Positions 1-64,000 of a DNA stretch of 64,000 nucleotides are shown piece after piece. This DNA is from Nereocystis luetkeana (lineage: Eukaryota > Sar > Phaeophyceae > Laminariales > Laminariaceae). The stretch is taken from the NCBI GenBank assembly GCA_031213475.1, contig JARUPZ010000004.1, positions 558,001-622,000 of the forward strand. Direction: 5' to 3'. Under the pieces are notes generated by a model. The model was not told where the DNA came from. It saw only the letters and a program-made list of their open reading frames with translations, and made no database searches. Every line of letters starts with the position of its first letter. The stretch's first letter is position 1. Position numbers and translations under genes: made by a program.

Positions 1-463
1 TGAACCGCTAGCAACTCCAAAGAATGCGCCAACCTCGGCACAGCGATCGTCAACCTCGTCGTCACACTCGAGCGTCTCCCGCCGCCAGACCCCAGCGAGC
101 TAGAGGGACGGATGACGAGCGCGCTCATCCAGGGACCACAGCCTGGCGGTTCCATCGCCAGCGTTGCCTCCACCATACCTACCAACGTGGCCGATGCCGT
201 TCATGCAAGAGTAAGAGGAAAAGGCAAGGGCGCTCGAGTCGGGATATATATTCAGCTGTGAAGGTGGGTCTGACAGCGCCAGGCGTAATCGTGGTAGTGC
301 GCCTGTGGTATTTTCTTGCCGAGATGGGAGGATGAACCTCACGTGTAGCACTGGGGGCCTGATGGTTTATGATCGGCGCATTTTCGTTAGATAGCGGTGA
401 TCAAAACCGCGCGCCGACCAGTGTCGCTCAAACAGTCATTCGGAGTATGGGCTATTAATAGGG

Positions 464-1425
464 TCAGTCACGAAGTACAACACCACGGCAGAACAGTTGC
501 CGTAAAACTACCTTTAGCGATCCCCGAGCTCGACAAAAGTCTCTGGAAATCAACCCTGAATGGAAAATCGCGTCGGACGGCCGCCAGCGAGGGACGGGCG
601 ACACGTCAAACCGGATGGTTCTGACAAGTGTAGGTGCATGATAGGCGGAGCGCAATGTGCGTAACACGATCACTGACCAACATTGTCGCTGCGGCTGGTC
701 GTAAGTATGGCCAAGAGCAAAGGACAACCGCCTATCACGCATTTAACCGTTTGGGCCGTTCGCCACTTACCGCGTGCGGGGGACACTGCGCACCCGAGGG
801 CGGTCACAGGACTGAACAGGTACGCCTTCCCATCCGACCGGTACATGAAGATGCGTCCTCCCACCGCCATGGGCCCAGGGGCGGTAACATGACCCACTAC
901 AAACTCCTCCACATCCGTCCAGCACATGAGGCGGTGTCCTCGCGCCTGGAAGTTAGGTTGGCGCATCTTCTCCTCGTCGACGGGGTGCTGGTACGAATGG
1001 GAGGGGTCACGGCGGCGGTTTGCACCACCGACACCATCACCATCACCATCATCATCATCACCACCGCCACCAGCACCACCACCACCGCCACCGCCACCAC
1101 CATCACCACCACCGCCACCACCATCACCACCACCAACACCGGCACCATCACCACAATCACCGCCATTACCACGGCTAACACCACAAACATCCGGGTTTGG
1201 CCTTTCCCACTGGACCTTGCTCATTTTACGGTTGAAGAAGCACACGCGGCCGTCCTTCGCTTGGAACTCTGTCCAGCCGTGGGGCAGCGGAGGAGGAGGA
1301 GGCCTCTCCCACTGCACGGTGCCCGTTGGGCGGTTGAAGAAATAGGGCCGGCCGTCGGTCGCGTGGTACTCCTCCCAGCCAGGGGGCAACGGAGGGGGGA
1401 CATCGCGTGCTTCCGCCCCCGCCGC
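464..1425 (-). pseudogene. WW-domain protein gene, 3' exons, copy A (frameshifted)
   Basis: The minus-strand exon 1425-771 encodes two tandem WW domains, GWEEYHATDGRPYFFN...QWERP and GWTEFQAKDGRVCFFN...QWERP. In each the two Trp are 21 residues apart, and each has the downstream Pro. A Gly/Asp-rich linker encoded by (CAC)n-type repeats follows, then a segment around RGHRLMCWTDVEEFVVGHV. WW domains bind proline-rich ligands; no enzyme domain is visible. The exon ends at a strong donor (GTAAGT, plus-strand 765-770) in phase 1 and joins in phase to an exon starting at 672. That second exon loses 55 bp at 604 relative to copy B, which shifts the frame and replaces the C-terminus (open to 464). 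No initiator exon was found; the 5' acceptor near 1426 is only moderate. I infer that this copy is decaying. Confidence 0.6.
1020..1185. repeat. (CAC/ACC)n microsatellite inside WW exon, copy A
   Basis: This imperfect CAC/CAT/CGC trinucleotide tract encodes the Gly/Asp linker on the minus strand. The matching tract at 58440-58605 is 12 bp longer and differs in repeat order, so its length has changed since the segmental duplication while the frame was kept. Confidence 0.9.
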
Positions 1426-4019
1426 CTGCGGCCGCGAGAGTGAATTGAGGGACAGTGTTTTGCGGCAAAATATTCAGTCATATGTAAGGAAAGGAAACTA
1501 TTGACAGCAGTAATCCGAAACGGGCAACGTGCGCTGCCAATCACCGATACCAGGTACCTTGATACTTTGGTACTTCGATCGTTTTGAGTATGCGAGCCAG
1601 TCGGGCCCTGCGGATAACTAATGGTAATGGAATGTGACGTGATATGATATGATTCGTACTTGTATTGGATAGTACCGAAGCGAAGTAGGCGTGCGTCGCC
1701 ATAACCTTCCCCCCAAACGTTAGTCACGGCAAACTTTTCCGCGCTCAGATTTCAAGCTATCAGGAACTGTTTTTCCTTTTTCGTCTCCGAAGCATGGGTT
1801 CAGCTCGTGCTTATGGGTGGGTTGGGGTCCTGGGCAACTTCTCGAGGCAGCGGCAGCGAACTACCGTAGCACGGCACATGTCGAGGAAAGGGCGACCACA
1901 CCCGAGCTCTTTCGTTAGAAGGTTCGCTGCCCCTCGCTCGGGCCGCACAGTGGCATCGCATGAAACGATACAGCTTCCCACGTACAGAGCAGGTAGCTTC
2001 CTACGGTGACTTTGATGAGGGTTAGGACGGAAATTTTAGGAACGTTTGCTATTCATATTACAGTATTAATAGTGTCCAAACGGATCTTACATTCGCATCT
2101 AGAGTGGTGTGAGTTTGGGTGGGTGAGCATAATCCATTCATGGCTTGAGCTATGAATAGCGTATTGCACTGTGAATGAATTCATTGTTAATATTTAGGAG
2201 ACGAAGTACTGAACCAGAAAATTCGACGTAGATGTGGACCATCGAAATCGTACGTACGAATACCGATTAGATATCCCTTTTTATCGTTTACAGCACGTAT
2301 CGCTATTGTGGTACATATTGTGTTGGAATAGATAGCGCAGGCTTGCGCTAGTAGTGGCTACACTACCTGGCTGATGTTGGGAAACTGGACAAGAGGTTTA
2401 ACGTTGAAGATGCCGCTTGCGGGCCAGAACAGCAAGATAGCTACGAAATTGTTGAGTCCATGTCCGTACGTGTACTCAAAGACAAGAGCACAGCAGTATA
2501 TCAAAGTAGATCAGATAAATCAGCGTGGCTGCTGCACCTTGGTGTCTCCCAAGTTTAGGAATAGAGTACTGCTCTGCTCTAGAAGCCTACGACATCCAGA
2601 ATACTGCTAAATATACCCTACAGCATGAAATTATGCAGGAGGTCTAAATGGTGCAGAACTCTATTTTCCAGCTCTGGAATGTTCTCAAAACAATACCTAT
2701 GTCGAACAAACGCTCCTAGATAAAGTAACCGCAGAAGCAGTACGTCCTGTTGTGAACAGTCGGTGATTGCTCGCACCGGTGTTTTCCTATGGGACATATC
2801 ACACCTGGTATGTATCAAAGCTACAAGCAAACACAGTGCTGTTACGATGCGCCATGAAGCTGTACGTACTGAACATTCACCACGTCAATAGGCTGCTGTA
2901 AAAAACTGCTGTTGATGCCGAACATTAATCAGACAACGGGATCCTGTTGCCTACCAGGTACCAGCTATCTCTAAACAATCGGTACCGTGTGCAGTAGTAT
3001 CGAACTACAGTATTAATAGCTTCTCGGTCGATATCGATTGCTATCAAATAACAGGCACACCAGTATAGCCAAGTGTATACCTGGAATATAATGCTCCGTG
3101 TGTCGTACTTTACTACTGCTTGGAAGCGCGAGTACAATGTGCGAATCCCGGTATATAGTCAGATAGTCAGACGCTCACCTGGTCGTCGCCCCACCCTTCC
3201 CTAGGCAGCCCTGCCCTCTCCGGACCCAACTGCTCGGTCCCTGCAATACCATACAGTTTGGGGTTTGGAGGACGATTGCCGTGAGCATCGGATACGAGGA
3301 GCAGTCCCGGCTACGTACGCGCTGGGTTAGACTAGGAAGAGGACGGTATATATAACATTAAACCAAAGATGCTTAAACATCCAAGTATAGTACAAGTACC
3401 AGGTATTCCAAGGAGACCGCGAGTTGACCCCGTGACTGACCTGGCCGCCCCTTTTCACTAACATTATTCAAACTTAATAGCTTTGTAAGACCAAGACTAA
3501 AGGGGATGCTGGTCATAAGGCGCATCATAGGTACCCAGACCCAGCGGCTGCTTCGTCGCGTGAGGTAAACAATGGTGCAGTAGGCCAGTGGGTAGCGTCT
3601 CGACACCAACAAGAGGCGTACGAGTAGACGCGCCCAATATGACCCGTCTGTAGTGTGCATTTAACGAATATCATAACCACAGTCATAAAAGACACCCAGC
3701 ACAAGCTTCAAGCAGTTCCCGCCAAAGCCATGGCTGCGGTGTTCTGAATGGGTCATGCCCGTCGCAATACTCGTTCTTGTTTTTTTTTCGAGAACACAAT
3801 CTGGAGCTACTTCTGTACCAGAATATATTACACGAGGTTAGCCCTACTGGGGGCCTCGGATGCCTTCACCCATCGATGTCAGAGGGCAATCGGCCAGAAC
3901 CCTGTACGCACCAGGGACAAGCTAAGTTAAACACCACTTCACCTACTCTGGATAAACTAGACTCAAAACCACTATTACAGTAGTAACCTCTTCGACGATG
4001 AGACAATAGAGAAACATTT

Positions 4020-4330
4020 CGATGCCGGCCACAATAGACTGTGGAAAATGTCTATTGATAGATAATGTCGGTGGCGATAGATGTGGAAACTACCGCTATA
4101 GGAAGCGACAATTATATTGGGGATACTCTGTCTGCCCATAGATAGAGACATTGTCCACCACAGTTTCGTAGATTGCAAACCGTGTCCGTCGATGGTCCTT
4201 GCCGGCCGCAACAGATTGGGTAAGATAAGCAATACCTGGTACATCGATAAGCACTGTTTGCCCACCACAATCCGTTGTGAACCGAGTTCATCGATGGACA
4301 TTGCAGGCCGCAGTAGATGTGCAAGCTATC
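4020..4330. repeat. Diverged tandem repeat (about 130-150 bp), also in copy B
   Basis: Blocks around TGCCCA...CCACCACA..., GTCGATGG.CCTTGC and GGCCGCA.ACAGAT.GG recur two to three times, with strong divergence, across this interval. The same array lies at about 62266-62576. No coding potential is convincing here. Confidence 0.5.
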
Positions 4331-4519
4331 TATGAAAACACGTTGTGGACTTACAGCACAGTATTAATATATCAATACTAATAATACTGCTCTTGGGGAG
4401 AACGGGCTGAAAAATGGTGCACCGAATCTGTACGTACGTAGCGCCAGCGTCTGTCTGATTTTTCTTCGCCTGCCGCTCGATTGATTCTGATCCTCTCTTG
4501 CTACGATACGATACCTTGC

Positions 4520-4838
4520 ACAAATCGGCGGTAATAGGCAACAATAGCCATCGATAGACACCATTGCACAACATTATTATAGGTGGAGGATACGAGTGTA
4601 GTATATTGTGGAAACACCCCCCAATAAAAAGAAAAACTAAAGTCTACGTATTAATATTAATAGTGAATGTTTTACAAGTCGGCGGTAGTAGGCAACAATG
4701 GCCATCGACAAACGCCATTGCACAACATTATTATAGGTGGAGGATACGAGTGCAGTATATATATTGTGGAAACACCCCCCAATAAAAAAATCTATAATCT
4801 GCGTATTCATATTAATAGCGAATATTAATAGTGAGTGT
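4520..4838. repeat. Two-unit tandem duplication, about 157 bp
   Basis: Unit 1 (about 4520-4673) and unit 2 (about 4677-4838) share AGGCAACAATRGCCATCGA, CATTGCACAACATTATTATA and the run GTGGAAACACCCCCCAATAA. The units differ mainly in AT-rich sequence at their ends, where the TATTAATA motif has been gained or multiplied. The pair recurs in copy B (about 62766-63085). Confidence 0.85.
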
Positions 4839-5754
4839 TTTTAGTCAAGAGGGAGAAACAAAGAGTTAACTCTTTCGAATATTGTGATACGAATTATAGA
4901 TTCAGCTGTAACTATATACGTATGCGTGTTTGACAGCTTACATCCAGACAGTGCCGATGGGCAATCCAGTTAATAGAATACCACCCCCCGACAGGCGGCG
5001 GTGCCTGTTGATAGACCCTTGTACGGATCGTACTGCAGTAATTTTTAGTTTTTTCGGGAAGTTCCGGGACACTACTCGTATATATCTGCCGCAGCCAGCA
5101 CGCATTCTCCAAGAACAACAGCACCTGAGGCAGAAATGCGTGTCACCGCTAAAAAGTCGTGCGAACGGCACCCGTTCGAACGAAAACTGGCCAAAAAGTG
5201 CCAACGACACCCGCGAGCGGCAACTGCAAATCTTGAGAGCCGTCAACACAGGGGATGAAACTCTACCCCATCCAGGGCGAAAATGATCCCCTTGCACCTC
5301 TCGGCACTTCACCTATGTACTGCGTCAGGCAAGTGTCATGCTACTTACTGCAGGTACAGCTGCAGCGACGGAAGGAGACACAGGCCAACTCAAGTAAGGG
5401 GCACCAGGGGGATGTCTGTAACCCGGTGCCGGTGATTACCGGCACCGAACTTGCCGGGTAGGGTTCCTCGGAAAACGGAAAACGGCGGTTGGAACTTAAT
5501 CTCCCCTATCCCCAAAATGAAACACCTCCATACTCAATGGAAACCCTAAGTGTTTTCCGGCAGCACAGCAAGCAGCAGAGTACGCGCGAGCAGAGCGAAC
5601 ACAAGATTCCAACCGTATACATATACCCATACTGCAGTTTGATGGAGTCTAACAGGTACGGTATCACCATTAATAGTTAATATTTAATAGTACATGAGTA
5701 CATGCGAATATCATGAAATCATTGCAGAATGCCAGCGCCAAAACACAATTTTTG

Positions 5755-6832
5755 GATTTCGTGTACACGGGTGCACGCGCCATGCCGGCCATGCCATGCC
5801 GCAGTGTAGTCTGTAGATAAAAAATAAACAAACAAATACAAGGGGGGCTTTGCCGCGGCGGGTTGACGCCCGCTCTGGCTCCGCGCATGCTCGTAATGAC
5901 CACGGACGTAGGCAAGTCGGCCGTAAATGCGACACACAGTACTGCCAAGGGTTGGGAACATTTAAAAAAAAATCGTACCTGATTGAAGAGAAAGAAAGCA
6001 CTGGAATCAGATTCGATCAACCAGCAACACCTAAAGTTCGCCGCATACCCGTAATGACCGAGGATGTAGGCAAATGGGGCCATAAGTGCGACATTATTGC
6101 CAAGGTGTACAATACATTAATCCGTGTTCGAGTGCAGAGAGAGAAAAAACTGGAATCAGGGTCAATGGACCAAAAACAAAAAAAAATGTTGGCATCTGAC
6201 TTTATGCCACTTCGCACAATACGTGAACCAATAAGTATGACACAGAGTTTAGTTGGGCACGAAGTACGCGAATAGGCCGACACAAGCGATCCCAATGTCC
6301 CCATCGAGTATGAGTATCCCTTTCACAGCACCCAAAAACGACAAAAAGACACGACCTCTGCTGGATTCGAACCGGGCAAGGGCCAGGTGAAGGTCCAAAC
6401 ACTGGCTGTGCGTTGACTCAACCTGCAGTGCATCTATTAATAGCGTACTGACTGACTGCGCCACAGATTGATGCCTTTCTACAATATATGTACGAGTAGA
6501 CACTTGAAATCAGAACATTTTGTTTTGTGAATAATAACACGGCGATACCTCTCGCCCCCGGGACGCGCTGCGAGTCGGCCGAGGCCGCCCACCCCTGGCA
6601 GGGTCGGGAGGGGCAAGCAGGTGCGGGTGAGGCACGTCCAGCAAACGGCGCACCAAAGAAAGGAGAGGTGGACCTCATCCCAAGTTAGGTCGGTCTCGGT
6701 TCAAAAACTACTATTGTTAACTTAATAGTACAAAATCATCTTCAAGCGACTGAGAGCTAACCAACCTCAAGGACAAAAAAAAAATCCATTTAGTTATACC
6801 AGAGGGTATGACATTTACAACATCTACCTACA
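5755..6832. other. Non-genic stretch with a diverged tandem duplication
   Basis: I see no gene. About 5888-6025 and 6048-6168 are diverged tandem copies (shared CGTAATGACC, GTAGGCAA, AAACTGGAATCAG). About 5838-5905 (AGGGGGGCTTTG...GACGCCCGC) matches about 28098-28165, so it is a fragment of a dispersed repeat. The remaining short frames have no coding character. Confidence 0.6.
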
Positions 6833-7740
6833 TTAAGGTGTTGGGTGTGGTTTAACGGTATGGTATTGCCCGCCTCCATTGTACCAGTATGTCGCTCCAA
6901 TAATCCCAGCAGGGTCTTCTGATGGAGTGGGAAGTGGGACGTCTCTTACTAGGAATCTGCCACGTCTACGGTAGGCGATGGTCGGTTTTCGTCCGGGCAT
7001 ACTTGCGTTATCAACCGGTGGGTACAGGGAGGAGGCTGAACATTCGGGACCAAACCGGTACGTACGTACTGGCCCCAGCACGGGGTTTTAGACATCCCCG
7101 CTATCTACTGCTGTACTGCGGTACGTAGGAATATGTCTACCCTGTACGGGCATCGTTAGCCACGTACCAGATACAAAAACAACTCACCCCATTTCAGCGC
7201 TTCGTTGTTCAAGTCCAGGGAGGGATGCAGTCTCCATACCTCCTCCTGTGCCTCGTGCACCATGTTGAGCAGTATCGCCTCCAGAATTAAAGCAGCTGCC
7301 CCAAAACTGGAGCGGAAATGCCTCTGGATCGTGGAAAGCTCATCAAGAGCACCAGCGACACGGGGGGCGCGGTAAACACCGCCCGCTTCGTAGGGGTTAC
7401 CCCCCCCCAGCCGCTCTTTGCAGACCATGCCGAGGACTGTTTTCCCCGTTGCAAGAAACAGCTCCTGTGCTTTCAGAGACGCTGCTTTTTTATCTGCTAC
7501 TTTGGCCCGCACGCACCAATCAACTCCCTGGTGCAGGCGCATCAGGGCTACGTCCGCGAGGATGCCTTTAGGAGGCTCAGGCTCTGCGCGCCTCATCTCA
7601 ACTGCCGGGTCCAAGCTTTCTATGACGATTGGACAGCGTGGAGTAGGTCGATCGCCACAGAGTTGATCGAGTGGATCCTGCGGTGGGCAACCATGCGGGC
7701 GGAGCGCAAACAGAAGAAGGCAGGCGCCAAACACAGGCAT
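6833..7740 (-). CDS. Two-exon gene, unknown function, possible secretory leader
   Basis: Exon 1 runs 7740-7188 (553 nt) from ATG. Its donor is GG|GTGAGT (plus-strand 7181-7187). Exon 2 runs 7035-6833 after a TGTTCAG acceptor and ends at TAA. The intron is 152 bp, the phase matches (1 + 2 bases restore an Ala codon), and the product is 251 residues. The N-terminus MPVFGACLLLFALR could be a short signal peptide, though the following region is Cys/Pro-rich and a membrane role is not evident. Residues about 50-180 look helical and soluble (KAASLKAQELFLATGKT, ALILEAILLNMVHEAQEE). The C-terminus is basic, then Gly/Tyr-rich (KPTIAYRRRGRFLVRD, YWYNGGGQYHTV). An in-frame TGA lies just before the ATG, so any upstream exon must join within a few bases of it. 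I recognise no family. Confidence 0.55.
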
Positions 7741-10422
7741 TCCTGGTCAGTTTGTACTCTGTACGTGCAATGTGTGGTGCAAGGTATGTAGCACTGGCTG
7801 CGGTAGGCCGTTCACCGCGCACACTCTGCGTCTCTCTGTCACATACAGGGATAGGAACACATGTTCTGGACAAAGTACCCTGTGGTATGTTAAAATAGTC
7901 ACTCGTTCATGAAAAATAGACACTTCGCTCTTGCGACACTACCCTAGACACTTCCCGGAGGCAACCTTAGCATACGTTACTGCTGTATCTTGGTGCGTAC
8001 GTATTGATAGTACGAGTACGCTGATTTCATGCTTTCTTCTTTGAGGTGTGCGATGTGCGTAAGTTATTACGTCTACTGTTTCGTGTCTGTGTATTTTTTC
8101 TCGTGAAGTATTCTTCCTCTCCAGAGTTATTGGAGCCTGCCCTGTGACCACGGACTAGAATTTCGGCGATGGGTTATTATTAGAATGAAAACAACAACAA
8201 TAGAGCACGTATTTTAAACGATACATGACCACAACGAGGTACCAGGAACAGCAGTAGTATGCAGCGGCGGACAACATGCGCGTATGTGCCAGGCTATTCG
8301 GGTTTGCACGTATTGTTTACCAGCTGGCATCCGGTTCCCATTTGGTGCTTTGACCCGGCAGTGGGTCAATTCCCATAAGGGACCCTGCTCCCTTAGTGGC
8401 GCAGAAATACAAAAAACCCTCCGAAGGAGTTGCCGGAGACCCACCTGGTACCCTGATCCCATTTGGCAACATGTAGGCCATTCCTATCTTCAACAACTCC
8501 TGCTATACATACAACAGTATATATTGAATTCACGTGCAAGTCCGACAAGCCTGACACGCACGTACTACGTGCAAGTTCTCCGCCTGCGAGTATTAATATT
8601 AAAATCAATGGTGTGAGATCACACCTAAATACCTATCTCGAGAACCGCATAAATCTCGACAAAAAAAGTACAGATACCTATCTCGAGAGCCGCATAAATC
8701 TCGACAAAAAAAGTACAGCCTTGCGTACCATAAAGGGGACTTCCCAAACTTACTACAAGTACCTGGCGGAGGGGACGGGGTATCATATGCCCTCGCGTAA
8801 ACGTGTCAAAGAGGGGCACATACTCGCGCTCTGCTTTTGACCACTTTCGTTCATCGACAACACGTTCACAAAACACACACCCAAACTGAATGGTTGGGAA
8901 GGCAGGGGCCATGGGAGTTCGTCAAACCCCATAGGTTTTGATTTCGAGTCGATTCGACGGAGTGCATGGGCGTCGCCGCCGACGAAGAGCAAAGTCCCTC
9001 TTCAAGTTATTTTTTTACGGGGGTGTCCTCCTTTTCGTTTAATGTCCTACTGGGTACCGTATATAACAAGACGATAGGTAACATAGTGGGGGCCGTCATA
9101 TGGGTCATGGATACCCGTTGGTAGGGTCTACCCGGTTCTACCCGCATAAAATCCGGGCATCCAAGGATATCTACCCGGGTACACACGGGCATGGTGGGTG
9201 TTTGGCGATATACTCAAGCTGGCCGAACACTCAGCGGGCATATTGTCTCAATCCCAGGGCATGTAATATTACCGATGGGTCGAATGGTATTGGGGAGAAG
9301 GTAATACAGCAGAATAAACATGAATTCACATACACCCGTTGGTAGATCATGTACCCGCGTCTAGGTTACCCGGGTATTCAACAATTCCATAATACACAGG
9401 TACCCTAACGAATACCAGATACACCTTCCCACACTTGCAGAGCCTAAGCTTACAAAGCTCGAGCATCGACCAATTCCGTCCGAAATGTTTGACTAATCGA
9501 CCCACTTCGGTCCAAGTCGCATCCGACAGCAGACAACAGTCGATAGTCGACGTAGATACGCGCAAAACTACCAGGTACTCGTTATTCAAATCCAAATGTC
9601 AACAAGTACCAAGATCGAGCAAACAATCACAATCCTTAGTTTGGGTCATCGGTACGTAATAATAGAGCAGTCCCCATCCGGACTCTGGGGGTCAGCAGCA
9701 TGGGTTCACATCCCCCATTCTCCGGTTTTGTCTTTCTGGATATTTTAGCGAGGGGTGAGTGGGTTAGTTGATGGGTGTGGGTGAGAGTGATCGTACTATG
9801 TTACTTAAAGGTTGTTTTTAGTCCGCTGGTTTTGCAACGTACAAATATTAATAGTGTACGAATAATACTCGTATCCGTTCTCCAAGGTATCTTATCATAT
9901 TATTATTACTACTAGTTTACTAAATTGCGAAGAATACGTAGTTTCGTAAGTAACTCGAAAGTTGGTAACACAATCTAGAGACACCAAACATCATCACTCT
10001 CAGCCAATCCCTTTTCCTCCCTCCCTGCGTGTAACGTGTGCGTGCAGTGTATATGTCGTGCTTCCTGTGTATGTAGCCTGTACCCATTCATGCGAATACT
10101 CGTACAATGTGATACCTGGTAAACACATATGAGCATGCAAAAAAAAAACACGAATAAAACACATCTCGTTGTAGAAATGCACATGTTTAATCGGATTAAT
10201 TCCGGTTGCTCTCACGCTGGATCGACGGATGCGGCTATTTGATCCTGTCCGCCAGACTCATTACCGGATCAGTTTCCAAGATTAGTGCCTTTGTTTCAGA
10301 GTTCAAAACGGAAGAGTCCCAGTTCATCTATCTTTAGATCTTGCGTGAGTCGTCCGTGTCATGTACCTGATATTTCTATACTTCAAATCCCCACTCATAC
10401 AGGTGTAGCTTTGCCCACGCAC
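7741..10422. other. Non-genic stretch with small repeats
   Basis: No convincing gene. About 8020-8200 matches about 19820-19990 (CTCCAGAGTTA..TTGGAGCCTG, GACCACGGACT) and ends in a short CAA-rich tract, so it is a retroposon-like repeat. 8631-8718 is a two-unit 45-bp tandem repeat (ACCTATCTCGAGARCCGCAT). About 9110-9370 is rich in TACCCGGGT-type blocks. Confidence 0.6.
8020..8200 (+). repeat. Dispersed retroposon-like repeat, copy 1 (CAA tail)
   Basis: This shares TTTGAGGTGT, CTCCAGAGTTA, GGAGCCTGYCCTG and GACCACGGACT with about 19820-19990 in the same orientation and order. Both copies end in AACAACAA-type sequence. The family is unknown; a LINE or SINE 3' end with a CAA tail would fit. Confidence 0.6.
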
Positions 10423-10794
10423 CTCCGCTAATGGAGCCGCAGGCGCCGCCGCCGCAGCAGCCGCAGCAGCCGCCGCCGCCGCCGCCGGAGGTTCAGCAGA
10501 TGCCGCTGCAAACGGTTCGATGGGTACTGCTGCCGGCGGTTTCGACAGCACGTCCACGGGTGGCGTCGATGGTGCCACTGCTCTAGGCTCCGCCGGTACC
10601 GCTGTCTGTTCGGTCGCTGCCACCTCTGGAGGCTCCATCGATGAGTCTACCGGTTGCGCAGTCGGCGCTGCCACAGGCTGGTCCGTCGGTAGCTCAACAG
10701 TCGGGTTTGTCGGTGCTTCGTCCACAGGTAGGTCCATCGGTAGCCCCACGGGTGGCGGTGTCGGCGCTTCCATAGGCTGGTCGTTCTCCGGTGC
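10423..10794 (-). CDS. Pro/Ala-rich internal exon
   Basis: This open exon (372 nt, 124 codons) lies between a GGCAG acceptor and a GAG|GTGCGT donor, with equal phase at both ends. It encodes degenerate Pro-containing units of about 9-11 residues (APTPPPVGLPMDLPVDEAPT) followed by a poly-Ala run of about 14 and a short acidic end. The composition resembles wall-associated or secreted linker regions, but that is only an analogy. I found no flanking exons with confidence: the sequence on both sides is AT-rich. The antisense frame is also open because of the GC-rich repeats, so the strand choice rests on the splice sites. Confidence 0.4.
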
Positions 10795-10899
10795 CTGCCA
10801 GACGCAAGGGACGGGCAGAGAAAAACATGTACCAAGGTATTGACGTACGAAAAATCAGTATATACGCACCAGGGGCGGGGGGGCGACCAGCTGCCATTT

Positions 10900-12290
10900 G
10901 GGAATAAAAAATGACAACCCGGGCTGCCCTTACGTTCCCCGATATAGTGGGATATAGGAGTTTCTTAGCTTGGGTCTCGTGATATCATATCGCTGCCCAT
11001 AATCGTGCTGGGTATCGCATCGAAAGTCAAGTATTGATAACATCGAAATATCGAAGTTTCCATATCTTGCATGAAGCACGTTTGGCATTCCATTCCGTGG
11101 TATATTCCGGGTATGTTTCAAGCTGATGCCTGGTACTGTAGTTATACTGTATACTTCCTGAACAAGCATGAGCCGTAAACAAACGAAGCAGAAAACACGA
11201 AAGTATCAAGACGGACGGCATCGCGAAAAAGCGGCCCAAGGCTCAGCGGGGAAGATACGAGACACGAGACACAATATGTACGCCTCCTATTCTCTACAGG
11301 TATGACCCCCCCCACCGTATTTTCGGGGCAGTGTTCGATGCTGGGTTTCAGCTCAAAATATGTTACATGTTTACTCGGATTTATACGAAAACGTTTAAAA
11401 AAACTGAAGGGGGCATCCGGGGATGAGCAGAGAAACCGCAAAAATAAAAAACGGGCGAAAATCGGGCGAAATCGAGCTAAAAGTGGGTATTCAGCAGGCC
11501 TACTCGATTGCAGCAGCAGTATACCACGACATTCGTGGGCATCTGCAACTTGTGCTGTGCGGTAGACTGACTTTTCGCCAAGCTTGCTACTAGTTGAGTT
11601 CAAATGTGCTCATTGCACTCGCGGCGAGCTAGATGTCGGCGGGACTGAGGAGGATAGCTGCACCCTCATTACTTGCGCAGTTTTGATCATAGCACGACAA
11701 ACATGTTATAGCCTTACCAATCGACCAAGCTGAAGCGCGTGGCAATGATAACTTTTGACGGATCGGCGAATCATATTTCTAGTGTTTTCTTCAAATCGAA
11801 TATTTGAATATTTTATGCCACTCTCATAGAAGTCAGGTTCGGCATGATCGAGATATCGCCTACTGGTACAACCAAACTCAAACAACCTCTCGGAATCTGG
11901 AGATAACCTTTTCCGTTTTCAAATCGGTAAATACGTGCACAACGAAAAGCAAACATGCGTTTTTAGCACGGACTAACAAGTCAGCGTGGTGTTGATCAAG
12001 TGATGAGACGTGTGATGTGAGATGGTTTCTAGCTCACCAGACCCCAGGCTACCACAGGAGGTCCCCTGTGCGGCCATGCTGTGATGCTGGGGTGTGCTGC
12101 CTATGGTAGTGCCTACTGCTGTGCTGCTGTAGCGTGAACGCTTTACAAGGGCTTCCACTGCATGTTGAGGCGCTTTTACCCCGGGGATACAGAACATATA
12201 TAAAAAAACGACCACCGACAGATCGAAAAGCTGTCTTCACCGGTACCTATCAATAGATTACTATTAACATATACCATGCCTATATCGTTG
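10900..12290. other. No gene seen
   Basis: AT-rich sequence without supported exons. Short frames on both strands lack coding bias. The interval holds an A-rich stretch near 11400-11470 and nothing else I can name. Confidence 0.5.
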
Positions 12291-12300
12291 CCAGGCCCGC

Positions 12301-12369
12301 GCAACAGACGCCATGCACAGAATGCAACAGACGCCATGCACAGAATGCAACAGACGCCATGCACAGAAT
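12301..12369. repeat. Three-unit 23-bp tandem repeat
   Basis: The unit GCAACAGACGCCATGCACAG plus AAT is repeated three times without visible change at 12301, 12324 and 12347. The perfect identity suggests a young expansion. Confidence 0.95.
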
Positions 12370-12961
12370 GCAGGGTTGCGCTTCTGCCGGCGGTTTGGAA
12401 GCAGGTTTAGGGCCAGCAAAAAGTAACACATATACAATAGATATGTACCAGATATGTACCTGATATGTAGCAAGGCGATTCAAGCGTACTGCCGCGTAGG
12501 CGAAGAACGGTACACAGCAAATATGATAATATGGGTTCCAAGGTTTCGCATGGGAGGCCGGCATGCTCCGGAAGGGGAGATAGGGTTGAGAGGTAAGCCG
12601 TGAGATGCAGGTTGTCAGCGGTTATCAAAATCGCATGCCGGTTGGATCCATTTCGCGGTTTCGAGATTTTTGTGCTGGCCCCTGGGGGCAAACGTCTCCA
12701 TGCATAGTGGAAACCCCTCGTATATTTTTGGAATTCTATCAATATTATAGCGTTCCGTACTATTAATAATATCTGGTACTGTATACTTGGACTGCCTGCC
12801 ATCATCATCATGCCATGACTACTGTGCAATCAGTGTACGTTCGAATTGAAGCTCACTATTAGTAATACTTTTGGACGGGTGATAGGTGATAGAGCAAACA
12901 GGGGTGCAAAGTGAGTGGTCTTGCCCAACGAGGGATGATAGCGATCCGTCCCCTGGTTTAC

Positions 12962-13072
12962 CACCTCGAACGGATTTTTGGCAGCGGTTCTAGCGAGCGG
13001 TTTCCACATTTTTTGGCGTTTTTGCGGTGTTGTTACCGGCACGTCCTCACTTAAATCTGCGGTACTATTCAT
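12962..13072 (-). CDS. Possible first exon, basic peptide
   Basis: ATG at 13072 opens a frame of 37 codons (MNSTADLSEDVPVTTPQKRQ...) that ends at a possible donor GTG|GTAAAC. The codon choice and charged composition look coding, and QKRQK is a basic patch. No downstream exon was found, so this is weak. Confidence 0.25.
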
Positions 13073-14087
13073 AATATCCCTGATGTATACGTACACATGT
13101 ATCGTACACATTCCTTGTTTCTCTGTCATTCAGCCTTTGAGCAAATCCTATTAATACTTGTAATGTGTACCTGGGACCTGTTACAGTACATCAGCTCAAC
13201 CGAAGGAAATCACGAGCGAGCGTTTCCACTGGAATGACGTCACTGCCAGTGTTGCCAGTGTGCGATGGTACGTACGGCAAGTACGTAGTAATAGTACACT
13301 GGCTTTTAGTATATTTGCGCGGTTTGAATACGGAGACACTTACTTACTACTGACGTGCCTCGGAGGATCTCGGCGTCAATAGGTGCGACCGATGACAACA
13401 GTTTGATGGATGTTGTATGTACATTATTGTACAATTGTACATGCTCGTTTAGAGAGATAGATCCAACCTGCGATCCAACCAGATAATACACGCGAAGTTT
13501 CGTACCAGGCACGGTATCATAAACTGCTTCGAGTATGTTCCAATATTCTAAGCACGAGTCTAAAAACTGTCAATTTCGTAGCTTTTGAGTGAATACTCTG
13601 AATTCAAGGCGTGTATGGTGGGTCTCAACTGAACGAAAACACGTGGGCTCGTTTGCGTTGTAGTGTACGTGGTACTACTGGAACTTTCAGTGTGCGAGTC
13701 TACATACCCAAAAGGCTTGTATAATAATAATGGTATCCCTCGTACAACTGCCGGTAACAGCGATGGACAACGAGGTGTTCAGGGGGCAATTCAGACGTTT
13801 TGCGATAAAAAAAGGGAGATTATCGTTTTTTTGAAAATTCGAAACCGTTCGTGTTTCGGTAGATACGCCTAGGAACGGCTTTCTCGTGGTGTATGTATAT
13901 ATGTATATAGGGAGCAATAACATATTCTGCCACAAATCTGCCGATCGGTTGAACTCATAGCCGACGCGCTTTTTTAGCTTTTTATTAAACCGAAGCAAAA
14001 CCAACACGGTCCTATAGCCTCCCGATATAAGGCACAACCAGATATCTGCGGGCACGGCACGATCGCAGCCTCTAAAGGGATCTACAC
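13073..14087. other. No gene seen
   Basis: AT-rich DNA with scattered TACGTA and TATTAATA motifs. No frame has coding character and no repeat copy was recognised elsewhere in the window. Confidence 0.5.
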
Positions 14088-14254
14088 GACCGCATGACTC
14101 AGTGTCGTCGGACCGTCACTGACGTTCTCGGGGCTTGGTCCTCCTCCGTGTATCGAAAAATCGTTCCTCAGACCACATAACTCAGTGTCATCGGACCGTC
14201 ACTGCAGTTCTTGGGGCTTGGTCCTCCTCCATGTATCGAAGAATCGTGCCTCGT
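14088..14254. repeat. Two-unit tandem duplication, about 83 bp
   Basis: Two units share CTCAGTGTCRTCGGACCGTC, TTGGGGCTTGGTCCTCCTCC and TGTATCGAARAATCG. The units differ by several substitutions. No role is apparent. Confidence 0.85.
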
Positions 14255-14725
14255 GGTATTTTTGCGCGATTTTAGGCTCACCGGGCCACCTTGGGCCAGG
14301 TAGCCAGCTGTAAGTCGGGGATAATTTTCGCTCGGTTGTGTGCTCTTCGGCGAGTGAGCAAGCGTTGGGTATCTCTTCTTGTAGTTGATGGGCATCAGAG
14401 CAACGTTTATATCTGGGACCTGCGACTCGTTAGATTTTCGGTGCGGGTGGAGAAAACCGATGCTCAAAGTATATGGGTTCATACTTACTTACTCTTATTA
14501 ATAGGACACGGTACGAGTATTCTCTGGGCCGAACGGCGTACCCGCCACTGATGCTCAGGGCATACCTTGGGATACCTATTTCAACCAATCTCCCCGGATT
14601 GCAGCGCTCGACATGAATATCTGAATCTAATCGAGTTGTTGGTTGCCCTATGTAGACCCAATGTGACTTGTCAAAGAGTCATTTCGGCGTCAATGGTCCG
14701 ATTTTCGATTCACTGTAACTCCGTA

Positions 14726-14899
14726 GAGTCGACGAGGGAAGAAAAGGCTGAAATCTTCTCGCGATAAAAATGAAGGCACGTACCGTAGCGGGAAGGGGGG
14801 AGACGAGCCTGCTATGTGACCCCGGATCTGAGTTACGAGTTGGAAGGAGAGAGAGAAGAAGATGGGCGAAGATAATAAATGGGAGGAGCAAAAAAAAAG
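14726..14899 (+). mobile_element. SINE 3' module, copy 1 (no tRNA head)
   Basis: This matches the last 175 bp or so of the full SINEs at 17326-17674 and 35728-36064, beginning at GAGTCGACGAGGGAAGAAAA and ending in an A-rich tail. The tRNA-related head and A-rich middle are missing. The breakpoint is close to that of the copy at 22179-22368, which suggests 5' truncation at a preferred site or a separate headless subfamily. Confidence 0.85.
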
Positions 14900-16400
14900 A
14901 GCATTATACTTCCTCACGCATGAGCTACGTCATGCCCGAACGAGGTGGTCACCGAGGAGTCTCTCCGAGAGCCAAATTGATTAACCCCATACCAGGTGCC
15001 GGGTATATGAAATGAGGGCTACTCTGCACATTTCCGAGCATACCTTCATTGTGAGAGCCGTACCACATCGCAGTACGTTAAACTATATCGGCCTATTACG
15101 GTATGCCCTATGCTACTTGCAGCAAGAACGGACGGGGATATCATTGACACGAGGGGTAACTGGTCCTTCGAGATCCATCGGATAGAACTCTTACTATTAA
15201 TATTAATATCATGGTATACGTATAACATCCCTGTAGTCGTGCGAGGCACACGGAAGATACGCTCTGAACAACGTCATGAAAAAAAAACACGGGGTTACAC
15301 AGCAGCAGCTGCCGGTGTATTGGAGGAAGGTTTAGGCCAGCAAATATTTACGACAATACTAGTATATAGATAGAAGCCAGGTATGCACGAGGTAGGTAGC
15401 CAGGCGATCCAATCGCACTGCTGCTCAGGGGTGCACATATGATGTGGGCTATATACGTATATACAAGGCCCGGGAAGGGGGGACGGCGATACTTACAAGA
15501 TGCCCGCCGAAACAAAAAACATTGCGAAGCGGACAGACGCCCATGATTTCGGGTGCACGATCGATTGTCGTCGGGCTCTGATCGGCACGTTTACGGTAAA
15601 AAACGTACCTGGCATACTTCGAAGTACACGTTAATGCTTTGTGCAGAGTTGATTGCGCTGTGCTGTGCCTGTGGTAGATGCTCAACCACGACATGCTATG
15701 ATCGGAGCTGGGTGCTCTCTTGTGATTCGAGCGGAAGAAGCAGGTGCGACAATTTACGCGTAATACGAAAATCGTGGGCACTAAAAAAAAGGGCCAATAA
15801 AAAAATCGAAAAGAAAAACGAAGATAACATCGGACGGAAAATCGAACACTGATTAAAAACGGGCAAGTAGATAAAGGAAATAGGGAAAAAATACGAAAAC
15901 CACCGAAAAACGAACACGATTAAAAGAGAGAAAACCAGGTACGTAGAAGGCCGTAAAAAAAAAAAATGAACAAGAAAACGCCTCGCCGGCAAATAATAGA
16001 AAAAACGTTGTTCAAGTGGGAGATCCAAGGGGCCAGAGGGGTGCCGGTGGAGCCCACCGAGGCACTTGTGTTGCGTTGCTCACAAAAACAAATGATCAGC
16101 GATCAACATCATCTTATTCTGTAGGAGTAGATATCGGGGTATGGTTTACATCAGCCCCGGAAAAGGGCTTTTGAGGCACTTTTTACACGCACCGTGCTCC
16201 CCACTGGAGCCTCCAAATGGCACACCACGCGCACGGTAACTCAATCAAGTCCGGATACGGATCTATCTATTGTCGGGCGGGCGGTGCTTTGTCCTCCTAG
16301 AGTTGGAGACATTAGGTCCACAGCGTCTGGGGCAGCTAAAGCAGCTTCCGTCGAGGCAATTGTGCTGGCTGACGTGGCAATTTTTACGGCCGATGGCGTC
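14900..16400. other. No gene seen
   Basis: No supported exon. 15780-15970 is A-rich (repeated GAAAAA/AAAAACG blocks). Around 16190-16400 the frame is open but shows no splice signals that I trust. Confidence 0.5.
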
Positions 16401-17129
16401 CAGCTAGCTGTCTACAGACAGTTATTGTTTCAAAAGGGTGCGCAGCTAGCTGCAGGCAGACAGCTATTATTGTTGTGAGAAGCTGAGCAGCTAGCTGCCT
16501 ACAGACAACTATTGTTTTAAAGGGCTGTGCAGCTAGCTGCCTAGAGACAGCTGTTGTTTCAAAAGCCTGCTGTCTGAAGACAGCTATTGTTTTGAAAAAC
16601 TGCGCAGCTAGCTGCCTACAGACTGCTATGGTTTTGAGAAGCTACGCAGCTAGCTGCGTACAAACAGTTACCAGGTATTGTTTTAAAGGGCTGCGCAGCT
16701 CGCTGCCTACAGACAGCTAGTGTTTCAAAAGGCTGCGCAGCTAGCTGCCTGCAGGCAGCTAAATGCCAAACTCAGCTATTGTCAGCTACTACTACCTACA
16801 GACAGCTGTTATAGTTGAAGTTTTGAGAAGCTGCGCAAGAGGGTGCGTGAACATCTTTAACGTGTGCTTGTAGCATCGTTTTCCGTTGTTTTTGGTGTAG
16901 GATAAAGCTCATTTCCATCTATCCAAGATCGAATGCACACATACGTTGGATACAAATTCATCGGGCGGAGGCAGGACAAGGCAACCGATAAAAGCACTGA
17001 TACGATCTGCGACAAACAAAACGAGTGCTTGACGGACGCGGATACGATTGATTGACAGATCACACCAAACCAGAGTTACTACTACCGATTCATACAGGAG
17101 TTTCCACGCGAGTGTGCCGGGATATTTTG
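16401..17129 (+). repeat. Foldback-like inverted repeat, left arm
   Basis: Most of this arm is subrepeats of about 50 bp (GCGCAGCTAGCTGCCTACAG, CAGCTATTGTTTTAAAAGG). The inner 270 bp are unique. Its reverse complement is collinear, unit by unit, with 17234-18504, so the pair forms one large imperfect palindrome with a 104-bp centre. Long inverted termini built of short tandem units are the hallmark of foldback elements. No transposase is visible. Unlike the right arm, this arm lacks the SINE and several TATTAATA/TACCNGGTA motifs. Confidence 0.9.
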
Positions 17130-17325
17130 TGTAGCCCAAGCGTGTTAGCTGCCGCGAGGTGTGGTGTGCGTGTAGTGTGGATGTGGTATTAATAGCTGTA
17201 GCTGATTCTGAAACAGCAGAGCTGTGATCTGTTCAAAATATCCTGGCACACTCGCGTGGAAACTCCTATTTGAATCGGAAGTAGTAACTCTGGTTTGGTT
17301 CGATCAGTCAATCAATCGTATCAAG

Positions 17326-17674
17326 CCGGTCGCCCCGGTGGTTCAAGTGGTTAACCTCGAATTCTACTTGTTTGAGTCCTGGGTTCGAGCCCTAGGAGGG
17401 TCGGACTTTGACTTTATTTGCAAAAATAAAAAAAAAGGGATTCAATTGTTGAGAGCGCCTTGCAGCGTGGGTAGGCACAATTCGATGCGAGTCGACGAGG
17501 GAAGAAAAGGCTGAAATCTTCTCGGGATAAAAAAATGAAGGCACGTACCGTAGCGGGAAGGGGGGAGAAGAGCCTGCTATGTGACCCCGGATCTGAGTTA
17601 CGAGTTGGAAGGAGAGAGAGAAGAAGATGTGCGAAGATAATGAATGGGATGGAAAAAAAAAAAAAAAAAAAAAA
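17326..17674 (+). mobile_element. tRNA-derived SINE, full-length copy 2
   Basis: The head has a pol III A box (TGGTTCAAGTGG) and B box (GGTTCGAGCCC), 5' to an A-rich linker, a unique body (GAGTCGACGAGGGAAG ... ATGTGACCCCGGATCTGAG) and a 22-base poly(A). This is the standard layout of a tRNA-derived SINE, mobilised by a LINE in trans. The left palindrome arm gives the empty site (ATCAATCGTATC then CGTCAAGCAC), which proves insertion here. No clear target-site duplication is visible. The head is not a functional tRNA gene, since it continues directly into the body. Confidence 0.92.
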
Positions 17675-17906
17675 CGCACCCGTCAAGCACTCGTTTTGTT
17701 TGTCGCAGATCATGTCAGTGCGTTTCTCGGTTGCCTTGTCCTGCCTCCCCCCCGGTGAATTTGTATCCAACGTATGTGTGCATTCGATCTTGGATAGATA
17801 AAAATGAGCTTCATCCTACACTAAAAACAACGGAAGACGATGCTACAAGTAGATGTTCACGCACCCTCTTGCGCAGCTTCTCAAAACTACAACTATAACA
17901 GCTGTC

Positions 17907-17907
17907 T

Positions 17908-17972
<65 letters not shown>
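17907..17972. repeat. (TAG)n microsatellite
   Basis: This is about 22 uninterrupted TAG units, grown from the short tract at the homologous place in the left arm of the inverted repeat (about 16790-16800). Confidence 0.97.
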
Positions 17973-18609
17973 TAGTTGTAGTAGCTGACAGTAGCTGAGT
18001 TGGGCCTGTAGCTGCCTGCAGACAGCTAGCTGCGCAGCCTTTTGAAGCAATAGCTGTCTGTAGGCAGCTAGCTGCGCAGCCCTTTAAAACAATACCAGGT
18101 AGCTGCTTGTACGCAGCTATTAATAGCTGCGTACCCTGGTAGCTTCTGAAAGCAATAGCTGTCTGTAGGCAGCTAGCTGCGCAGCTTTCTAAAACAATAC
18201 GAGGTAGCTGTCTTCAGGGAGCAGGCTTTTGAAACAGTAGCTGTCTCTAGGCAGCTAGCTGCACAGTCCTTCAAAAAAATAGTTGTCTGTACGAAGCTAC
18301 CTGCGTCTAGGTAGCTGCGTAGCTTCTCAAAACGATAGCTGTGTGTAGACAGCTATTAATAGCTGCGCAGCCTTTTAAAACAATACCTGGTAGCTGTCTG
18401 CAGGCAGCTATTAATAGCTGCGCAGCTTCTCAAAACTATAGCTGTCTGCCTGCAGCTAGCTGCGCAGCCTTTTGAAACAATAACTGTCTGTAGACAGCTA
18501 GCTGCGCAGCTTCTAGGAAGAGTAGCTGTCTGCAAACAGCTAGCTGCGTAGCTTCTCGAAACAGCAGTAGTAGCTCTCTGCGAGACAGCTGACCGCTATC
18601 GTAGCTGAA

Positions 18610-18790
18610 CAGGGTGTGAAAATATGCCAGAACCCGCGAGATATCAAAACCTCCTGACCTGACCCGACCCGTGAGATTTGAAAATCTCCTGGCCCGACCC
18701 GACCCGACCCGACCCGCGAGATTTCAAAACCTCCTGACCCGACCCGATCCGACCCGCCACCTTCCGATTGACCCGTGAGACACAGGTTTC
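18610..18790. repeat. GACCC-rich tandem repeat
   Basis: Three imperfect units combine GCGAGATTTCAAAACCTCCT with runs of GACCC. The unit is about 50-60 bp and variable. The array directly follows the foldback arm. Confidence 0.85.
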
Positions 18791-18927
18791 ATGCGGGTCG
18801 AGTCACCTCGACCCGCGAGACGTACGGCGGTAGTGTGTACCTGGTACGAGGTACTTGCTTTTGACTTTTGATGGCCCAAAATTGCTACCCACCAGGTACC
18901 GGTAGCAATGTACCTGGTAGGTTTTAC

Positions 18928-19317
18928 CTGTAAAACGCTTTCGAAAAAGATCAAAGCCGCAAACCGCACCGCAGTGAGGGTCGGTCGGCACTGCAAAGTA
19001 AGTGAAGAGTGAAAAGCCTGATTTTTCGCACGCACGCACCGAGCAACAGACCGTACACCGTATCTACACTCTCCCCGCGCACAGCGGTTGCACCGTGAGC
19101 TACCGCCGAGACACTCCTGGTGGATAATTTGGAATGCATGCATATCGTCTGGCCCTTCGGGGACAGCAACACAGGCTTCGAACCTTGTGTAGCAAGAATA
19201 CCGGAAAGCAAAGCGCGGGCTCACCGAAAAAATCTCCTGCTGTTGGGAACGAGGATCCTCCGTGAACCACGCTTGACCTGATGAATGTCTGCCGTCCTTC
19301 GGAGGGAGACGGACCAC
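18928..19317 (-). CDS. Candidate first exon, Cys-containing protein
   Basis: ATG at 19317 opens 130 codons (MVRLPPKDGRHSSGQAWFTE...) ending at the donor CAG|GTAAAA in phase 0. The codon use has many C/G third positions. The middle has eight Cys/His within about 45 residues (QECLGGSSRCNRCARGECRY). The spacing C-x5-C-x2-C-x4-C could be a small metal site or a disulfide cluster; I recognise no family. A GTGAGC inside the frame (about residue 33) could be an earlier donor. No downstream exon was found: what follows on the minus strand is the GACCC array and the foldback. Confidence 0.4.
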
Positions 19318-19820
19318 CGCCCTCCTCCACGCGTGGACACAGGAAAATCCCTCAGATCTGGATGAGCCTCTTCGAGAATGTACGACTATGTCCGTCCCCC
19401 GTGAGAGACAGAGTCAGTTGTCAAACGGAAAACGAAACATGGGGTTTTTGTTTATTATGAAGGATGCATGAAACCGTTTATTTTCGACGACGAGACGACG
19501 AGAGACGAGAACCGAAACTCCTCTGCGCCTCACAAACGGGGTCATCAAGGCATGCAGAGTGCAGGTGGCACCAAGTCGGTCGATAAGCAGCCAAGCGGCT
19601 GTGGTGTTGACCTGCCCATATATCCCTCCAGTAAATACATTGATAGCGTGTCAATTGCAAATCTGAGGATTGCATCGCGAACCATGTCACATGTCACACG
19701 TCACACGTGTCACACAGCGCCCACAAGCTATAAAATCTTCTGGGTATGTATGTGGTCTTCTCGGTAGCTGTGGCGACTTGTACAGCGTACCGCACCTACC
19801 AGGTATCTGATACGTACGTA
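19318..19820. other. No gene seen
   Basis: Mixed-composition DNA with no supported exon or named repeat. Confidence 0.5.
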
Positions 19821-20107
19821 CGTGCGCGGACCTCATTTTTTGTTTGAGGTGTAGAAGATGGACCATGATTTGCTTGTTTTGTTTTCACCGAGGAATTTCT
19901 TCCGCTCCAGAGTTAGTTATTGTTGGAGCCTGTCCTGCGACCACGGACTGCATTGTATTGTGAGTTAATGTGAGAACAATAACAACAACAGCAACAGCAA
20001 CAGCAACAACAACAACAACGGCAACAACAACAGCAACAACAACAACAGCAACAACAACAACAACAACAGCAACAACAACAACAACAACAACAGCAACAGC
20101 AATAACA
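19820..20107 (+). repeat. Dispersed retroposon-like repeat, copy 2, with expanded (CAA)n tail
   Basis: The first 155 bp match about 8020-8200. The tail at 19976-20107 is an imperfect CAA/CAG microsatellite of about 130 bp, where copy 1 has only about 10 bp. A frame across it encodes poly-Thr/Gln and should not be read as a gene. Confidence 0.7.
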
Positions 20108-20236
20108 ATGGGCTATGACGTTAAAATATCCCGTTTTGTACCTTCATCGCCCAAACATAGCCCACAAGCCACAAAGCAGAAGCTTCCCATCGATACATCG
20201 TGCAATCGACGTCGTTTGTCGTTTCGTCGTAGCAGT

Positions 20237-20926
<690 letters not shown>

Positions 20927-21234
20927 CCTCATCCCATTTATGATCTTCGCACATCTTCTTCTCTCTCTCCTTCCAACTCGTAACTCAGATCCGGGGTCAC
21001 ATAGCAGGCTCTTCTACCCCCTTCCCGCTACGGTACGTGCCTTCATTTTTATCGCGAGAAGATTTCAGACTTTTCTTCCCTCGTCGACTCGCATCGAATT
21101 GTGCCTATACCCACGCTGCAAGGCGCTCTCAACAATTGAATCCTTTTTTATTTTTATTTTTGCAAATAAAGTCAAAGTCCGACCCACCTGGGGCTCGAAC
21201 ACAGGACTCAAACAAGTAGAATTCGAGGTTAACC
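20927..21234 (-). mobile_element. tRNA-derived SINE, copy 3 (nearly full)
   Basis: The reverse complement matches 17326-17674 from the A/B-box head to the body. The 5' end lacks about 20 bp and joins a different dispersed repeat at 21235. The tail is the (AAAT)n tract at 20240-20926. The B box reads GTTCGAGCCCC. Confidence 0.92.
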
Positions 21235-21254
21235 TGGCCATTTTTTTTAATATT

Positions 21255-21325
21255 TTTTTTATATCCTCCGGCGGATTGATTGGTAAAAATAACGCTTACC
21301 GTCACCACGCCTCCACGCATTTAAT
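21255..21325 (+). repeat. Dispersed repeat fragment, shared with 44545-44625
   Basis: Shared blocks are TCCTCCGGC.GATTG, GGTAAAAATA and CTCACCAT/CCGTCACCA. Both copies follow a T-rich tract. It is too short to classify. Confidence 0.55.
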
Positions 21326-21664
21326 AGGTAATCGATCCACATTTCCCCCCTCCCTACACGTATTATAGCTCAGCTCAGTTGTCAGAAGGTACGAAACACC
21401 CTCGCATTTCGGCGTCGTCGATGACGCGGGTACAAAGCTCTCACTTCGAACGCTTCGTTTATTGAAACCCTTGTGCGGGCGCCCCTAAAAGACCACTTGT
21501 CTCTTTGGTTCGGTTCTATTGTTGAATGATTATCTATTACGGGCATACAAACAAGTATTACGGGGGGCCATAGTTATAACTCTTTTAGAACCGGAGCCCC
21601 GTTTTGGGGGCAAACCACTCAAACTTCAAGTAGTTTGTCCCCAAAATGGGACTGCGGTCCTAAA

Positions 21665-21768
21665 GGGGTTAATAGGGCCTATGGTATACACAAAAAAATA
21701 CTACCTGGTATATATTTACATATTTTTACTAACAATATTCGGTCCTATTTACTATGCCCCCCCGTAAT
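21665..21768 (-). mobile_element. Palindromic MITE, copy 1 (with half-copies around it)
   Basis: One end is GGTCCTATTTACTATGCCCC followed by CCCGTAAT. The other end is eroded. The loop contains TACCTGGTA, absent from copies at 22014 and 23656. Half-copies of the same inverted repeat lie at about 21554-21580 and 21783-21831. Confidence 0.7.
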
Positions 21769-21837
21769 GTTATTAATAGTAGTGGTGCTAACAATATTTG
21801 GTCCTATTTACTATGGTCCCCCGTAATATTATTATTG

Positions 21838-21925
21838 TGCTTGCCATCCGACAATGTGTAGTGTTGTTCTAATAAACGACTATAATAACAGAAAGTGAAG
21901 AACTTTCCAGACCAAAAGCGCGGCA
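21838..21925 (+). repeat. Dispersed repeat, shared with 27600-27690
   Basis: Both carry TGCCATCCGACAATGTGTAG, TGTTGTTC and GAAAGTGA.GAA..CT.TCCAG in the same order. The family is unknown. Confidence 0.7.
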
Positions 21926-22013
21926 GTATCCTACGACAAATAAATCACAACCGATGTGACGCTCAGGAAGACTATCAATAGTAGTGCTAATAAATAGTAT
22001 TAATGTCAATAGA

Positions 22014-22119
22014 ATTACGGGGGACCGTAGTTAATAGGACCAAATATTGTTGGTAAAAATGATTAAATATATATGTTTTATGGATACCATAGGTCCTATT
22101 AAATATGGCCCCCCGTAAT
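22014..22119. mobile_element. Palindromic MITE, copy 2
   Basis: This is a 106-bp element with about 28-bp inverted ends: ATTACGGGGGACCGTAGTTA at the left and its complement CCCCCGTAAT at the right. It surrounds an AT-rich loop (TATTGTTGGTAAAAATG). It has no coding capacity. Confidence 0.85.
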
Positions 22120-22178
22120 GGTGTAATAGTATCCCCAACTAAACAACTGAGGCTCAAAAGGGTTTGGTAATACGACCC

Positions 22179-22368
22179 TTTTTTTTTTTTTTTTTCGCTC
22201 ATCCCATTTATTTTCTTCACACATCTTCCTCTCTCTCTCCTTCCAACTCGTAACTCAGATCCGGGGTCACATAGCAGGCTCTTCTCCCCCCCTTCCCGCT
22301 ACGGTACGTGCCTTCATTTTTATCGCGAGAAGATTTCAGCCTTTCCTTCCCTCGTCGACTCGCATCGA
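22179..22368 (-). mobile_element. SINE 3' module, copy 4 (no tRNA head)
   Basis: Reverse complement of the SINE body with a poly(T) (22179-22195) as its tail. It ends at CTCGTCGACTCGCATCGA, so the tRNA head is missing, as in the copy at 14726. Confidence 0.88.
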
Positions 22369-22478
22369 CCCTTATCGTCTTATTGCAGAAATAGCACCCA
22401 TGTATGTGTCATCCCTTTGACACTAACGTAGCATAATTGCTGAAACACGCGAGCCGCTGTTTCTACGTCCGAGTAGCT

Positions 22479-22593
22479 ATTACGGGGGGGGGCATAGTTA
22501 ATACGACCAAATATTGTCAGTAAAAATGGTTAAATATAATAGATACCTGGTAGGTGTGTATCTATACCATAGGTCCTATTAACTATGGTCCCT
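22479..22593. mobile_element. Palindromic MITE, copy 3
   Basis: The left end is ATTACGGGGGGGGCATAGTT, preceded by TA. The right end is GGTCCTATTAACTATGGTCC with a decayed terminus. The loop carries a TACCTGGTA not present in copies 2 and 4. Confidence 0.8.
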
Positions 22594-22717
22594 ATAGTGG
22601 TTTTGTTAATATTAATAGCATTAAATTACTACTTACTGCGTCTGCTTCTCTTTTGAATGTGGATGGCAAGATTGGAACAGACGCTGTTACATTTCTGTGG
22701 CAAGATTCCATGGTAAT

Positions 22718-22905
22718 CGACCAGCAGCAGGAACGCTGAAACCTATCATATGCGCGACAAAAATGAAGACTCGCGTACCGGGGAGGGAAAGGGACGGCAC
22801 CTGTGACCACGGTTTTCCCAAAAGATTGCTGAGGGTTATTTAAGCCTCCAACGAGCGCGTAAAGCTGGAGAGGAAAGTCACAAATGATGATGACAAAAAA
22901 AAAAA
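22718..22905 (+). mobile_element. Older SINE-like element, copy 1
   Basis: It shares the core ATGAAG.CGCGTACCGGGG and CACCTGTGACCACGG with about 25880-26004 (reverse strand). It is distantly related to the young SINE body (ATGAAGGCACGTACCGTAGC, TGTGACCCCGG). It ends in poly(A). No tRNA head was recognised. Confidence 0.65.
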
Positions 22906-23655
22906 GTATACCGGGATGTGACCAGAACGCTTCTTCTTTTCTTCTGTGCTTGCTGTGTGGGCGGGCAGCTTCTCGCCGAACTGAAAGTAGCAACTAATCT
23001 CGGTATAAAAGTTCATATGTTTAAGGAGATTGCTTGTTTGCTCGTCCTTTGGGCGGGGAAGAGGAAGAGCCCAACGACATGACAGCAAATAAATGTCTAA
23101 TGTTTCTTCATGCAAATTCAATTGGCACTCTATTTGCCATCCGATAACTTGCAGCGCACCTGTACAACCTTTCTATCAAGACATCCGCATACAAATGGGT
23201 ATAATATATATCTGGAATCCAACTACTTCAAACATGGAAGTTGCTATCTCTCAGGCCTGAACACTTGATAACATTATTAGACCAACAAAAACACACAATG
23301 TCTGCCCCCGATGCGGATGATGTCGCCGTGACGAGCTCCCACAACCCCTCCCTGATGCCTGCAGGCGTCGTTCACGGCCGAACGTGCCGAGCCCTTCCCT
23401 CCAGTAGCATGGTGTCATGTACCAGGTAGCACGGAGCTGCTAAGCGTCTACAACTTCAACATGGGGCTGCCAACAAGAAGCACCTAATCTGAGCTAGCCT
23501 GAGATTCTTAATTGTGACGCCATCTTCGAACAACCTTGAGCAAAGAAAGGCTATTATATAGGATATACCTGGTAGTGTAGAGTTCACCACTGCTCCGTTT
23601 CTCTCAACCTGTTTTTCTTAGCGTTCTCCAAAAAATGAGCCTTTTGCTCATATTG

Positions 23656-23764
23656 TAACGGGGGACCATCATAGTCAATAGGACCGAATATTGTTCGTAA
23701 AAATGGTCAAGTATATAGGTTTTTATGTATACGATAGGTCCTACTAACTATGGTCCCCCGTAAT
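23656..23764. mobile_element. Palindromic MITE, copy 4
   Basis: The left end is TAACGGGGGACCATCATAGT and the right end is CTAACTATGGTCCCCCGTAA, followed by TA. The loop TATATAGGTTTTTATGTATA lacks the TACCTGGTA seen in copies 1 and 3. Confidence 0.85.
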
Positions 23765-23931
23765 AGTAGGCTCTTTCTCATTCGTGGGCCCATACCTGTA
23801 TGTCTCGAACTGAGCCAAGGAGGTCCTATTACAATCTGGGAGAAATAATATTTTTAGGTTGGTAGGCTGTTCAGGTATTTTGGTTCCTGTCGGAATCAAG
23901 GTACGGGCGGAGACCCAACCCAACCCCTGGC

Positions 23932-23959
23932 TCTAACCCTAACCCGAACCCTAACCCTG
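23932..23959. repeat. Interstitial telomere-type repeat
   Basis: Four units of CCCTAA type (CTAACCCTAACCCGAACCCT) with one variant. It is too short for a chromosome end. It fits a TTAGGG telomere in this organism or a healed break. Confidence 0.75.
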
Positions 23960-24376
23960 ACATCTAAACCTACTCCAGCCAAGGGAGGCGGATTGCCCGA
24001 GGCAACTCAACCACCCTCGGAGGCGTTGTTCCTGAACCCGGGTTCCGCATTAGATAACCCCGCCTGTCTTTCTGGGAGGCAGTCGACCTTACGCCGTAGC
24101 GAAGGGACCCCGCTTGGGACCTGGAGTTCTTCTTTCAGGAATGTTTTGATTGATCAACGTGGAAGCTCATGCTGCACATTGTCGGATGGCAAGGCTGCTA
24201 TAATACCACGATACTTTGATACTATGGTACCACCTACTGAAGTATGACAACAACCATTCCCCGAAATAACCAGACAACCGAGGGAAACAAAACACGAAGA
24301 CGTCCATCCCTCATATCCACCCTCAGAGGGAGGGGGGGTGTGTGCCCGTTACCATGCGCGGCCGTAGTCGTATAAC

Positions 24377-24548
24377 CATAGCATAGCATGGCACAGCATA
24401 TCATATTATTGCAAATTAAAGCAAATTATAGCATAGCAGTGCATAGCGAAGCATAACATAGCATAGCATGGCATAGCATAGCCTAGCATAGCCTAGCAAA
24501 TTATAGCATAGCACATCATAGCATAGCAAATCATAGCATAGCAAATTA
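24377..24548. repeat. TAGCA-type minisatellite
   Basis: About 170 bp of imperfect CATAGCATAG / GCAAATTATAGCATAGC units with a 5-bp base period. On the minus strand it keeps a Leu/Cys/Tyr frame open that is not a gene. Confidence 0.92.
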
Positions 24549-25879
24549 TGGCAGTGGGGGTACGGAGCACGTCCGGTTTTCACCGACCCGGCAGACATGT
24601 TTTTGCACCAAGCGCGAACCGCCATGGGGTGTTCGGCGAGTCGCATAAACGGCGACCTGCATCCTACTAAGAACCGCTTGTGCGGCGGGCTTGCAATGGA
24701 TGACAGCTTCGAGTTGAATTTTTTTTTGTGGTGTGGCCGCTTCCAAGGACAGCAATGAATGGGTATGCTGTTGTGTATATTCCCCCTCAGTGCCTTGCCA
24801 TATACCAGGTACCAGGTACACACTATCAATGGGTGATGTGGCCACTTCCCTTCTGCGGGTCTAAGGTTTTCCACCCAGTAACATATAGTCTAACTACTGA
24901 CTGTAGACCGCCAGCCGTGGTGACCGCCAAAATAAAAAATAAAAAAAGGATACCCTGGTTGTCTAGGTCACGCAGTGAGAGGCATGTTGTGTAGCGTCGT
25001 CATCAACGAACAACACCCCAGCCTATATGTATGGGGGGGGGCGGGGAGGGTGGTGTACTGCAGCGCTATGAGCTCCAGGGGTAGTAGTTCGGTGTGTGAG
25101 TGCCACGTGGAGGGTCTATTATCAGAGCGGGGGTCGAGCCGTACGAAGCTCCCTGCTAGAAACATGGAGGTGAGAGGATGGATTCCCCGCATCGGAACGC
25201 CATCGTAGGCCCGTGGAGAACGAAAATTGGAGAAGGCCGAAAGCAATCCAGCATACGCAGGGGGGGGGGCGAGGGGGGCGGAAATGCATTCTCGAAGTTA
25301 TAAGGCTAAATGAGATAGCTACGAATAAACTAACCCCCCATGCGGGGAGGTAGTCGTTTGCTGCTTGACTTGGTCATTTGACCATTGACCGCGCATCCCT
25401 TTCAAGACTGAGCACCGTTCCTACTCCTGATAGAGACACCTCCAACATTGGGGTGGTCATTACGTTGTTTCTATATGTTACATTTTTTTTTGCTATTGTT
25501 ACCCCCTTTCTGTTTCGCCGCCTGCGCCCACCATATATCTATCTCCTAGGATAGCGATCGTTTTCTCGCTGCCCTCTATTTAATAGTGTGCCAAAAACTC
25601 CTTCATGTCACATTTGTCTATCTCCCTCGTTTCCTCTTCTAACACGTCACGTTCCTCCTTGTACATTTCACATTCTCCCACTCTGTGAGTTCTACTCTCT
25701 ATTGCTTCGCCACACGGACACATCTGATCTGTGCACCTATTGCCTCCTCCTCCCGGCTACTGGTATACCTCTTTCTTCTTTCTGGCAGGTCCAGGTCACC
25801 TACACGAACTCGCGCGAAGTCCAATTTTATATTTTTGAATAGTCACTTTTACTTTCACCTTCCACCTTAACATGTAACA
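24549..25879. other. No gene seen
   Basis: No supported exon or named repeat. Short G-rich runs occur near 25035 and 25260. Confidence 0.5.
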
Positions 25880-26004
25880 GCTTTTTACCCTCAGCGGACT
25901 TCTTCTGGGCAAGCCGTGGTCACAGGTGTCGTCCCTCCTCCACCCCGGTACGCGCCTTCATTTTTTTCATCGCGCATAGGGTTCAATAATACCGCTGCTC
26001 GTCG
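25880..26004 (-). mobile_element. Older SINE-like element, copy 2
   Basis: The reverse complement matches the core of 22718-22905: CGACGAGCAGCGG, CCTATGCGCGATG, ATGAAGGCGCGTACCGGGG, CACCTGTGACCACGG and GCTGAGGG in the same order. Confidence 0.65.
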
Positions 26005-26247
26005 ATCTCGTCTTCCCCGAATTAAAAAAAAAATCAAATGTCAACCCTTCATCACACTTTCACAGGAAACACAATGCATATTCTTTCATCACGCACCAGG
26101 TACGAGTCAGTAGTCCACGAATCGCCACAAAGTCATCGGACAACCACAACGCGCATGGCCGCGGGTCCCGAGAGCAGCGAGGGCCAGCCTCAGGGGGAAC
26201 TGGTGTTTTCATCAAATGTTGGTACCTCACGTTTTCGCGCTTTCCGC

Positions 26248-27121
26248 TAAGAGCCCATCTTATCGAGGACTTTTTTTTTCAATTTGATTTAATAGATTTA
26301 TTCTAATTTAATTTGCATCTGATTGTCATGAGAGTGGACCACCAAGCAGGCATTCTGAAGGCAAATTGATAATTTCAACTTGAGGGAAAAGTCTTTTGGG
26401 GCTTTATTTGCGTGATTTTTTAAGTTAAATATGGAAGTTGGGAGTTGGTCAGCCTTGATGTAGCGTGTTCATGGTGGGCCAACACCCCTGGTGGAGTCGG
26501 GGGGGATTCTTGGCTGCTTCGGTGACCACGATCGAGGCGATAAACCGCGAACCTCAAAGAGAGGCGACCGGAGCAATAGCCGCGCCCACGCCCACAGACC
26601 ATAGCATATCTTAACCCGGGGGTGGCGCCTCAAAGAAAAGTCATGGCCGCCGCACGCCCAATTTTTCAGCTTTTCGGCCTGCTCGATCGGCCAGCCACCA
26701 CGAAAACCGAGAAAACGAGCAAACAAACAGACGATACGCTCGAGACCTCGATAGCTGCATCACCGCTGCTGTTCAGCACGTGGCGCTTGAGGGCTCCCTC
26801 CGCCCACCCAAAACACCTTGAGAGTGATAGCTTCCTATCCTGACCCACCAAAAAGAAAAAAGAGCCTGGCGGCGGCGACGCGCGCGCGACAACGCAAACC
26901 ATCGCTCTCGTCTACGCTCGTCGCTGTTTGTCGGCTGGGCGTTGTGTGACGCGGTGCGTTGTTCCAGGTTATTCCAAATTATGTATGTGTCTAACAATGC
27001 GCCGTTTCCCGATAGGACACAAACACGTTTTGTTTTTTCGGAATCAAATTAGAATTCGTTGAAATTCAACAAATTTTTCCCAATAACATAATATAGCGTT
27101 CCCCGTTAAGATGGGCCCTAA
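26248..27121. mobile_element. TA-flanked terminal-inverted-repeat element, about 870 bp
   Basis: The left end TAAGAGCCCATCTTATCGAG and the right end (reverse complement) TTAGGGCCCATCTTAACGGG match at about 16 of 20 positions. Both outer edges can be read as a TA target duplication. The interior (GC-rich 26450-26920, AT-rich margins) encodes no recognisable transposase, so it would be a non-autonomous DNA transposon, Tc1/mariner-like by its TA target. I infer this from the ends only. Confidence 0.6.
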
Positions 27122-27142
27122 ATCAATTCCTACGAGTATACG

Positions 27143-27205
27143 CTCGGTGAGACTTGAGTTGAACCCACGAAATTAACCTTACCACCCACTAAGCCACCGG
27201 GGACG
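27143..27205 (-). repeat. tRNA-like SINE head
   Basis: The reverse complement starts GGCGTCCCCGGTGGCTTAGTG and contains an A-box-like TGGCTTAGTGGG and a B-box-like GGGTTCAACTC about 32 bp apart. It resembles the head of the full SINEs but has another sequence, so it would be a different SINE or a tRNA relic. No clover-leaf acceptor stem was recognised. Confidence 0.45.
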
Positions 27206-27497
27206 CCGGCAGTGCAAATACGCTTTCATTCCTATCCCTTCGCTTATTCCCCTGTATTTCTCCAAGTGTTTCTCCGATCGTGTTTCCTACCGCTAGCTTT
27301 TCCCTTCTTTCTATCTTCCCTTTCGCTTCTGCCTTGAACCTCCCAAACTTCTCGGCGGATACAATGTCGTTTGGGTTTCCTTCTAGACCCTCCCATACTT
27401 TCTTAACTACGCTGTCGTGCCTTATTCCAGCTCGCCCTTTTGTTATTTTCTCCCGTACAGCTCTATCAACTATGGTTGGCAACCTCTTTTTTGGCAC
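27189..27497 (-). CDS. Orphan open frame, basic/charged
   Basis: A 102-codon frame (MPKKRLPTIVDRAVREKITK...) rich in Lys/Arg/Glu with an amphipathic look (FGRFKAEAKGKIERREKLAV). Its last codons run into the tRNA-like head at 27143-27205, which argues for a coding end of a retroposon or for chance. The frame continues upstream of the Met until a stop about 35 bp earlier. I recognise no family and saw no splice sites. Confidence 0.3.
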   Translation of the reverse strand: MPKKRLPTIVDRAVREKITKGRAGIRHDSVVKKVWEGLEGNPNDIVSAEKFGRFKAEAKGKIERREKLAVGNTIGETLGEIQGNKRRDRNESVFALPASPVA

Positions 27498-27599
27498 GTT
27501 CCTTGCTTTTTTTTGGTTGTTGTTTCAACCTCCTCGTGGCTCTATGTGTCTTAGGTGGGTACATTCCCAGTTCTGCACTTACTTTATACCGTATTACTA

Positions 27600-27690
27600 T
27601 TGTTATTGTACATGCCATCCGACAATGTGTAGTGTTGTTCCAAAAAAATACTCAGGAACTGAAAGTGATGAAGAACTCTCCAGGAAAAAT
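27600..27690 (+). repeat. Dispersed repeat, shared with 21838-21925
   Basis: See the first copy. The match covers TGCCATCCGACAATGTGTAG through the CTCTCCAGGAAAAATAGA side. Confidence 0.7.
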
Positions 27691-28009
27691 AGACGTACTT
27701 GAGCATCTTGATATGTTTTTGGCTGCTGTCACTGTACCGTTTCCGACTCTTTTACGAACTTCGCGTTCCCTTCCCATACTCCCCCTGCATATTCTAGCAT
27801 TTTGGTCTTATCACATTCATGAGGAGGCATCTCTTGATTCTGGTGTCAAGGTGCGAGTCTGTTAGGATCGCACCCATCTTGCCGACGAGGGGTGAGGGGG
27901 GTGCATAATGCATACTGGAAGCGGAAGACCCCAAGAGATCCCCCCGCACCCCCCAAAGATGGCCGGGGAGGGGGGGGGGGGTTCGGGCACCGGAAGCGGG
28001 AGAGGCCGA

Positions 28010-28095
28010 TATGAATCAAGATCGAGATCGATACCGACAACGATACCGATACCGATATCGATTCCGATATCCATATTGATTCCGATACCAACAGG
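28010..28095. repeat. (CGATAC)n-type hexanucleotide repeat
   Basis: Imperfect CGATACCGATACCGATATCG units. On the minus strand they encode an Ile/Gly/Asp frame of no significance. About 28098-28165 then matches the AGGGGGGCTT repeat at 5838-5905. Confidence 0.85.
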
Positions 28096-28169
28096 GGCAT
28101 ATGTGTACAAAGGGGGGCTTCGTCGCGATGGGCTGATGCCCGCCACTACTCCGTGTATGCCCGCAAATG

Positions 28170-28884
28170 TTCGAAATATATAACGTGCAGCTGTTAAACT
28201 AACGTATCAAATAGTATTTATTAGTGTAATCAATGATCGCAAAAAAAACTACCGTCCTGCCAAGGGGCGTACACGGAAGAGGGGTAAGTGGTGATATGGA
28301 ACTGAGCGGCTGTATTTACGGCAGGACGATAGACGCTAGAAAAACAAGTTGGGCGCATACTCGGAGCCAGGCGAAGTACTCCGATCCACATTTTTGGCAT
28401 ACAGCAGTGTGTGCCGATATCTTGTTGGTAATTCTAAAAATAAGGATTCGTTTTTTTACAGCGTCCGAGACGAGCTAACACGGTTGGAACAAAATCAGAA
28501 ACAACGAGGACGAGGAGCATGTCAACCTTGAATCATGCTACAAAGGTAACACCGTATTCTGTTTTTTTGCTCACGCGATGCCTTTACTTTCTGCCGTGTG
28601 TACTTTACGTTTAAAATCTCTGTTTCCCACCTAGTATGCTCTCGACCTTCCGACGATGGACCATCGGGAGCCTTAGTTGAGATCACGACCGTTCGACGGT
28701 GGATCCTAAACACGGCAAGTGCACTGTTTTCTGTCATCTGTGTTTCTGCCGTCGACGTCAAATGGCGAGAGAAAGGGATAAACTGCATACGTGAGATCTT
28801 CGAATCCTCTTTTCCAATGTCCTTCAGCAATGAATGCATGCAGCACAGATCATATCTGTGATTTATGTAGGTATTAAGATCAGC
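28170..28884. other. No firm gene; one weak frame
   Basis: A 141-codon minus-strand frame (28522-28947) ends with a charged stretch (REHTRWETEILNVKYTRQKV) but overlaps the candidate LTR and has no splice or start support. I treat the interval as non-genic. Confidence 0.4.
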
Positions 28885-29310
28885 AGGCGGGACACTTGAT
28901 ATCCCTGGACAGGTCTGCCTATTGAGTCGACACTCGCTGGTACTCATGAGTGTTGTTTGCTTAGAGATGGAAGAAGAGCAGCTTTATTCCTTTCATGCTC
29001 GGCGGAGACTGACACCAACTTCGTGCGTCTCTGAAAAAACCCCTGGTTTCCCACCTAAGATGCGCCTTCCAAGTACTGCAAAGACGTTCCCAGTGCCTGA
29101 ACCCAGATAACTACCGGGCTTTCAACCTCATACAAAGCCGTATTATAACACTAGCCCACTCAGATTAGCCGTATATGCAGAATTATGGGGAAATCGTGGA
29201 AACCCCGATTGTACGAACTAGGACATGAGTCGAAGATGCGGATCCTCAAAAATCACTCCCACACCTCTGAACGACAAGGCAACGAAGCCGGTAAAATACT
29301 TGAAAAAAAT
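28885..29310 (-). repeat. Candidate LTR, 3' side of gypsy element
   Basis: Collinear with 36262-36975 in direct orientation through ACAGGTCTGCCTRTTGAG, GAGAGCAGCTT/GAAGAGCAGCTTTATTCC, AAAAACCCCTG, ATAACACTAGCCCACTC, GAAGATGCGG and CCCACA.....AACG.C.AGGC. The copies are heavily diverged. They bracket the degenerate pol genes, so they are best read as old LTRs. A pair of unrelated dispersed repeats is the alternative. LTR termini (TG...CA) could not be fixed. Confidence 0.55.
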
Positions 29311-29757
29311 GAAAGGAGGACCTAGCCTTAAGGGGCAGGAAGAAATTGTCAACGAAAATCATCGCCATGTCACCCGCGACAGGGGGGGAAGGCGAGGGAG
29401 ATGCATGGAAAAGCGAAAAGTGAATATCGAAAACGAGGAGAAAAATATCACGGAAGATGTCAAGAACCACCGAAAACCCAGCTTTCAATTCTGGAAACGT
29501 GTCCTGTGCCTCAGATGAGTGGCCCGATTACCCAGACCAACCCCGATACCGAGCGGGGGTGGTAGGCAGGACAAAATACGCAAAAACCATCCCAAAACCA
29601 AGTCCAAGAAAAACAAACAAACCAGGAACACACCTAGTGGAACAAAACCCGACCCGAAAACTCGGAAAACGCCAAGAAGTAGAAAAAAACACCCCCTAAA
29701 GCCCAGGGAAACGTCAAGAACAAAAAAAGAATGTCGAGTGCAGCCGAAAAGCGAAAG

Positions 29758-30427
29758 TCAGCTATCCACGCCGGCGCCTCGATTGTTTTCTATGTCACGC
29801 TGGACCCCCCGTGCAAACGCGCTACCCAAGTGATTTTGCAGGCACCAAAAACCTCTTCCAGCTTCCGTCGAAGTCGTGCAGCGCGCCGCAGAAAGAGGAA
29901 GCTTGACGGGTCCCGGACCGTCCAAAAACGGAACCAAATGTACTCCATCCGTCGGCGTAGTCGCGCTGACGTTCCCGAGCCACCACAGATCGTCGTCGTC
30001 CTTGCACCAAAAATGGGCCTCGTTGGGAAGCACGGTGTTGCAGTATCGGCAAAGCCAGTCGGCGTGCGAGACGCAGTCATAGCCGGGTGCCAGGAACCGC
30101 TCGCCGTTACTTCGATAAAGCTCGCGTTGTGCCGCGCCGATTCTCATCCGGCGGTACAGGCGGTTGGTTTGGCGGTGCTGGTTCGGGATGCCGGCCCAGT
30201 AGCGCAAAATTGCGTGGCGAGAAAGCTGAAGGTCCATTTCCCGTTCCAAGGGTTGGGCGGGATAGTCCTGTCCAGTGCGTCTCGCACATCACCGCGATGA
30301 CGCCACCTCGACCTCGAACCGATTGGAGTCCGGTAATCTTTTCCACTTCGAGTCGGTGAAGAGGTGTCGAGACGTCGTCCTGGGTGGCGTAGTACGGGGG
30401 AGATTTCTTGGAGAAGTTGTTGAGCAC
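29758..30427 (-). pseudogene. Gypsy post-integrase tail
   Basis: Frames 30427-30107 (NNFSKKSPPYYATQDDVSTP, RLEVEKITG) and 30249-29758 (LSRHAILRYWAG, WWLGNV, FLDGPGPVKLPL, FWCLQNHLG) together form the C-terminal tail of this gypsy group. They are in different frames, so at least one frameshift lies near 30250. The tail's function is not established; it may help target integration. Confidence 0.75.
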
Positions 30428-32362
30428 GTATCGCGTCTACCTCGCAGGCAAATACTTCGGCATGTCACCACGGTCGTGGGGATTGGCACAGGGCTTGAAG
30501 CGTAGAACTGATCCACGCCGGCAAGCATCCGCGCCGGGTACATCGGAAGGAAGATCCAATTACAGTAGCTTTGCCCCGAGAGGAGATCCGTTCGGGGTGT
30601 CCGCTGAGGAGCAGGGGCGCGAACGATATCGTACGCGCGCTGCTGGCGGTCCGTCGCCACGTCGCAGTAGGCGAGGTGGTCGCGGGCCAAGCTCTGGTGG
30701 CCGGCTACTCCAGCACGCTCGAAAATCGTGAGAGGGAGGCGTGACAACCGACCCACAAGTACCTCGTTGGGAGCCGAACCCGTGGCGGCGCTGACCGAAT
30801 TGTTGTACGCTAATTCGACGTGAGGGAGCTGTTCATCCCAGTTGTTGTGGAGCTCGTTGACGACCATTGCCAGCATCTGAGCCATCGAGTGGTTTACACG
30901 TTCCACCCCACCGTTGCCGTTTGGGTGGTAGGAGCTGGTGGCAATTGTTCGAACCCCGAGAAGCTGATAGATACGGCGTGCGAAAGCTTGGAGCAGAAAT
31001 AGAGGCCGTTGTCCGAGAGGATGCTGCGCGGGTATCTCCAGATGGGAATATACCTGTTGATGAGAACGTGAGCCGTGCCCTCAGCGGCGAACTCTGCCGC
31101 TGTGACGGCGTACATGTCGGCTCGAGTCATGGCGTGGTTTGCACGTTCCACCCCGCCGTTGCCGTTTGGGCGGTAGGAGATAGTGGCAATTGTTGGAACC
31201 CCGAGAATCTGTTATTGGGCATGCGAAAGCTTGGAGCAGAACTGGAGGCCGTTGTCCGAGAGGATGCTCCGCGGGCATCTCCAGAGGGGAATAAACCGGT
31301 TGATGAGAACGTTAGCCGTGCCCTCAGCAGTGAACTCTACCGCTGCGACGGCGTACATGTCGGCTCGGCGGCTGAAACGATCAGTGAAAAGCAAGATATA
31401 GGAATTTTCCCGAGGCGTCACTGGGAGAGGGCCAAAATAGTCGATGCTGACGGCGATGCCGGGCCCTTCTGGCAAGGACATTGTGATGGTGGGCCGCCGG
31501 ACCGTCTGCCGTGACGTTTTCCGTGCTTGGCACTTCAAGCAGCTGCGTAGCCACCACCGGGTGCAGATGCTCATATCGACCCACCAGCAGAAACGCTCGA
31601 GCATATGTAGGGTGAGCGCGATTCCTAGGTGGCGCAGGAAGCCGTGGAATGGCACGCCTGCATGACCCAGGGGTGCATGAGCAGCGGCACATAATTGCGA
31701 ATAGGCTTGTCGTTCAATAAACATGCCGTACGACCCACCGGGCGTTCCGTGTCTGACGCAAGGGGGGAAGACGGCTGGCGGACGAGTAGAACAATACCCG
31801 CGTCGGTGGTGTGCAAGCGGCCTTTGGTAGCCATCTCCTGAACCTCCGAAAAGGGAGGGCGCTGGTGCGAAGGGAAACACGACAAAAACTCGGCTGGCAA
31901 AACGTCCCGCCGGCCAAGAGCTATGTAGCGCATGGAGGCGTTGCACGCGGGCTCGGCCTGTTGTTCCCGAGCCCAGTCGGCGTGTGAATAGCGCCCTGCG
32001 GAATCACCGAACGGAAATTCGGCGGCTGCGCCGAGGGCGTCCAAGTCGGTCGTGGTGACGGGCGGTGCGTCAGTTGGCGGCGGAAGCCGTAAAAGAGGAG
32101 TTCCCATGGGCTCGGCGCGGTCACGGTCGAACGGGATGGGTACAATCGGGGCCGATGAAGCGGGAGGAGCCGGGGGCCAAAAAGACGGGTGCGGGTGGTC
32201 GCGGCCGTGGCGCTCGCGGCGGGGTGATAGCACGCCGGGGTGATGATCTAAGGGCCCCGCCAGACCCAAAGCCATGATCAACAGCACGCGGCGCGGTGCC
32301 AGCGGCGGTGGCTGTTCGTCGGCGCGTCCGAGTGGAGATGCGGCCCGAAGACGGCAGAACAT
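30289..32362 (-). pseudogene. Gypsy integrase with upstream spacer, broken
   Basis: The spacer frame 32362-31625 (SHADWAREQQAEPACNASMR) shifts near 31650 into 31946-31212. That frame has the zinc-binding relic (HAPLGHAGVPFHG ... CLKCQ), the first catalytic Asp in VSIDYFGPLP and the second in SILSDNGLQF, and then stops at 31212. A diverged second copy of the segment RADMYAV to NHAM follows in tandem (about 30890-31128 after 31133-31374). A further frame at 30906-30289 carries ERVNHSMAQMLAMVVNEL (the third catalytic acid) and AYNNSVSAATG. An internal deletion lies near 30600. Confidence 0.88.
30890..31374 (-). repeat. Diverged tandem duplication within integrase, about 240 bp
   Basis: Unit 1 (31133-31374) and unit 2 (about 30890-31128) share GCAATTGTT.GAACCCCGAG, GCGAAAGCTTGGAGCAGAA, GAGGCCGTTGTCCGAGAGGA and CGGCGTACATGTCGGCTC. 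They differ at many positions, so this is not an assembly echo. The duplicate repeats the SDNG catalytic block, and both units lie in one frame before the later frameshift. Confidence 0.92.
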
Positions 32363-32375
32363 TCAGAGGCGCCGG

Positions 32376-32623
32376 GGCAGACGCGGCCGGATCATTGATC
32401 ACAGCGGAACCTTTTCCCTGTAAAGTGCTTGTCAGGGGAGGAGCGCGCTGGGCGACAATCGTCGCTGCAGCGGGGACTTCTGAAGAGCCCTGACCTGAAG
32501 GGGCAGACGCAGCCAAAGCAGTGATCACGGCGGAATCTTCTCCCTGTAAAGTGTTCGTCGGGGGAGGAGCGCGCTGGGCGGAAATCATCGCTGAGGCGGG
32601 GGCTTCTGCGGAGCCCTGGTCGC
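32376..32623 (-). repeat. Two-unit tandem duplication in gypsy spacer, about 126 bp
   Basis: Units at about 32376-32498 and 32499-32623 each contain CCTGTAAAGTG, GGGGAGGAGCGCGCTGGGCG and a GCGGGG(A/G)CTTCT block. On the minus strand both read AQRAPP.T.TLQG..SAVI..-like peptide. The copies have diverged by substitutions but keep the same length and frame. Confidence 0.85.
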
Positions 32624-32959
32624 CCCCGGAGGGTACGGCAAAAACCGAAGCGAAAAGCGGTGTTGGCGATGGGTGAAAAAACCCTCAAGCTAAGATGGCG
32701 ATCGACGGTGGCGACGGAAGCAGAGACACCAGCGACGAATCTCCCCGAAAGAGCAGAGAGGTCGTCAATCCTCATACGTGGCCCGTGTGCGCGAAAATCG
32801 CGAAAGTCCGAAGAGGTTGAAGGCAGCCCACCCAAGACGGCACTTTCGGTGCGGGGCACCATTCCCCCCAAACCTACACCGGGGTTCGGAGAAGAGCGAG
32901 TGCGAAGCCCGCAGGCTCGGATGTGGAAGATACGGCCGTCCTTGTCGGGGGTGAGGCGG

Positions 32960-34286
32960 CTAGACCCACTGCGGTTCTTCTGTGGCGGGCTCCGGCAAGC
33001 GGAAGAGAAAATCAGCATTTCCGTTGGCGCTGCCCTTGCGGCACTCGAGGGTGTAGTCGAACGCGGTGAGGAACTCGAGCCACCGCTGGACTCGCGCGTT
33101 GTGGTCCCCTACCTTGTCGATGCTCTCAAGTGCTTTGTGGTTCGAAAATACACGAAACCTCATGCCCCATAGGTGGCCTCGGAGTCGTTTGATGGCCCAG
33201 ATAATACTGCCAGCTTCCAGGTCCAACGGGGTCCAGCGCCTCTCGGAATCGAGGGTGGCGCGGCTGGTATAAGCAATGGGCTGTACCGAGCCGTCCGGTT
33301 GTTCTTGTTTTAGCGCAGCACCAAAACCGTCGACGCAGGCGTCACAGTACACGTGGAAGGGGCGGGAGCCGTCGGCTACAGCATCCCAGTCCGGACAGAC
33401 CAAAATTGGCGGGGCAGCGAGCTCGGCGGGGATCTGGTGAACGATAACTTCCACGGTCGGCGTAAAGATGTACTTAACCCCACCCCGGAGGCGGACAGTG
33501 AGAGGGTGGATCCGTTTGAAGAGGTCGGGTAGGAATTTGCGACAATATCCCACGCCGCCCATCAGCGCACGGACCTGTTTGAGGCTCTTGAGCATGTGCA
33601 TTTTCACCAAAGCCGAACCTTTTTCCGCATTGGGGCGTATACCCGCGGGCGAAGTGGAGTGATCCAGAAAATTAGCGTTCGTGGCGCCGAGGCGAGCCTT
33701 CGAGGGGGAGAACGCGAGGTTGTGTTTGCGCAGGCGTTCGAAGAAGGCTCCTATCGTCTTGACGTGGGCCGTCGGATCAGAGTCGAAGACAATCACATCA
33801 TCTAGGTAGGCCGCCACCTGTGCCAGACCTTTAAAGGCTTCGTTAATCACTGTGATAAACTAGCCGGGCGAAGCACTGCAGGCTTGGGGCATGACGAGCC
33901 ACTCGTTAGAGGTCCGTAGGAGTGCAAAACGCCGTGAGAGGGACGGTGTCCTTGTGCGCGGTAATCTGGTGAAACGAGGAGACCAAATGGAAGAGAGAAA
34001 AAAAACGTCCCTTCCCCAGGGAGTCGAGGACTTGGTCCACGCAAGGAATGGGCAGCTGGTTGAGGTTGCTGATCTGGTTGAGTTTCGTATAGTTCACGGT
34101 GACCCGAACGCGTACAGACTTCTTCGGGATGGCCACCAGCGGGATCGAGTACGGACAGGTCGAGTGCTGGATCAGACCTGCCGCCAGATACTGGTCCAAG
34201 GTGGCCTCCACTTCCTTGGCCAGGATGGGATTGATGCGATGCGGCCTGGGCGTGACAGCAGCGTTTCCTTCCGGGACCGAAATCAC
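32960..34286 (-). pseudogene. Gypsy reverse transcriptase and RNase H, inactive
   Basis: RT fingers/palm: the frame 34286-33906 holds VNYTKLNQIS, QLPIPCVDQV and FSLFHLVSSFHQI. In motif A the invariant Asp is replaced by His. One extra base near 33906 breaks the frame, and a TAG interrupts it near 33865. The frame 33850-32960 then carries YLDDVIVFD (motif C intact) and the thumb. RNase H follows, with VYCDACVDGFGAAL and LDLEAGSIIWAIKRLRG, but FSNHKALES has Asn where the catalytic Asp is expected. Two catalytic losses plus frame damage mean a long-dead copy. Confidence 0.92.
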
Positions 34287-35098
34287 GAAGGCATCAACGA
34301 GCAGGAACCATAATCAGACTTGGACGTCGGGAAAACGTCAGGAAATTTGCAGAGAACATCCCCCAGCTGTTCGCAGGCCTCAGGGGTCCAGTCCGTGCCG
34401 TGAAGGCCAAAAGCCACCTCCCGCAGATGCAACGGCAAACGTGCCCAGACGCGCAGGAACGAGGTGCGCTGTTCTGGGCTTGAACGCTCAAGCAGTGCAG
34501 GCGAGGGCGAGGCCGGGGCTGTGACGGGGAGAGCTGTAACTGCTGATATCGGAGACACCTCAGATAGTCCGGAGGGAGGGCTAGGGGCTCGGTTGTCCTG
34601 CTGCAAAACGTCCTGCGCAACGCTCAGCAGCGGGGCGTGGGCGACGCCGAGGGTATCCCCCGACTCGAGAGCCGCCACTCCAACGAGGGGAAGAACCTGT
34701 CGCCCGGAGGCGACGAAGTGTTCCTCAACCGGGGACAGGTCGGACTGGGGCATCATGTCGACCAAGTAGTGTCGAGTGAGCGCCGGGGAGCCATCGCTTC
34801 GAGCCAAGTTAACAGTGAGCAGTCAAGGACCGTCGGACAGGGTGACGCCTGTCGCACCCTCGTAGCGTAGATGGAAGCCTCCACCCTAAGCGGTGGGGTC
34901 GATGGCATACACGGAGATGCCTGTCGGGGCGTGGTGAACCAACTCGAGCTCGCCAAAAACGCGTTGGTCAGACGGCCGAGGTGGCAAAAAGCGGTAGGAG
35001 CGGCTATTAAAACGCATCCAGCAGTCACGTCCCAACAGTACTGCATGCTGCTTCACTGAGGGGGCAGGCCAAAACTGCGAGGGAGCACACAGGCTCAT
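34283..35098 (-). pseudogene. Gypsy protease-proximal block and RT connector
   Basis: The frame at 35098-34886 carries LLGRDCWMRFNSRSY and FGELELVHHAPTG. It shifts to another frame by about 34880-34810, then continues at 34807-34283, ending in the connector PEACEQLGDVLCKFPDVFPT that precedes RT in such polyproteins. The aspartic-protease triad (D-T/S-G) was not found upstream, where 35100-35700 has no matching frame. That part of gag-pol appears lost. Confidence 0.75.
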
Positions 35099-35727
35099 TT
35101 TCTCGAAACAAATGGGCGCTCAGGCGTACACGCGTCGAAGTCTTCAGGGGGGGCGATTCGCCAACCCCCCCCCAGAACGAGGGGCGCTAATCCTCGGGAC
35201 TATGATCAGCCAGCGCGTCAGAGAAATAGGTCGAAAACTCCAAGGAAGGACCTGGGCAAGCGCAGGCTACGGCCGAAGGGCGGGGCGGCACTGAGGAAAT
35301 CTCATGAATTCTGTCAGTCGTGGTCGGAGTGCAAAATTGATGAGAGGAGGCGTGTACTAACCCGGCCTCACCTGAGCAGAGGGTGTCGCGAACGGTGGAA
35401 AGAGCTTTCCCGAGCATATGTTTCCCACGCCACGGAGAGGGGCCTTGTCATTCAAGGCAGTAGCACAACAGTTTTGAATGGGTTTCGCGTTTTCACAGCA
35501 GGGAGGCCTGGGGAGACAGCTGTGTGGTTTTATTGTGGGTTTTGGACCTTCTGCGTTTGGAGATATATGATTTGTGCCAAGATCGAAGATCGAAGGAAAC
35601 GATGTTGTGGGTCTTGGACATTCCACCTCATGTACGAGTGGTATACTTGCTCTTTTTAGCTTTCTTCCGGCGACGCAAATCTCGCGGATGTCTGACATTT
35701 TGTACCTGGTTTTGGAGTGAGCTAATA

Positions 35728-36064
35728 CCGGTCGCCCCGGTGGTTCAAGTGGTTAACCTCGAATTCTGCTTGTTTGAGTCCTGGGTTCGAGCCCCAGGTG
35801 GGTCGGACTTTGACTTTATTTGCAAAAATAAAAAATGATTCAATTGTTGAGAGCGCCTTGCAGCGTGGGTAGGCACAATTCGATGCGAGTCGACGAGGGA
35901 AGAAAAGGATGAAATATTCTCGCGATAAAAATGAAGGCACGTACCGTAGCGGGAAGGGGGGAGAAGAGCCTGCTATGTGACCCCGGATCTGAGTTACGAG
36001 TTGGAAGGAGAGAGAGAAGAAGATGTGCGAAGATAATGAATGGGATGAGAAAAAAAAAAAAAAA
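35728..36064 (+). mobile_element. tRNA-derived SINE, full-length copy 5
   Basis: The head CCGGTCGCCCCGGTGGTTCA with B box GGTTCGAGCCCC, A-rich linker, body and 16-base poly(A) are nearly identical to 17326-17674. It lies between the gypsy pol start and the candidate 5' LTR, so it inserted after the retrotransposon. Low divergence from copies 2 and 3 marks a recently active family. Confidence 0.93.
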
Positions 36065-36261
36065 TGTTCCTAAAAACTTGCTCTCAGCGATCGATGGTAT
36101 AAATAGTGGTAAATAGGTTTGTTTTCCCATCTACCTCTGCTGCTTCATGGCATTCTGCATCTTTGCTCACCGCTCCGAATGAGCGAGATGACGCGCCAAA
36201 CACCCGTGCACCTGATTGGTACAACATTTGTCGCATCGATGATTCATGCAAAGCGACTCAG

Positions 36262-36975
36262 GTTGGGACACAAACGCAGTCATCCCCTAACAGGTCTGCC
36301 TGTTGAGCAGGTTCTCGTTACGAAACGTGAAGTGTATTGGAACCTTCGAGATACACGGAGAGCAGCTTCGTTCCACAAATCAGTCCGGTCACGAAGGAGA
36401 CCAAACCAAAGGGGCTCGGATTAAACCTCGCCCTAAAAACCCCTGTTTTCTCGTCGAAGACATGCGGCCCAAATAATACAAATACGTTTCCATTCACCTA
36501 AAGTTGGGGTAAATATCGGTATTATGAGTTATTTCAAGGCAAAGTACATACCTGGTACCATAACACTAGCCCACTCTCATGAGCCGAATCTGGTGTATAC
36601 ATACTGTACAACTACAGTACGCGAAAGCACTCATCAATTTCGGACTTCATCATTTGAGGGTCGAGTTTCGGACGAAGAGAATTAGGAATGTGGCTATTTT
36701 GATGCTAAAAGTATAGTAGGGCACACCGTACCTTATTGACAGTACGACGTACACCTCAAGCCTGCTCCAAATTAGTATACCAGGTATTATTACTGTAAGT
36801 GGTATCGCATCACGCGATGCCAACATATGGGAAATTCGGGGAAAAGTCGTTTCCAAGAACTAGCACAAGGGTCAAAGATGCGGCTCCCCAAAATCCAGGC
36901 CCACATTTCCAAACGGCGAGGCGACGGAGCCGAGCAGGAATGCCAAGACAACTACACTAGAAGTAAAGGGGGCCA
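36262..36975 (-). repeat. Candidate LTR, 5' side of gypsy element
   Basis: Diverged direct partner of 28885-29310, longer because of about 235 bp at 36590-36826 without a counterpart. At 36549-36557 it has TACCTGGTA, where the partner has only TA before ATAACACTAGCCCACTC. Confidence 0.55.
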
Positions 36976-37364
36976 ATCACTGAATGCTGATATTCATTGG
37001 CTGTGTGTATGTCAGCACGGTATCGCGATCCAGATCGTTTTAGCCCCACCTTGCCCCGTGGGTAGAGAGGATGGGTGACACGACCACTGAAACACTGGGT
37101 CTCATGCCGCACCGAGATCCGGGGATATGAACTTCTCCTCCCCGGGTGGTGCTGGAATCTAGCCCGTGATCACAAAACAGGCTAGACACAAAGCCCCTCG
37201 ATGAAAGAAACAAGCACGCACGAACTAGTGCCATGTACGCGCACCGCAGTAGTACCAGCACTCAAGGAAACGGTACTCGTACTACCGTATATTAAGAACG
37301 AGCCGGGTTCGGTATACATACATACCATCCCGCCCCACTTTTGTATGTTTTTCATTCCATGACA

Positions 37365-37716
37365 TTGATTATCATCGCCCTTCTGTTCCCTCTGCCTCCT
37401 ACGCAGTCGTAACTCACACCCGGGGTCACGTAGAGTAGTAGTGGGCTCTTCTCCCCCCTCCCCACTGCGGTACGCGCCTTCTAATCTTATCCTTCTAATC
37501 TTATCCTTCTAATCTTATCGCGAGAAGAGTTCAGCACTCTCTTCCCTCGTCAACTACCGTAGAATTAACTGTGCTACCCACGCTATCTACAAACAAGCGC
37601 CCTCGACACATGGCGTCATTTCAGAAAAAAGCGCGAGACAGAGATTTTAACCCACGAGTCCAACCCTAGTAATGGTGGTATTTCGAGGTAAACCACCAGA
37701 CCATCAGGGCGACCGG
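37365..37716 (-). mobile_element. Diverged SINE, old subfamily
   Basis: The reverse complement keeps the SINE order: head CCGGTCGCCCTGATGGTCTG, B-box relic GGGTTAAAATC, then TCTCGCGATAAGATTAGAAG, GTACCGCAGTGGGGAGGGGG, CCCCGGGTGTGAGTTACGAC. An internal 14-bp unit (CTTCTAATCTTATC) is repeated three times at 37478-37519. It is far more diverged than copies 2, 3 and 5, so the family has a long history here. Confidence 0.8.
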
Positions 37717-37719
37717 CTA

Positions 37720-38560
37720 GGGTTGCGACCAAATAGTACGTATCAGGAACGCACCCATGGCATAGTCTCTGCACGTATGATATACCCGAAACAAACAAAA
37801 CAAGCGAAAAAACAAGACAAGAGTACGAAGAAGAGCAAAAAAAACACGAAAGGAAAAAAAAGAGAGAGCGAGAGAAACAAGTAAGCCCAAAGAAAACAAA
37901 ATCCACTCTGGAGGGAACCGGAAGGACCGTTGGAAAGACCGTTGGCGTATACTGCTGTAGATATGAATTACCAAACGTTCGTTACATTTTCGACCTGAGT
38001 GATACTACTACCGCGCTATTATAGCATACACACAAGAAGGAATACAACAAGCACAAAAATGACCAAAACATGAAGCAAGACACAAGAAAACAAAAGAAAA
38101 AACAACAAAATGCAACAAACTGCCACGAACACAAACAAAAACAAACTGCAACGAAACGTCTAACAAAAACAAAGAAGAGCCCGAGAGCAAAAAGCAACAA
38201 GCTGTGCAATCAAATGCGACAAAATGCAGCCCACCGCAAGGCTGCAAGGGTCCAACGAGAGCCAAGCATCTACAAAATGCAACTATTGAATAAGATGCAA
38301 CAAAGAAACACAATACCAACAAACAAGCTTCAGAACGCTCTCCGCCACGCCCACCGTGAAGTAAGACACACGACAACGAGCTACGCGACCTCCTACCGTA
38401 CGTTCACGGGGTGTTCTAATTCGCGAACGAAACTATCATGAAGCAGGGGGCTTTTATCCCACACTATCAAACCCACCGTACAACAAGAAACAGCAAAACG
38501 GAGCACGGGGGGGTGAGGAGCGGGATAGGGGGACAGGCTGAAGGCCAGCCCCCAACAAGC
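37720..38560. other. A-rich non-genic stretch
   Basis: A-rich, low-complexity DNA (37780-37900 and 38040-38330) that opens Lys/Asn/Gln frames without splice or start support. Confidence 0.6.
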
Positions 38561-38567
38561 TTGGTCC

Positions 38568-39075
38568 CGGTACGGTGCAGCGCACATACAACGACAGTTG
38601 CAATGCTGCGCACACCAGCCAGGACTTGGGTCCGGCACTGCACTACGAACACACTACAGCTATAGCACTGCTGCTCACACCAGGCACAACTAAACACAAC
38701 ACACCGCATTAAAACGTGGGCGCAGGCGCAGCGCACATACAACAATACCAGGTAGCAGATAAACTTCCGCGCAAACCAGCCAGGACTTGGGTCCGGCACG
38801 GTACGGCGAACACACTATAGCTATAGCACTGCTGCTTACATCAGGCAAGACTAAACGCAACAAGCCGCATTAAAACGTTGATGCAGCGCACATACAACAG
38901 CAGCTGCACTGCTGCGCAAACCAGCCAGGACTTTGGTCCGGCGCGGCACTACGAACATACTGCAGCTCTACGTAGCACTGCTGCTTACACCAGCCAGGAC
39001 TTTCGTCCGGCACGGTGCGTCGAATATACTACAGTTGTATGGCTGCTGCTCGCACCAGCCAAGACTTTTATATTT
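38568..39075. repeat. Composite tandem array, period about 151-156 bp
   Basis: GCGCACATACAAC starts units at about 38580, 38731 and 38887. Within units, ACCAGCCAGGACTT.GGTCCGGCACGG, CGAACA.ACTA.AGCTATAGCACTGCTGCT and CCGCATTAAAACG recur, with a half-unit period of about 90 bp at the right end. In the second unit ATACCAGGTA interrupts the usual ACAACA..CAG.TGCA sequence. Confidence 0.85.
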
Positions 39076-39479
39076 TCACCGAGCACTATGTACATGTACC
39101 GGGTATGCATGATACGATGCCCTCATGTGGCACGGTTCCAGCATGATGAAAGAAGCAGAGCTAGCTTCAAACCAATCGCATCACAAAGGGGTGGGGGGCT
39201 TCAAAGGTCCCCAAACACGGCAACGCTTCATCCCGGCACGGTGTAGTTAACGCATGTATGATACGCTTCACACACCAGCCTGGACCAAGAATGACACTGA
39301 GTGATGACTGCCCTACCCGACACGCTCCCCCCCCGACACCCCCACCCACTCCAACACGACACATGCTCTCCACCCTGGTACGGTGTAACGCACGTACAGC
39401 GCACGCCGGCCCGGGCGAGAGGCTAGAGGGCACGCCGCCCGATCGACCCCTTGCTTACACCGTCCACGTCAAGCGACGC

Positions 39480-41018
39480 CCATGAAACCCCCCCCCTAAC
39501 ATTTTTTGGGCGCGCGACGTCCACCATCCTCCTTCTACTACCGATCAGGTGGACGAAAAATATAACGTGATTAAACCGACCTATTTTCTACTAATATGAG
39601 TATATACCACTAACAACAATAACTGTGTAACGTAACGTGACAATAGTGATAGATGCTACAGGAAACGTAACGTGCATGGCACTAGTCGACCACCGTAGGT
39701 CTATTAATAGTGCTGCACCCTAAAATCTAGATGACGACACAGCTAGTGCTACCATACATCCTAAAACATCAATGGCAGCACAAGTAGTGCTGCACCCTTC
39801 GTACACTACAGTAATCATCCACCAAAAACAACACAGGAGGGCAGGCTAGCCCCTCACGGCGGCAAAAAAAAACATCACTCAAACCAGCAAATCAATACAA
39901 TAAAAAACCAACCAAAAACAAACTCAATCAATCAATTAACCAACAATTCAACCACCCCCTCAAGAAAATTAAAAAAGAAAGGGGGGGAGTCATGTTCCCC
40001 GTTCAATCCGATCCAATCCAGAAAAAAAAAATGACGGTGAGCCATCTAGCCAATCCAAAAACGCAAAACGATTCGGGCGCGAAATTCCCTTTCTCTCTGA
40101 TTTAATGAAAAAACAAATATTTATTCCTTCCATCCATTCACTCTCCTACTCTAAAATGCAGAAAACGATCGGCGAGAGATGCCTACGACAGCCGCCGGGC
40201 TCTTCCCGGACTGGCCATGGGAAGGTGTGGCGTGGGCTTATACTGTACCTTCCATCTCCAACAGAACAAACATCATGGGCCAGAACAATCTCCTTTCCGT
40301 TCCTCCCCTCCCCTCCCCTCGCCTCTCCTCTCCTCTCCGAAAACAAAAGTGCGACGGGCGAGGACGCATAACTTTCCTCTCCAAAACACACAAAAAAACG
40401 CCGCCCCCCTCCACCCCCAACTCGTCAACGCGGACGCAGCCACAACACCACTTCCCCTCTCTTCCTTTTCCCACCCTCTGCCCGTTCCCCCATATCTCCC
40501 TCCCCCCCTTGGCCATGCATGAGATCGAGTACACCCCCCCCTTGCTCCTTACGTACTACCAATGACTTCGACCCTGTCACCCATATGCAATAAACTGCGT
40601 TCCGCCCGCGGTTTTTGTTTTTAGCACATAGGATGCAGCTCACCCTTCACTCGACTTGCCGAACACCTCACGGCACTTCGCGCTTGGTGCAAGTAATGTC
40701 TGCCAGGCAGGTGAAAACCCGACGTGCTCCGCCTTGCCGTTGTAGGGGTGCGAGGGTCCGTGCTCATAGAATTATGGTCATGCAGGACATTAGTACACCC
40801 TCCCCCCCCCCCTCCTCCCCCATCTCCCCCATCTTCCCTCCCTCACCCTAATTACGCCTACCCCCGAAACCAGAGTCCCATCCATCAGCACCACGCAATA
40901 TAAAAAGGAGCCCATTCAGGTTTAGTCGCTGCTGTCGGTGCCCGAGCCGCACGCATTGATACAAGATCTAGACAATCTACTGTAGATTGTGATGAAAAAT
41001 CTCAAGTTCAATCGTTGA
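39480..41018. other. No gene seen; low-complexity blocks
   Basis: CT-rich (40290-40345, 40440-40510, 40800-40850) and A-rich (39860-40110) blocks open frames on both strands that I do not accept. No repeat copy elsewhere was recognised. Confidence 0.5.
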
Positions 41019-41170
41019 TCTGAATCGTCATTTCGATCGTGTATCTAAACCCTCATTTTGAGCGTAATCAAAATCGTCATGTCGATCGCGTGATCGAAAA
41101 TGTCATTTACATCGTGACCTAGACCGTCAACTAGATCGCCATCTAGATCGTGATCTGAATCGTCATCTGC
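41019..41170. repeat. Degenerate 22-24-bp tandem repeat
   Basis: About six units around ATCGTCATNTCGATCGTGATCT. The minus strand reads Asp/Ile/Leu repeats just past the coiled-coil frame at 41291-41555, without a join that I can support. Confidence 0.7.
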
Positions 41171-41290
41171 CAAAAAGTGAAAGCAAAAAGGTCCAGCGAG
41201 CCGATCCAAGCTCCACCGCCGCTGCCCGAGCCGCGCCCGGTGCCACCGCGAGCACCGTTTGCACCACGCCCTCATCGGTCTCTCATTTAC

Positions 41291-41555
41291 CTACTGGTAC
41301 GGCAAACCCCCCCCCCACCCTCCTCTCCCCCAACGCCTCTCTCTCTCCGCCCGTTCGCGGGCTTCGTGCTCCGCCACCACGCGCTTGAAGAACTCCATCT
41401 CTCGCTCGAAATACGCCGCCTCTTGACGCTTCAACTCCTCTCGGTGCTCGACCTCCGCAGCGTTCGCATCCACAGCCTTCCGGACCAGGTCAAACCAGAA
41501 CTTGTAGTGTAGCTGATTGGGTAGGTCGAGCTCGCCGAAGAGTAGCGCCATCTCT
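41291..41555 (-). CDS. Coiled-coil terminal exon or small ORF
   Basis: After a GGCACAG acceptor, ATGGCGCTACTC opens a frame that ends at TAG (41291). The product segment MALLFGELDLPNQLHYKFWF is followed by a long charged helix (AAYFEREMEFFKRVVAEHEA, RERAERERRW) and a Gly-rich end. Third positions are strongly G/C. The frame is also open upstream of the acceptor to about 41722, so the exon could start earlier. It probably belongs with the exons at 42447-42873, but the phases do not join directly and an intermediate exon would be needed. The function is unknown; the helix suggests oligomerisation. Confidence 0.45.
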
Positions 41556-42446
41556 GTGCCACACACGAAGAAGCCGCCAAGCGGAACGCACGTTCGGGCA
41601 ACGTCACATAGGGTACCGTGTAGGATAGGCGGGTTCGCAACGCAAGAGAAGAGAGGCGCGCTATGTTTACGGTACACAGGGGTTACAACTAGGGGTACTG
41701 TCACACTTCTGAGTCCAAACATTCTGACCTGATGGAGATCTTCAACTCTCTCAAACTACCCGATATCTTGCGAACCGGTGTTAATTTAATGTACTTTACA
41801 ATAGCATTTGTTAGATATCTGGACCATGGGATTGTGTACGTATGCCGGGCTTTAGCATACGATGACTTTCAAAGGCGGTTTTCGGGTGAGCTTCGTATAG
41901 GTATGGTACAGCAGTCGCACACCTCACGTCAAGATTCACACCATTACTGTAGGTAGGTGCTACATATATACTTCGACTGTATAGCATGCGTCTGCTGCAG
42001 ATAATCACTACGGCCTTGATTGAGTTTTTACAAAGCTTGCGCGTGCGTGGTGAACGTGAAGCCCTGGCTGGTGAACACAGCAAGGCGTTCTTACAGTAGT
42101 ATAGGCGAGGCCCGTGAAAAACTACGTTGTACCAGGTGTTTTGGTATGGAAATTACAAAAAAAAAAAAAAAAACATACCAGACAGGAAATAAAAACTACT
42201 GTACGACCACTGTATAACATCGACAAGATGTTTTCCGAATGTGTTTTTTCCGTACAGCACCCGATACCAGGGTATGTCGCTTCACATGGCTTGCGTAGGC
42301 GGCCCCTGCTTCGATAGCAGAGAGGAAACGTTATAGGGGAGCGGGGTTGCACTCGCTCTACGAGCGGAGGGAATTTCGGGCAGGATATGCACGCAGTTCC
42401 TCGAGACTTGAGGTCATCGCTCCCATAGCCCCCACCGCCATCTCAC

Positions 42447-42873
42447 CGAACGCTGCGCCATTGAACATATCGTCAGCATCGCCCGTTCATGTCCGCCACC
42501 CAACTCTAGAAGCGGGGCTTGGCGACAATCTACTGTAAGTAAACCGACAGGCACTGTCTCACGGGGGAATCCCGAATGCGAAAAATATTGTATCACCTTC
42601 GAGCATAGCCGCCCGCTCGATAGGATCGTCCTCTTCCTCGATTCCTCCACCCTGCATCCCGTCCTTGTACTCGCCTCCTCGGCCCTCCGCTCCGTCCTGG
42701 TCGTATGCCGTCGGCTCCGGGGGATACGGATACTCCTCGAGACGAGCTAGAGCGTCTCTGATTTGACGATTCATCCACTCGTCCATGACAAAGTTCATCT
42801 CTGCGCCGGAGAGCGAGGGGGGGGAGGTGGGGGGGGCGTACTCATTTGTTGCTTGCCTTAGCCATTCGGTCAT
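42447..42873 (-). CDS. Two-exon start of an acidic-protein gene
   Basis: Exon 1 runs 42873-42597 from ATG (MTEWLRQATNEYAPPTSPPS), with helix FVMDEWMNRQIRDALARLEE and acidic stretch GGIEEEDDPIERAAMLEG. It ends at the donor GAAG|GTGATA in phase 1. Exon 2 runs 42532-42447 after a TTACAG acceptor, restores the codon in phase, and ends at TCG|GTGAGA. The second exon reads VDCRQAPLLELGGGHERAML. Codon use is GC3-rich like the exon at 41291-41555. No family is recognised; the 3' end is incomplete. Confidence 0.45.
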
Positions 42874-42999
42874 TGACCTCACACATTTTTTCGAAACGGG
42901 AGCGGGGCGGGGGGGGCGGCGGGTATCATAAATAGAAATAGTTTCACCTTGAAAAAAAAGTGTACCTCACACTGCTTCCGGTAGCATGAAGCAAAACGT

Positions 43000-45032
43000 G
43001 ATTATGCCTTCCAGGTTGACCGTTCGCTGTACTAGTGCAACGTCAAAGAGAACGCCGCCGCCCCTCCCGCCATCGAGGCTGCAGTACTACTCCCCCCCCC
43101 GCGAGACCATCAGGCGTGCGCCTCCGTATGGAAAATAGGAGATTGTATACAGTGTACACACTTTACTGCTATTGTTTGGAGGCCACGCGAGCTGTCGGTC
43201 ACGTTTGTAATCGTGGCTTCTGGCAGGCAAAGCTCAACCAGGCGGCGGCGCAGCTAACGCAGGTAAGAACACTCTTCGAACGATAGGGGTCTGTCGAAAC
43301 ACGAGCGTAATTCTGCCCTACTGTTCCGTGAGTGCGTTCCTCTTGAATTCGAAGACAACGGTCCACAGTTCAGTCGCCAGATTGTAGAATTTGTTTCTCG
43401 CGCGTTCGGTTGCTGTCGCAAGGTTCGGAGAAGTCTCAAAACACCCCGCGATTGTTTTCTCCAAATGTTGTCATACAAACCTGCCCATTTCTAGGGCGTT
43501 TGGTTGTTTGCGTACATATCCGTGTTAATATACCAGGCACAATCTGTGATTGAATAAAATCGTCATGATATTCATACAATCGGTCAGTTCGGTGGTGCTG
43601 CTGACATTTTTAGGTCGTTTATTATGCGGATCAGATTCTATTCGGTTCGATTTCGGCTTTTCTGAAGTTGTTTATGTGCGTGTTTGGCCCACAAACCAAG
43701 GAAATCAGGCACGTATTTCTCGGAACGAGCGCAGAGTCGGTCTCTCTTAGGGTTACCCTCATACACCCGCTTCTCCAGAGCGTCGTCCTACATCTTGCCC
43801 AATGTGCATAAATTCGACGGGGGAAAAAAATGAAGCAATCCCTCGTCAGAAAACAGGCCAATTTCCTGATTTGGAGCTATATACTATCAGGTACCAGGGT
43901 ATGTCGCATCAATAGTTCAGTTTTAGTGGCGGTGGCGTAATTAGATATTTGTTCACTATTAATAGTGGTACCGCGCAGCACCGCAGGACTCAAAATAACT
44001 GTAACGTAAGGTAACAAACAACACACACGGCGAACCAAATAGACCCTGCCACCCAGACAGGTACGCCTGAACCGCTTCTGCACGCAACATACACGTACAA
44101 ATACGTGTATCCATCCAACCACCCACCCACCCACCTCCCACCTACACCCACCACATACGGCTAGCTGTACAGTATACGTTCTGCAATAATAGGTGGGTAC
44201 CAGGTACGTACGTATAGACAGCAAGGACACACACCTACCCACCTATACCCAGCCTGCCACTCCTGAAGTTACGTACGCCCACCCGCCCGCCCACCCACCC
44301 ACAACATACAGCAGTACAGCAATACGTACAGCAGCGTACCTGGTAGGTGAGTACGTACATACATTAGGTTGTTTTTGCTGTATGCTGTGTTGTACTGAGA
44401 GATGCACTTTTTTATTATCCGCCGCCATATCGGGAAGCCGGCGACCCGTCACTGCTGCTGTGTATTAGAAATTTTGTATCCCCAAGTTAGGGTGGGGGTG
44501 ACTTGACTACAGGATCTGTCTGGCTAACTCTTTACTCCCTATTTTTTTTTTTAATCCTCCGGCCGATTGGTAAAAATAGAGCTTCAGCTCACCATACTGC
44601 CACGTTTAGAGTACGTGTCGAGTGTCAATTTAACCCGTAACTCCCTTTGCAACAGCAGAGAGCCGACTAACTGCCTTTCGACTATGACTCGGAATTTGGG
44701 AAAAATATGGTTTGCCTTTTGTTTCGATTTTGTTTCGATTTCTTAATCTTGAAGTTAATGTGGGAAGTTGTACCTTGAAATCAGTGTGGTAGGGACTACA
44801 GTATCTCGCTCAGTCGATTTTGATTCGAGCAAGGAAAATCCTTGTTTTTTCTTTCGTTCAGTTATTTCTCAAAACATGATACCTTGAGAATAGTTCGGTA
44901 TTTTTATCTTGGATTTAGCGTGGTTGTTTGTATTCTAGTTTTGTGTGGGGACGAGTTTCTTAATTTAGTGTGGGTAATTTATGTTGAATATAGTGCGGGG
45001 ACGACCCCGGGTATGAAACGTCAACGGAAAAA
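43000..45032. other. No firm gene
   Basis: A possible plus-strand micro-exon (about 43229-43261, GGCAG|...|GTAAGA) stands alone. 43985-44330 is rich in ACCCACCC and TACGTA blocks. 44545-44625 matches the repeat at 21255-21325. 44700-45010 has loosely repeated TTTAGTGTGGG-like blocks. Confidence 0.45.
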
Positions 45033-45240
45033 ATGTTGGGAAAGCTCTCCTTTCCCGCGGATACGGTGCCTTCTCGGGGAGCGCACGATCCGTCCCCGGG
45101 AGAGCGCCTGCCTCTCTACGCCGCCTACTCGCCGGGGTCACCGAGGGCCGATGTGTGGGGGGAGCGTGGCGCGGGCGTGCGCCCGCGGGCGGTCGGATGG
45201 CGCTCGATGGAGTCCGGTCTTCCGCGGGGCATGCTAAAAC
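45033..45240 (+). CDS. Candidate first exon
   Basis: ATG after an A-rich leader opens 69 codons (MLGKLSFPADTVPSRGAHDP...) with high GC3, ending at CAG|GTATAA in phase 0. The local composition jumps from AT-rich to GC-rich exactly over this frame, as expected of an exon. I could not place the next exon: the DNA downstream is the opposite-strand frame at 45586-47248. Confidence 0.3.
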
Positions 45241-45585
45241 AGGTATAACTACGAATATCCCAATTACGAGAAATCATACTACAGTACTTACTGTACGTAC
45301 GTACGTACGTAGGCGCATTTTACCAAGATAATTTTGAGGAGGCGATACATTCGCAATACAACAATTCGGGACCCTGTAATGACTAATTTCCACCTCCAAG
45401 GGAGACGATCGAGACGATAACTATTATTAATAATAGAATAATACTGATGATGCCTTGGAAACGGACAAGGAGGGCGGAGGGCGGGGAATCACATACCAGA
45501 CATCTACATTACCAGGTACCAGGTATGCGTAGCTGGTATCGCCTCAGGAGACGGTACCACGCCTGTCGAAACCCAGGAACCTCAC

Positions 45586-47189
45586 CGTTCATCATAATCA
45601 TCCCATCTGCCTCGTTGTCGAATCCCTCATCCCCCCTGTCGCTCTCCGAACTGTTGGCGCCGGTCTTGACACAGCCGTTAACGTCAGGAGCCTGGCTTTC
45701 CGGCGTCACACCGCCAAGGGCGGTAGCGGTAGCGGTAGCGGTGGCAGCGGCGGCGGGGGAAAACACCGTCGCCACCGTAGCCTCTACCGTCGGCAGCGGA
45801 GCACCAGGCCTAAGCTGCGGCGGGGGCAAGAGCTCCAAGGGCATCGGCACTGTGATGGCGGGTCGCTCGGGATGCCTCTCCGCTTGCTCGTCTTCTTCCA
45901 ACTGCTTCGCCCCCGCCGATCCCTCCTTCCCTTCCCTCCCTCTCCCACCATCCACGCGCACTCCCCCACCGGCACCGTTTCCCCCCAATTCTTCCGCCAC
46001 CTCCGTGGCCAGCGCCGGTGGTATCAGCGGCGGCGACGCTTGGTCGGACAATACTGCACCACGCAAAACGTGCTCGTCGGAGAAGACTATCGCGTCTGAC
46101 CAAGACCCGTTGGACAGTACTTTCCATGACAACGCTCCGCCGTCAGACAGTGTCTCGCCAGACAAGGTTCTGATAGACAGGGTTCCTTCGCCCGCTACCT
46201 CGTCTTGGCGGCCACCTGCAATGCCGCGGCCACCGCCACCGCCACCTCCGCCCCCACCGCCACCAACCCCGTGGCCGACACAACCTTCCACGGAGGTGGA
46301 GGTTTCCCTCACCCCCAAGGGCGATCGCCGGAAGTGCTCTGGCCCGGAGGCGGTCAGCCGCAGCGGCGGTGGTATCGGCGGCAGCGTCCCTTGGTCGGAC
46401 AATACTGCATCAGGCAAGATTTTGTCGTCGGAGAAGATTTTCTTGTCTGACCAAGCCCCGTCGGCCAGTGTGCCGTACGACAAGGCTCCGTCGTCAGACA
46501 GTGCTTGGCCAGACAAGGCTCTGACAGGTACTGATTCCTCACCCGCAGCTGTCTCTTCTTCGGCGGAAACGCTATCGGAGCTGCCACCGCCGTCGTCCTT
46601 CTCACCATTGCCGCTACGTGCGTCGCCCGACTCTAAGTTCCCGTCCATCGCCGTTGCGCGGTCCTCTTGACCTTCAACATCTCTAACCTTAACCTCCGCA
46701 GCGGCAGTGTCGATGCTGCCACCACTACGGCCGCTGTCGCCGAAGTCGGTGCCGCTGCCATCACCCCCGACACTGCCGCCGCTGCCATTGCCATCATAAT
46801 CGCTGCCATAGCTGCTCCCTCTGCTGCTACCGGTGCCGCTGCTTCTCCTGCTAGCGTCTCTTCCCTTGTTGGCTAGCTCGTTCACCGTCCGCCGACCTTG
46901 CGACAGCCACCCACCCGGTCCCCCCGTAGCCATACCCACCTCATCAGAAACCAACATGTCTGATATGGGTCTCGCCGCCGAAGACCTAACGCTGTCGACA
47001 ATATCGTCGGGGGTGGTACCGCTCGATGCCTTGCCGTTTCCCAAGTGCGCGACCATCCCCACGCCCGGCCCAGACTCCGGTACACCGCCAGCACTACCTC
47101 CGCCGTCATCACTTCGGACGGCGCCGCGATGCACCTCCCTCGATGGCGGCGGCCGCGGCACTAGCTGCTGCGGCTGTGGCTGCGGCTGT

Positions 47190-47220
<31 letters not shown>

Positions 47221-47248
47221 GTGGCTGCGGCCTTGACTCGTCTAGCAC
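45586..47248 (-). CDS. Large low-complexity exon with internal LSD-type repeat
   Basis: A frame of more than 550 codons without a stop. In order: a (QP)n N-terminal tract from a GGCTGC hexanucleotide repeat (47160-47223), a Ser/Gly/Asp-rich region (SSGTGSSRGSSYGSDYDG), two copies of a roughly 50-residue module built of 5-6-residue xLSD units (ALSDDGALSYGTLADGAWSD and TLSDGGALSWKVLSNGSWSD), a poly-Gly spacer, and an acidic end (SSESDRGDEGFDNEADG) before the donor ACG|GTGAGG. It looks intrinsically disordered. The plus strand is also open for 407 codons but has stops over the full span and an unlikely composition, so minus is preferred. No initiator ATG or 5' exon was identified. Confidence 0.5.
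47160..47223. repeat. (GGCTGC/GGCTGT)n hexanucleotide repeat
   Basis: About ten hexamer units. They encode Gln-Pro on the minus strand (preferred) and Cys-Gly on the plus strand. Confidence 0.95.
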
Positions 47249-47699
47249 TGTGATGGTGGTAGCGTAGTTGGGGGTGAGACGGGTCGAAGGGTTGTCGTGG
47301 GGGGAGGGGCAGACGAAGAAATAAGCGAGGGTTCAAGAGGCTTTACAACATCGGACGGGGCGGGGTTAGCACAGAGCGTAGGCATTTGCAGTTCCAAAAA
47401 TCCCAACGACATTTCGGATTTACTACCATCTTTAGTCTCGGCGTCAACTGACAGGCATCCGTCACGGGCACAACAGCAACAACAACAATATCTACACCCA
47501 ACCCAAAGCTCCAGTTCATGTTGGCCTCCCTGGAGCGGGTGGCGACTGCCGTTAGTGCTTTGGGAGGACCCTGGGTCCGTCTGGGGAACGGTGAGAGAGT
47601 CGCGGAGAGCTATGTACCAAAGGTACCAGCAGCAGTAGCGTCATGGCATTGACACGGTTGGAGCGCAAAAATAAGCGTTATAAATAGTGATGGTGTTAG

Positions 47700-49319
47700 A
47701 GATGGTGTACAGATTGCTCCTCATTCTCACCACCAGACAATCCCGTCGCTGCTCTGCCTCCAGACAATCCCGCCGTATCCCCCGTGGGGGTCTCATTTCG
47801 GCCGTCCTGCTCTGGCACGAACGGTTTCGGTCCCAATCCTGAGACTGGTCTCGAGACCCGTCCACTATGCGCCGCTATCGTCATCGCCTCTGCGGTCGTC
47901 GGCAATGTGACTGCCGAAGACCTGCCCGCAAGTTCACCACGGCCATCGTCAGCGCCACTCCCCCCGTCGGCAGCGGCGGAGAACGCGGGAGACCCGTCTT
48001 CGTCGGACGAGGAAATCCCACCGCGCCTGCTAGAGGAGCTCGTCGGTGTCGCCCCCGGCAATGGCGGCGTCACCACGCGGACTGGAGCTGACGCTCTCTG
48101 TGTGGTAAGTGGTCGACACGTTTACGGTGGTGAGTACGCACGCGAGAAAGAGGGGGGGGGGGGGGAGGAGGAAACACGGTAGTGAGAAGAAGGCAGAACA
48201 GTAGACAAAGAAAGGGAGACAACGTAGACAGGAAGATGCAAAAGGACAGACAAACCATTAGACAGGAACTTATTAATAGACATGCAGACAGGCAAATGAG
48301 CAGACAGACAAGACAGCTGCAGTATCTATGTAGAGAGAGCGTTCTACAAGACGAGGAGAAGCGGGAGCAAGCGTTGACGCCAGCGCCGACTACCGCCAAC
48401 CTCCAGACACATTTGCGGGCGCCGAATATGGAGGATAAGCGGTACACGATGCGCTGCTTCCGGATAGGAGAGGCGACGAGCCATAAACCACAGCATGGAC
48501 GGCACACCATGAACGTTTCTTTGGGGTACGTGGGGTGCGAGCCAGCAACCGTCACAAGCAGATACGTAGAGGTAGCACCGTCCGTGGCCGCGGTGGGGGT
48601 GGAGTGCTCTCGCGAAACGGCGTTCACAGAGGAGGATGCAGTGTGCACGTTATTACTCACCGTTCCACAGGACAATCGAAGCTGGACTCACGAGAGATCA
48701 AGGTATTAAAAGAAGTTTGGGTATGTATAGGTGGAGAAGCAACCCGCGAGAAAGAAAATAAAAGACAAAGAAGCAAGGCATAGAGATAGAGGCAGAGGAC
48801 GTGACTATGGGCGTGATTTCATGCCTCACCAGAGAGACTTCATTGATCCCAAAATTACGAACGAATTAAAGCGCGACGGAACTATTACAGCAGTAAGTCA
48901 GGATTCAAAAGACGGGGACGTAAGAAACGTGTCCCCGGGGTAGGGAGAAGCCTCCGGGTTTGTATACTGAAAGAGAAACACTACCACTTCCGTCGTGATC
49001 GCACCGACAACCAACACGGGAAGGTAGGAAGCGGCCAGGGAAAGACAGACCATCCCGCCGGCCGCTCGTTGCGCGCGAGACGTCACCACCGACAACGGCA
49101 CCAGTTTTCTTTCGTACTGGTATTGATAGTGTTTCTTTTACAGGAGCAACTACTCCCTGCGACGAGGTGCCGCTTTGAACATCGGCGAATCAACGCGGGG
49201 GAAGCGGCCCTGGGTGAGTCTCCGGCTGATCGCAACAGAGAGATATTGTTGATACCTATACAGCTGTAGACGAATTACAACGACGACGGAATTGCTTAAC
49301 AGAATCACAAACGTTTTGA
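47700..49319 (+). CDS. Multi-exon gene, unknown function
   Basis: Five plus-strand exons fit in phase. The first runs from somewhere after 47700 to 48104 (...EEIPPRLLEELVGVAPGNGG..., donor GTAAGT, phase 0). Then come 48407-48702 (APNMEDKRYTMRCFRIGEAT, RYVEVAPSVAAVGVECSRET, phase 2), 48796-48892 (YGRDFMPHQRDFIDPKITNE, donor GTAAGT, phase 0), 49144-49213 (acceptor TTTCTTTTACAG, EQLLPATRCRFEHRR, donor GTGAGT, phase 1) and 49264-49319, ending at TGA. The second exon alternates hydrophobic residues like a beta-rich domain. The start is not found; an open frame at 47297-47593 with donor ACG|GTGAGA may be an earlier exon. The first exon is also open antisense. I recognise no family. Confidence 0.5.
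48140..48310. repeat. Purine-rich AGACAG-type tract in intron
   Basis: Poly(G) at about 48155-48166 followed by loose GACAGACA/AGGAAAGA repeats. It lies between the exons ending at 48104 and starting at 48407. Confidence 0.7.
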
Positions 49320-51178
49320 GGATAAACTATGTACCCGGAAGAAAGTAGTATGATACCAGGTGTATACAATATGTTTGATGGTATGTTTTATACTTTTGGC
49401 CATCTCCAGAACTGCCCGCCGGGTGTTTTTTTCTTTCGCGGTATCTTTGATAGCTATGGAGTGTCAACAGACCCCGGCAGACAGCAGGACCCTGCGGGGA
49501 GTGTGATAACAAGAGGCGGTGTTACAGGGGGTGTACCAATAAGGGGGCGTGTTAAGAAGGGGTGTGCTACCGAGCGTCTTAGGTCTGAAGCCATTATTTT
49601 GTCATTCCCAACCAATGCCGGCGATAGAAAAGCCCACGCTCATATCGGTAAGGAAACCCGGGGATGACAGCACGAAACCCCGCTTTTCTGCGATCTTGAA
49701 GAAACGTTACCGGTATATACCGGTACCACATTCGAGGACGAAACCGCCGAGGGTTGCACCTCAGATGCATTGACTCACAGGCAGATAACGTGTCTGCTGA
49801 CTGGCCGGCATATCGATATTCAGCCATTTTTTCTAGCCCACACCACACAAAAAAAGCCACTACCAACTACCGGTACCGTACGTAGCAGTGCGTGTTGTTA
49901 TGTAACGACATATTTCGTGATTGACCACCAAACTACCGCATGATACCGTACCCGTAGCGGTTACCCGTACAAAACGAAAAATGAAAAAACAACCAACTCT
50001 GATTCAGGCTGGTGACCGGTGTCCACCGGGTGTGATGGTTATACTTTGAAGTTTGATATGTTTTCAGGCGCACGTCCGAAGGGGGTGTGGTACTCAACGT
50101 ACGCCTGGTGATAAAGCGACCGTCGAAAAATCACTTCAAAAAAATACCCCTGGGAGTGCTTTTGTTTCGTAGGGGTTCTCTCTTTTTCATAGAATGTGTA
50201 TGTTGTGCCTGTCGTATTCAGTACGATGATGACGTGACATTGCATTGTCTACTCTGCTTACTGCATAACAATGTAGTATCTCTGTGGCGTAATTGTGTGA
50301 CCACAGAACTCGTGTCTCTGTATTATAGGATTGAAGAATCGGCACGGACACTGGTTGTGCTGGATGTCGACGGGTAAAAATAACTGTTGAACATGAACAA
50401 CACCCACAGACACGCACGCGTGACACATGGCACGTGGCATGCAGCGCGCCAAAACTTGGATCATAACACGACAATACACGCCAGACTCGTCCCTGCACGA
50501 AAGCACCGACCCCAGAGTTGTGGCGAGCCGTGCCTCGAGTCAGAATTGAAAAACAGTCGAAGGCAAGAAGCGAGATAGTCCCCCCCACGCTAACTTCATG
50601 CTGAATAAAATCGACAACAAATCAACGAAAAAATATACCAGGCGTATATATTACCAAAAATGAAACTCAAATTAGAATCGAAACACAGTCAAATTTGACT
50701 GAGATACTCGCCGCACAACTAACTTCCAAGTATCAAAAACAGGAAAAGTCGAATAAAGGCAAGACCATATGTTTGCAGATTGATCCTGCATATTGAAAAC
50801 GTGTCTTACGAGCTCCTGCCAAGCTGTCGACGATTATGCTTCGTTTTGTTTTAATTCGACGGAAAAATTTGACCTCTTCAGCCATTGCTTATGGTACCAA
50901 TCTGTGGCTTGGACTATTTTGTCTTTTTGACAACTTCATTGCCGGTCCAAGATGACAGTTGTATTCGACGACTATTAACAGACTACTGTGCATCAATGGG
51001 TACGGCAAAAACTACGAAAAAGCTAGTATTAATATTAATATCTTAGTAAGAACAACAACACTGATATTATTACTGTAGTACCCTTGCCATTTTCTCAGCA
51101 TGATACCGCAGGGCCAAGGCACAAGGCACACACCCCCCTGTCGTGGATTTTCCCATCTTGAGAACTTAGGGCGTTCAC
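49320..51178. other. No firm gene
   Basis: AT-rich DNA. 49500-49570 has short G-rich direct repeats (GGCGGTGTTACAGGGGGTGT). One possible exon of the upstream minus-strand gene sits at the right edge (51179-51236). Otherwise nothing is recognised. Confidence 0.5.
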
Positions 51179-51382
51179 CTACACAAGCCTCCATACCAGT
51201 GCACAGCAGTGCCCCACCTTCATACTTTGTCACTTTCTTGCTGAGAGGAGAAAAAAAAAAGACACAAAGTGGTACCTGGCCTTCAGACCCAGAAAATAGT
51301 TTTTTTCGACACGAGGCGCGGATCGGATCGCTCGATCGAAAAACTTGGGACCGAAAAGGCTCTTTTCCCAGTGTGTAAGGCT

Positions 51383-51885
51383 GTTTCTTACGGAAGTTCG
51401 ATTTTGTTTCAGCTTGATTTGATTTTTCGGCCATGTATTGATGTTTTCGACCCGAAAGGCGGTCGGAAGGGTCGTGCGATTCTCGGAATCAGTACACCTA
51501 CCGTCCAAGACGTACCCAGATCGAAAGTCTACTTTTCCAATGAAGCACTTTGCCTTCTTCAGTATAGCGTCATTTCCAATAATACACATCAAATCTGATT
51601 CGAAGGTACCTACTTCCCAGTGAGAAATGACACTATTTTGAATAGTTTGTGCTTTCCAATGTTAATTGGTTGATAGTTACAGGAAATGCCACAATCCTCA
51701 AGAATTTCGAAACGCTTCGATGGAGAAGCGGAGTTTTGATCGGATACCTCTGGGAGGGTAGGTGCGCTGATTCCGAGAAGCGCACAATCCATTCGGCCGC
51801 GTTTCGGGTCGAAAACACCACTATAATAGTTGTCTGGAAAAATCAAACGTAACTGGAACACATCGAATTTCCGTAAGGAACAGCA
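51383..51885. repeat. Imperfect palindrome, arms about 225 bp, spacer about 50 bp
   Basis: The arm at 51383-51610 matches the reverse complement of 51655-51885 through GCTGTTYCTTACGGAARTTCGAT, TTTGATTTTTC, GTTTTCGACCCGAAA, TTCTCGGAATCAG and CACCTACC. Identity is roughly 70% by eye. It lies within the minus-strand gene, between the exon at 51954-52088 and a possible next exon at 51179-51236. A transcript would fold into a long bulged hairpin. It may be an old foldback or MITE insertion. Confidence 0.8.
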
Positions 51886-51953
51886 CAAGAAACTCCGAGC
51901 TGATCTTCAATCGGATACAACTGCATAAGAACTGCAGAGAACCGAGCACTCAC

Positions 51954-54900
51954 CCTCTCCACCATCTCCTTTCGGCGCGTCAGCCCGGCGAAAGCGTTGT
52001 TTCCACGGCCGTCCTCAACGCTCTTCGTCGAAATCGGCCCAACAGCCCTTTCCTTGTGGCGATTGGGGTAGTATTGCTCCATCACCAGCTGGGGAGTCCG
52101 GGAGTGGGTGATGGTTGTGGCAGCGTCGGGGCAGTTAGTGCACAGAACGCGATGTCACCAAATGAATCGGGACCTACTAATTTTCGGCGAAACATTTGCA
52201 CGAGACGTGATAAAATATTGTGTATACTGAAAATTGTATAGGACACACCCTGCCTCACAGATAGGCAAGGATTTGTCACTCACATATCCACAAGTTATTG
52301 AAAAATAATATGTGATGGGAAATATCACTCACCAACTCCCTCCAGCGATGCAGCCGGGGAATCAGCGCATCCCTGACCCCACGTATCTCCGTCACCGAAG
52401 AAAAACTTCCCTGGAGGCGGTCGAGTAGGTCGAGGCAAAGCTTCTGCTGCTGCTGCAAGTCCTGCTGTATCTGCAGCTGCACCTGGTCGGGGCTGCCACA
52501 AGAAGAGGCACCGGAAGAAGGGCGGCCACGCTCTACCTCATCCACCGCTGGAGCCTCCGCCGCCGCCACCGCCGCCGCGGCCGCCGCCGCCGCCGCCGCC
52601 GCCACCAACCTCGGCGTCGCAAAATACGCTTGCTTGCTCGCGGAAGCCCTAGTAGTCGAGCGCGTGACCCCCGCTTGCATTTCCTCCGATGCGGCGAGCT
52701 TCTGCTTGGCGAGAGGAGCCTGCAGCGTTTGCCTGATAATTGCAGGGGGCAGGAGGTGACTGTTTGATCCAGGCATCGATTGGTGTATCGGTTGCTTGTT
52801 TCTTTGTATACCGGTTGTTCGGTGGCCTCGGTTTATCTGATTGGTTGGGCGGTTACCGTAGTAAGGTAATCAATCAAATCTCCAGGTGCACGAGAAAACT
52901 CCTGCGTGGCATCAAAATAATACCTACGGTATACGTATTGGTTCGATTTACACCACGTAGATCGAAGCTTTCAGTCAGCAGAGAAACACACGGGGATGCC
53001 TGGGGGTGAACGGACAAATGCGTTTACTACGAGATACCGCAAGTTCGACACTTCGATGTATCGGGAGTTTCCATACTACAGTATATATCTCACCTGTCAG
53101 CAGTCTCGTTTGTTACGGTAGCCCTCCTCCCACCCTCGGCAACAAGCCCACGCCCACGTCCATTCCCACTACCCAGTTCGCGCCCGCCTGCGCCCCCATC
53201 GCCACTATCACCGCCGCCAGCACCACCGTCACCCCCTCCGTGACCACCACCGACGCAAGCGCCACCGTCACCAATATCACCACCACCAACACCACTAACA
53301 CCACCATCACCACCACCAACACCACCACCAACACCACCAACACCAACAACACCAACACCACCGCTGTCGCCGTCCGCCCGGTCTAGCGTCTGCTGCGTCC
53401 GTTGGCCGGGGGGGAGAGACTGCGCCCGCGGGTGGCCTCCTGCCCCTCCTCCGGCGCCACCGTCATTGCCACCGGCCCAGCTTGCTGTGGTGCGTCCAGC
53501 ACGGTCGATTGCCTTGTCGCCGGAGTGGTCCACGCTGCGAGAACGCCCGGGTGCCGAGGAGGAACCGGAGCGTCGTAGGAATCGGGACGAGTTGTCAGTG
53601 CGCGCCCGGGTTGCCGGGTTCCCCGCGGCTGACTTCCGGGCGGCGTCGTCCCGCCGCGCCTGCACCAGGAAAAGAGCGGTTGAACAGACAAAAACGGCAA
53701 AGAACAGGGCGCAGTTAGGTATATACTACTGTAAGTAGTATGGCAGGGCGGGGATAGGGGATACTTCAATACAATCTTTCTAGACACAGGTCGACAACGA
53801 AAATAATCAGAAGTGCGCCTCACGGGAACCCAAATGATTCGTGGGCAACTTCCGGAACTAATTTGCCCGGACTGCTCGGATCGCTAGTGAATAGAAAGCA
53901 TCCGATTGCAGTTGTCCGGACGGTTCCAATTAACAAGCTGCATTTGATATCAATTGTTGCGGCAATTCCTGCTACACGTAGTAGTAGCGCCCGAAAACAA
54001 CTGCCCCGATAACTCCTACTACTGTAATAGACAGCATTCGAAAATAATTATCCGGGCATGCCAATCGACAGACAGCACAAAACATTTCCAATTAATGAAC
54101 TCCTTTAGAAAAGGGCAATAACCCAAAACGGACACAACTGGCCCGTTTCGAGTCAAACACGGGTATAGACTGGAATCAAGTCAAAAACACCCGTTACGAG
54201 CCATCACGTGATTGACTCGCCGAAAACATATACTATACCAGGTTCTAAAGGGTAAATACCCTCAGGTACACTTACTTGCCGGCAGCTTACTATATAATTC
54301 GACGCTTCCAGGTTCGGTTGGAAGGTTGCAGGTCCGGGTGGGATCATGTCCCGCGGATATCAGGGTTCCAAACGAGAGGGAGGGGTGCAAAGAAGCAACA
54401 TTCTGGCGGCAAGCGTGTGTTTCTTACCTGGTCTCAGCGTCTACCTGTTTCATACAAAGACCAAATGCAGCAGTGATAGTAGAACAGCAGTCTACAGCGC
54501 AAGTCCAACAAACACGTAACACGACTTACTATTAATAGATACCTGGTGTGGGTCACACGTTCATATGAACGAATGTGTAGACGTGTATCATATCATACGT
54601 GCCCAGGTGCTCATGGCATAATTGTTGAATAGAATGGAATGTTCTTGACAGTGAAAACTGAGGGATGCTGAAAGAGCGGCCGCCAGCAGTGATCACAAGG
54701 CACTAAAGGCAAGTGAGGCAAAAAGCAGTACAAAAAACTGTTGGAATCTAAGAATAATAGGCTGTACCTGCGCCAAGATCTCTCAAAGACTGGTACGATG
54801 TGTTTTTTGCCAATCGCATGACTCGCGGGGGGGGGGTTATTTGGTTCCAGGCTGAACCCGTTTTTGCCTCGAAACAGACCGGGTGTGTACCCTTTTTGGC

Positions 54901-56850
54901 CATTGTTCATGAAATACAGATCTGGCAGGGAAAAAAACAAATGTAGCAGGTAGACAGGGGCTCATGAAACACTGGTATGCCAAAACGTTCAGGCTCCATC
55001 TCCAAAAAGCAGCGTGAGTATTGGATGCGACCGGAATTTGGGGTGGTATATGCTAGATTGAACCGGCTTGTAGGCTCTAGCCGCAACGGTGCTTATTCAT
55101 CGCTCCTACCGTTAATGTTTACGCACTACGCTACAATACTACTGGTATGTAATTTGGCACTACGTAGAGTTAGAGAACGGTACAGCTTCGGTATGGCGGG
55201 AGAACAGACAATTGACGAATCACCACCCCATGGTCGCAGCAAGGCAGGAATGTGTTGTGGCTGGCGACTGACCATGCAGGGCAGTGCGGTGGTGCAAACG
55301 AACGAGAAACAGAGGCAGTCTTGGTTGAAGCTGCTGCTGCTGCAGTGACTGTTGTGGTTGCTACTTATCCAAGCGAAACCTTTCCCTCAGATCCCGCAAT
55401 CACCGTCAAGCGAAACCATTCCAGCCTTTTCTCTCCTGGCTAAGCAATCGCATCACCCGACCTGTTTGCCCGATGCCCTCGTCAACGCACCCTTAAAAAC
55501 AGCTACGTAACCGTAACCTCACTCTGCGGTAACAGCCCACATGCCTCATCTCATAATCGCCTCGTTCACAGAAGCCAGAGCGGTTTCGCCGGTCGTACGC
55601 GAAGATGTCAGACGGTTTTTCACGTTTCAGTAAGGGTGACACAGCTACTACCCGCACGTGACATTTCGTACACAATCGATAACAGGTACCAGGAACCAGA
55701 CACATACGCGGCAACACATAGTGAGGAGGGGCACATGCCATGAACAACCGCACAAAACCGTGACCGGCTGATCACTTGAGGCTCGGTAACACCACTATTA
55801 AAAAGAGGATGAACCACGTGAACAACTCCATACGGCCCACGAGGGCGTCTCTACTGCTATACATACACCCAAGCTTACCTGAGCGCCGCAGCCATCGTCG
55901 CTCTCCCCTTCTCCCTCTACGTTTCCCTCTCCCTTCTCCTCCAAATCGTTGGAAACGACGTGAACGTCGGCCAAAGCGTTTTGTTGGAAAAGGGGATGCG
56001 AACGCTCCTGCGCCATCTCTTTGTGGCCAATCGCTGCCAACCTGTCAGACACGTCTTGCTTCTGACGAAGCTTCTCCGCCATGTGGGAGACGACGGCCTC
56101 GTCAGACGATACTCTACGCCCCCCAATCACGAACCTCGCTCCCTTCCGAATGGTTGGCCCGGTCGATTTGCCAATAAGCGGGGCGGCAGCCGTGCTCTTA
56201 ACATCAACACCACCAACGCCACCGCCTGCGCCGAACGTCGCTATTTCTCCTCGCAAACCAGAAGCACCTAGCGAAGTCAGGCCAGGCCCCACTGCTGCTG
56301 GTAGAGGCGAGGCAGACGCTTCCGCTCCATTGACTTCCCCGATGGGCACGGGTGCAACCGTCGACGCCTGCATGCGGGTCACTCCGTCACGAACAACTGC
56401 GGACGAGGCTGCAATCCCGAAAGATGGACGACTCGGAGGCCACAGACCTTCCCCCCTGCCCTCTCCGTTCACAGCATTCTCCATGGAGGATACAGTCGCA
56501 ATCGATGCGATACAGGAAGCTGTCGAATCCTTCGCTGCAACTGCCGCTGGGACGCGTGCAACTCCCGACGCCGTGTCGGGATCGTCAGAGGCGAAGATAG
56601 GTGCCGCAGATTCATAGTGTGGTCCTGCGGCCCTCGGCGATTCGAAGGGGTAAGGCCTACACTCGCCAGAATCCCCGCCCCCGCCTCCTACATAACAGGT
56701 CCGGGGCGCACCTGAGACATCTGCACCACCTGCTCCTGTGCAGGCCGGGGAAATCTGAACTCTGCCCAGGTCGAAAGCGGACAACTTTTGCAAGGGCAAG
56801 GCCGATGGACACAGGGGGCGATCGTGGGGAAGACAAGACTCCATTATCAT
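51954..56850 (-). CDS. Four-exon gene, low-complexity protein of at least 691 residues
   Basis: Exons: 56850-55879 from ATG (donor CAG|GTAAGC, phase 0), 53659-53094 (acceptor CTGGTGCAG, donor CAG|GTGAGA, phase 2), 52732-52333 (acceptor ATTATCAG, donor TTG|GTGAGT, phase 0) and 52088-51954 (acceptor CTCCCCAG, donor AGG|GTGAGT). All joins keep frame over 2073 nt. The protein is Ala/Gly/Ser-rich at the N-terminus with a helix AEKLRQKQDVSDRLAAIGHK, then a basic stretch, a Gly-rich tract of about 90 residues, a poly-Ala run and a Gln-rich helix (QLQIQQDLQQQQKLCLDLLD). It ends in a compact conserved-looking end (VRDALIPRLHRWREL, MEQYYPNRHKERAVGPISTK, FAGLTRRKEMVER). A regulatory nuclear protein would fit such composition, but no domain is recognised. 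A next exon may be 51236-51179 (acceptor TTCTCCTCTCAGCAAG). Confidence 0.6.
53660..55878 (-). other. Large intron of the preceding gene
   Basis: 2219 bp between exons 1 and 2. AT-rich DNA (53720-54650) with TACCAGGT and TATTAATA motifs, and no repeat copy that I can name. A 123-codon plus-strand frame at 54977-55348 has no splice or start support. Confidence 0.5.
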
Positions 56851-57353
56851 TGGTGACGCCCCCTACAACGGAACCTACTTGTCCAGTGTACACCTGATAG
56901 TGTATATCAGGTACCACAGTACCTGGGAGCGTTTCATTCGACTTGCAGACATCGGTCCCTCGCTTACCCCGAAGTTCCCTCGAAAAGGTATCAATCTAGG
57001 CACTCGCGCGGCCGTATAAGTAAACATGCATGCACTCCATGGCGTTACTTAGAGCGAACCGATATGTCAAGGGAGGATAAACAGCGGCTACGGTATCGAG
57101 CAAATCTCGATCCCACATCTCGTGTTATCTTCCCGATACACTTGGAAGCATGTAATACGCGCATGTTTTTCGACTGGAATCTTGCTTGCAAGCGAAAGCT
57201 TTTGCAACTCGAACACGCCAGGAGCCACAACCTAAACCCGTCTTCTCAAAACCTTTGTTGCCTTATCAAGCCAACCTCATAAAATCCCTCCCTACAGAAT
57301 ATTCTATTAGGCGCATGGGTCAGAAGAGGACTCCACTCACATCACACCAGTCC
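56851..57353. other. Interval between gene start and duplication copy B
   Basis: This would hold the promoter and 5' leader of the minus-strand gene ending at 56850. I see no TATA box or other element that I would defend. A 72-codon plus frame (57064-57282) is unsupported. Confidence 0.4.
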
Positions 57354-57899
57354 TGAACCGCTAGCAACTCCAAAGAATGCGCCAACCTCGGCACAGCGAT
57401 CGTCAACCTCGTCGTCACACTCGAGCGTCTCCCGCCGCCAGACCCCAGCGAGCTAGAGGGCTGGAGGACGAGCGCGCTCATCCAGGTACCACAGCCTGGC
57501 GGTTCCATCGCCAGCGTTGCCTCCACCATACCTACCAACGTGGCCGATGCCGTTCATGCAAGAAGAGTAAGAGGAAAAGGCAAGGGCGCTCGAGTCGGGA
57601 TATATATTCAGCTCTGAAGGTGGGTCTGACTAGCGCCAGGCGTAATCGTGGTAGTGCGCCTGTGGTATTTTCTTGCCGAGATGGGAGGATGAGCCTCACG
57701 CGTAGCACTGGGGGCCTGATGATTTATGATCGGCGCATTTTCGTTGGATAGCGGTGATGAAAACCGTGCGCCGACCAGTGTCGCTCAAACAGTCATTCGG
57801 AGTATGGGCTATTAATAGGGTCAGTCACAAAGTACAACACCACGGCAGAACAGTTGCCGTAAAACTACCTTTAGCGATCCCCGAGCTCGACAAAAGTCT

Positions 57900-58849
57900 C
57901 TAGAAATCAACCCTGAATGGAAAATCGCGTCGGACGGCCGCCAACGAGGGACGGGCGACATTGTGAGCAAACTCCAGGGCGCGCAGAAAATTTTCCAGCG
58001 CACTGACCATGTCCAGGTCAAACCGGATGGTTCTGACAAGTGTAGGTGCATGATAGGCGGAGCGCAATGTGCATAACACGATCACTGACCAACATTGTCG
58101 CTGCGGCTGGTCGTAAGTATGGCCAAGAGCAAAGGACAACCGCCTATCACGCATTTTAACGTTTGGGCCGTTCGCCACTTACCACGTGCGGGGGACACTG
58201 CGCACCCGAGGGGGGTCACAGGACTGAACAGGTACGCCTTCCCATCCGACCGGTACATGAAGATGCGTCCTCCCACCGCCATTGACCCAGGGGCGGTAAC
58301 ATGACCCACTACAAACTCCTCCACATCCGTCCAGCACATGAGGCGGTGTCCTCGCGCCTGGAAGTTAGGTTGGCGCATCTTCTCCTCGTCGACGGGGTGC
58401 TGGTACGAATGGGAGGGGTCACGGCGGCGGTTTGCACCACCGACACCATCACCATCACCATCACCATCATCACCACCGCCACCAGCACCACCACCACCGC
58501 CACCGCCACCACCATCACCACCACCAACACCGGCACCAACACCGGCACCAACACCGCCACCACCGGCACCATCATCACCATCACCGCCATGAACACGACT
58601 AACACCACAAACATCCGGGTTTGGTCTTTCCCACTGGACCTTGCTCATTTTACGGTTGAAGAAGCACACGCGGCCGTCCTTCGCTTGGAACTCTGTCCAG
58701 CCGTGGGGCAGCGGAGGAGGAGGAGGCCTCTCCCACTGCACAGTGCCCGTTGGGCGGTTGAAGAAATAGGGCCGGCCGTCGGTCGCGTGGTACTCCTCCC
58801 AGCCAGGGGGCAACGGAGGGGGGACATCGCGTGTTTCCGCCCCCGCCGC
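57900..58849 (-). CDS. WW-domain protein gene, 3' exons, copy B
   Basis: This is the counterpart of 464-1425. Exon 58849-58183 (667 nt) carries two WW domains and a Gly/Asp linker four residues longer than copy A. A donor GTAAGT follows in phase 1. The next exon, 58084-57900, starts after a TCAG acceptor and supplies the two bases needed, continuing with the frame TLRSAYHAPTLVRTIRFD then LDMVSALENFLRALEFAHN, and stops at TAG (57900-57902). That C-terminal stretch is helical-looking and absent from copy A. In copy A the base equivalent to the stop reads CAG rather than TAG, so the B stop may itself be a new truncation. Upstream exons and the start codon are not identified. The function is unknown beyond probable binding of Pro-rich peptides. 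Confidence 0.6.
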
Positions 58850-60378
58850 CTGCGGCCGCGAGAGTGAATTGAGGGACAGTGTTTTGGGGCAAAATATTCA
58901 GTCATATGTAAGTAAAGGAAACTATTGACAGCAGTAATCCGAAACGGGCAACGTGCGCTGCCAATCACCGATACCAAGTACCTTGATACTTTGGTACTTC
59001 GATCGTTTTGAGTATGCGAGCCAGTCGGGCCCTGCGGATAACTAATGGTGATGGAATGTGACGTGATATGATATGATTCGTACTTGTATTGGATAGTACC
59101 GAAGCGAAGTAGGCGTGCGTCGCCATAACCTTCCCCCCAAACGTTAGTCACGGCAAACTTTTTCCCGCTCAGATTTCAAGCTATCAGGAACTGTTTTTCC
59201 TTTTTCGTCTCCGAAGCATGGGTTCAGCTCGTGCTTATGGGTGGGTTGGGGTCCTGGGCAACTTCTCGAGGCAGCGGCAGCGAACTACCTTAGCACCGCA
59301 CATGTCGAGGAAAGGGCGACCACACCCGAGCTCTTTCGTTAGAAGGTTCGCTGCCCCTCGCTCGGGCCGCACAGTGGCATCGCATGAAACGATACAGCTT
59401 CCCACGTACAGAGCAGGTAGCTTCCTACGGTGACTTTGATGAGGGTTAGGACGGAAATTTTAGGAACGTTTGCTATTCATATTACAGTATTAATAGTGTC
59501 CAAACGGATCTTACATTCGCATCTAGAGTGGTGTGAGTTTGGGTGGGTGAGCATAATCCATTCATGGCTTGAGCTATGAATAGCGTATTGCACTGTGAAT
59601 GAATTCATTGTTAATATTTAGGAGGCGAAGTACTGAACCAGAAAATTCGACGTAGATGTGGACCATCGAAATCGTACGTACGAATACCGATTAGATATCC
59701 CTTTTTATCGTTTACAGCACGTATCGCTGTTGTGGTACATATTGTGTTGGAATAGATAGCGCAGGCTTGCGCTAATAGTGGCTACACTACCTGGCTGATG
59801 TTGGGAAACTGGACAAGAGGTTTAACGTTGAAGATGCCGCTTGCGGGCCAGAAAAGCAAGATAGCTACGAAATTGTTGAGTCCATGTCCGTACGTGTACT
59901 CAAAGACAAGAGCACAGCAGTATATCAAAGTAGATCAGATAAATCAGCGTGGCTGCTGCACCTTGGTGTCTCCCAAGTTTAGGAATAGAGTACTGCTCTG
60001 CTCTAGAAGCCTACGACGTCCAGAATACTGCTAAATATACCCTACAGCATGAAATTATGCAGGAGGTCTAAATGGTGCAGAACTCTATTTTCCAGCTCTG
60101 GAATGTTCTCAAAACAATACCTATGTCGAACAAACGCTCCTAGATAAAGTAACCGCAGAAGCAGTACGTCCTGTTGTCAACAGTCGGTGATTGCTCGCAC
60201 CGGTGTTTTCCTATGGGACATATCACACCTGCTATGTATCAAAGCTACAAGCAGACACAGTGCTGTTACGATGCGCCATGAAGCTGTACGTACTGAACAT
60301 TCACCACGTCAATAGGCTGCTGTAAAAAACTGCTGTTGATGCCGAACATTAATCAGACAACGGGATCCTGTTGCCTAC

Positions 60379-61200
60379 TATTAGAGATGATACTTGTCAG
60401 TAACCATCATATTCGTTACTCGATTACACTTACGTCATCTGGTATACATTTACGCATTCTATGTACAACAGACAGTTTTCCAGTCTGAGTTATAGTAGGA
60501 TAGCAGCAGCTGTCTTTTTACACATATACTGCTGTGCACCCGTACGCACAGAATAAAGTCCCAATGACGAGTAGTGTCATGGATCTACTGTTGTTGTGGT
60601 ACGTACGTACATGATCTACGGTAGACAGCACATTTAGTACGTGCTATCATTGGTAAATAATGGAAAGGATATCTTCAGTATCCCTCCGAGACCGGTAGCA
60701 TAGTTTTACTGTAGTTCTGGTTGGAGAAACAACATAGGCTACACTGGGGTCATGGATATGTACCCCAAGATATATTGTTCTTTACAGTAAATCTGGGGGT
60801 TCTCTTCGTTGTTTTATTTTGAACGGAATTAGAGGGTATTCCCTCATTTTGTTTTTGTTTGACCGAAGTGCAAGGGTCGTCCTTTGTTGCGAGCTGCGAG
60901 CGCACACGCGCACCGCCCTCCCCTTTGAGCTCACTCTACTTTTGCTCACCATCATCAGCTTCCAGCTGAGCAATCAATCAACAATGTGGCTTGGGGTCAC
61001 CACACCATCTTCTTCTTCTCTTCTATGTTGAAGCTTCACGTACAAGTCACCTGACAGTGACCACGTGTTTGCCTCGAACATTTTGACTGTGTATTGCCGG
61101 CCATCGGCAATCGAGTCTAGGCGTACACACCAGCTACGAGCTGGTACACACGCCAATCGCCATACCTAGTAGGTTATGCGCCATGAGCCTTAATACCTAC
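60379..61200. other. 822-bp segment present only in copy B
   Basis: Copy A reads TTGCCTAC|CAGGTACC at 2947-2962. Copy B has 822 bp between these halves, ending in a second CCTAC, so the segment is flanked by 5-bp direct repeats. It is either an insertion with target duplication or a segment deleted from copy A by microhomology. The ends (TATTAGAGATG ... GAGCCTTAATA) share only TATTA inverted. A minus-strand frame at 61156-60974 (CVRLDSIADGRQYTVKMFEA) has coding character but no context. Confidence 0.85.
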
Positions 61201-64000
61201 CAGGTACCAGCTATCTCTAAACAATCGGTACCGTGTGCAGTAGTATCGAACTACAGTATTAATAGCTTCTCGGTCGATATCGATTGCTATCAAATAACAG
61301 GCACACCAGTATAGCCAAGTGTATACCTGGAATATAATGCTCCGTGTGTCGTACTTTACTACTGCTTGGAAGCGCGAGTACAATGTGCGAATCCCGGTAT
61401 ATAGTCAGATAGTCAGACGCTCACCTGGTCGTCGCCCCACCCTTCCCTAGGCAGCCCTGCCCTCTCCGGACCCAACTGCTCGGTCCCTGCAATACCATAC
61501 AGTTTGGGGTTTGGAGGACGATTGCCGTGAGCATCGGATACGAGGAGCAGTCCCGGCTACGTACGCGCTGGGTTAGACTAGGAAGAGGACGGTATATATA
61601 ACATTAAACCAAAGATGCTTAAACATCCAAGTATAGTACAAGTACCAGGTATTCCAAGGAGACCGCGAGTTGACCCCGTGACTGACCTGGCCGCCCCTTT
61701 TCACTAACATTATTCAAACTTAATAGCTTTGTAAGACCAAGACTAAAGGGGATGCTGGTCATAAGGCGCATCATAGGTACCCAGACCCAGCGGCTGCTTC
61801 GTCGCGTGAGGTAAACAATGGTGCAGTAGGCCAGTGGGTAGCGTCTCGACACCAACAAGAGGCGTACGAGTAGACGCGCCCAATATGACCCGTCTGTAGT
61901 GTGCATTTAACGAATATCATAACCACAGTCATAAAAGACACCCAGCACAAGCTTCAAGCAGTTCCCGCCAAAGCCATGGCTGCGGTGTTCTGAATGGGTC
62001 ATGCCCGTCGCAATACTCGTTCTTGTTTTTTTTTCGAGAACACAATCTGGAGCTACTTCTGTACCAGAATATATTACACGAGGTTAGCCCTACTGGGGGC
62101 CTCGGATGCCTTCACCCATCGATGTCAGAGGGCAATCGGCCAGAACCCTGTACGCACCAGGGACAAGCTAAGTTAAACACCACTTCACCTACTCTGGATA
62201 AACTAGACTCAAAACCACTATTACAGTAGTAACCTCTTCGACGATGAGACAATAGAGAAACATTTCGATGCCGGCCACAATAGACTGTGGAAAATGTCTA
62301 TTGATAGATAATGTCGGTGGCGATAGATGTGGAAACTACCGCTATAGGAAGCGACAATTATATTGGGGATACTCTGTCTGCCCATAGATAGAGACATTGT
62401 CCACCACAGTTTCGTAGATTGCAAACCGTGTCCGTCGATGGTCCTTGCCGGCCGCAACAGATTGGGTAAGATAAGCAATACCTGGTACATCGATAAGCAC
62501 TGTTTGCCCACCACAATCCGTTGTGAACCGAGTTCATCGATGGACATTGCAGGCCGCAGTAGATGTGCAAGCTATCTATGAAAACACGTTGTGGACTTAC
62601 AGCACAGTATTAATATATCAATACTAATAATACTGCTCTTGGGGAGAACGGGCTGAAAAATGGTGCACCGAATCTGTACGTACGTAGCGCCAGCGTCTGT
62701 CTGATTTTTCTTCGCCTGCCGCTCGATTGATTCTGATCCTCTCTTGCTACGATACGATACCTTGCACAAATCGGCGGTAATAGGCAACAATAGCCATCGA
62801 TAGACACCATTGCACAACATTATTATAGGTGGAGGATACGAGTGTAGTATATTGTGGAAACACCCCCCAATAAAAAGAAAAACTAAAGTCTACGTATTAA
62901 TATTAATAGTGAATGTTTTACAAGTCGGCGGTAGTAGGCAACAATGGCCATCGACAAACGCCATTGCACAACATTATTATAGGTGGAGGATACGAGTGCA
63001 GTATATATATTGTGGAAACACCCCCCAATAAAAAAATCTATAATCTGCGTATTCATATTAATAGCGAATATTAATAGTGAGTGTTTTTAGTCAAGAGGGA
63101 GAAACAAAGAGTTAACTCTTTCGAATATTGTGATACGAATTATAGATTCAGCTGTAACTATATACGTATGCGTGTTTGACAGCTTACATCCAGACAGTGC
63201 CGATGGGCAATCCAGTTAATAGAATACCACCCCCCGACAGGCGGCGGTGCCTGTTGATAGACCCTTGTACGGATCGTACTGCAGTAATTTTTAGTTTTTT
63301 CGGGAAGTTCCGGGACACTACTCGTATATATCTGCCGCAGCCAGCACGCATTCCCCAAGAACAACAGCACCTGAGGCAGAAATGCGTGTCACCGCTAAAA
63401 AGTCGTGCGAACGGCACCCGTTCGAACGAAAACTGGCCAAAAAGTGCCAACGACACCCGCGAGCGGCAACTGCAAACCTTGAGAGCCGTCAACACAGGGG
63501 ATGAAACTCTACCCCATCCAGGGCGAAAATGATCCCCTTGCACCTCTCGGCACTTCACCTATGTACTGCGTCAGGCAAGTGTCATGCTACTTACTGCAGG
63601 TACAGCTGCAGCGACGGAAGGAGACACAGGCCAACTCAAGTAAGGGGCATCAGGGGGATGTCTGTAACCCGGTGCCGGTGATTACCGGTACCGAACTTGC
63701 CGGGTAGGGTTCCTCGGAAAACGGAAAACGGCGGTTGGAACTTAATCTCCCCTATCCCCAAAATGAAACACCTCCATACTCAATGGAAACCCTAAGTGTT
63801 TTCCGGCAGCACAGCAAGCAGCAGAGTACGCGCGAGCAGAGCGAACACAAGATTCCAACCGTATACATATACCCATACTGCAGTTTGATGGAGTCTAACA
63901 GGTACGGTATCACCATTAATAGTTAATATTTAATAGTACATGAGTACATGCGAATATCATGAAATCATTGCAGAATGCCAGCGCCAAAACACAATTTTTG

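What the first reader, a model, noticed from the sequence alone, without database searches (positions are those of the whole stretch)
16401..18504. TA-flanked micro-insertions (TA-CCWGG-TA and TA-TTAA-TA): probable excision footprints of unseen transposons
The two arms of this inverted repeat align unit by unit. At homologous places one arm has a bare TA and the other an expanded motif. CAGC-TA-GCTG (16650-16651) against TATTAATA (18118-18125). GCG-TA-G (16659-16660) against TACCCTGGTA (18132-18141). CAA-TA-GCTGTCTTCAG (about 16585) against TACGAGGTA (18198-18206). CAGC-TA-GCTG (16492-16493) against TATTAATA (18409-18416). In every case TA becomes TA-N4..6-TA, so the TA is duplicated and a short palindromic core added. 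Tc1/mariner-type elements insert at TA and leave a few terminal bases between two TAs on excision (established for that superfamily). The cores CCWGG and TTAA do not match any footprint I know.
Basis: partly seen in the sequence, partly recalled or inferred. Interest (0 to 1): 0.88.

Follow-up and report, generated by a model that had tools for sequence, protein, structure and literature searches.

The report
Transposon excision scars across algal genome
A probable brown-alga genome is full of tiny scars at TA steps that look like what jumping genes leave when they cut themselves out; a likely source of one scar type was found in the same genome, while the source of the commoner type is still missing.

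Summary
In aligned repeat copies they are length changes from a bare TA: a bare-TA partner was seen for 5 of 21 TACCWGGTA and 3 of 24 TATTAATA sites, but 1 of 330 and 1 of 403 other TA-N5-TA and TA-N4-TA sites (the three TATTAATA sites all lie in the window's own inverted repeat). The motifs prefer different target contexts. A candidate donor for TATTAATA is a ~105 bp MITE, TA-TTACGGGGG...CCCCCGTAA-TA: its insertion with TA duplication is shown by empty sites, it shares the TAC-TA context, and its ends TT+AA would leave TA-TTAA-TA. Four of 16 aligned MITE copies carry CCWGG inserts at three TAs. No CCWGG donor was found in about 0.33 Mb. Best reading: excision footprints of TA-targeting cut-and-paste transposons; likely for TTAA, likely by analogy for CCWGG. 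Excision itself was not observed. A new variant, in scale and uniformity, of a known kind.

The parts
16401..17129 (+). Left arm of the long inverted repeat that holds the finding; outer part built of about 42-bp units
   Evidence: Inverted pairs I1, I2, I3, I7, I10, I13, I17; sequence
17234..18504 (-). Right arm of the inverted repeat, interrupted by a dispersed repeat at about 17326-17667
   Evidence: Same pairs; interruption
16669..16677 (+). TACCAGGTA, left arm; faces 18093-18101 (shared by both arms)
   Evidence: bare TA in two of its aligned partners
18093..18101 (+). TACCAGGTA, right arm
18118..18125 (+). TATTAATA against bare TA at 16651-16652
18132..18141 (+). TACCCTGGTA against bare TA at 16643-16644
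17187..17194 (+). TATTAATA between the two arms
18198..18206 (+). TACGAGGTA (one base from TACCAGGTA) against bare TA at 16585-16586
18298..18313 (+). TACCTGCGTCTAGGTA, a 14-bp insertion between TAs
18354..18361 (+). TATTAATA, bare TA in four aligned partners
18384..18392 (+). TACCTGGTA, bare TA in four aligned partners
18409..18416 (+). TATTAATA, bare TA in five aligned partners
21668..21768 (+). TTAC-MITE copy with TACCTGGTA at 21702-21710
   Evidence: 10 bases longer than bare copies there; the pairwise alignment read this site as substitutions
22014..22122 (-). TTAC-MITE copy, bare at the CCWGG-bearing TAs
22478..22592 (-). TTAC-MITE copy with TACCTGGTA (plus strand) at 22544-22552
   Evidence: 12 bases longer than bare copies there
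23658..23767 (-). TTAC-MITE copy

Best explanation
The motifs are excision footprints of TA-targeting cut-and-paste DNA transposons that work like the Tc1/mariner/pogo group. Shown: they arise by insertion of 6 or 7 bp at a TA, with the TA duplicated, in preferred target contexts, at genome scale. Shown: a ~105 bp MITE with ends TTAC...GTAA inserts at TA with TA duplication and prefers the context in which TATTAATA sits. Inferred: when it is cut out, two bases of each end stay behind, so TA becomes TA-TT-AA-TA. Inferred: a second family with ends beginning CC leaves CCWGG. Two routes fit: a 3-nt remnant CCA on one side and 2 nt on the other (CCA+GG or CC+TGG), or 5-nt overhangs CCAGG from both flanks that anneal with one central mismatch. 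Why the donor of CCWGG is not seen: it is rare, extinct or simply not in the sampled 0.33 Mb.
For: Genome-wide excess over reversed controls. Unbiased indel catalogue headed by these two insertions. Bare-TA partners in 5 of 21 and 3 of 24 sites against 1 of 330 and 1 of 403 controls, both control exceptions being one change from TACCAGGTA. TACCAGGTA, oriented by its core, has matching preferences on both sides: A at -6 and T at +6, little T before and little A after the TAs. MITE flanks fit the TATTAATA context better than the CCWGG context, 28.6 bits over 20 ends. One TA seen bare in five copies, MITE-filled in one and TACCTGGTA in one. CCWGG inserts in 4 of 16 aligned MITE copies at three TAs, two of them exactly 7 bp, the others with 3 and 5 further bases. 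Opposite-orientation abutting pairs, 19 of 59 listed.
Against: No excision seen and no donor for CCWGG. No site with filled, empty and footprint alleles of one element: at the TA the MITE and the CCWGG belong to different families. Length change for TATTAATA rests on one repeat. TATTAATA's symmetric context is symmetric by construction, since the word is its own reverse complement. Three TATTAATA sites behave as substitutions. Abutting sites are 12 times commoner than random TA use and two thirds are in the same orientation, which leaves room for slippage or local copying.
Confidence: 0.68

Rival explanations
1. The 7-bp unit is itself what is written in: an undescribed enzyme or repair process inserts CCWGG plus a copied TA, with no larger element ever present.
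For: No CC-ended donor found; very uniform core (CCSGG once in the window); abutting pairs 12 times over random.
Against: The sister motif TATTAATA has a plausible donor with matching ends and target context; footprints of this layout are established for the Tc1/mariner group (PMC7913693, PMC1925063, passages).
Confidence: 0.17
2. Tandem slippage or microsatellite-like growth of a 7-bp unit.
For: 15,917 abutting pairs (control 2); 40 of 59 listed are in the same orientation.
Against: 19 of 59 are in opposite orientation; most sites are single; bare-TA partners lack any unit to slip on; TACCAGGTA has flank preferences out to 6-7 bases.
Confidence: 0.05
3. The words are binding sites or other functional DNA motifs kept by selection, as proposed for TACATGTA in Phytophthora.
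For: Palindromic form; an oomycete motif of like form and abundance was read so (PMC3520976, passages).
Against: They come as insertions that duplicate the TA and sit in MITEs and repeats. Position relative to genes and conservation were not tested here.
Confidence: 0.07
4. Chance or base composition.
For: An order-5 Markov model, which already contains most of each word, expects 5.7 and 14.0 in the window.
Against: Observed 25 and 29 exceed all 60 order-5 simulations; reversed controls; paralog control.
Confidence: 0.01

Closest known systems
Caenorhabditis elegans Tc1 excision footprint TA-CATG-TA
   Same: Two bases of each element end between two TAs, the layout proposed here for TA-TTAA-TA (motif named as a Tc1 footprint in a passage of PMC3520976; the TIR start CAGT is recalled).
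   Different: There rare, per that passage; here about 93,000 TATTAATA sites against a control of 10,689; no excision shown here.
Stowaway MITE and Osmar5 footprints in grasses (PMC1925063, passages)
   Same: Short pieces of the terminal repeat, 2-4 bp beside one TA and 1-2 bp beside the other; several outcomes per site.
   Different: Varied and asymmetric there; here one nearly uniform symmetric core. The MITE here does not begin CTCCCTC, the mariner/Stowaway start given for rice in PMC4423477 (passage).
Vertebrate Tc1/mariner transposons such as ZB and Sleeping Beauty (PMC7913693, passages)
   Same: TA target; palindromic target preference; footprints of 2-4 bp given for the group, 0-3 bp for ZB.
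   Different: Core of 5 nt for CCWGG; no donor or transposase tied to it.
Phytophthora motif-1 TACATGTA (PMC3520976, passages)
   Same: Abundant TA-flanked palindrome in another stramenopile, upstream of 12,070 genes in three species.
   Different: Its authors set the footprint reading aside because of abundance and conservation; not retested here.
pogo superfamily (DDE_1), present in stramenopiles (PMC7386202, passages)
   Same: TA target duplication; a DDE_1 element with TIR CAGTGGGGGGCCC lies in this genome.
   Different: The MITE shares only GGGGGGCC at TIR positions 5-12 with it; ends TTAC against CAGT.

Membership tests
Tc1/mariner/pogo-type excision footprint: TATTAATA | length change at TA with the TA duplicated | tested here: met
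   3 of 24 paralog-aligned sites have a bare-TA partner, 1 of 403 controls; all three in one inverted repeat
Tc1/mariner/pogo-type excision footprint: TATTAATA | core equals the terminal bases of a resident TA-flanked element with the same target context | tested here: met
   MITE ends TTAC...GTAA; contexts agree
Tc1/mariner/pogo-type excision footprint: TATTAATA | filled, empty and footprint alleles at one site | not tested
   Only filled and empty seen; the allele survey pattern did not complete
Tc1/mariner/pogo-type excision footprint: TACCWGGTA | length change at TA with the TA duplicated | tested here: met
   5 of 21 against 1 of 330; 4 of 16 MITE copies
Tc1/mariner/pogo-type excision footprint: TACCWGGTA | resident donor with ends CC...GG flanked by TA | tested here: inconclusive
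   None repeated in about 0.33 Mb; one 49-bp hairpin in L020
MITE (TTAC family) | short, terminal inverted repeats, target duplication, many copies, no coding | tested here: met
   ~105 bp, TA duplication against empty sites, 24 intervals in 328,023 bases; coding was not scanned, only size argues against it
Stowaway MITE | TIR beginning CTCCCTC | tested here: not met
   TIR begins TTACGGGGG
pogo superfamily as mobiliser of the TTAC MITE | autonomous DDE_1 element with the same TIR | tested here: inconclusive
   One DDE_1 element with TIR CAGTGGGGGGCCC, partial likeness only
Tc1 family (DDE_3 transposase) as mobiliser | DDE_3 transposase in the genome | tested here: not met
   0 matches, 30 candidates scored; mariner Transposase_1 was asked once and not answered

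The most novel reading that the evidence does not exclude
Footprints of TA-targeting transposons are the main source of abundant TA-flanked palindromic words in this genome, about one CCWGG scar per 140 TA steps, and by extension in other stramenopiles, where such words have been read as regulatory motifs. Within this, CCWGG may record a transposase whose cut is staggered by 5 nt, giving one uniform scar; that sub-claim is less likely than the whole.
Probability: 0.35. Interest if true: 0.86.

Novelty: new variant of a known kind. Interest (0 to 1): 0.68.

Why it matters
Footprints are usually studied one excision at a time. Here they would be numerous enough to serve as a genome-wide fossil record of excision, with target contexts, relative ages and repair outcomes. 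182,395 sites on an estimated 25 million TA steps is one per about 140. It also bears on a recorded doubt: TACATGTA in Phytophthora was judged too abundant to be a footprint (PMC3520976). If the reading here is right, abundance alone does not exclude footprints, and TA-flanked palindromes in stramenopile promoters should be retested by asking whether they arise by length change.

Tried and rejected
Chance or composition: rejected. Point substitution as the general origin: rejected by paralog states and the MITE alignment. DDE_3 transposase: 0 matches. TIR search in ten 3.5-kb DDE_1 loci gave nothing clear; four 8-kb stretches gave one pogo-type element. CC-ended repeated TIR element: none found. 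TACAGCAGTA near the L020 hairpin is scattered, not a family. TACCATGGTA looked enriched but is a palindrome counted on both strands, 3 sites. TACCAGTA: 25 of 44 sites are one satellite in L024. The MITE word is absent from viral contigs. TACCAGGTA as a word in papers: 119 papers, 20 listed, nothing relevant in the titles and abstract starts shown.

Not run, because the genome search did not complete: the allele survey at GGGAGTAC-TA-TGTAACTGCC, mariner Transposase_1 (PF01359), the count of the L020 hairpin word, and a DNA search with that repeat.

Full report
Setting. The window is G000:C4:558001-622000 of an assembly of 465,085,209 bases in 1,987 contigs. A DDE_1 protein of this genome finds, among named proteins, Ectocarpus sp. 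first (34-62% identity); closer hits, up to 94%, are unnamed. A brown alga is the likely source; that is inference from one protein.

Observation. The finding lies in a long inverted repeat, left arm 16401-17129, right arm 17234-18504, with about 42-bp units in its outer part. The motifs are not confined to this repeat: 28 TACCWGGTA and 37 TATTAATA in 64 kb, against about 0.7 and 0.6-2.4 from order-2 and order-3 Markov models; the CCSGG version occurs once (both strands). Without the second copy of a segmental duplication there are 25 and 29, above all 60 simulations at orders 2, 3 and 5. Genome-wide: 182,395 TACCWGGTA (pattern read backwards 1,744) and 93,112 TATTAATA (10,689).

Length change. 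I fetched 20 stretches of 10 kb at 1-Mb steps along contig 1 and aligned them, five of the eight loci and the window with themselves: 827 alignments. Among insertions of at least 4 bases with TA at both ends, TACCAGGTA led (14 alignment observations), then TATTAATA (11). The TACCAGGTA cases come from the window and from L009, L012, L014 and L010/L017; the TATTAATA cases come only from the window's inverted repeat. Control: among sites with an aligned partner and at least 7 of 10 matching flank bases on each side, a bare-TA partner was seen for 5 of 21 TACCWGGTA, 3 of 24 TATTAATA, 1 of 330 other TA-N5-TA and 1 of 403 other TA-N4-TA. The two exceptions, TACGAGGTA at 18198 and TACCAGTA in L014, are each one change from TACCAGGTA. 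Against a clean picture: 16 of the 24 TATTAATA sites lie in the two copies of the segmental duplication (two of these also show one-substitution partners), three in L021 differ by substitution, and several TACCWGGTA sites align with partners that are neither bare nor equal.

Target context. Oriented by its core, TACCAGGTA (79 unique sites) has A at -6 (0.49) and T at +6 (0.49), A or T at -7 and +7, little T before and little A after the TAs. TATTAATA sits in TAC-TA-GTA; its symmetry is built in because the word equals its reverse complement, but the preference for TAC is not. Such contexts are usual for transposase targets.

Candidate donor of TTAA. The most widespread TA-led 13-mers in the sample belong to a ~105 bp MITE, TA-TTACGGGGGACCATAGTTAA...GGTCCTRTTAACTATGGYCCCCCGTAA-TA, with 24 intervals, some of them fragments, in 328,023 bases; that sample includes loci picked for TACCWGGTA or DDE_1, so it is not random. 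The MITE inserts with TA duplication: at GGGAGTAC-TA-TGTAACTG five repeat copies are bare, one (L003) holds the MITE, and one (L012) holds TACCTGGTA. Twenty flanks of MITE ends fit the TATTAATA context better than the CCWGG context by 28.6 bits in sum. Two bases of each end between the TAs make TA-TT-AA-TA.

CCWGG. In an alignment of 16 of these MITE copies four carry CCWGG at three different TAs where the others are bare; two inserts are exactly 7 bp (L039, L026), two are 3 and 5 bases longer (window 21702, 22544). Pairwise BLAST had read window 21702 as substitutions; the multiple alignment, with gap costs that I set, reads it as insertion. These events are younger than the copies they sit in. 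From (78 exact TACCAGGTA sites; 104 one-mismatch sites other than TACCTGGTA, about 66 expected) I estimate a mean age of roughly 5% substitution. No repeated TA-flanked element beginning CC was found; one perfect hairpin TA-CCAGGTACTACAGCAG...CTGCTGTAGTACCTGG-TA (L020:388-440) has fitting ends but was seen once. The geometry is open: remnants CCA+GG or CC+TGG, or 5-nt overhangs annealing with a central mismatch. TACCATGGTA (3 sites) against no TACCTAGGTA leans to ends beginning CCA, on few cases.

Abutting sites. TACCWGGTACCWGGTA occurs 15,917 times (control 2), about 12 times the 1,330 expected if sites fell on random TAs. Of the 59 plus-strand places listed, 40 are in the same and 19 in opposite orientation. 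Opposite pairs do not come from slippage; the excess of same-orientation pairs means slippage, local re-insertion or biased repair may add to them.

Transposases. DDE_3: 0 matches, 30 candidates scored. DDE_1: 28 matches, 48 candidates scored. One lies in an element with TIR TA-CAGTGGGGGGCCCTATATAGTGCAGG, L041:3651-6262; GGGGGGCC at positions 5-12 is shared with the MITE. That the MITE is pogo-related is a lead, not a result. TACAGTA, which CAG ends could leave, is above expectation (31 against 9.4; 85 against 38).

Literature. Passages only were read in PMC7913693, PMC1925063, PMC3520976, PMC4423477 and PMC7386202; all others were seen as listings. Eight searches listed no description of CCWGG footprints or of footprints on this scale in brown algae; nothing beyond those searches is claimed. 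The nearest precedent is motif-1 TACATGTA of Phytophthora, which its authors did not take for a Tc1 footprint because of its conservation and abundance.

Verdict. TTAA: probable footprint with a candidate donor. CCWGG: insertion at TA shown, excision inferred, donor unknown. The kind is known; the scale and the uniform scar are the new part.

Noticed in passing
window 1-5754 and 57354-64000: Segmental duplication: 95.9% identical over about 3.0 kb and 99.86% over 2.8 kb, the second copy separated by about 0.8 kb not in the first.
   Followed up: partly
window 17326-17667; also 20905-21234, 22179-22368, 35728-36064, 14726-14898: Dispersed repeat, 93-96% identical between copies, with a tRNA-like stretch and an A-run, SINE-like (boxes recalled, not tested); ARAGORN and Rfam found nothing in the window.
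   Followed up: partly
window 31212-33850, minus strand: Retrotransposon remains: integrase and reverse transcriptase/RNase H domains.
   Followed up: no
window 58082-58813, minus strand: ORF with two WW domains inside the duplicated region.
   Followed up: no
L020:384-444: Perfect 57-bp TA-flanked hairpin with inner ends CCAGG...CCTGG, a possible single CCWGG-family element.
   Followed up: partly
L024, about 323-9313: Tandem satellite with a period of about 345 bp.
   Followed up: no
L041:438-3598: Long, nearly perfect inverted repeat of about 3 kb just beside the pogo-type element.
   Followed up: no
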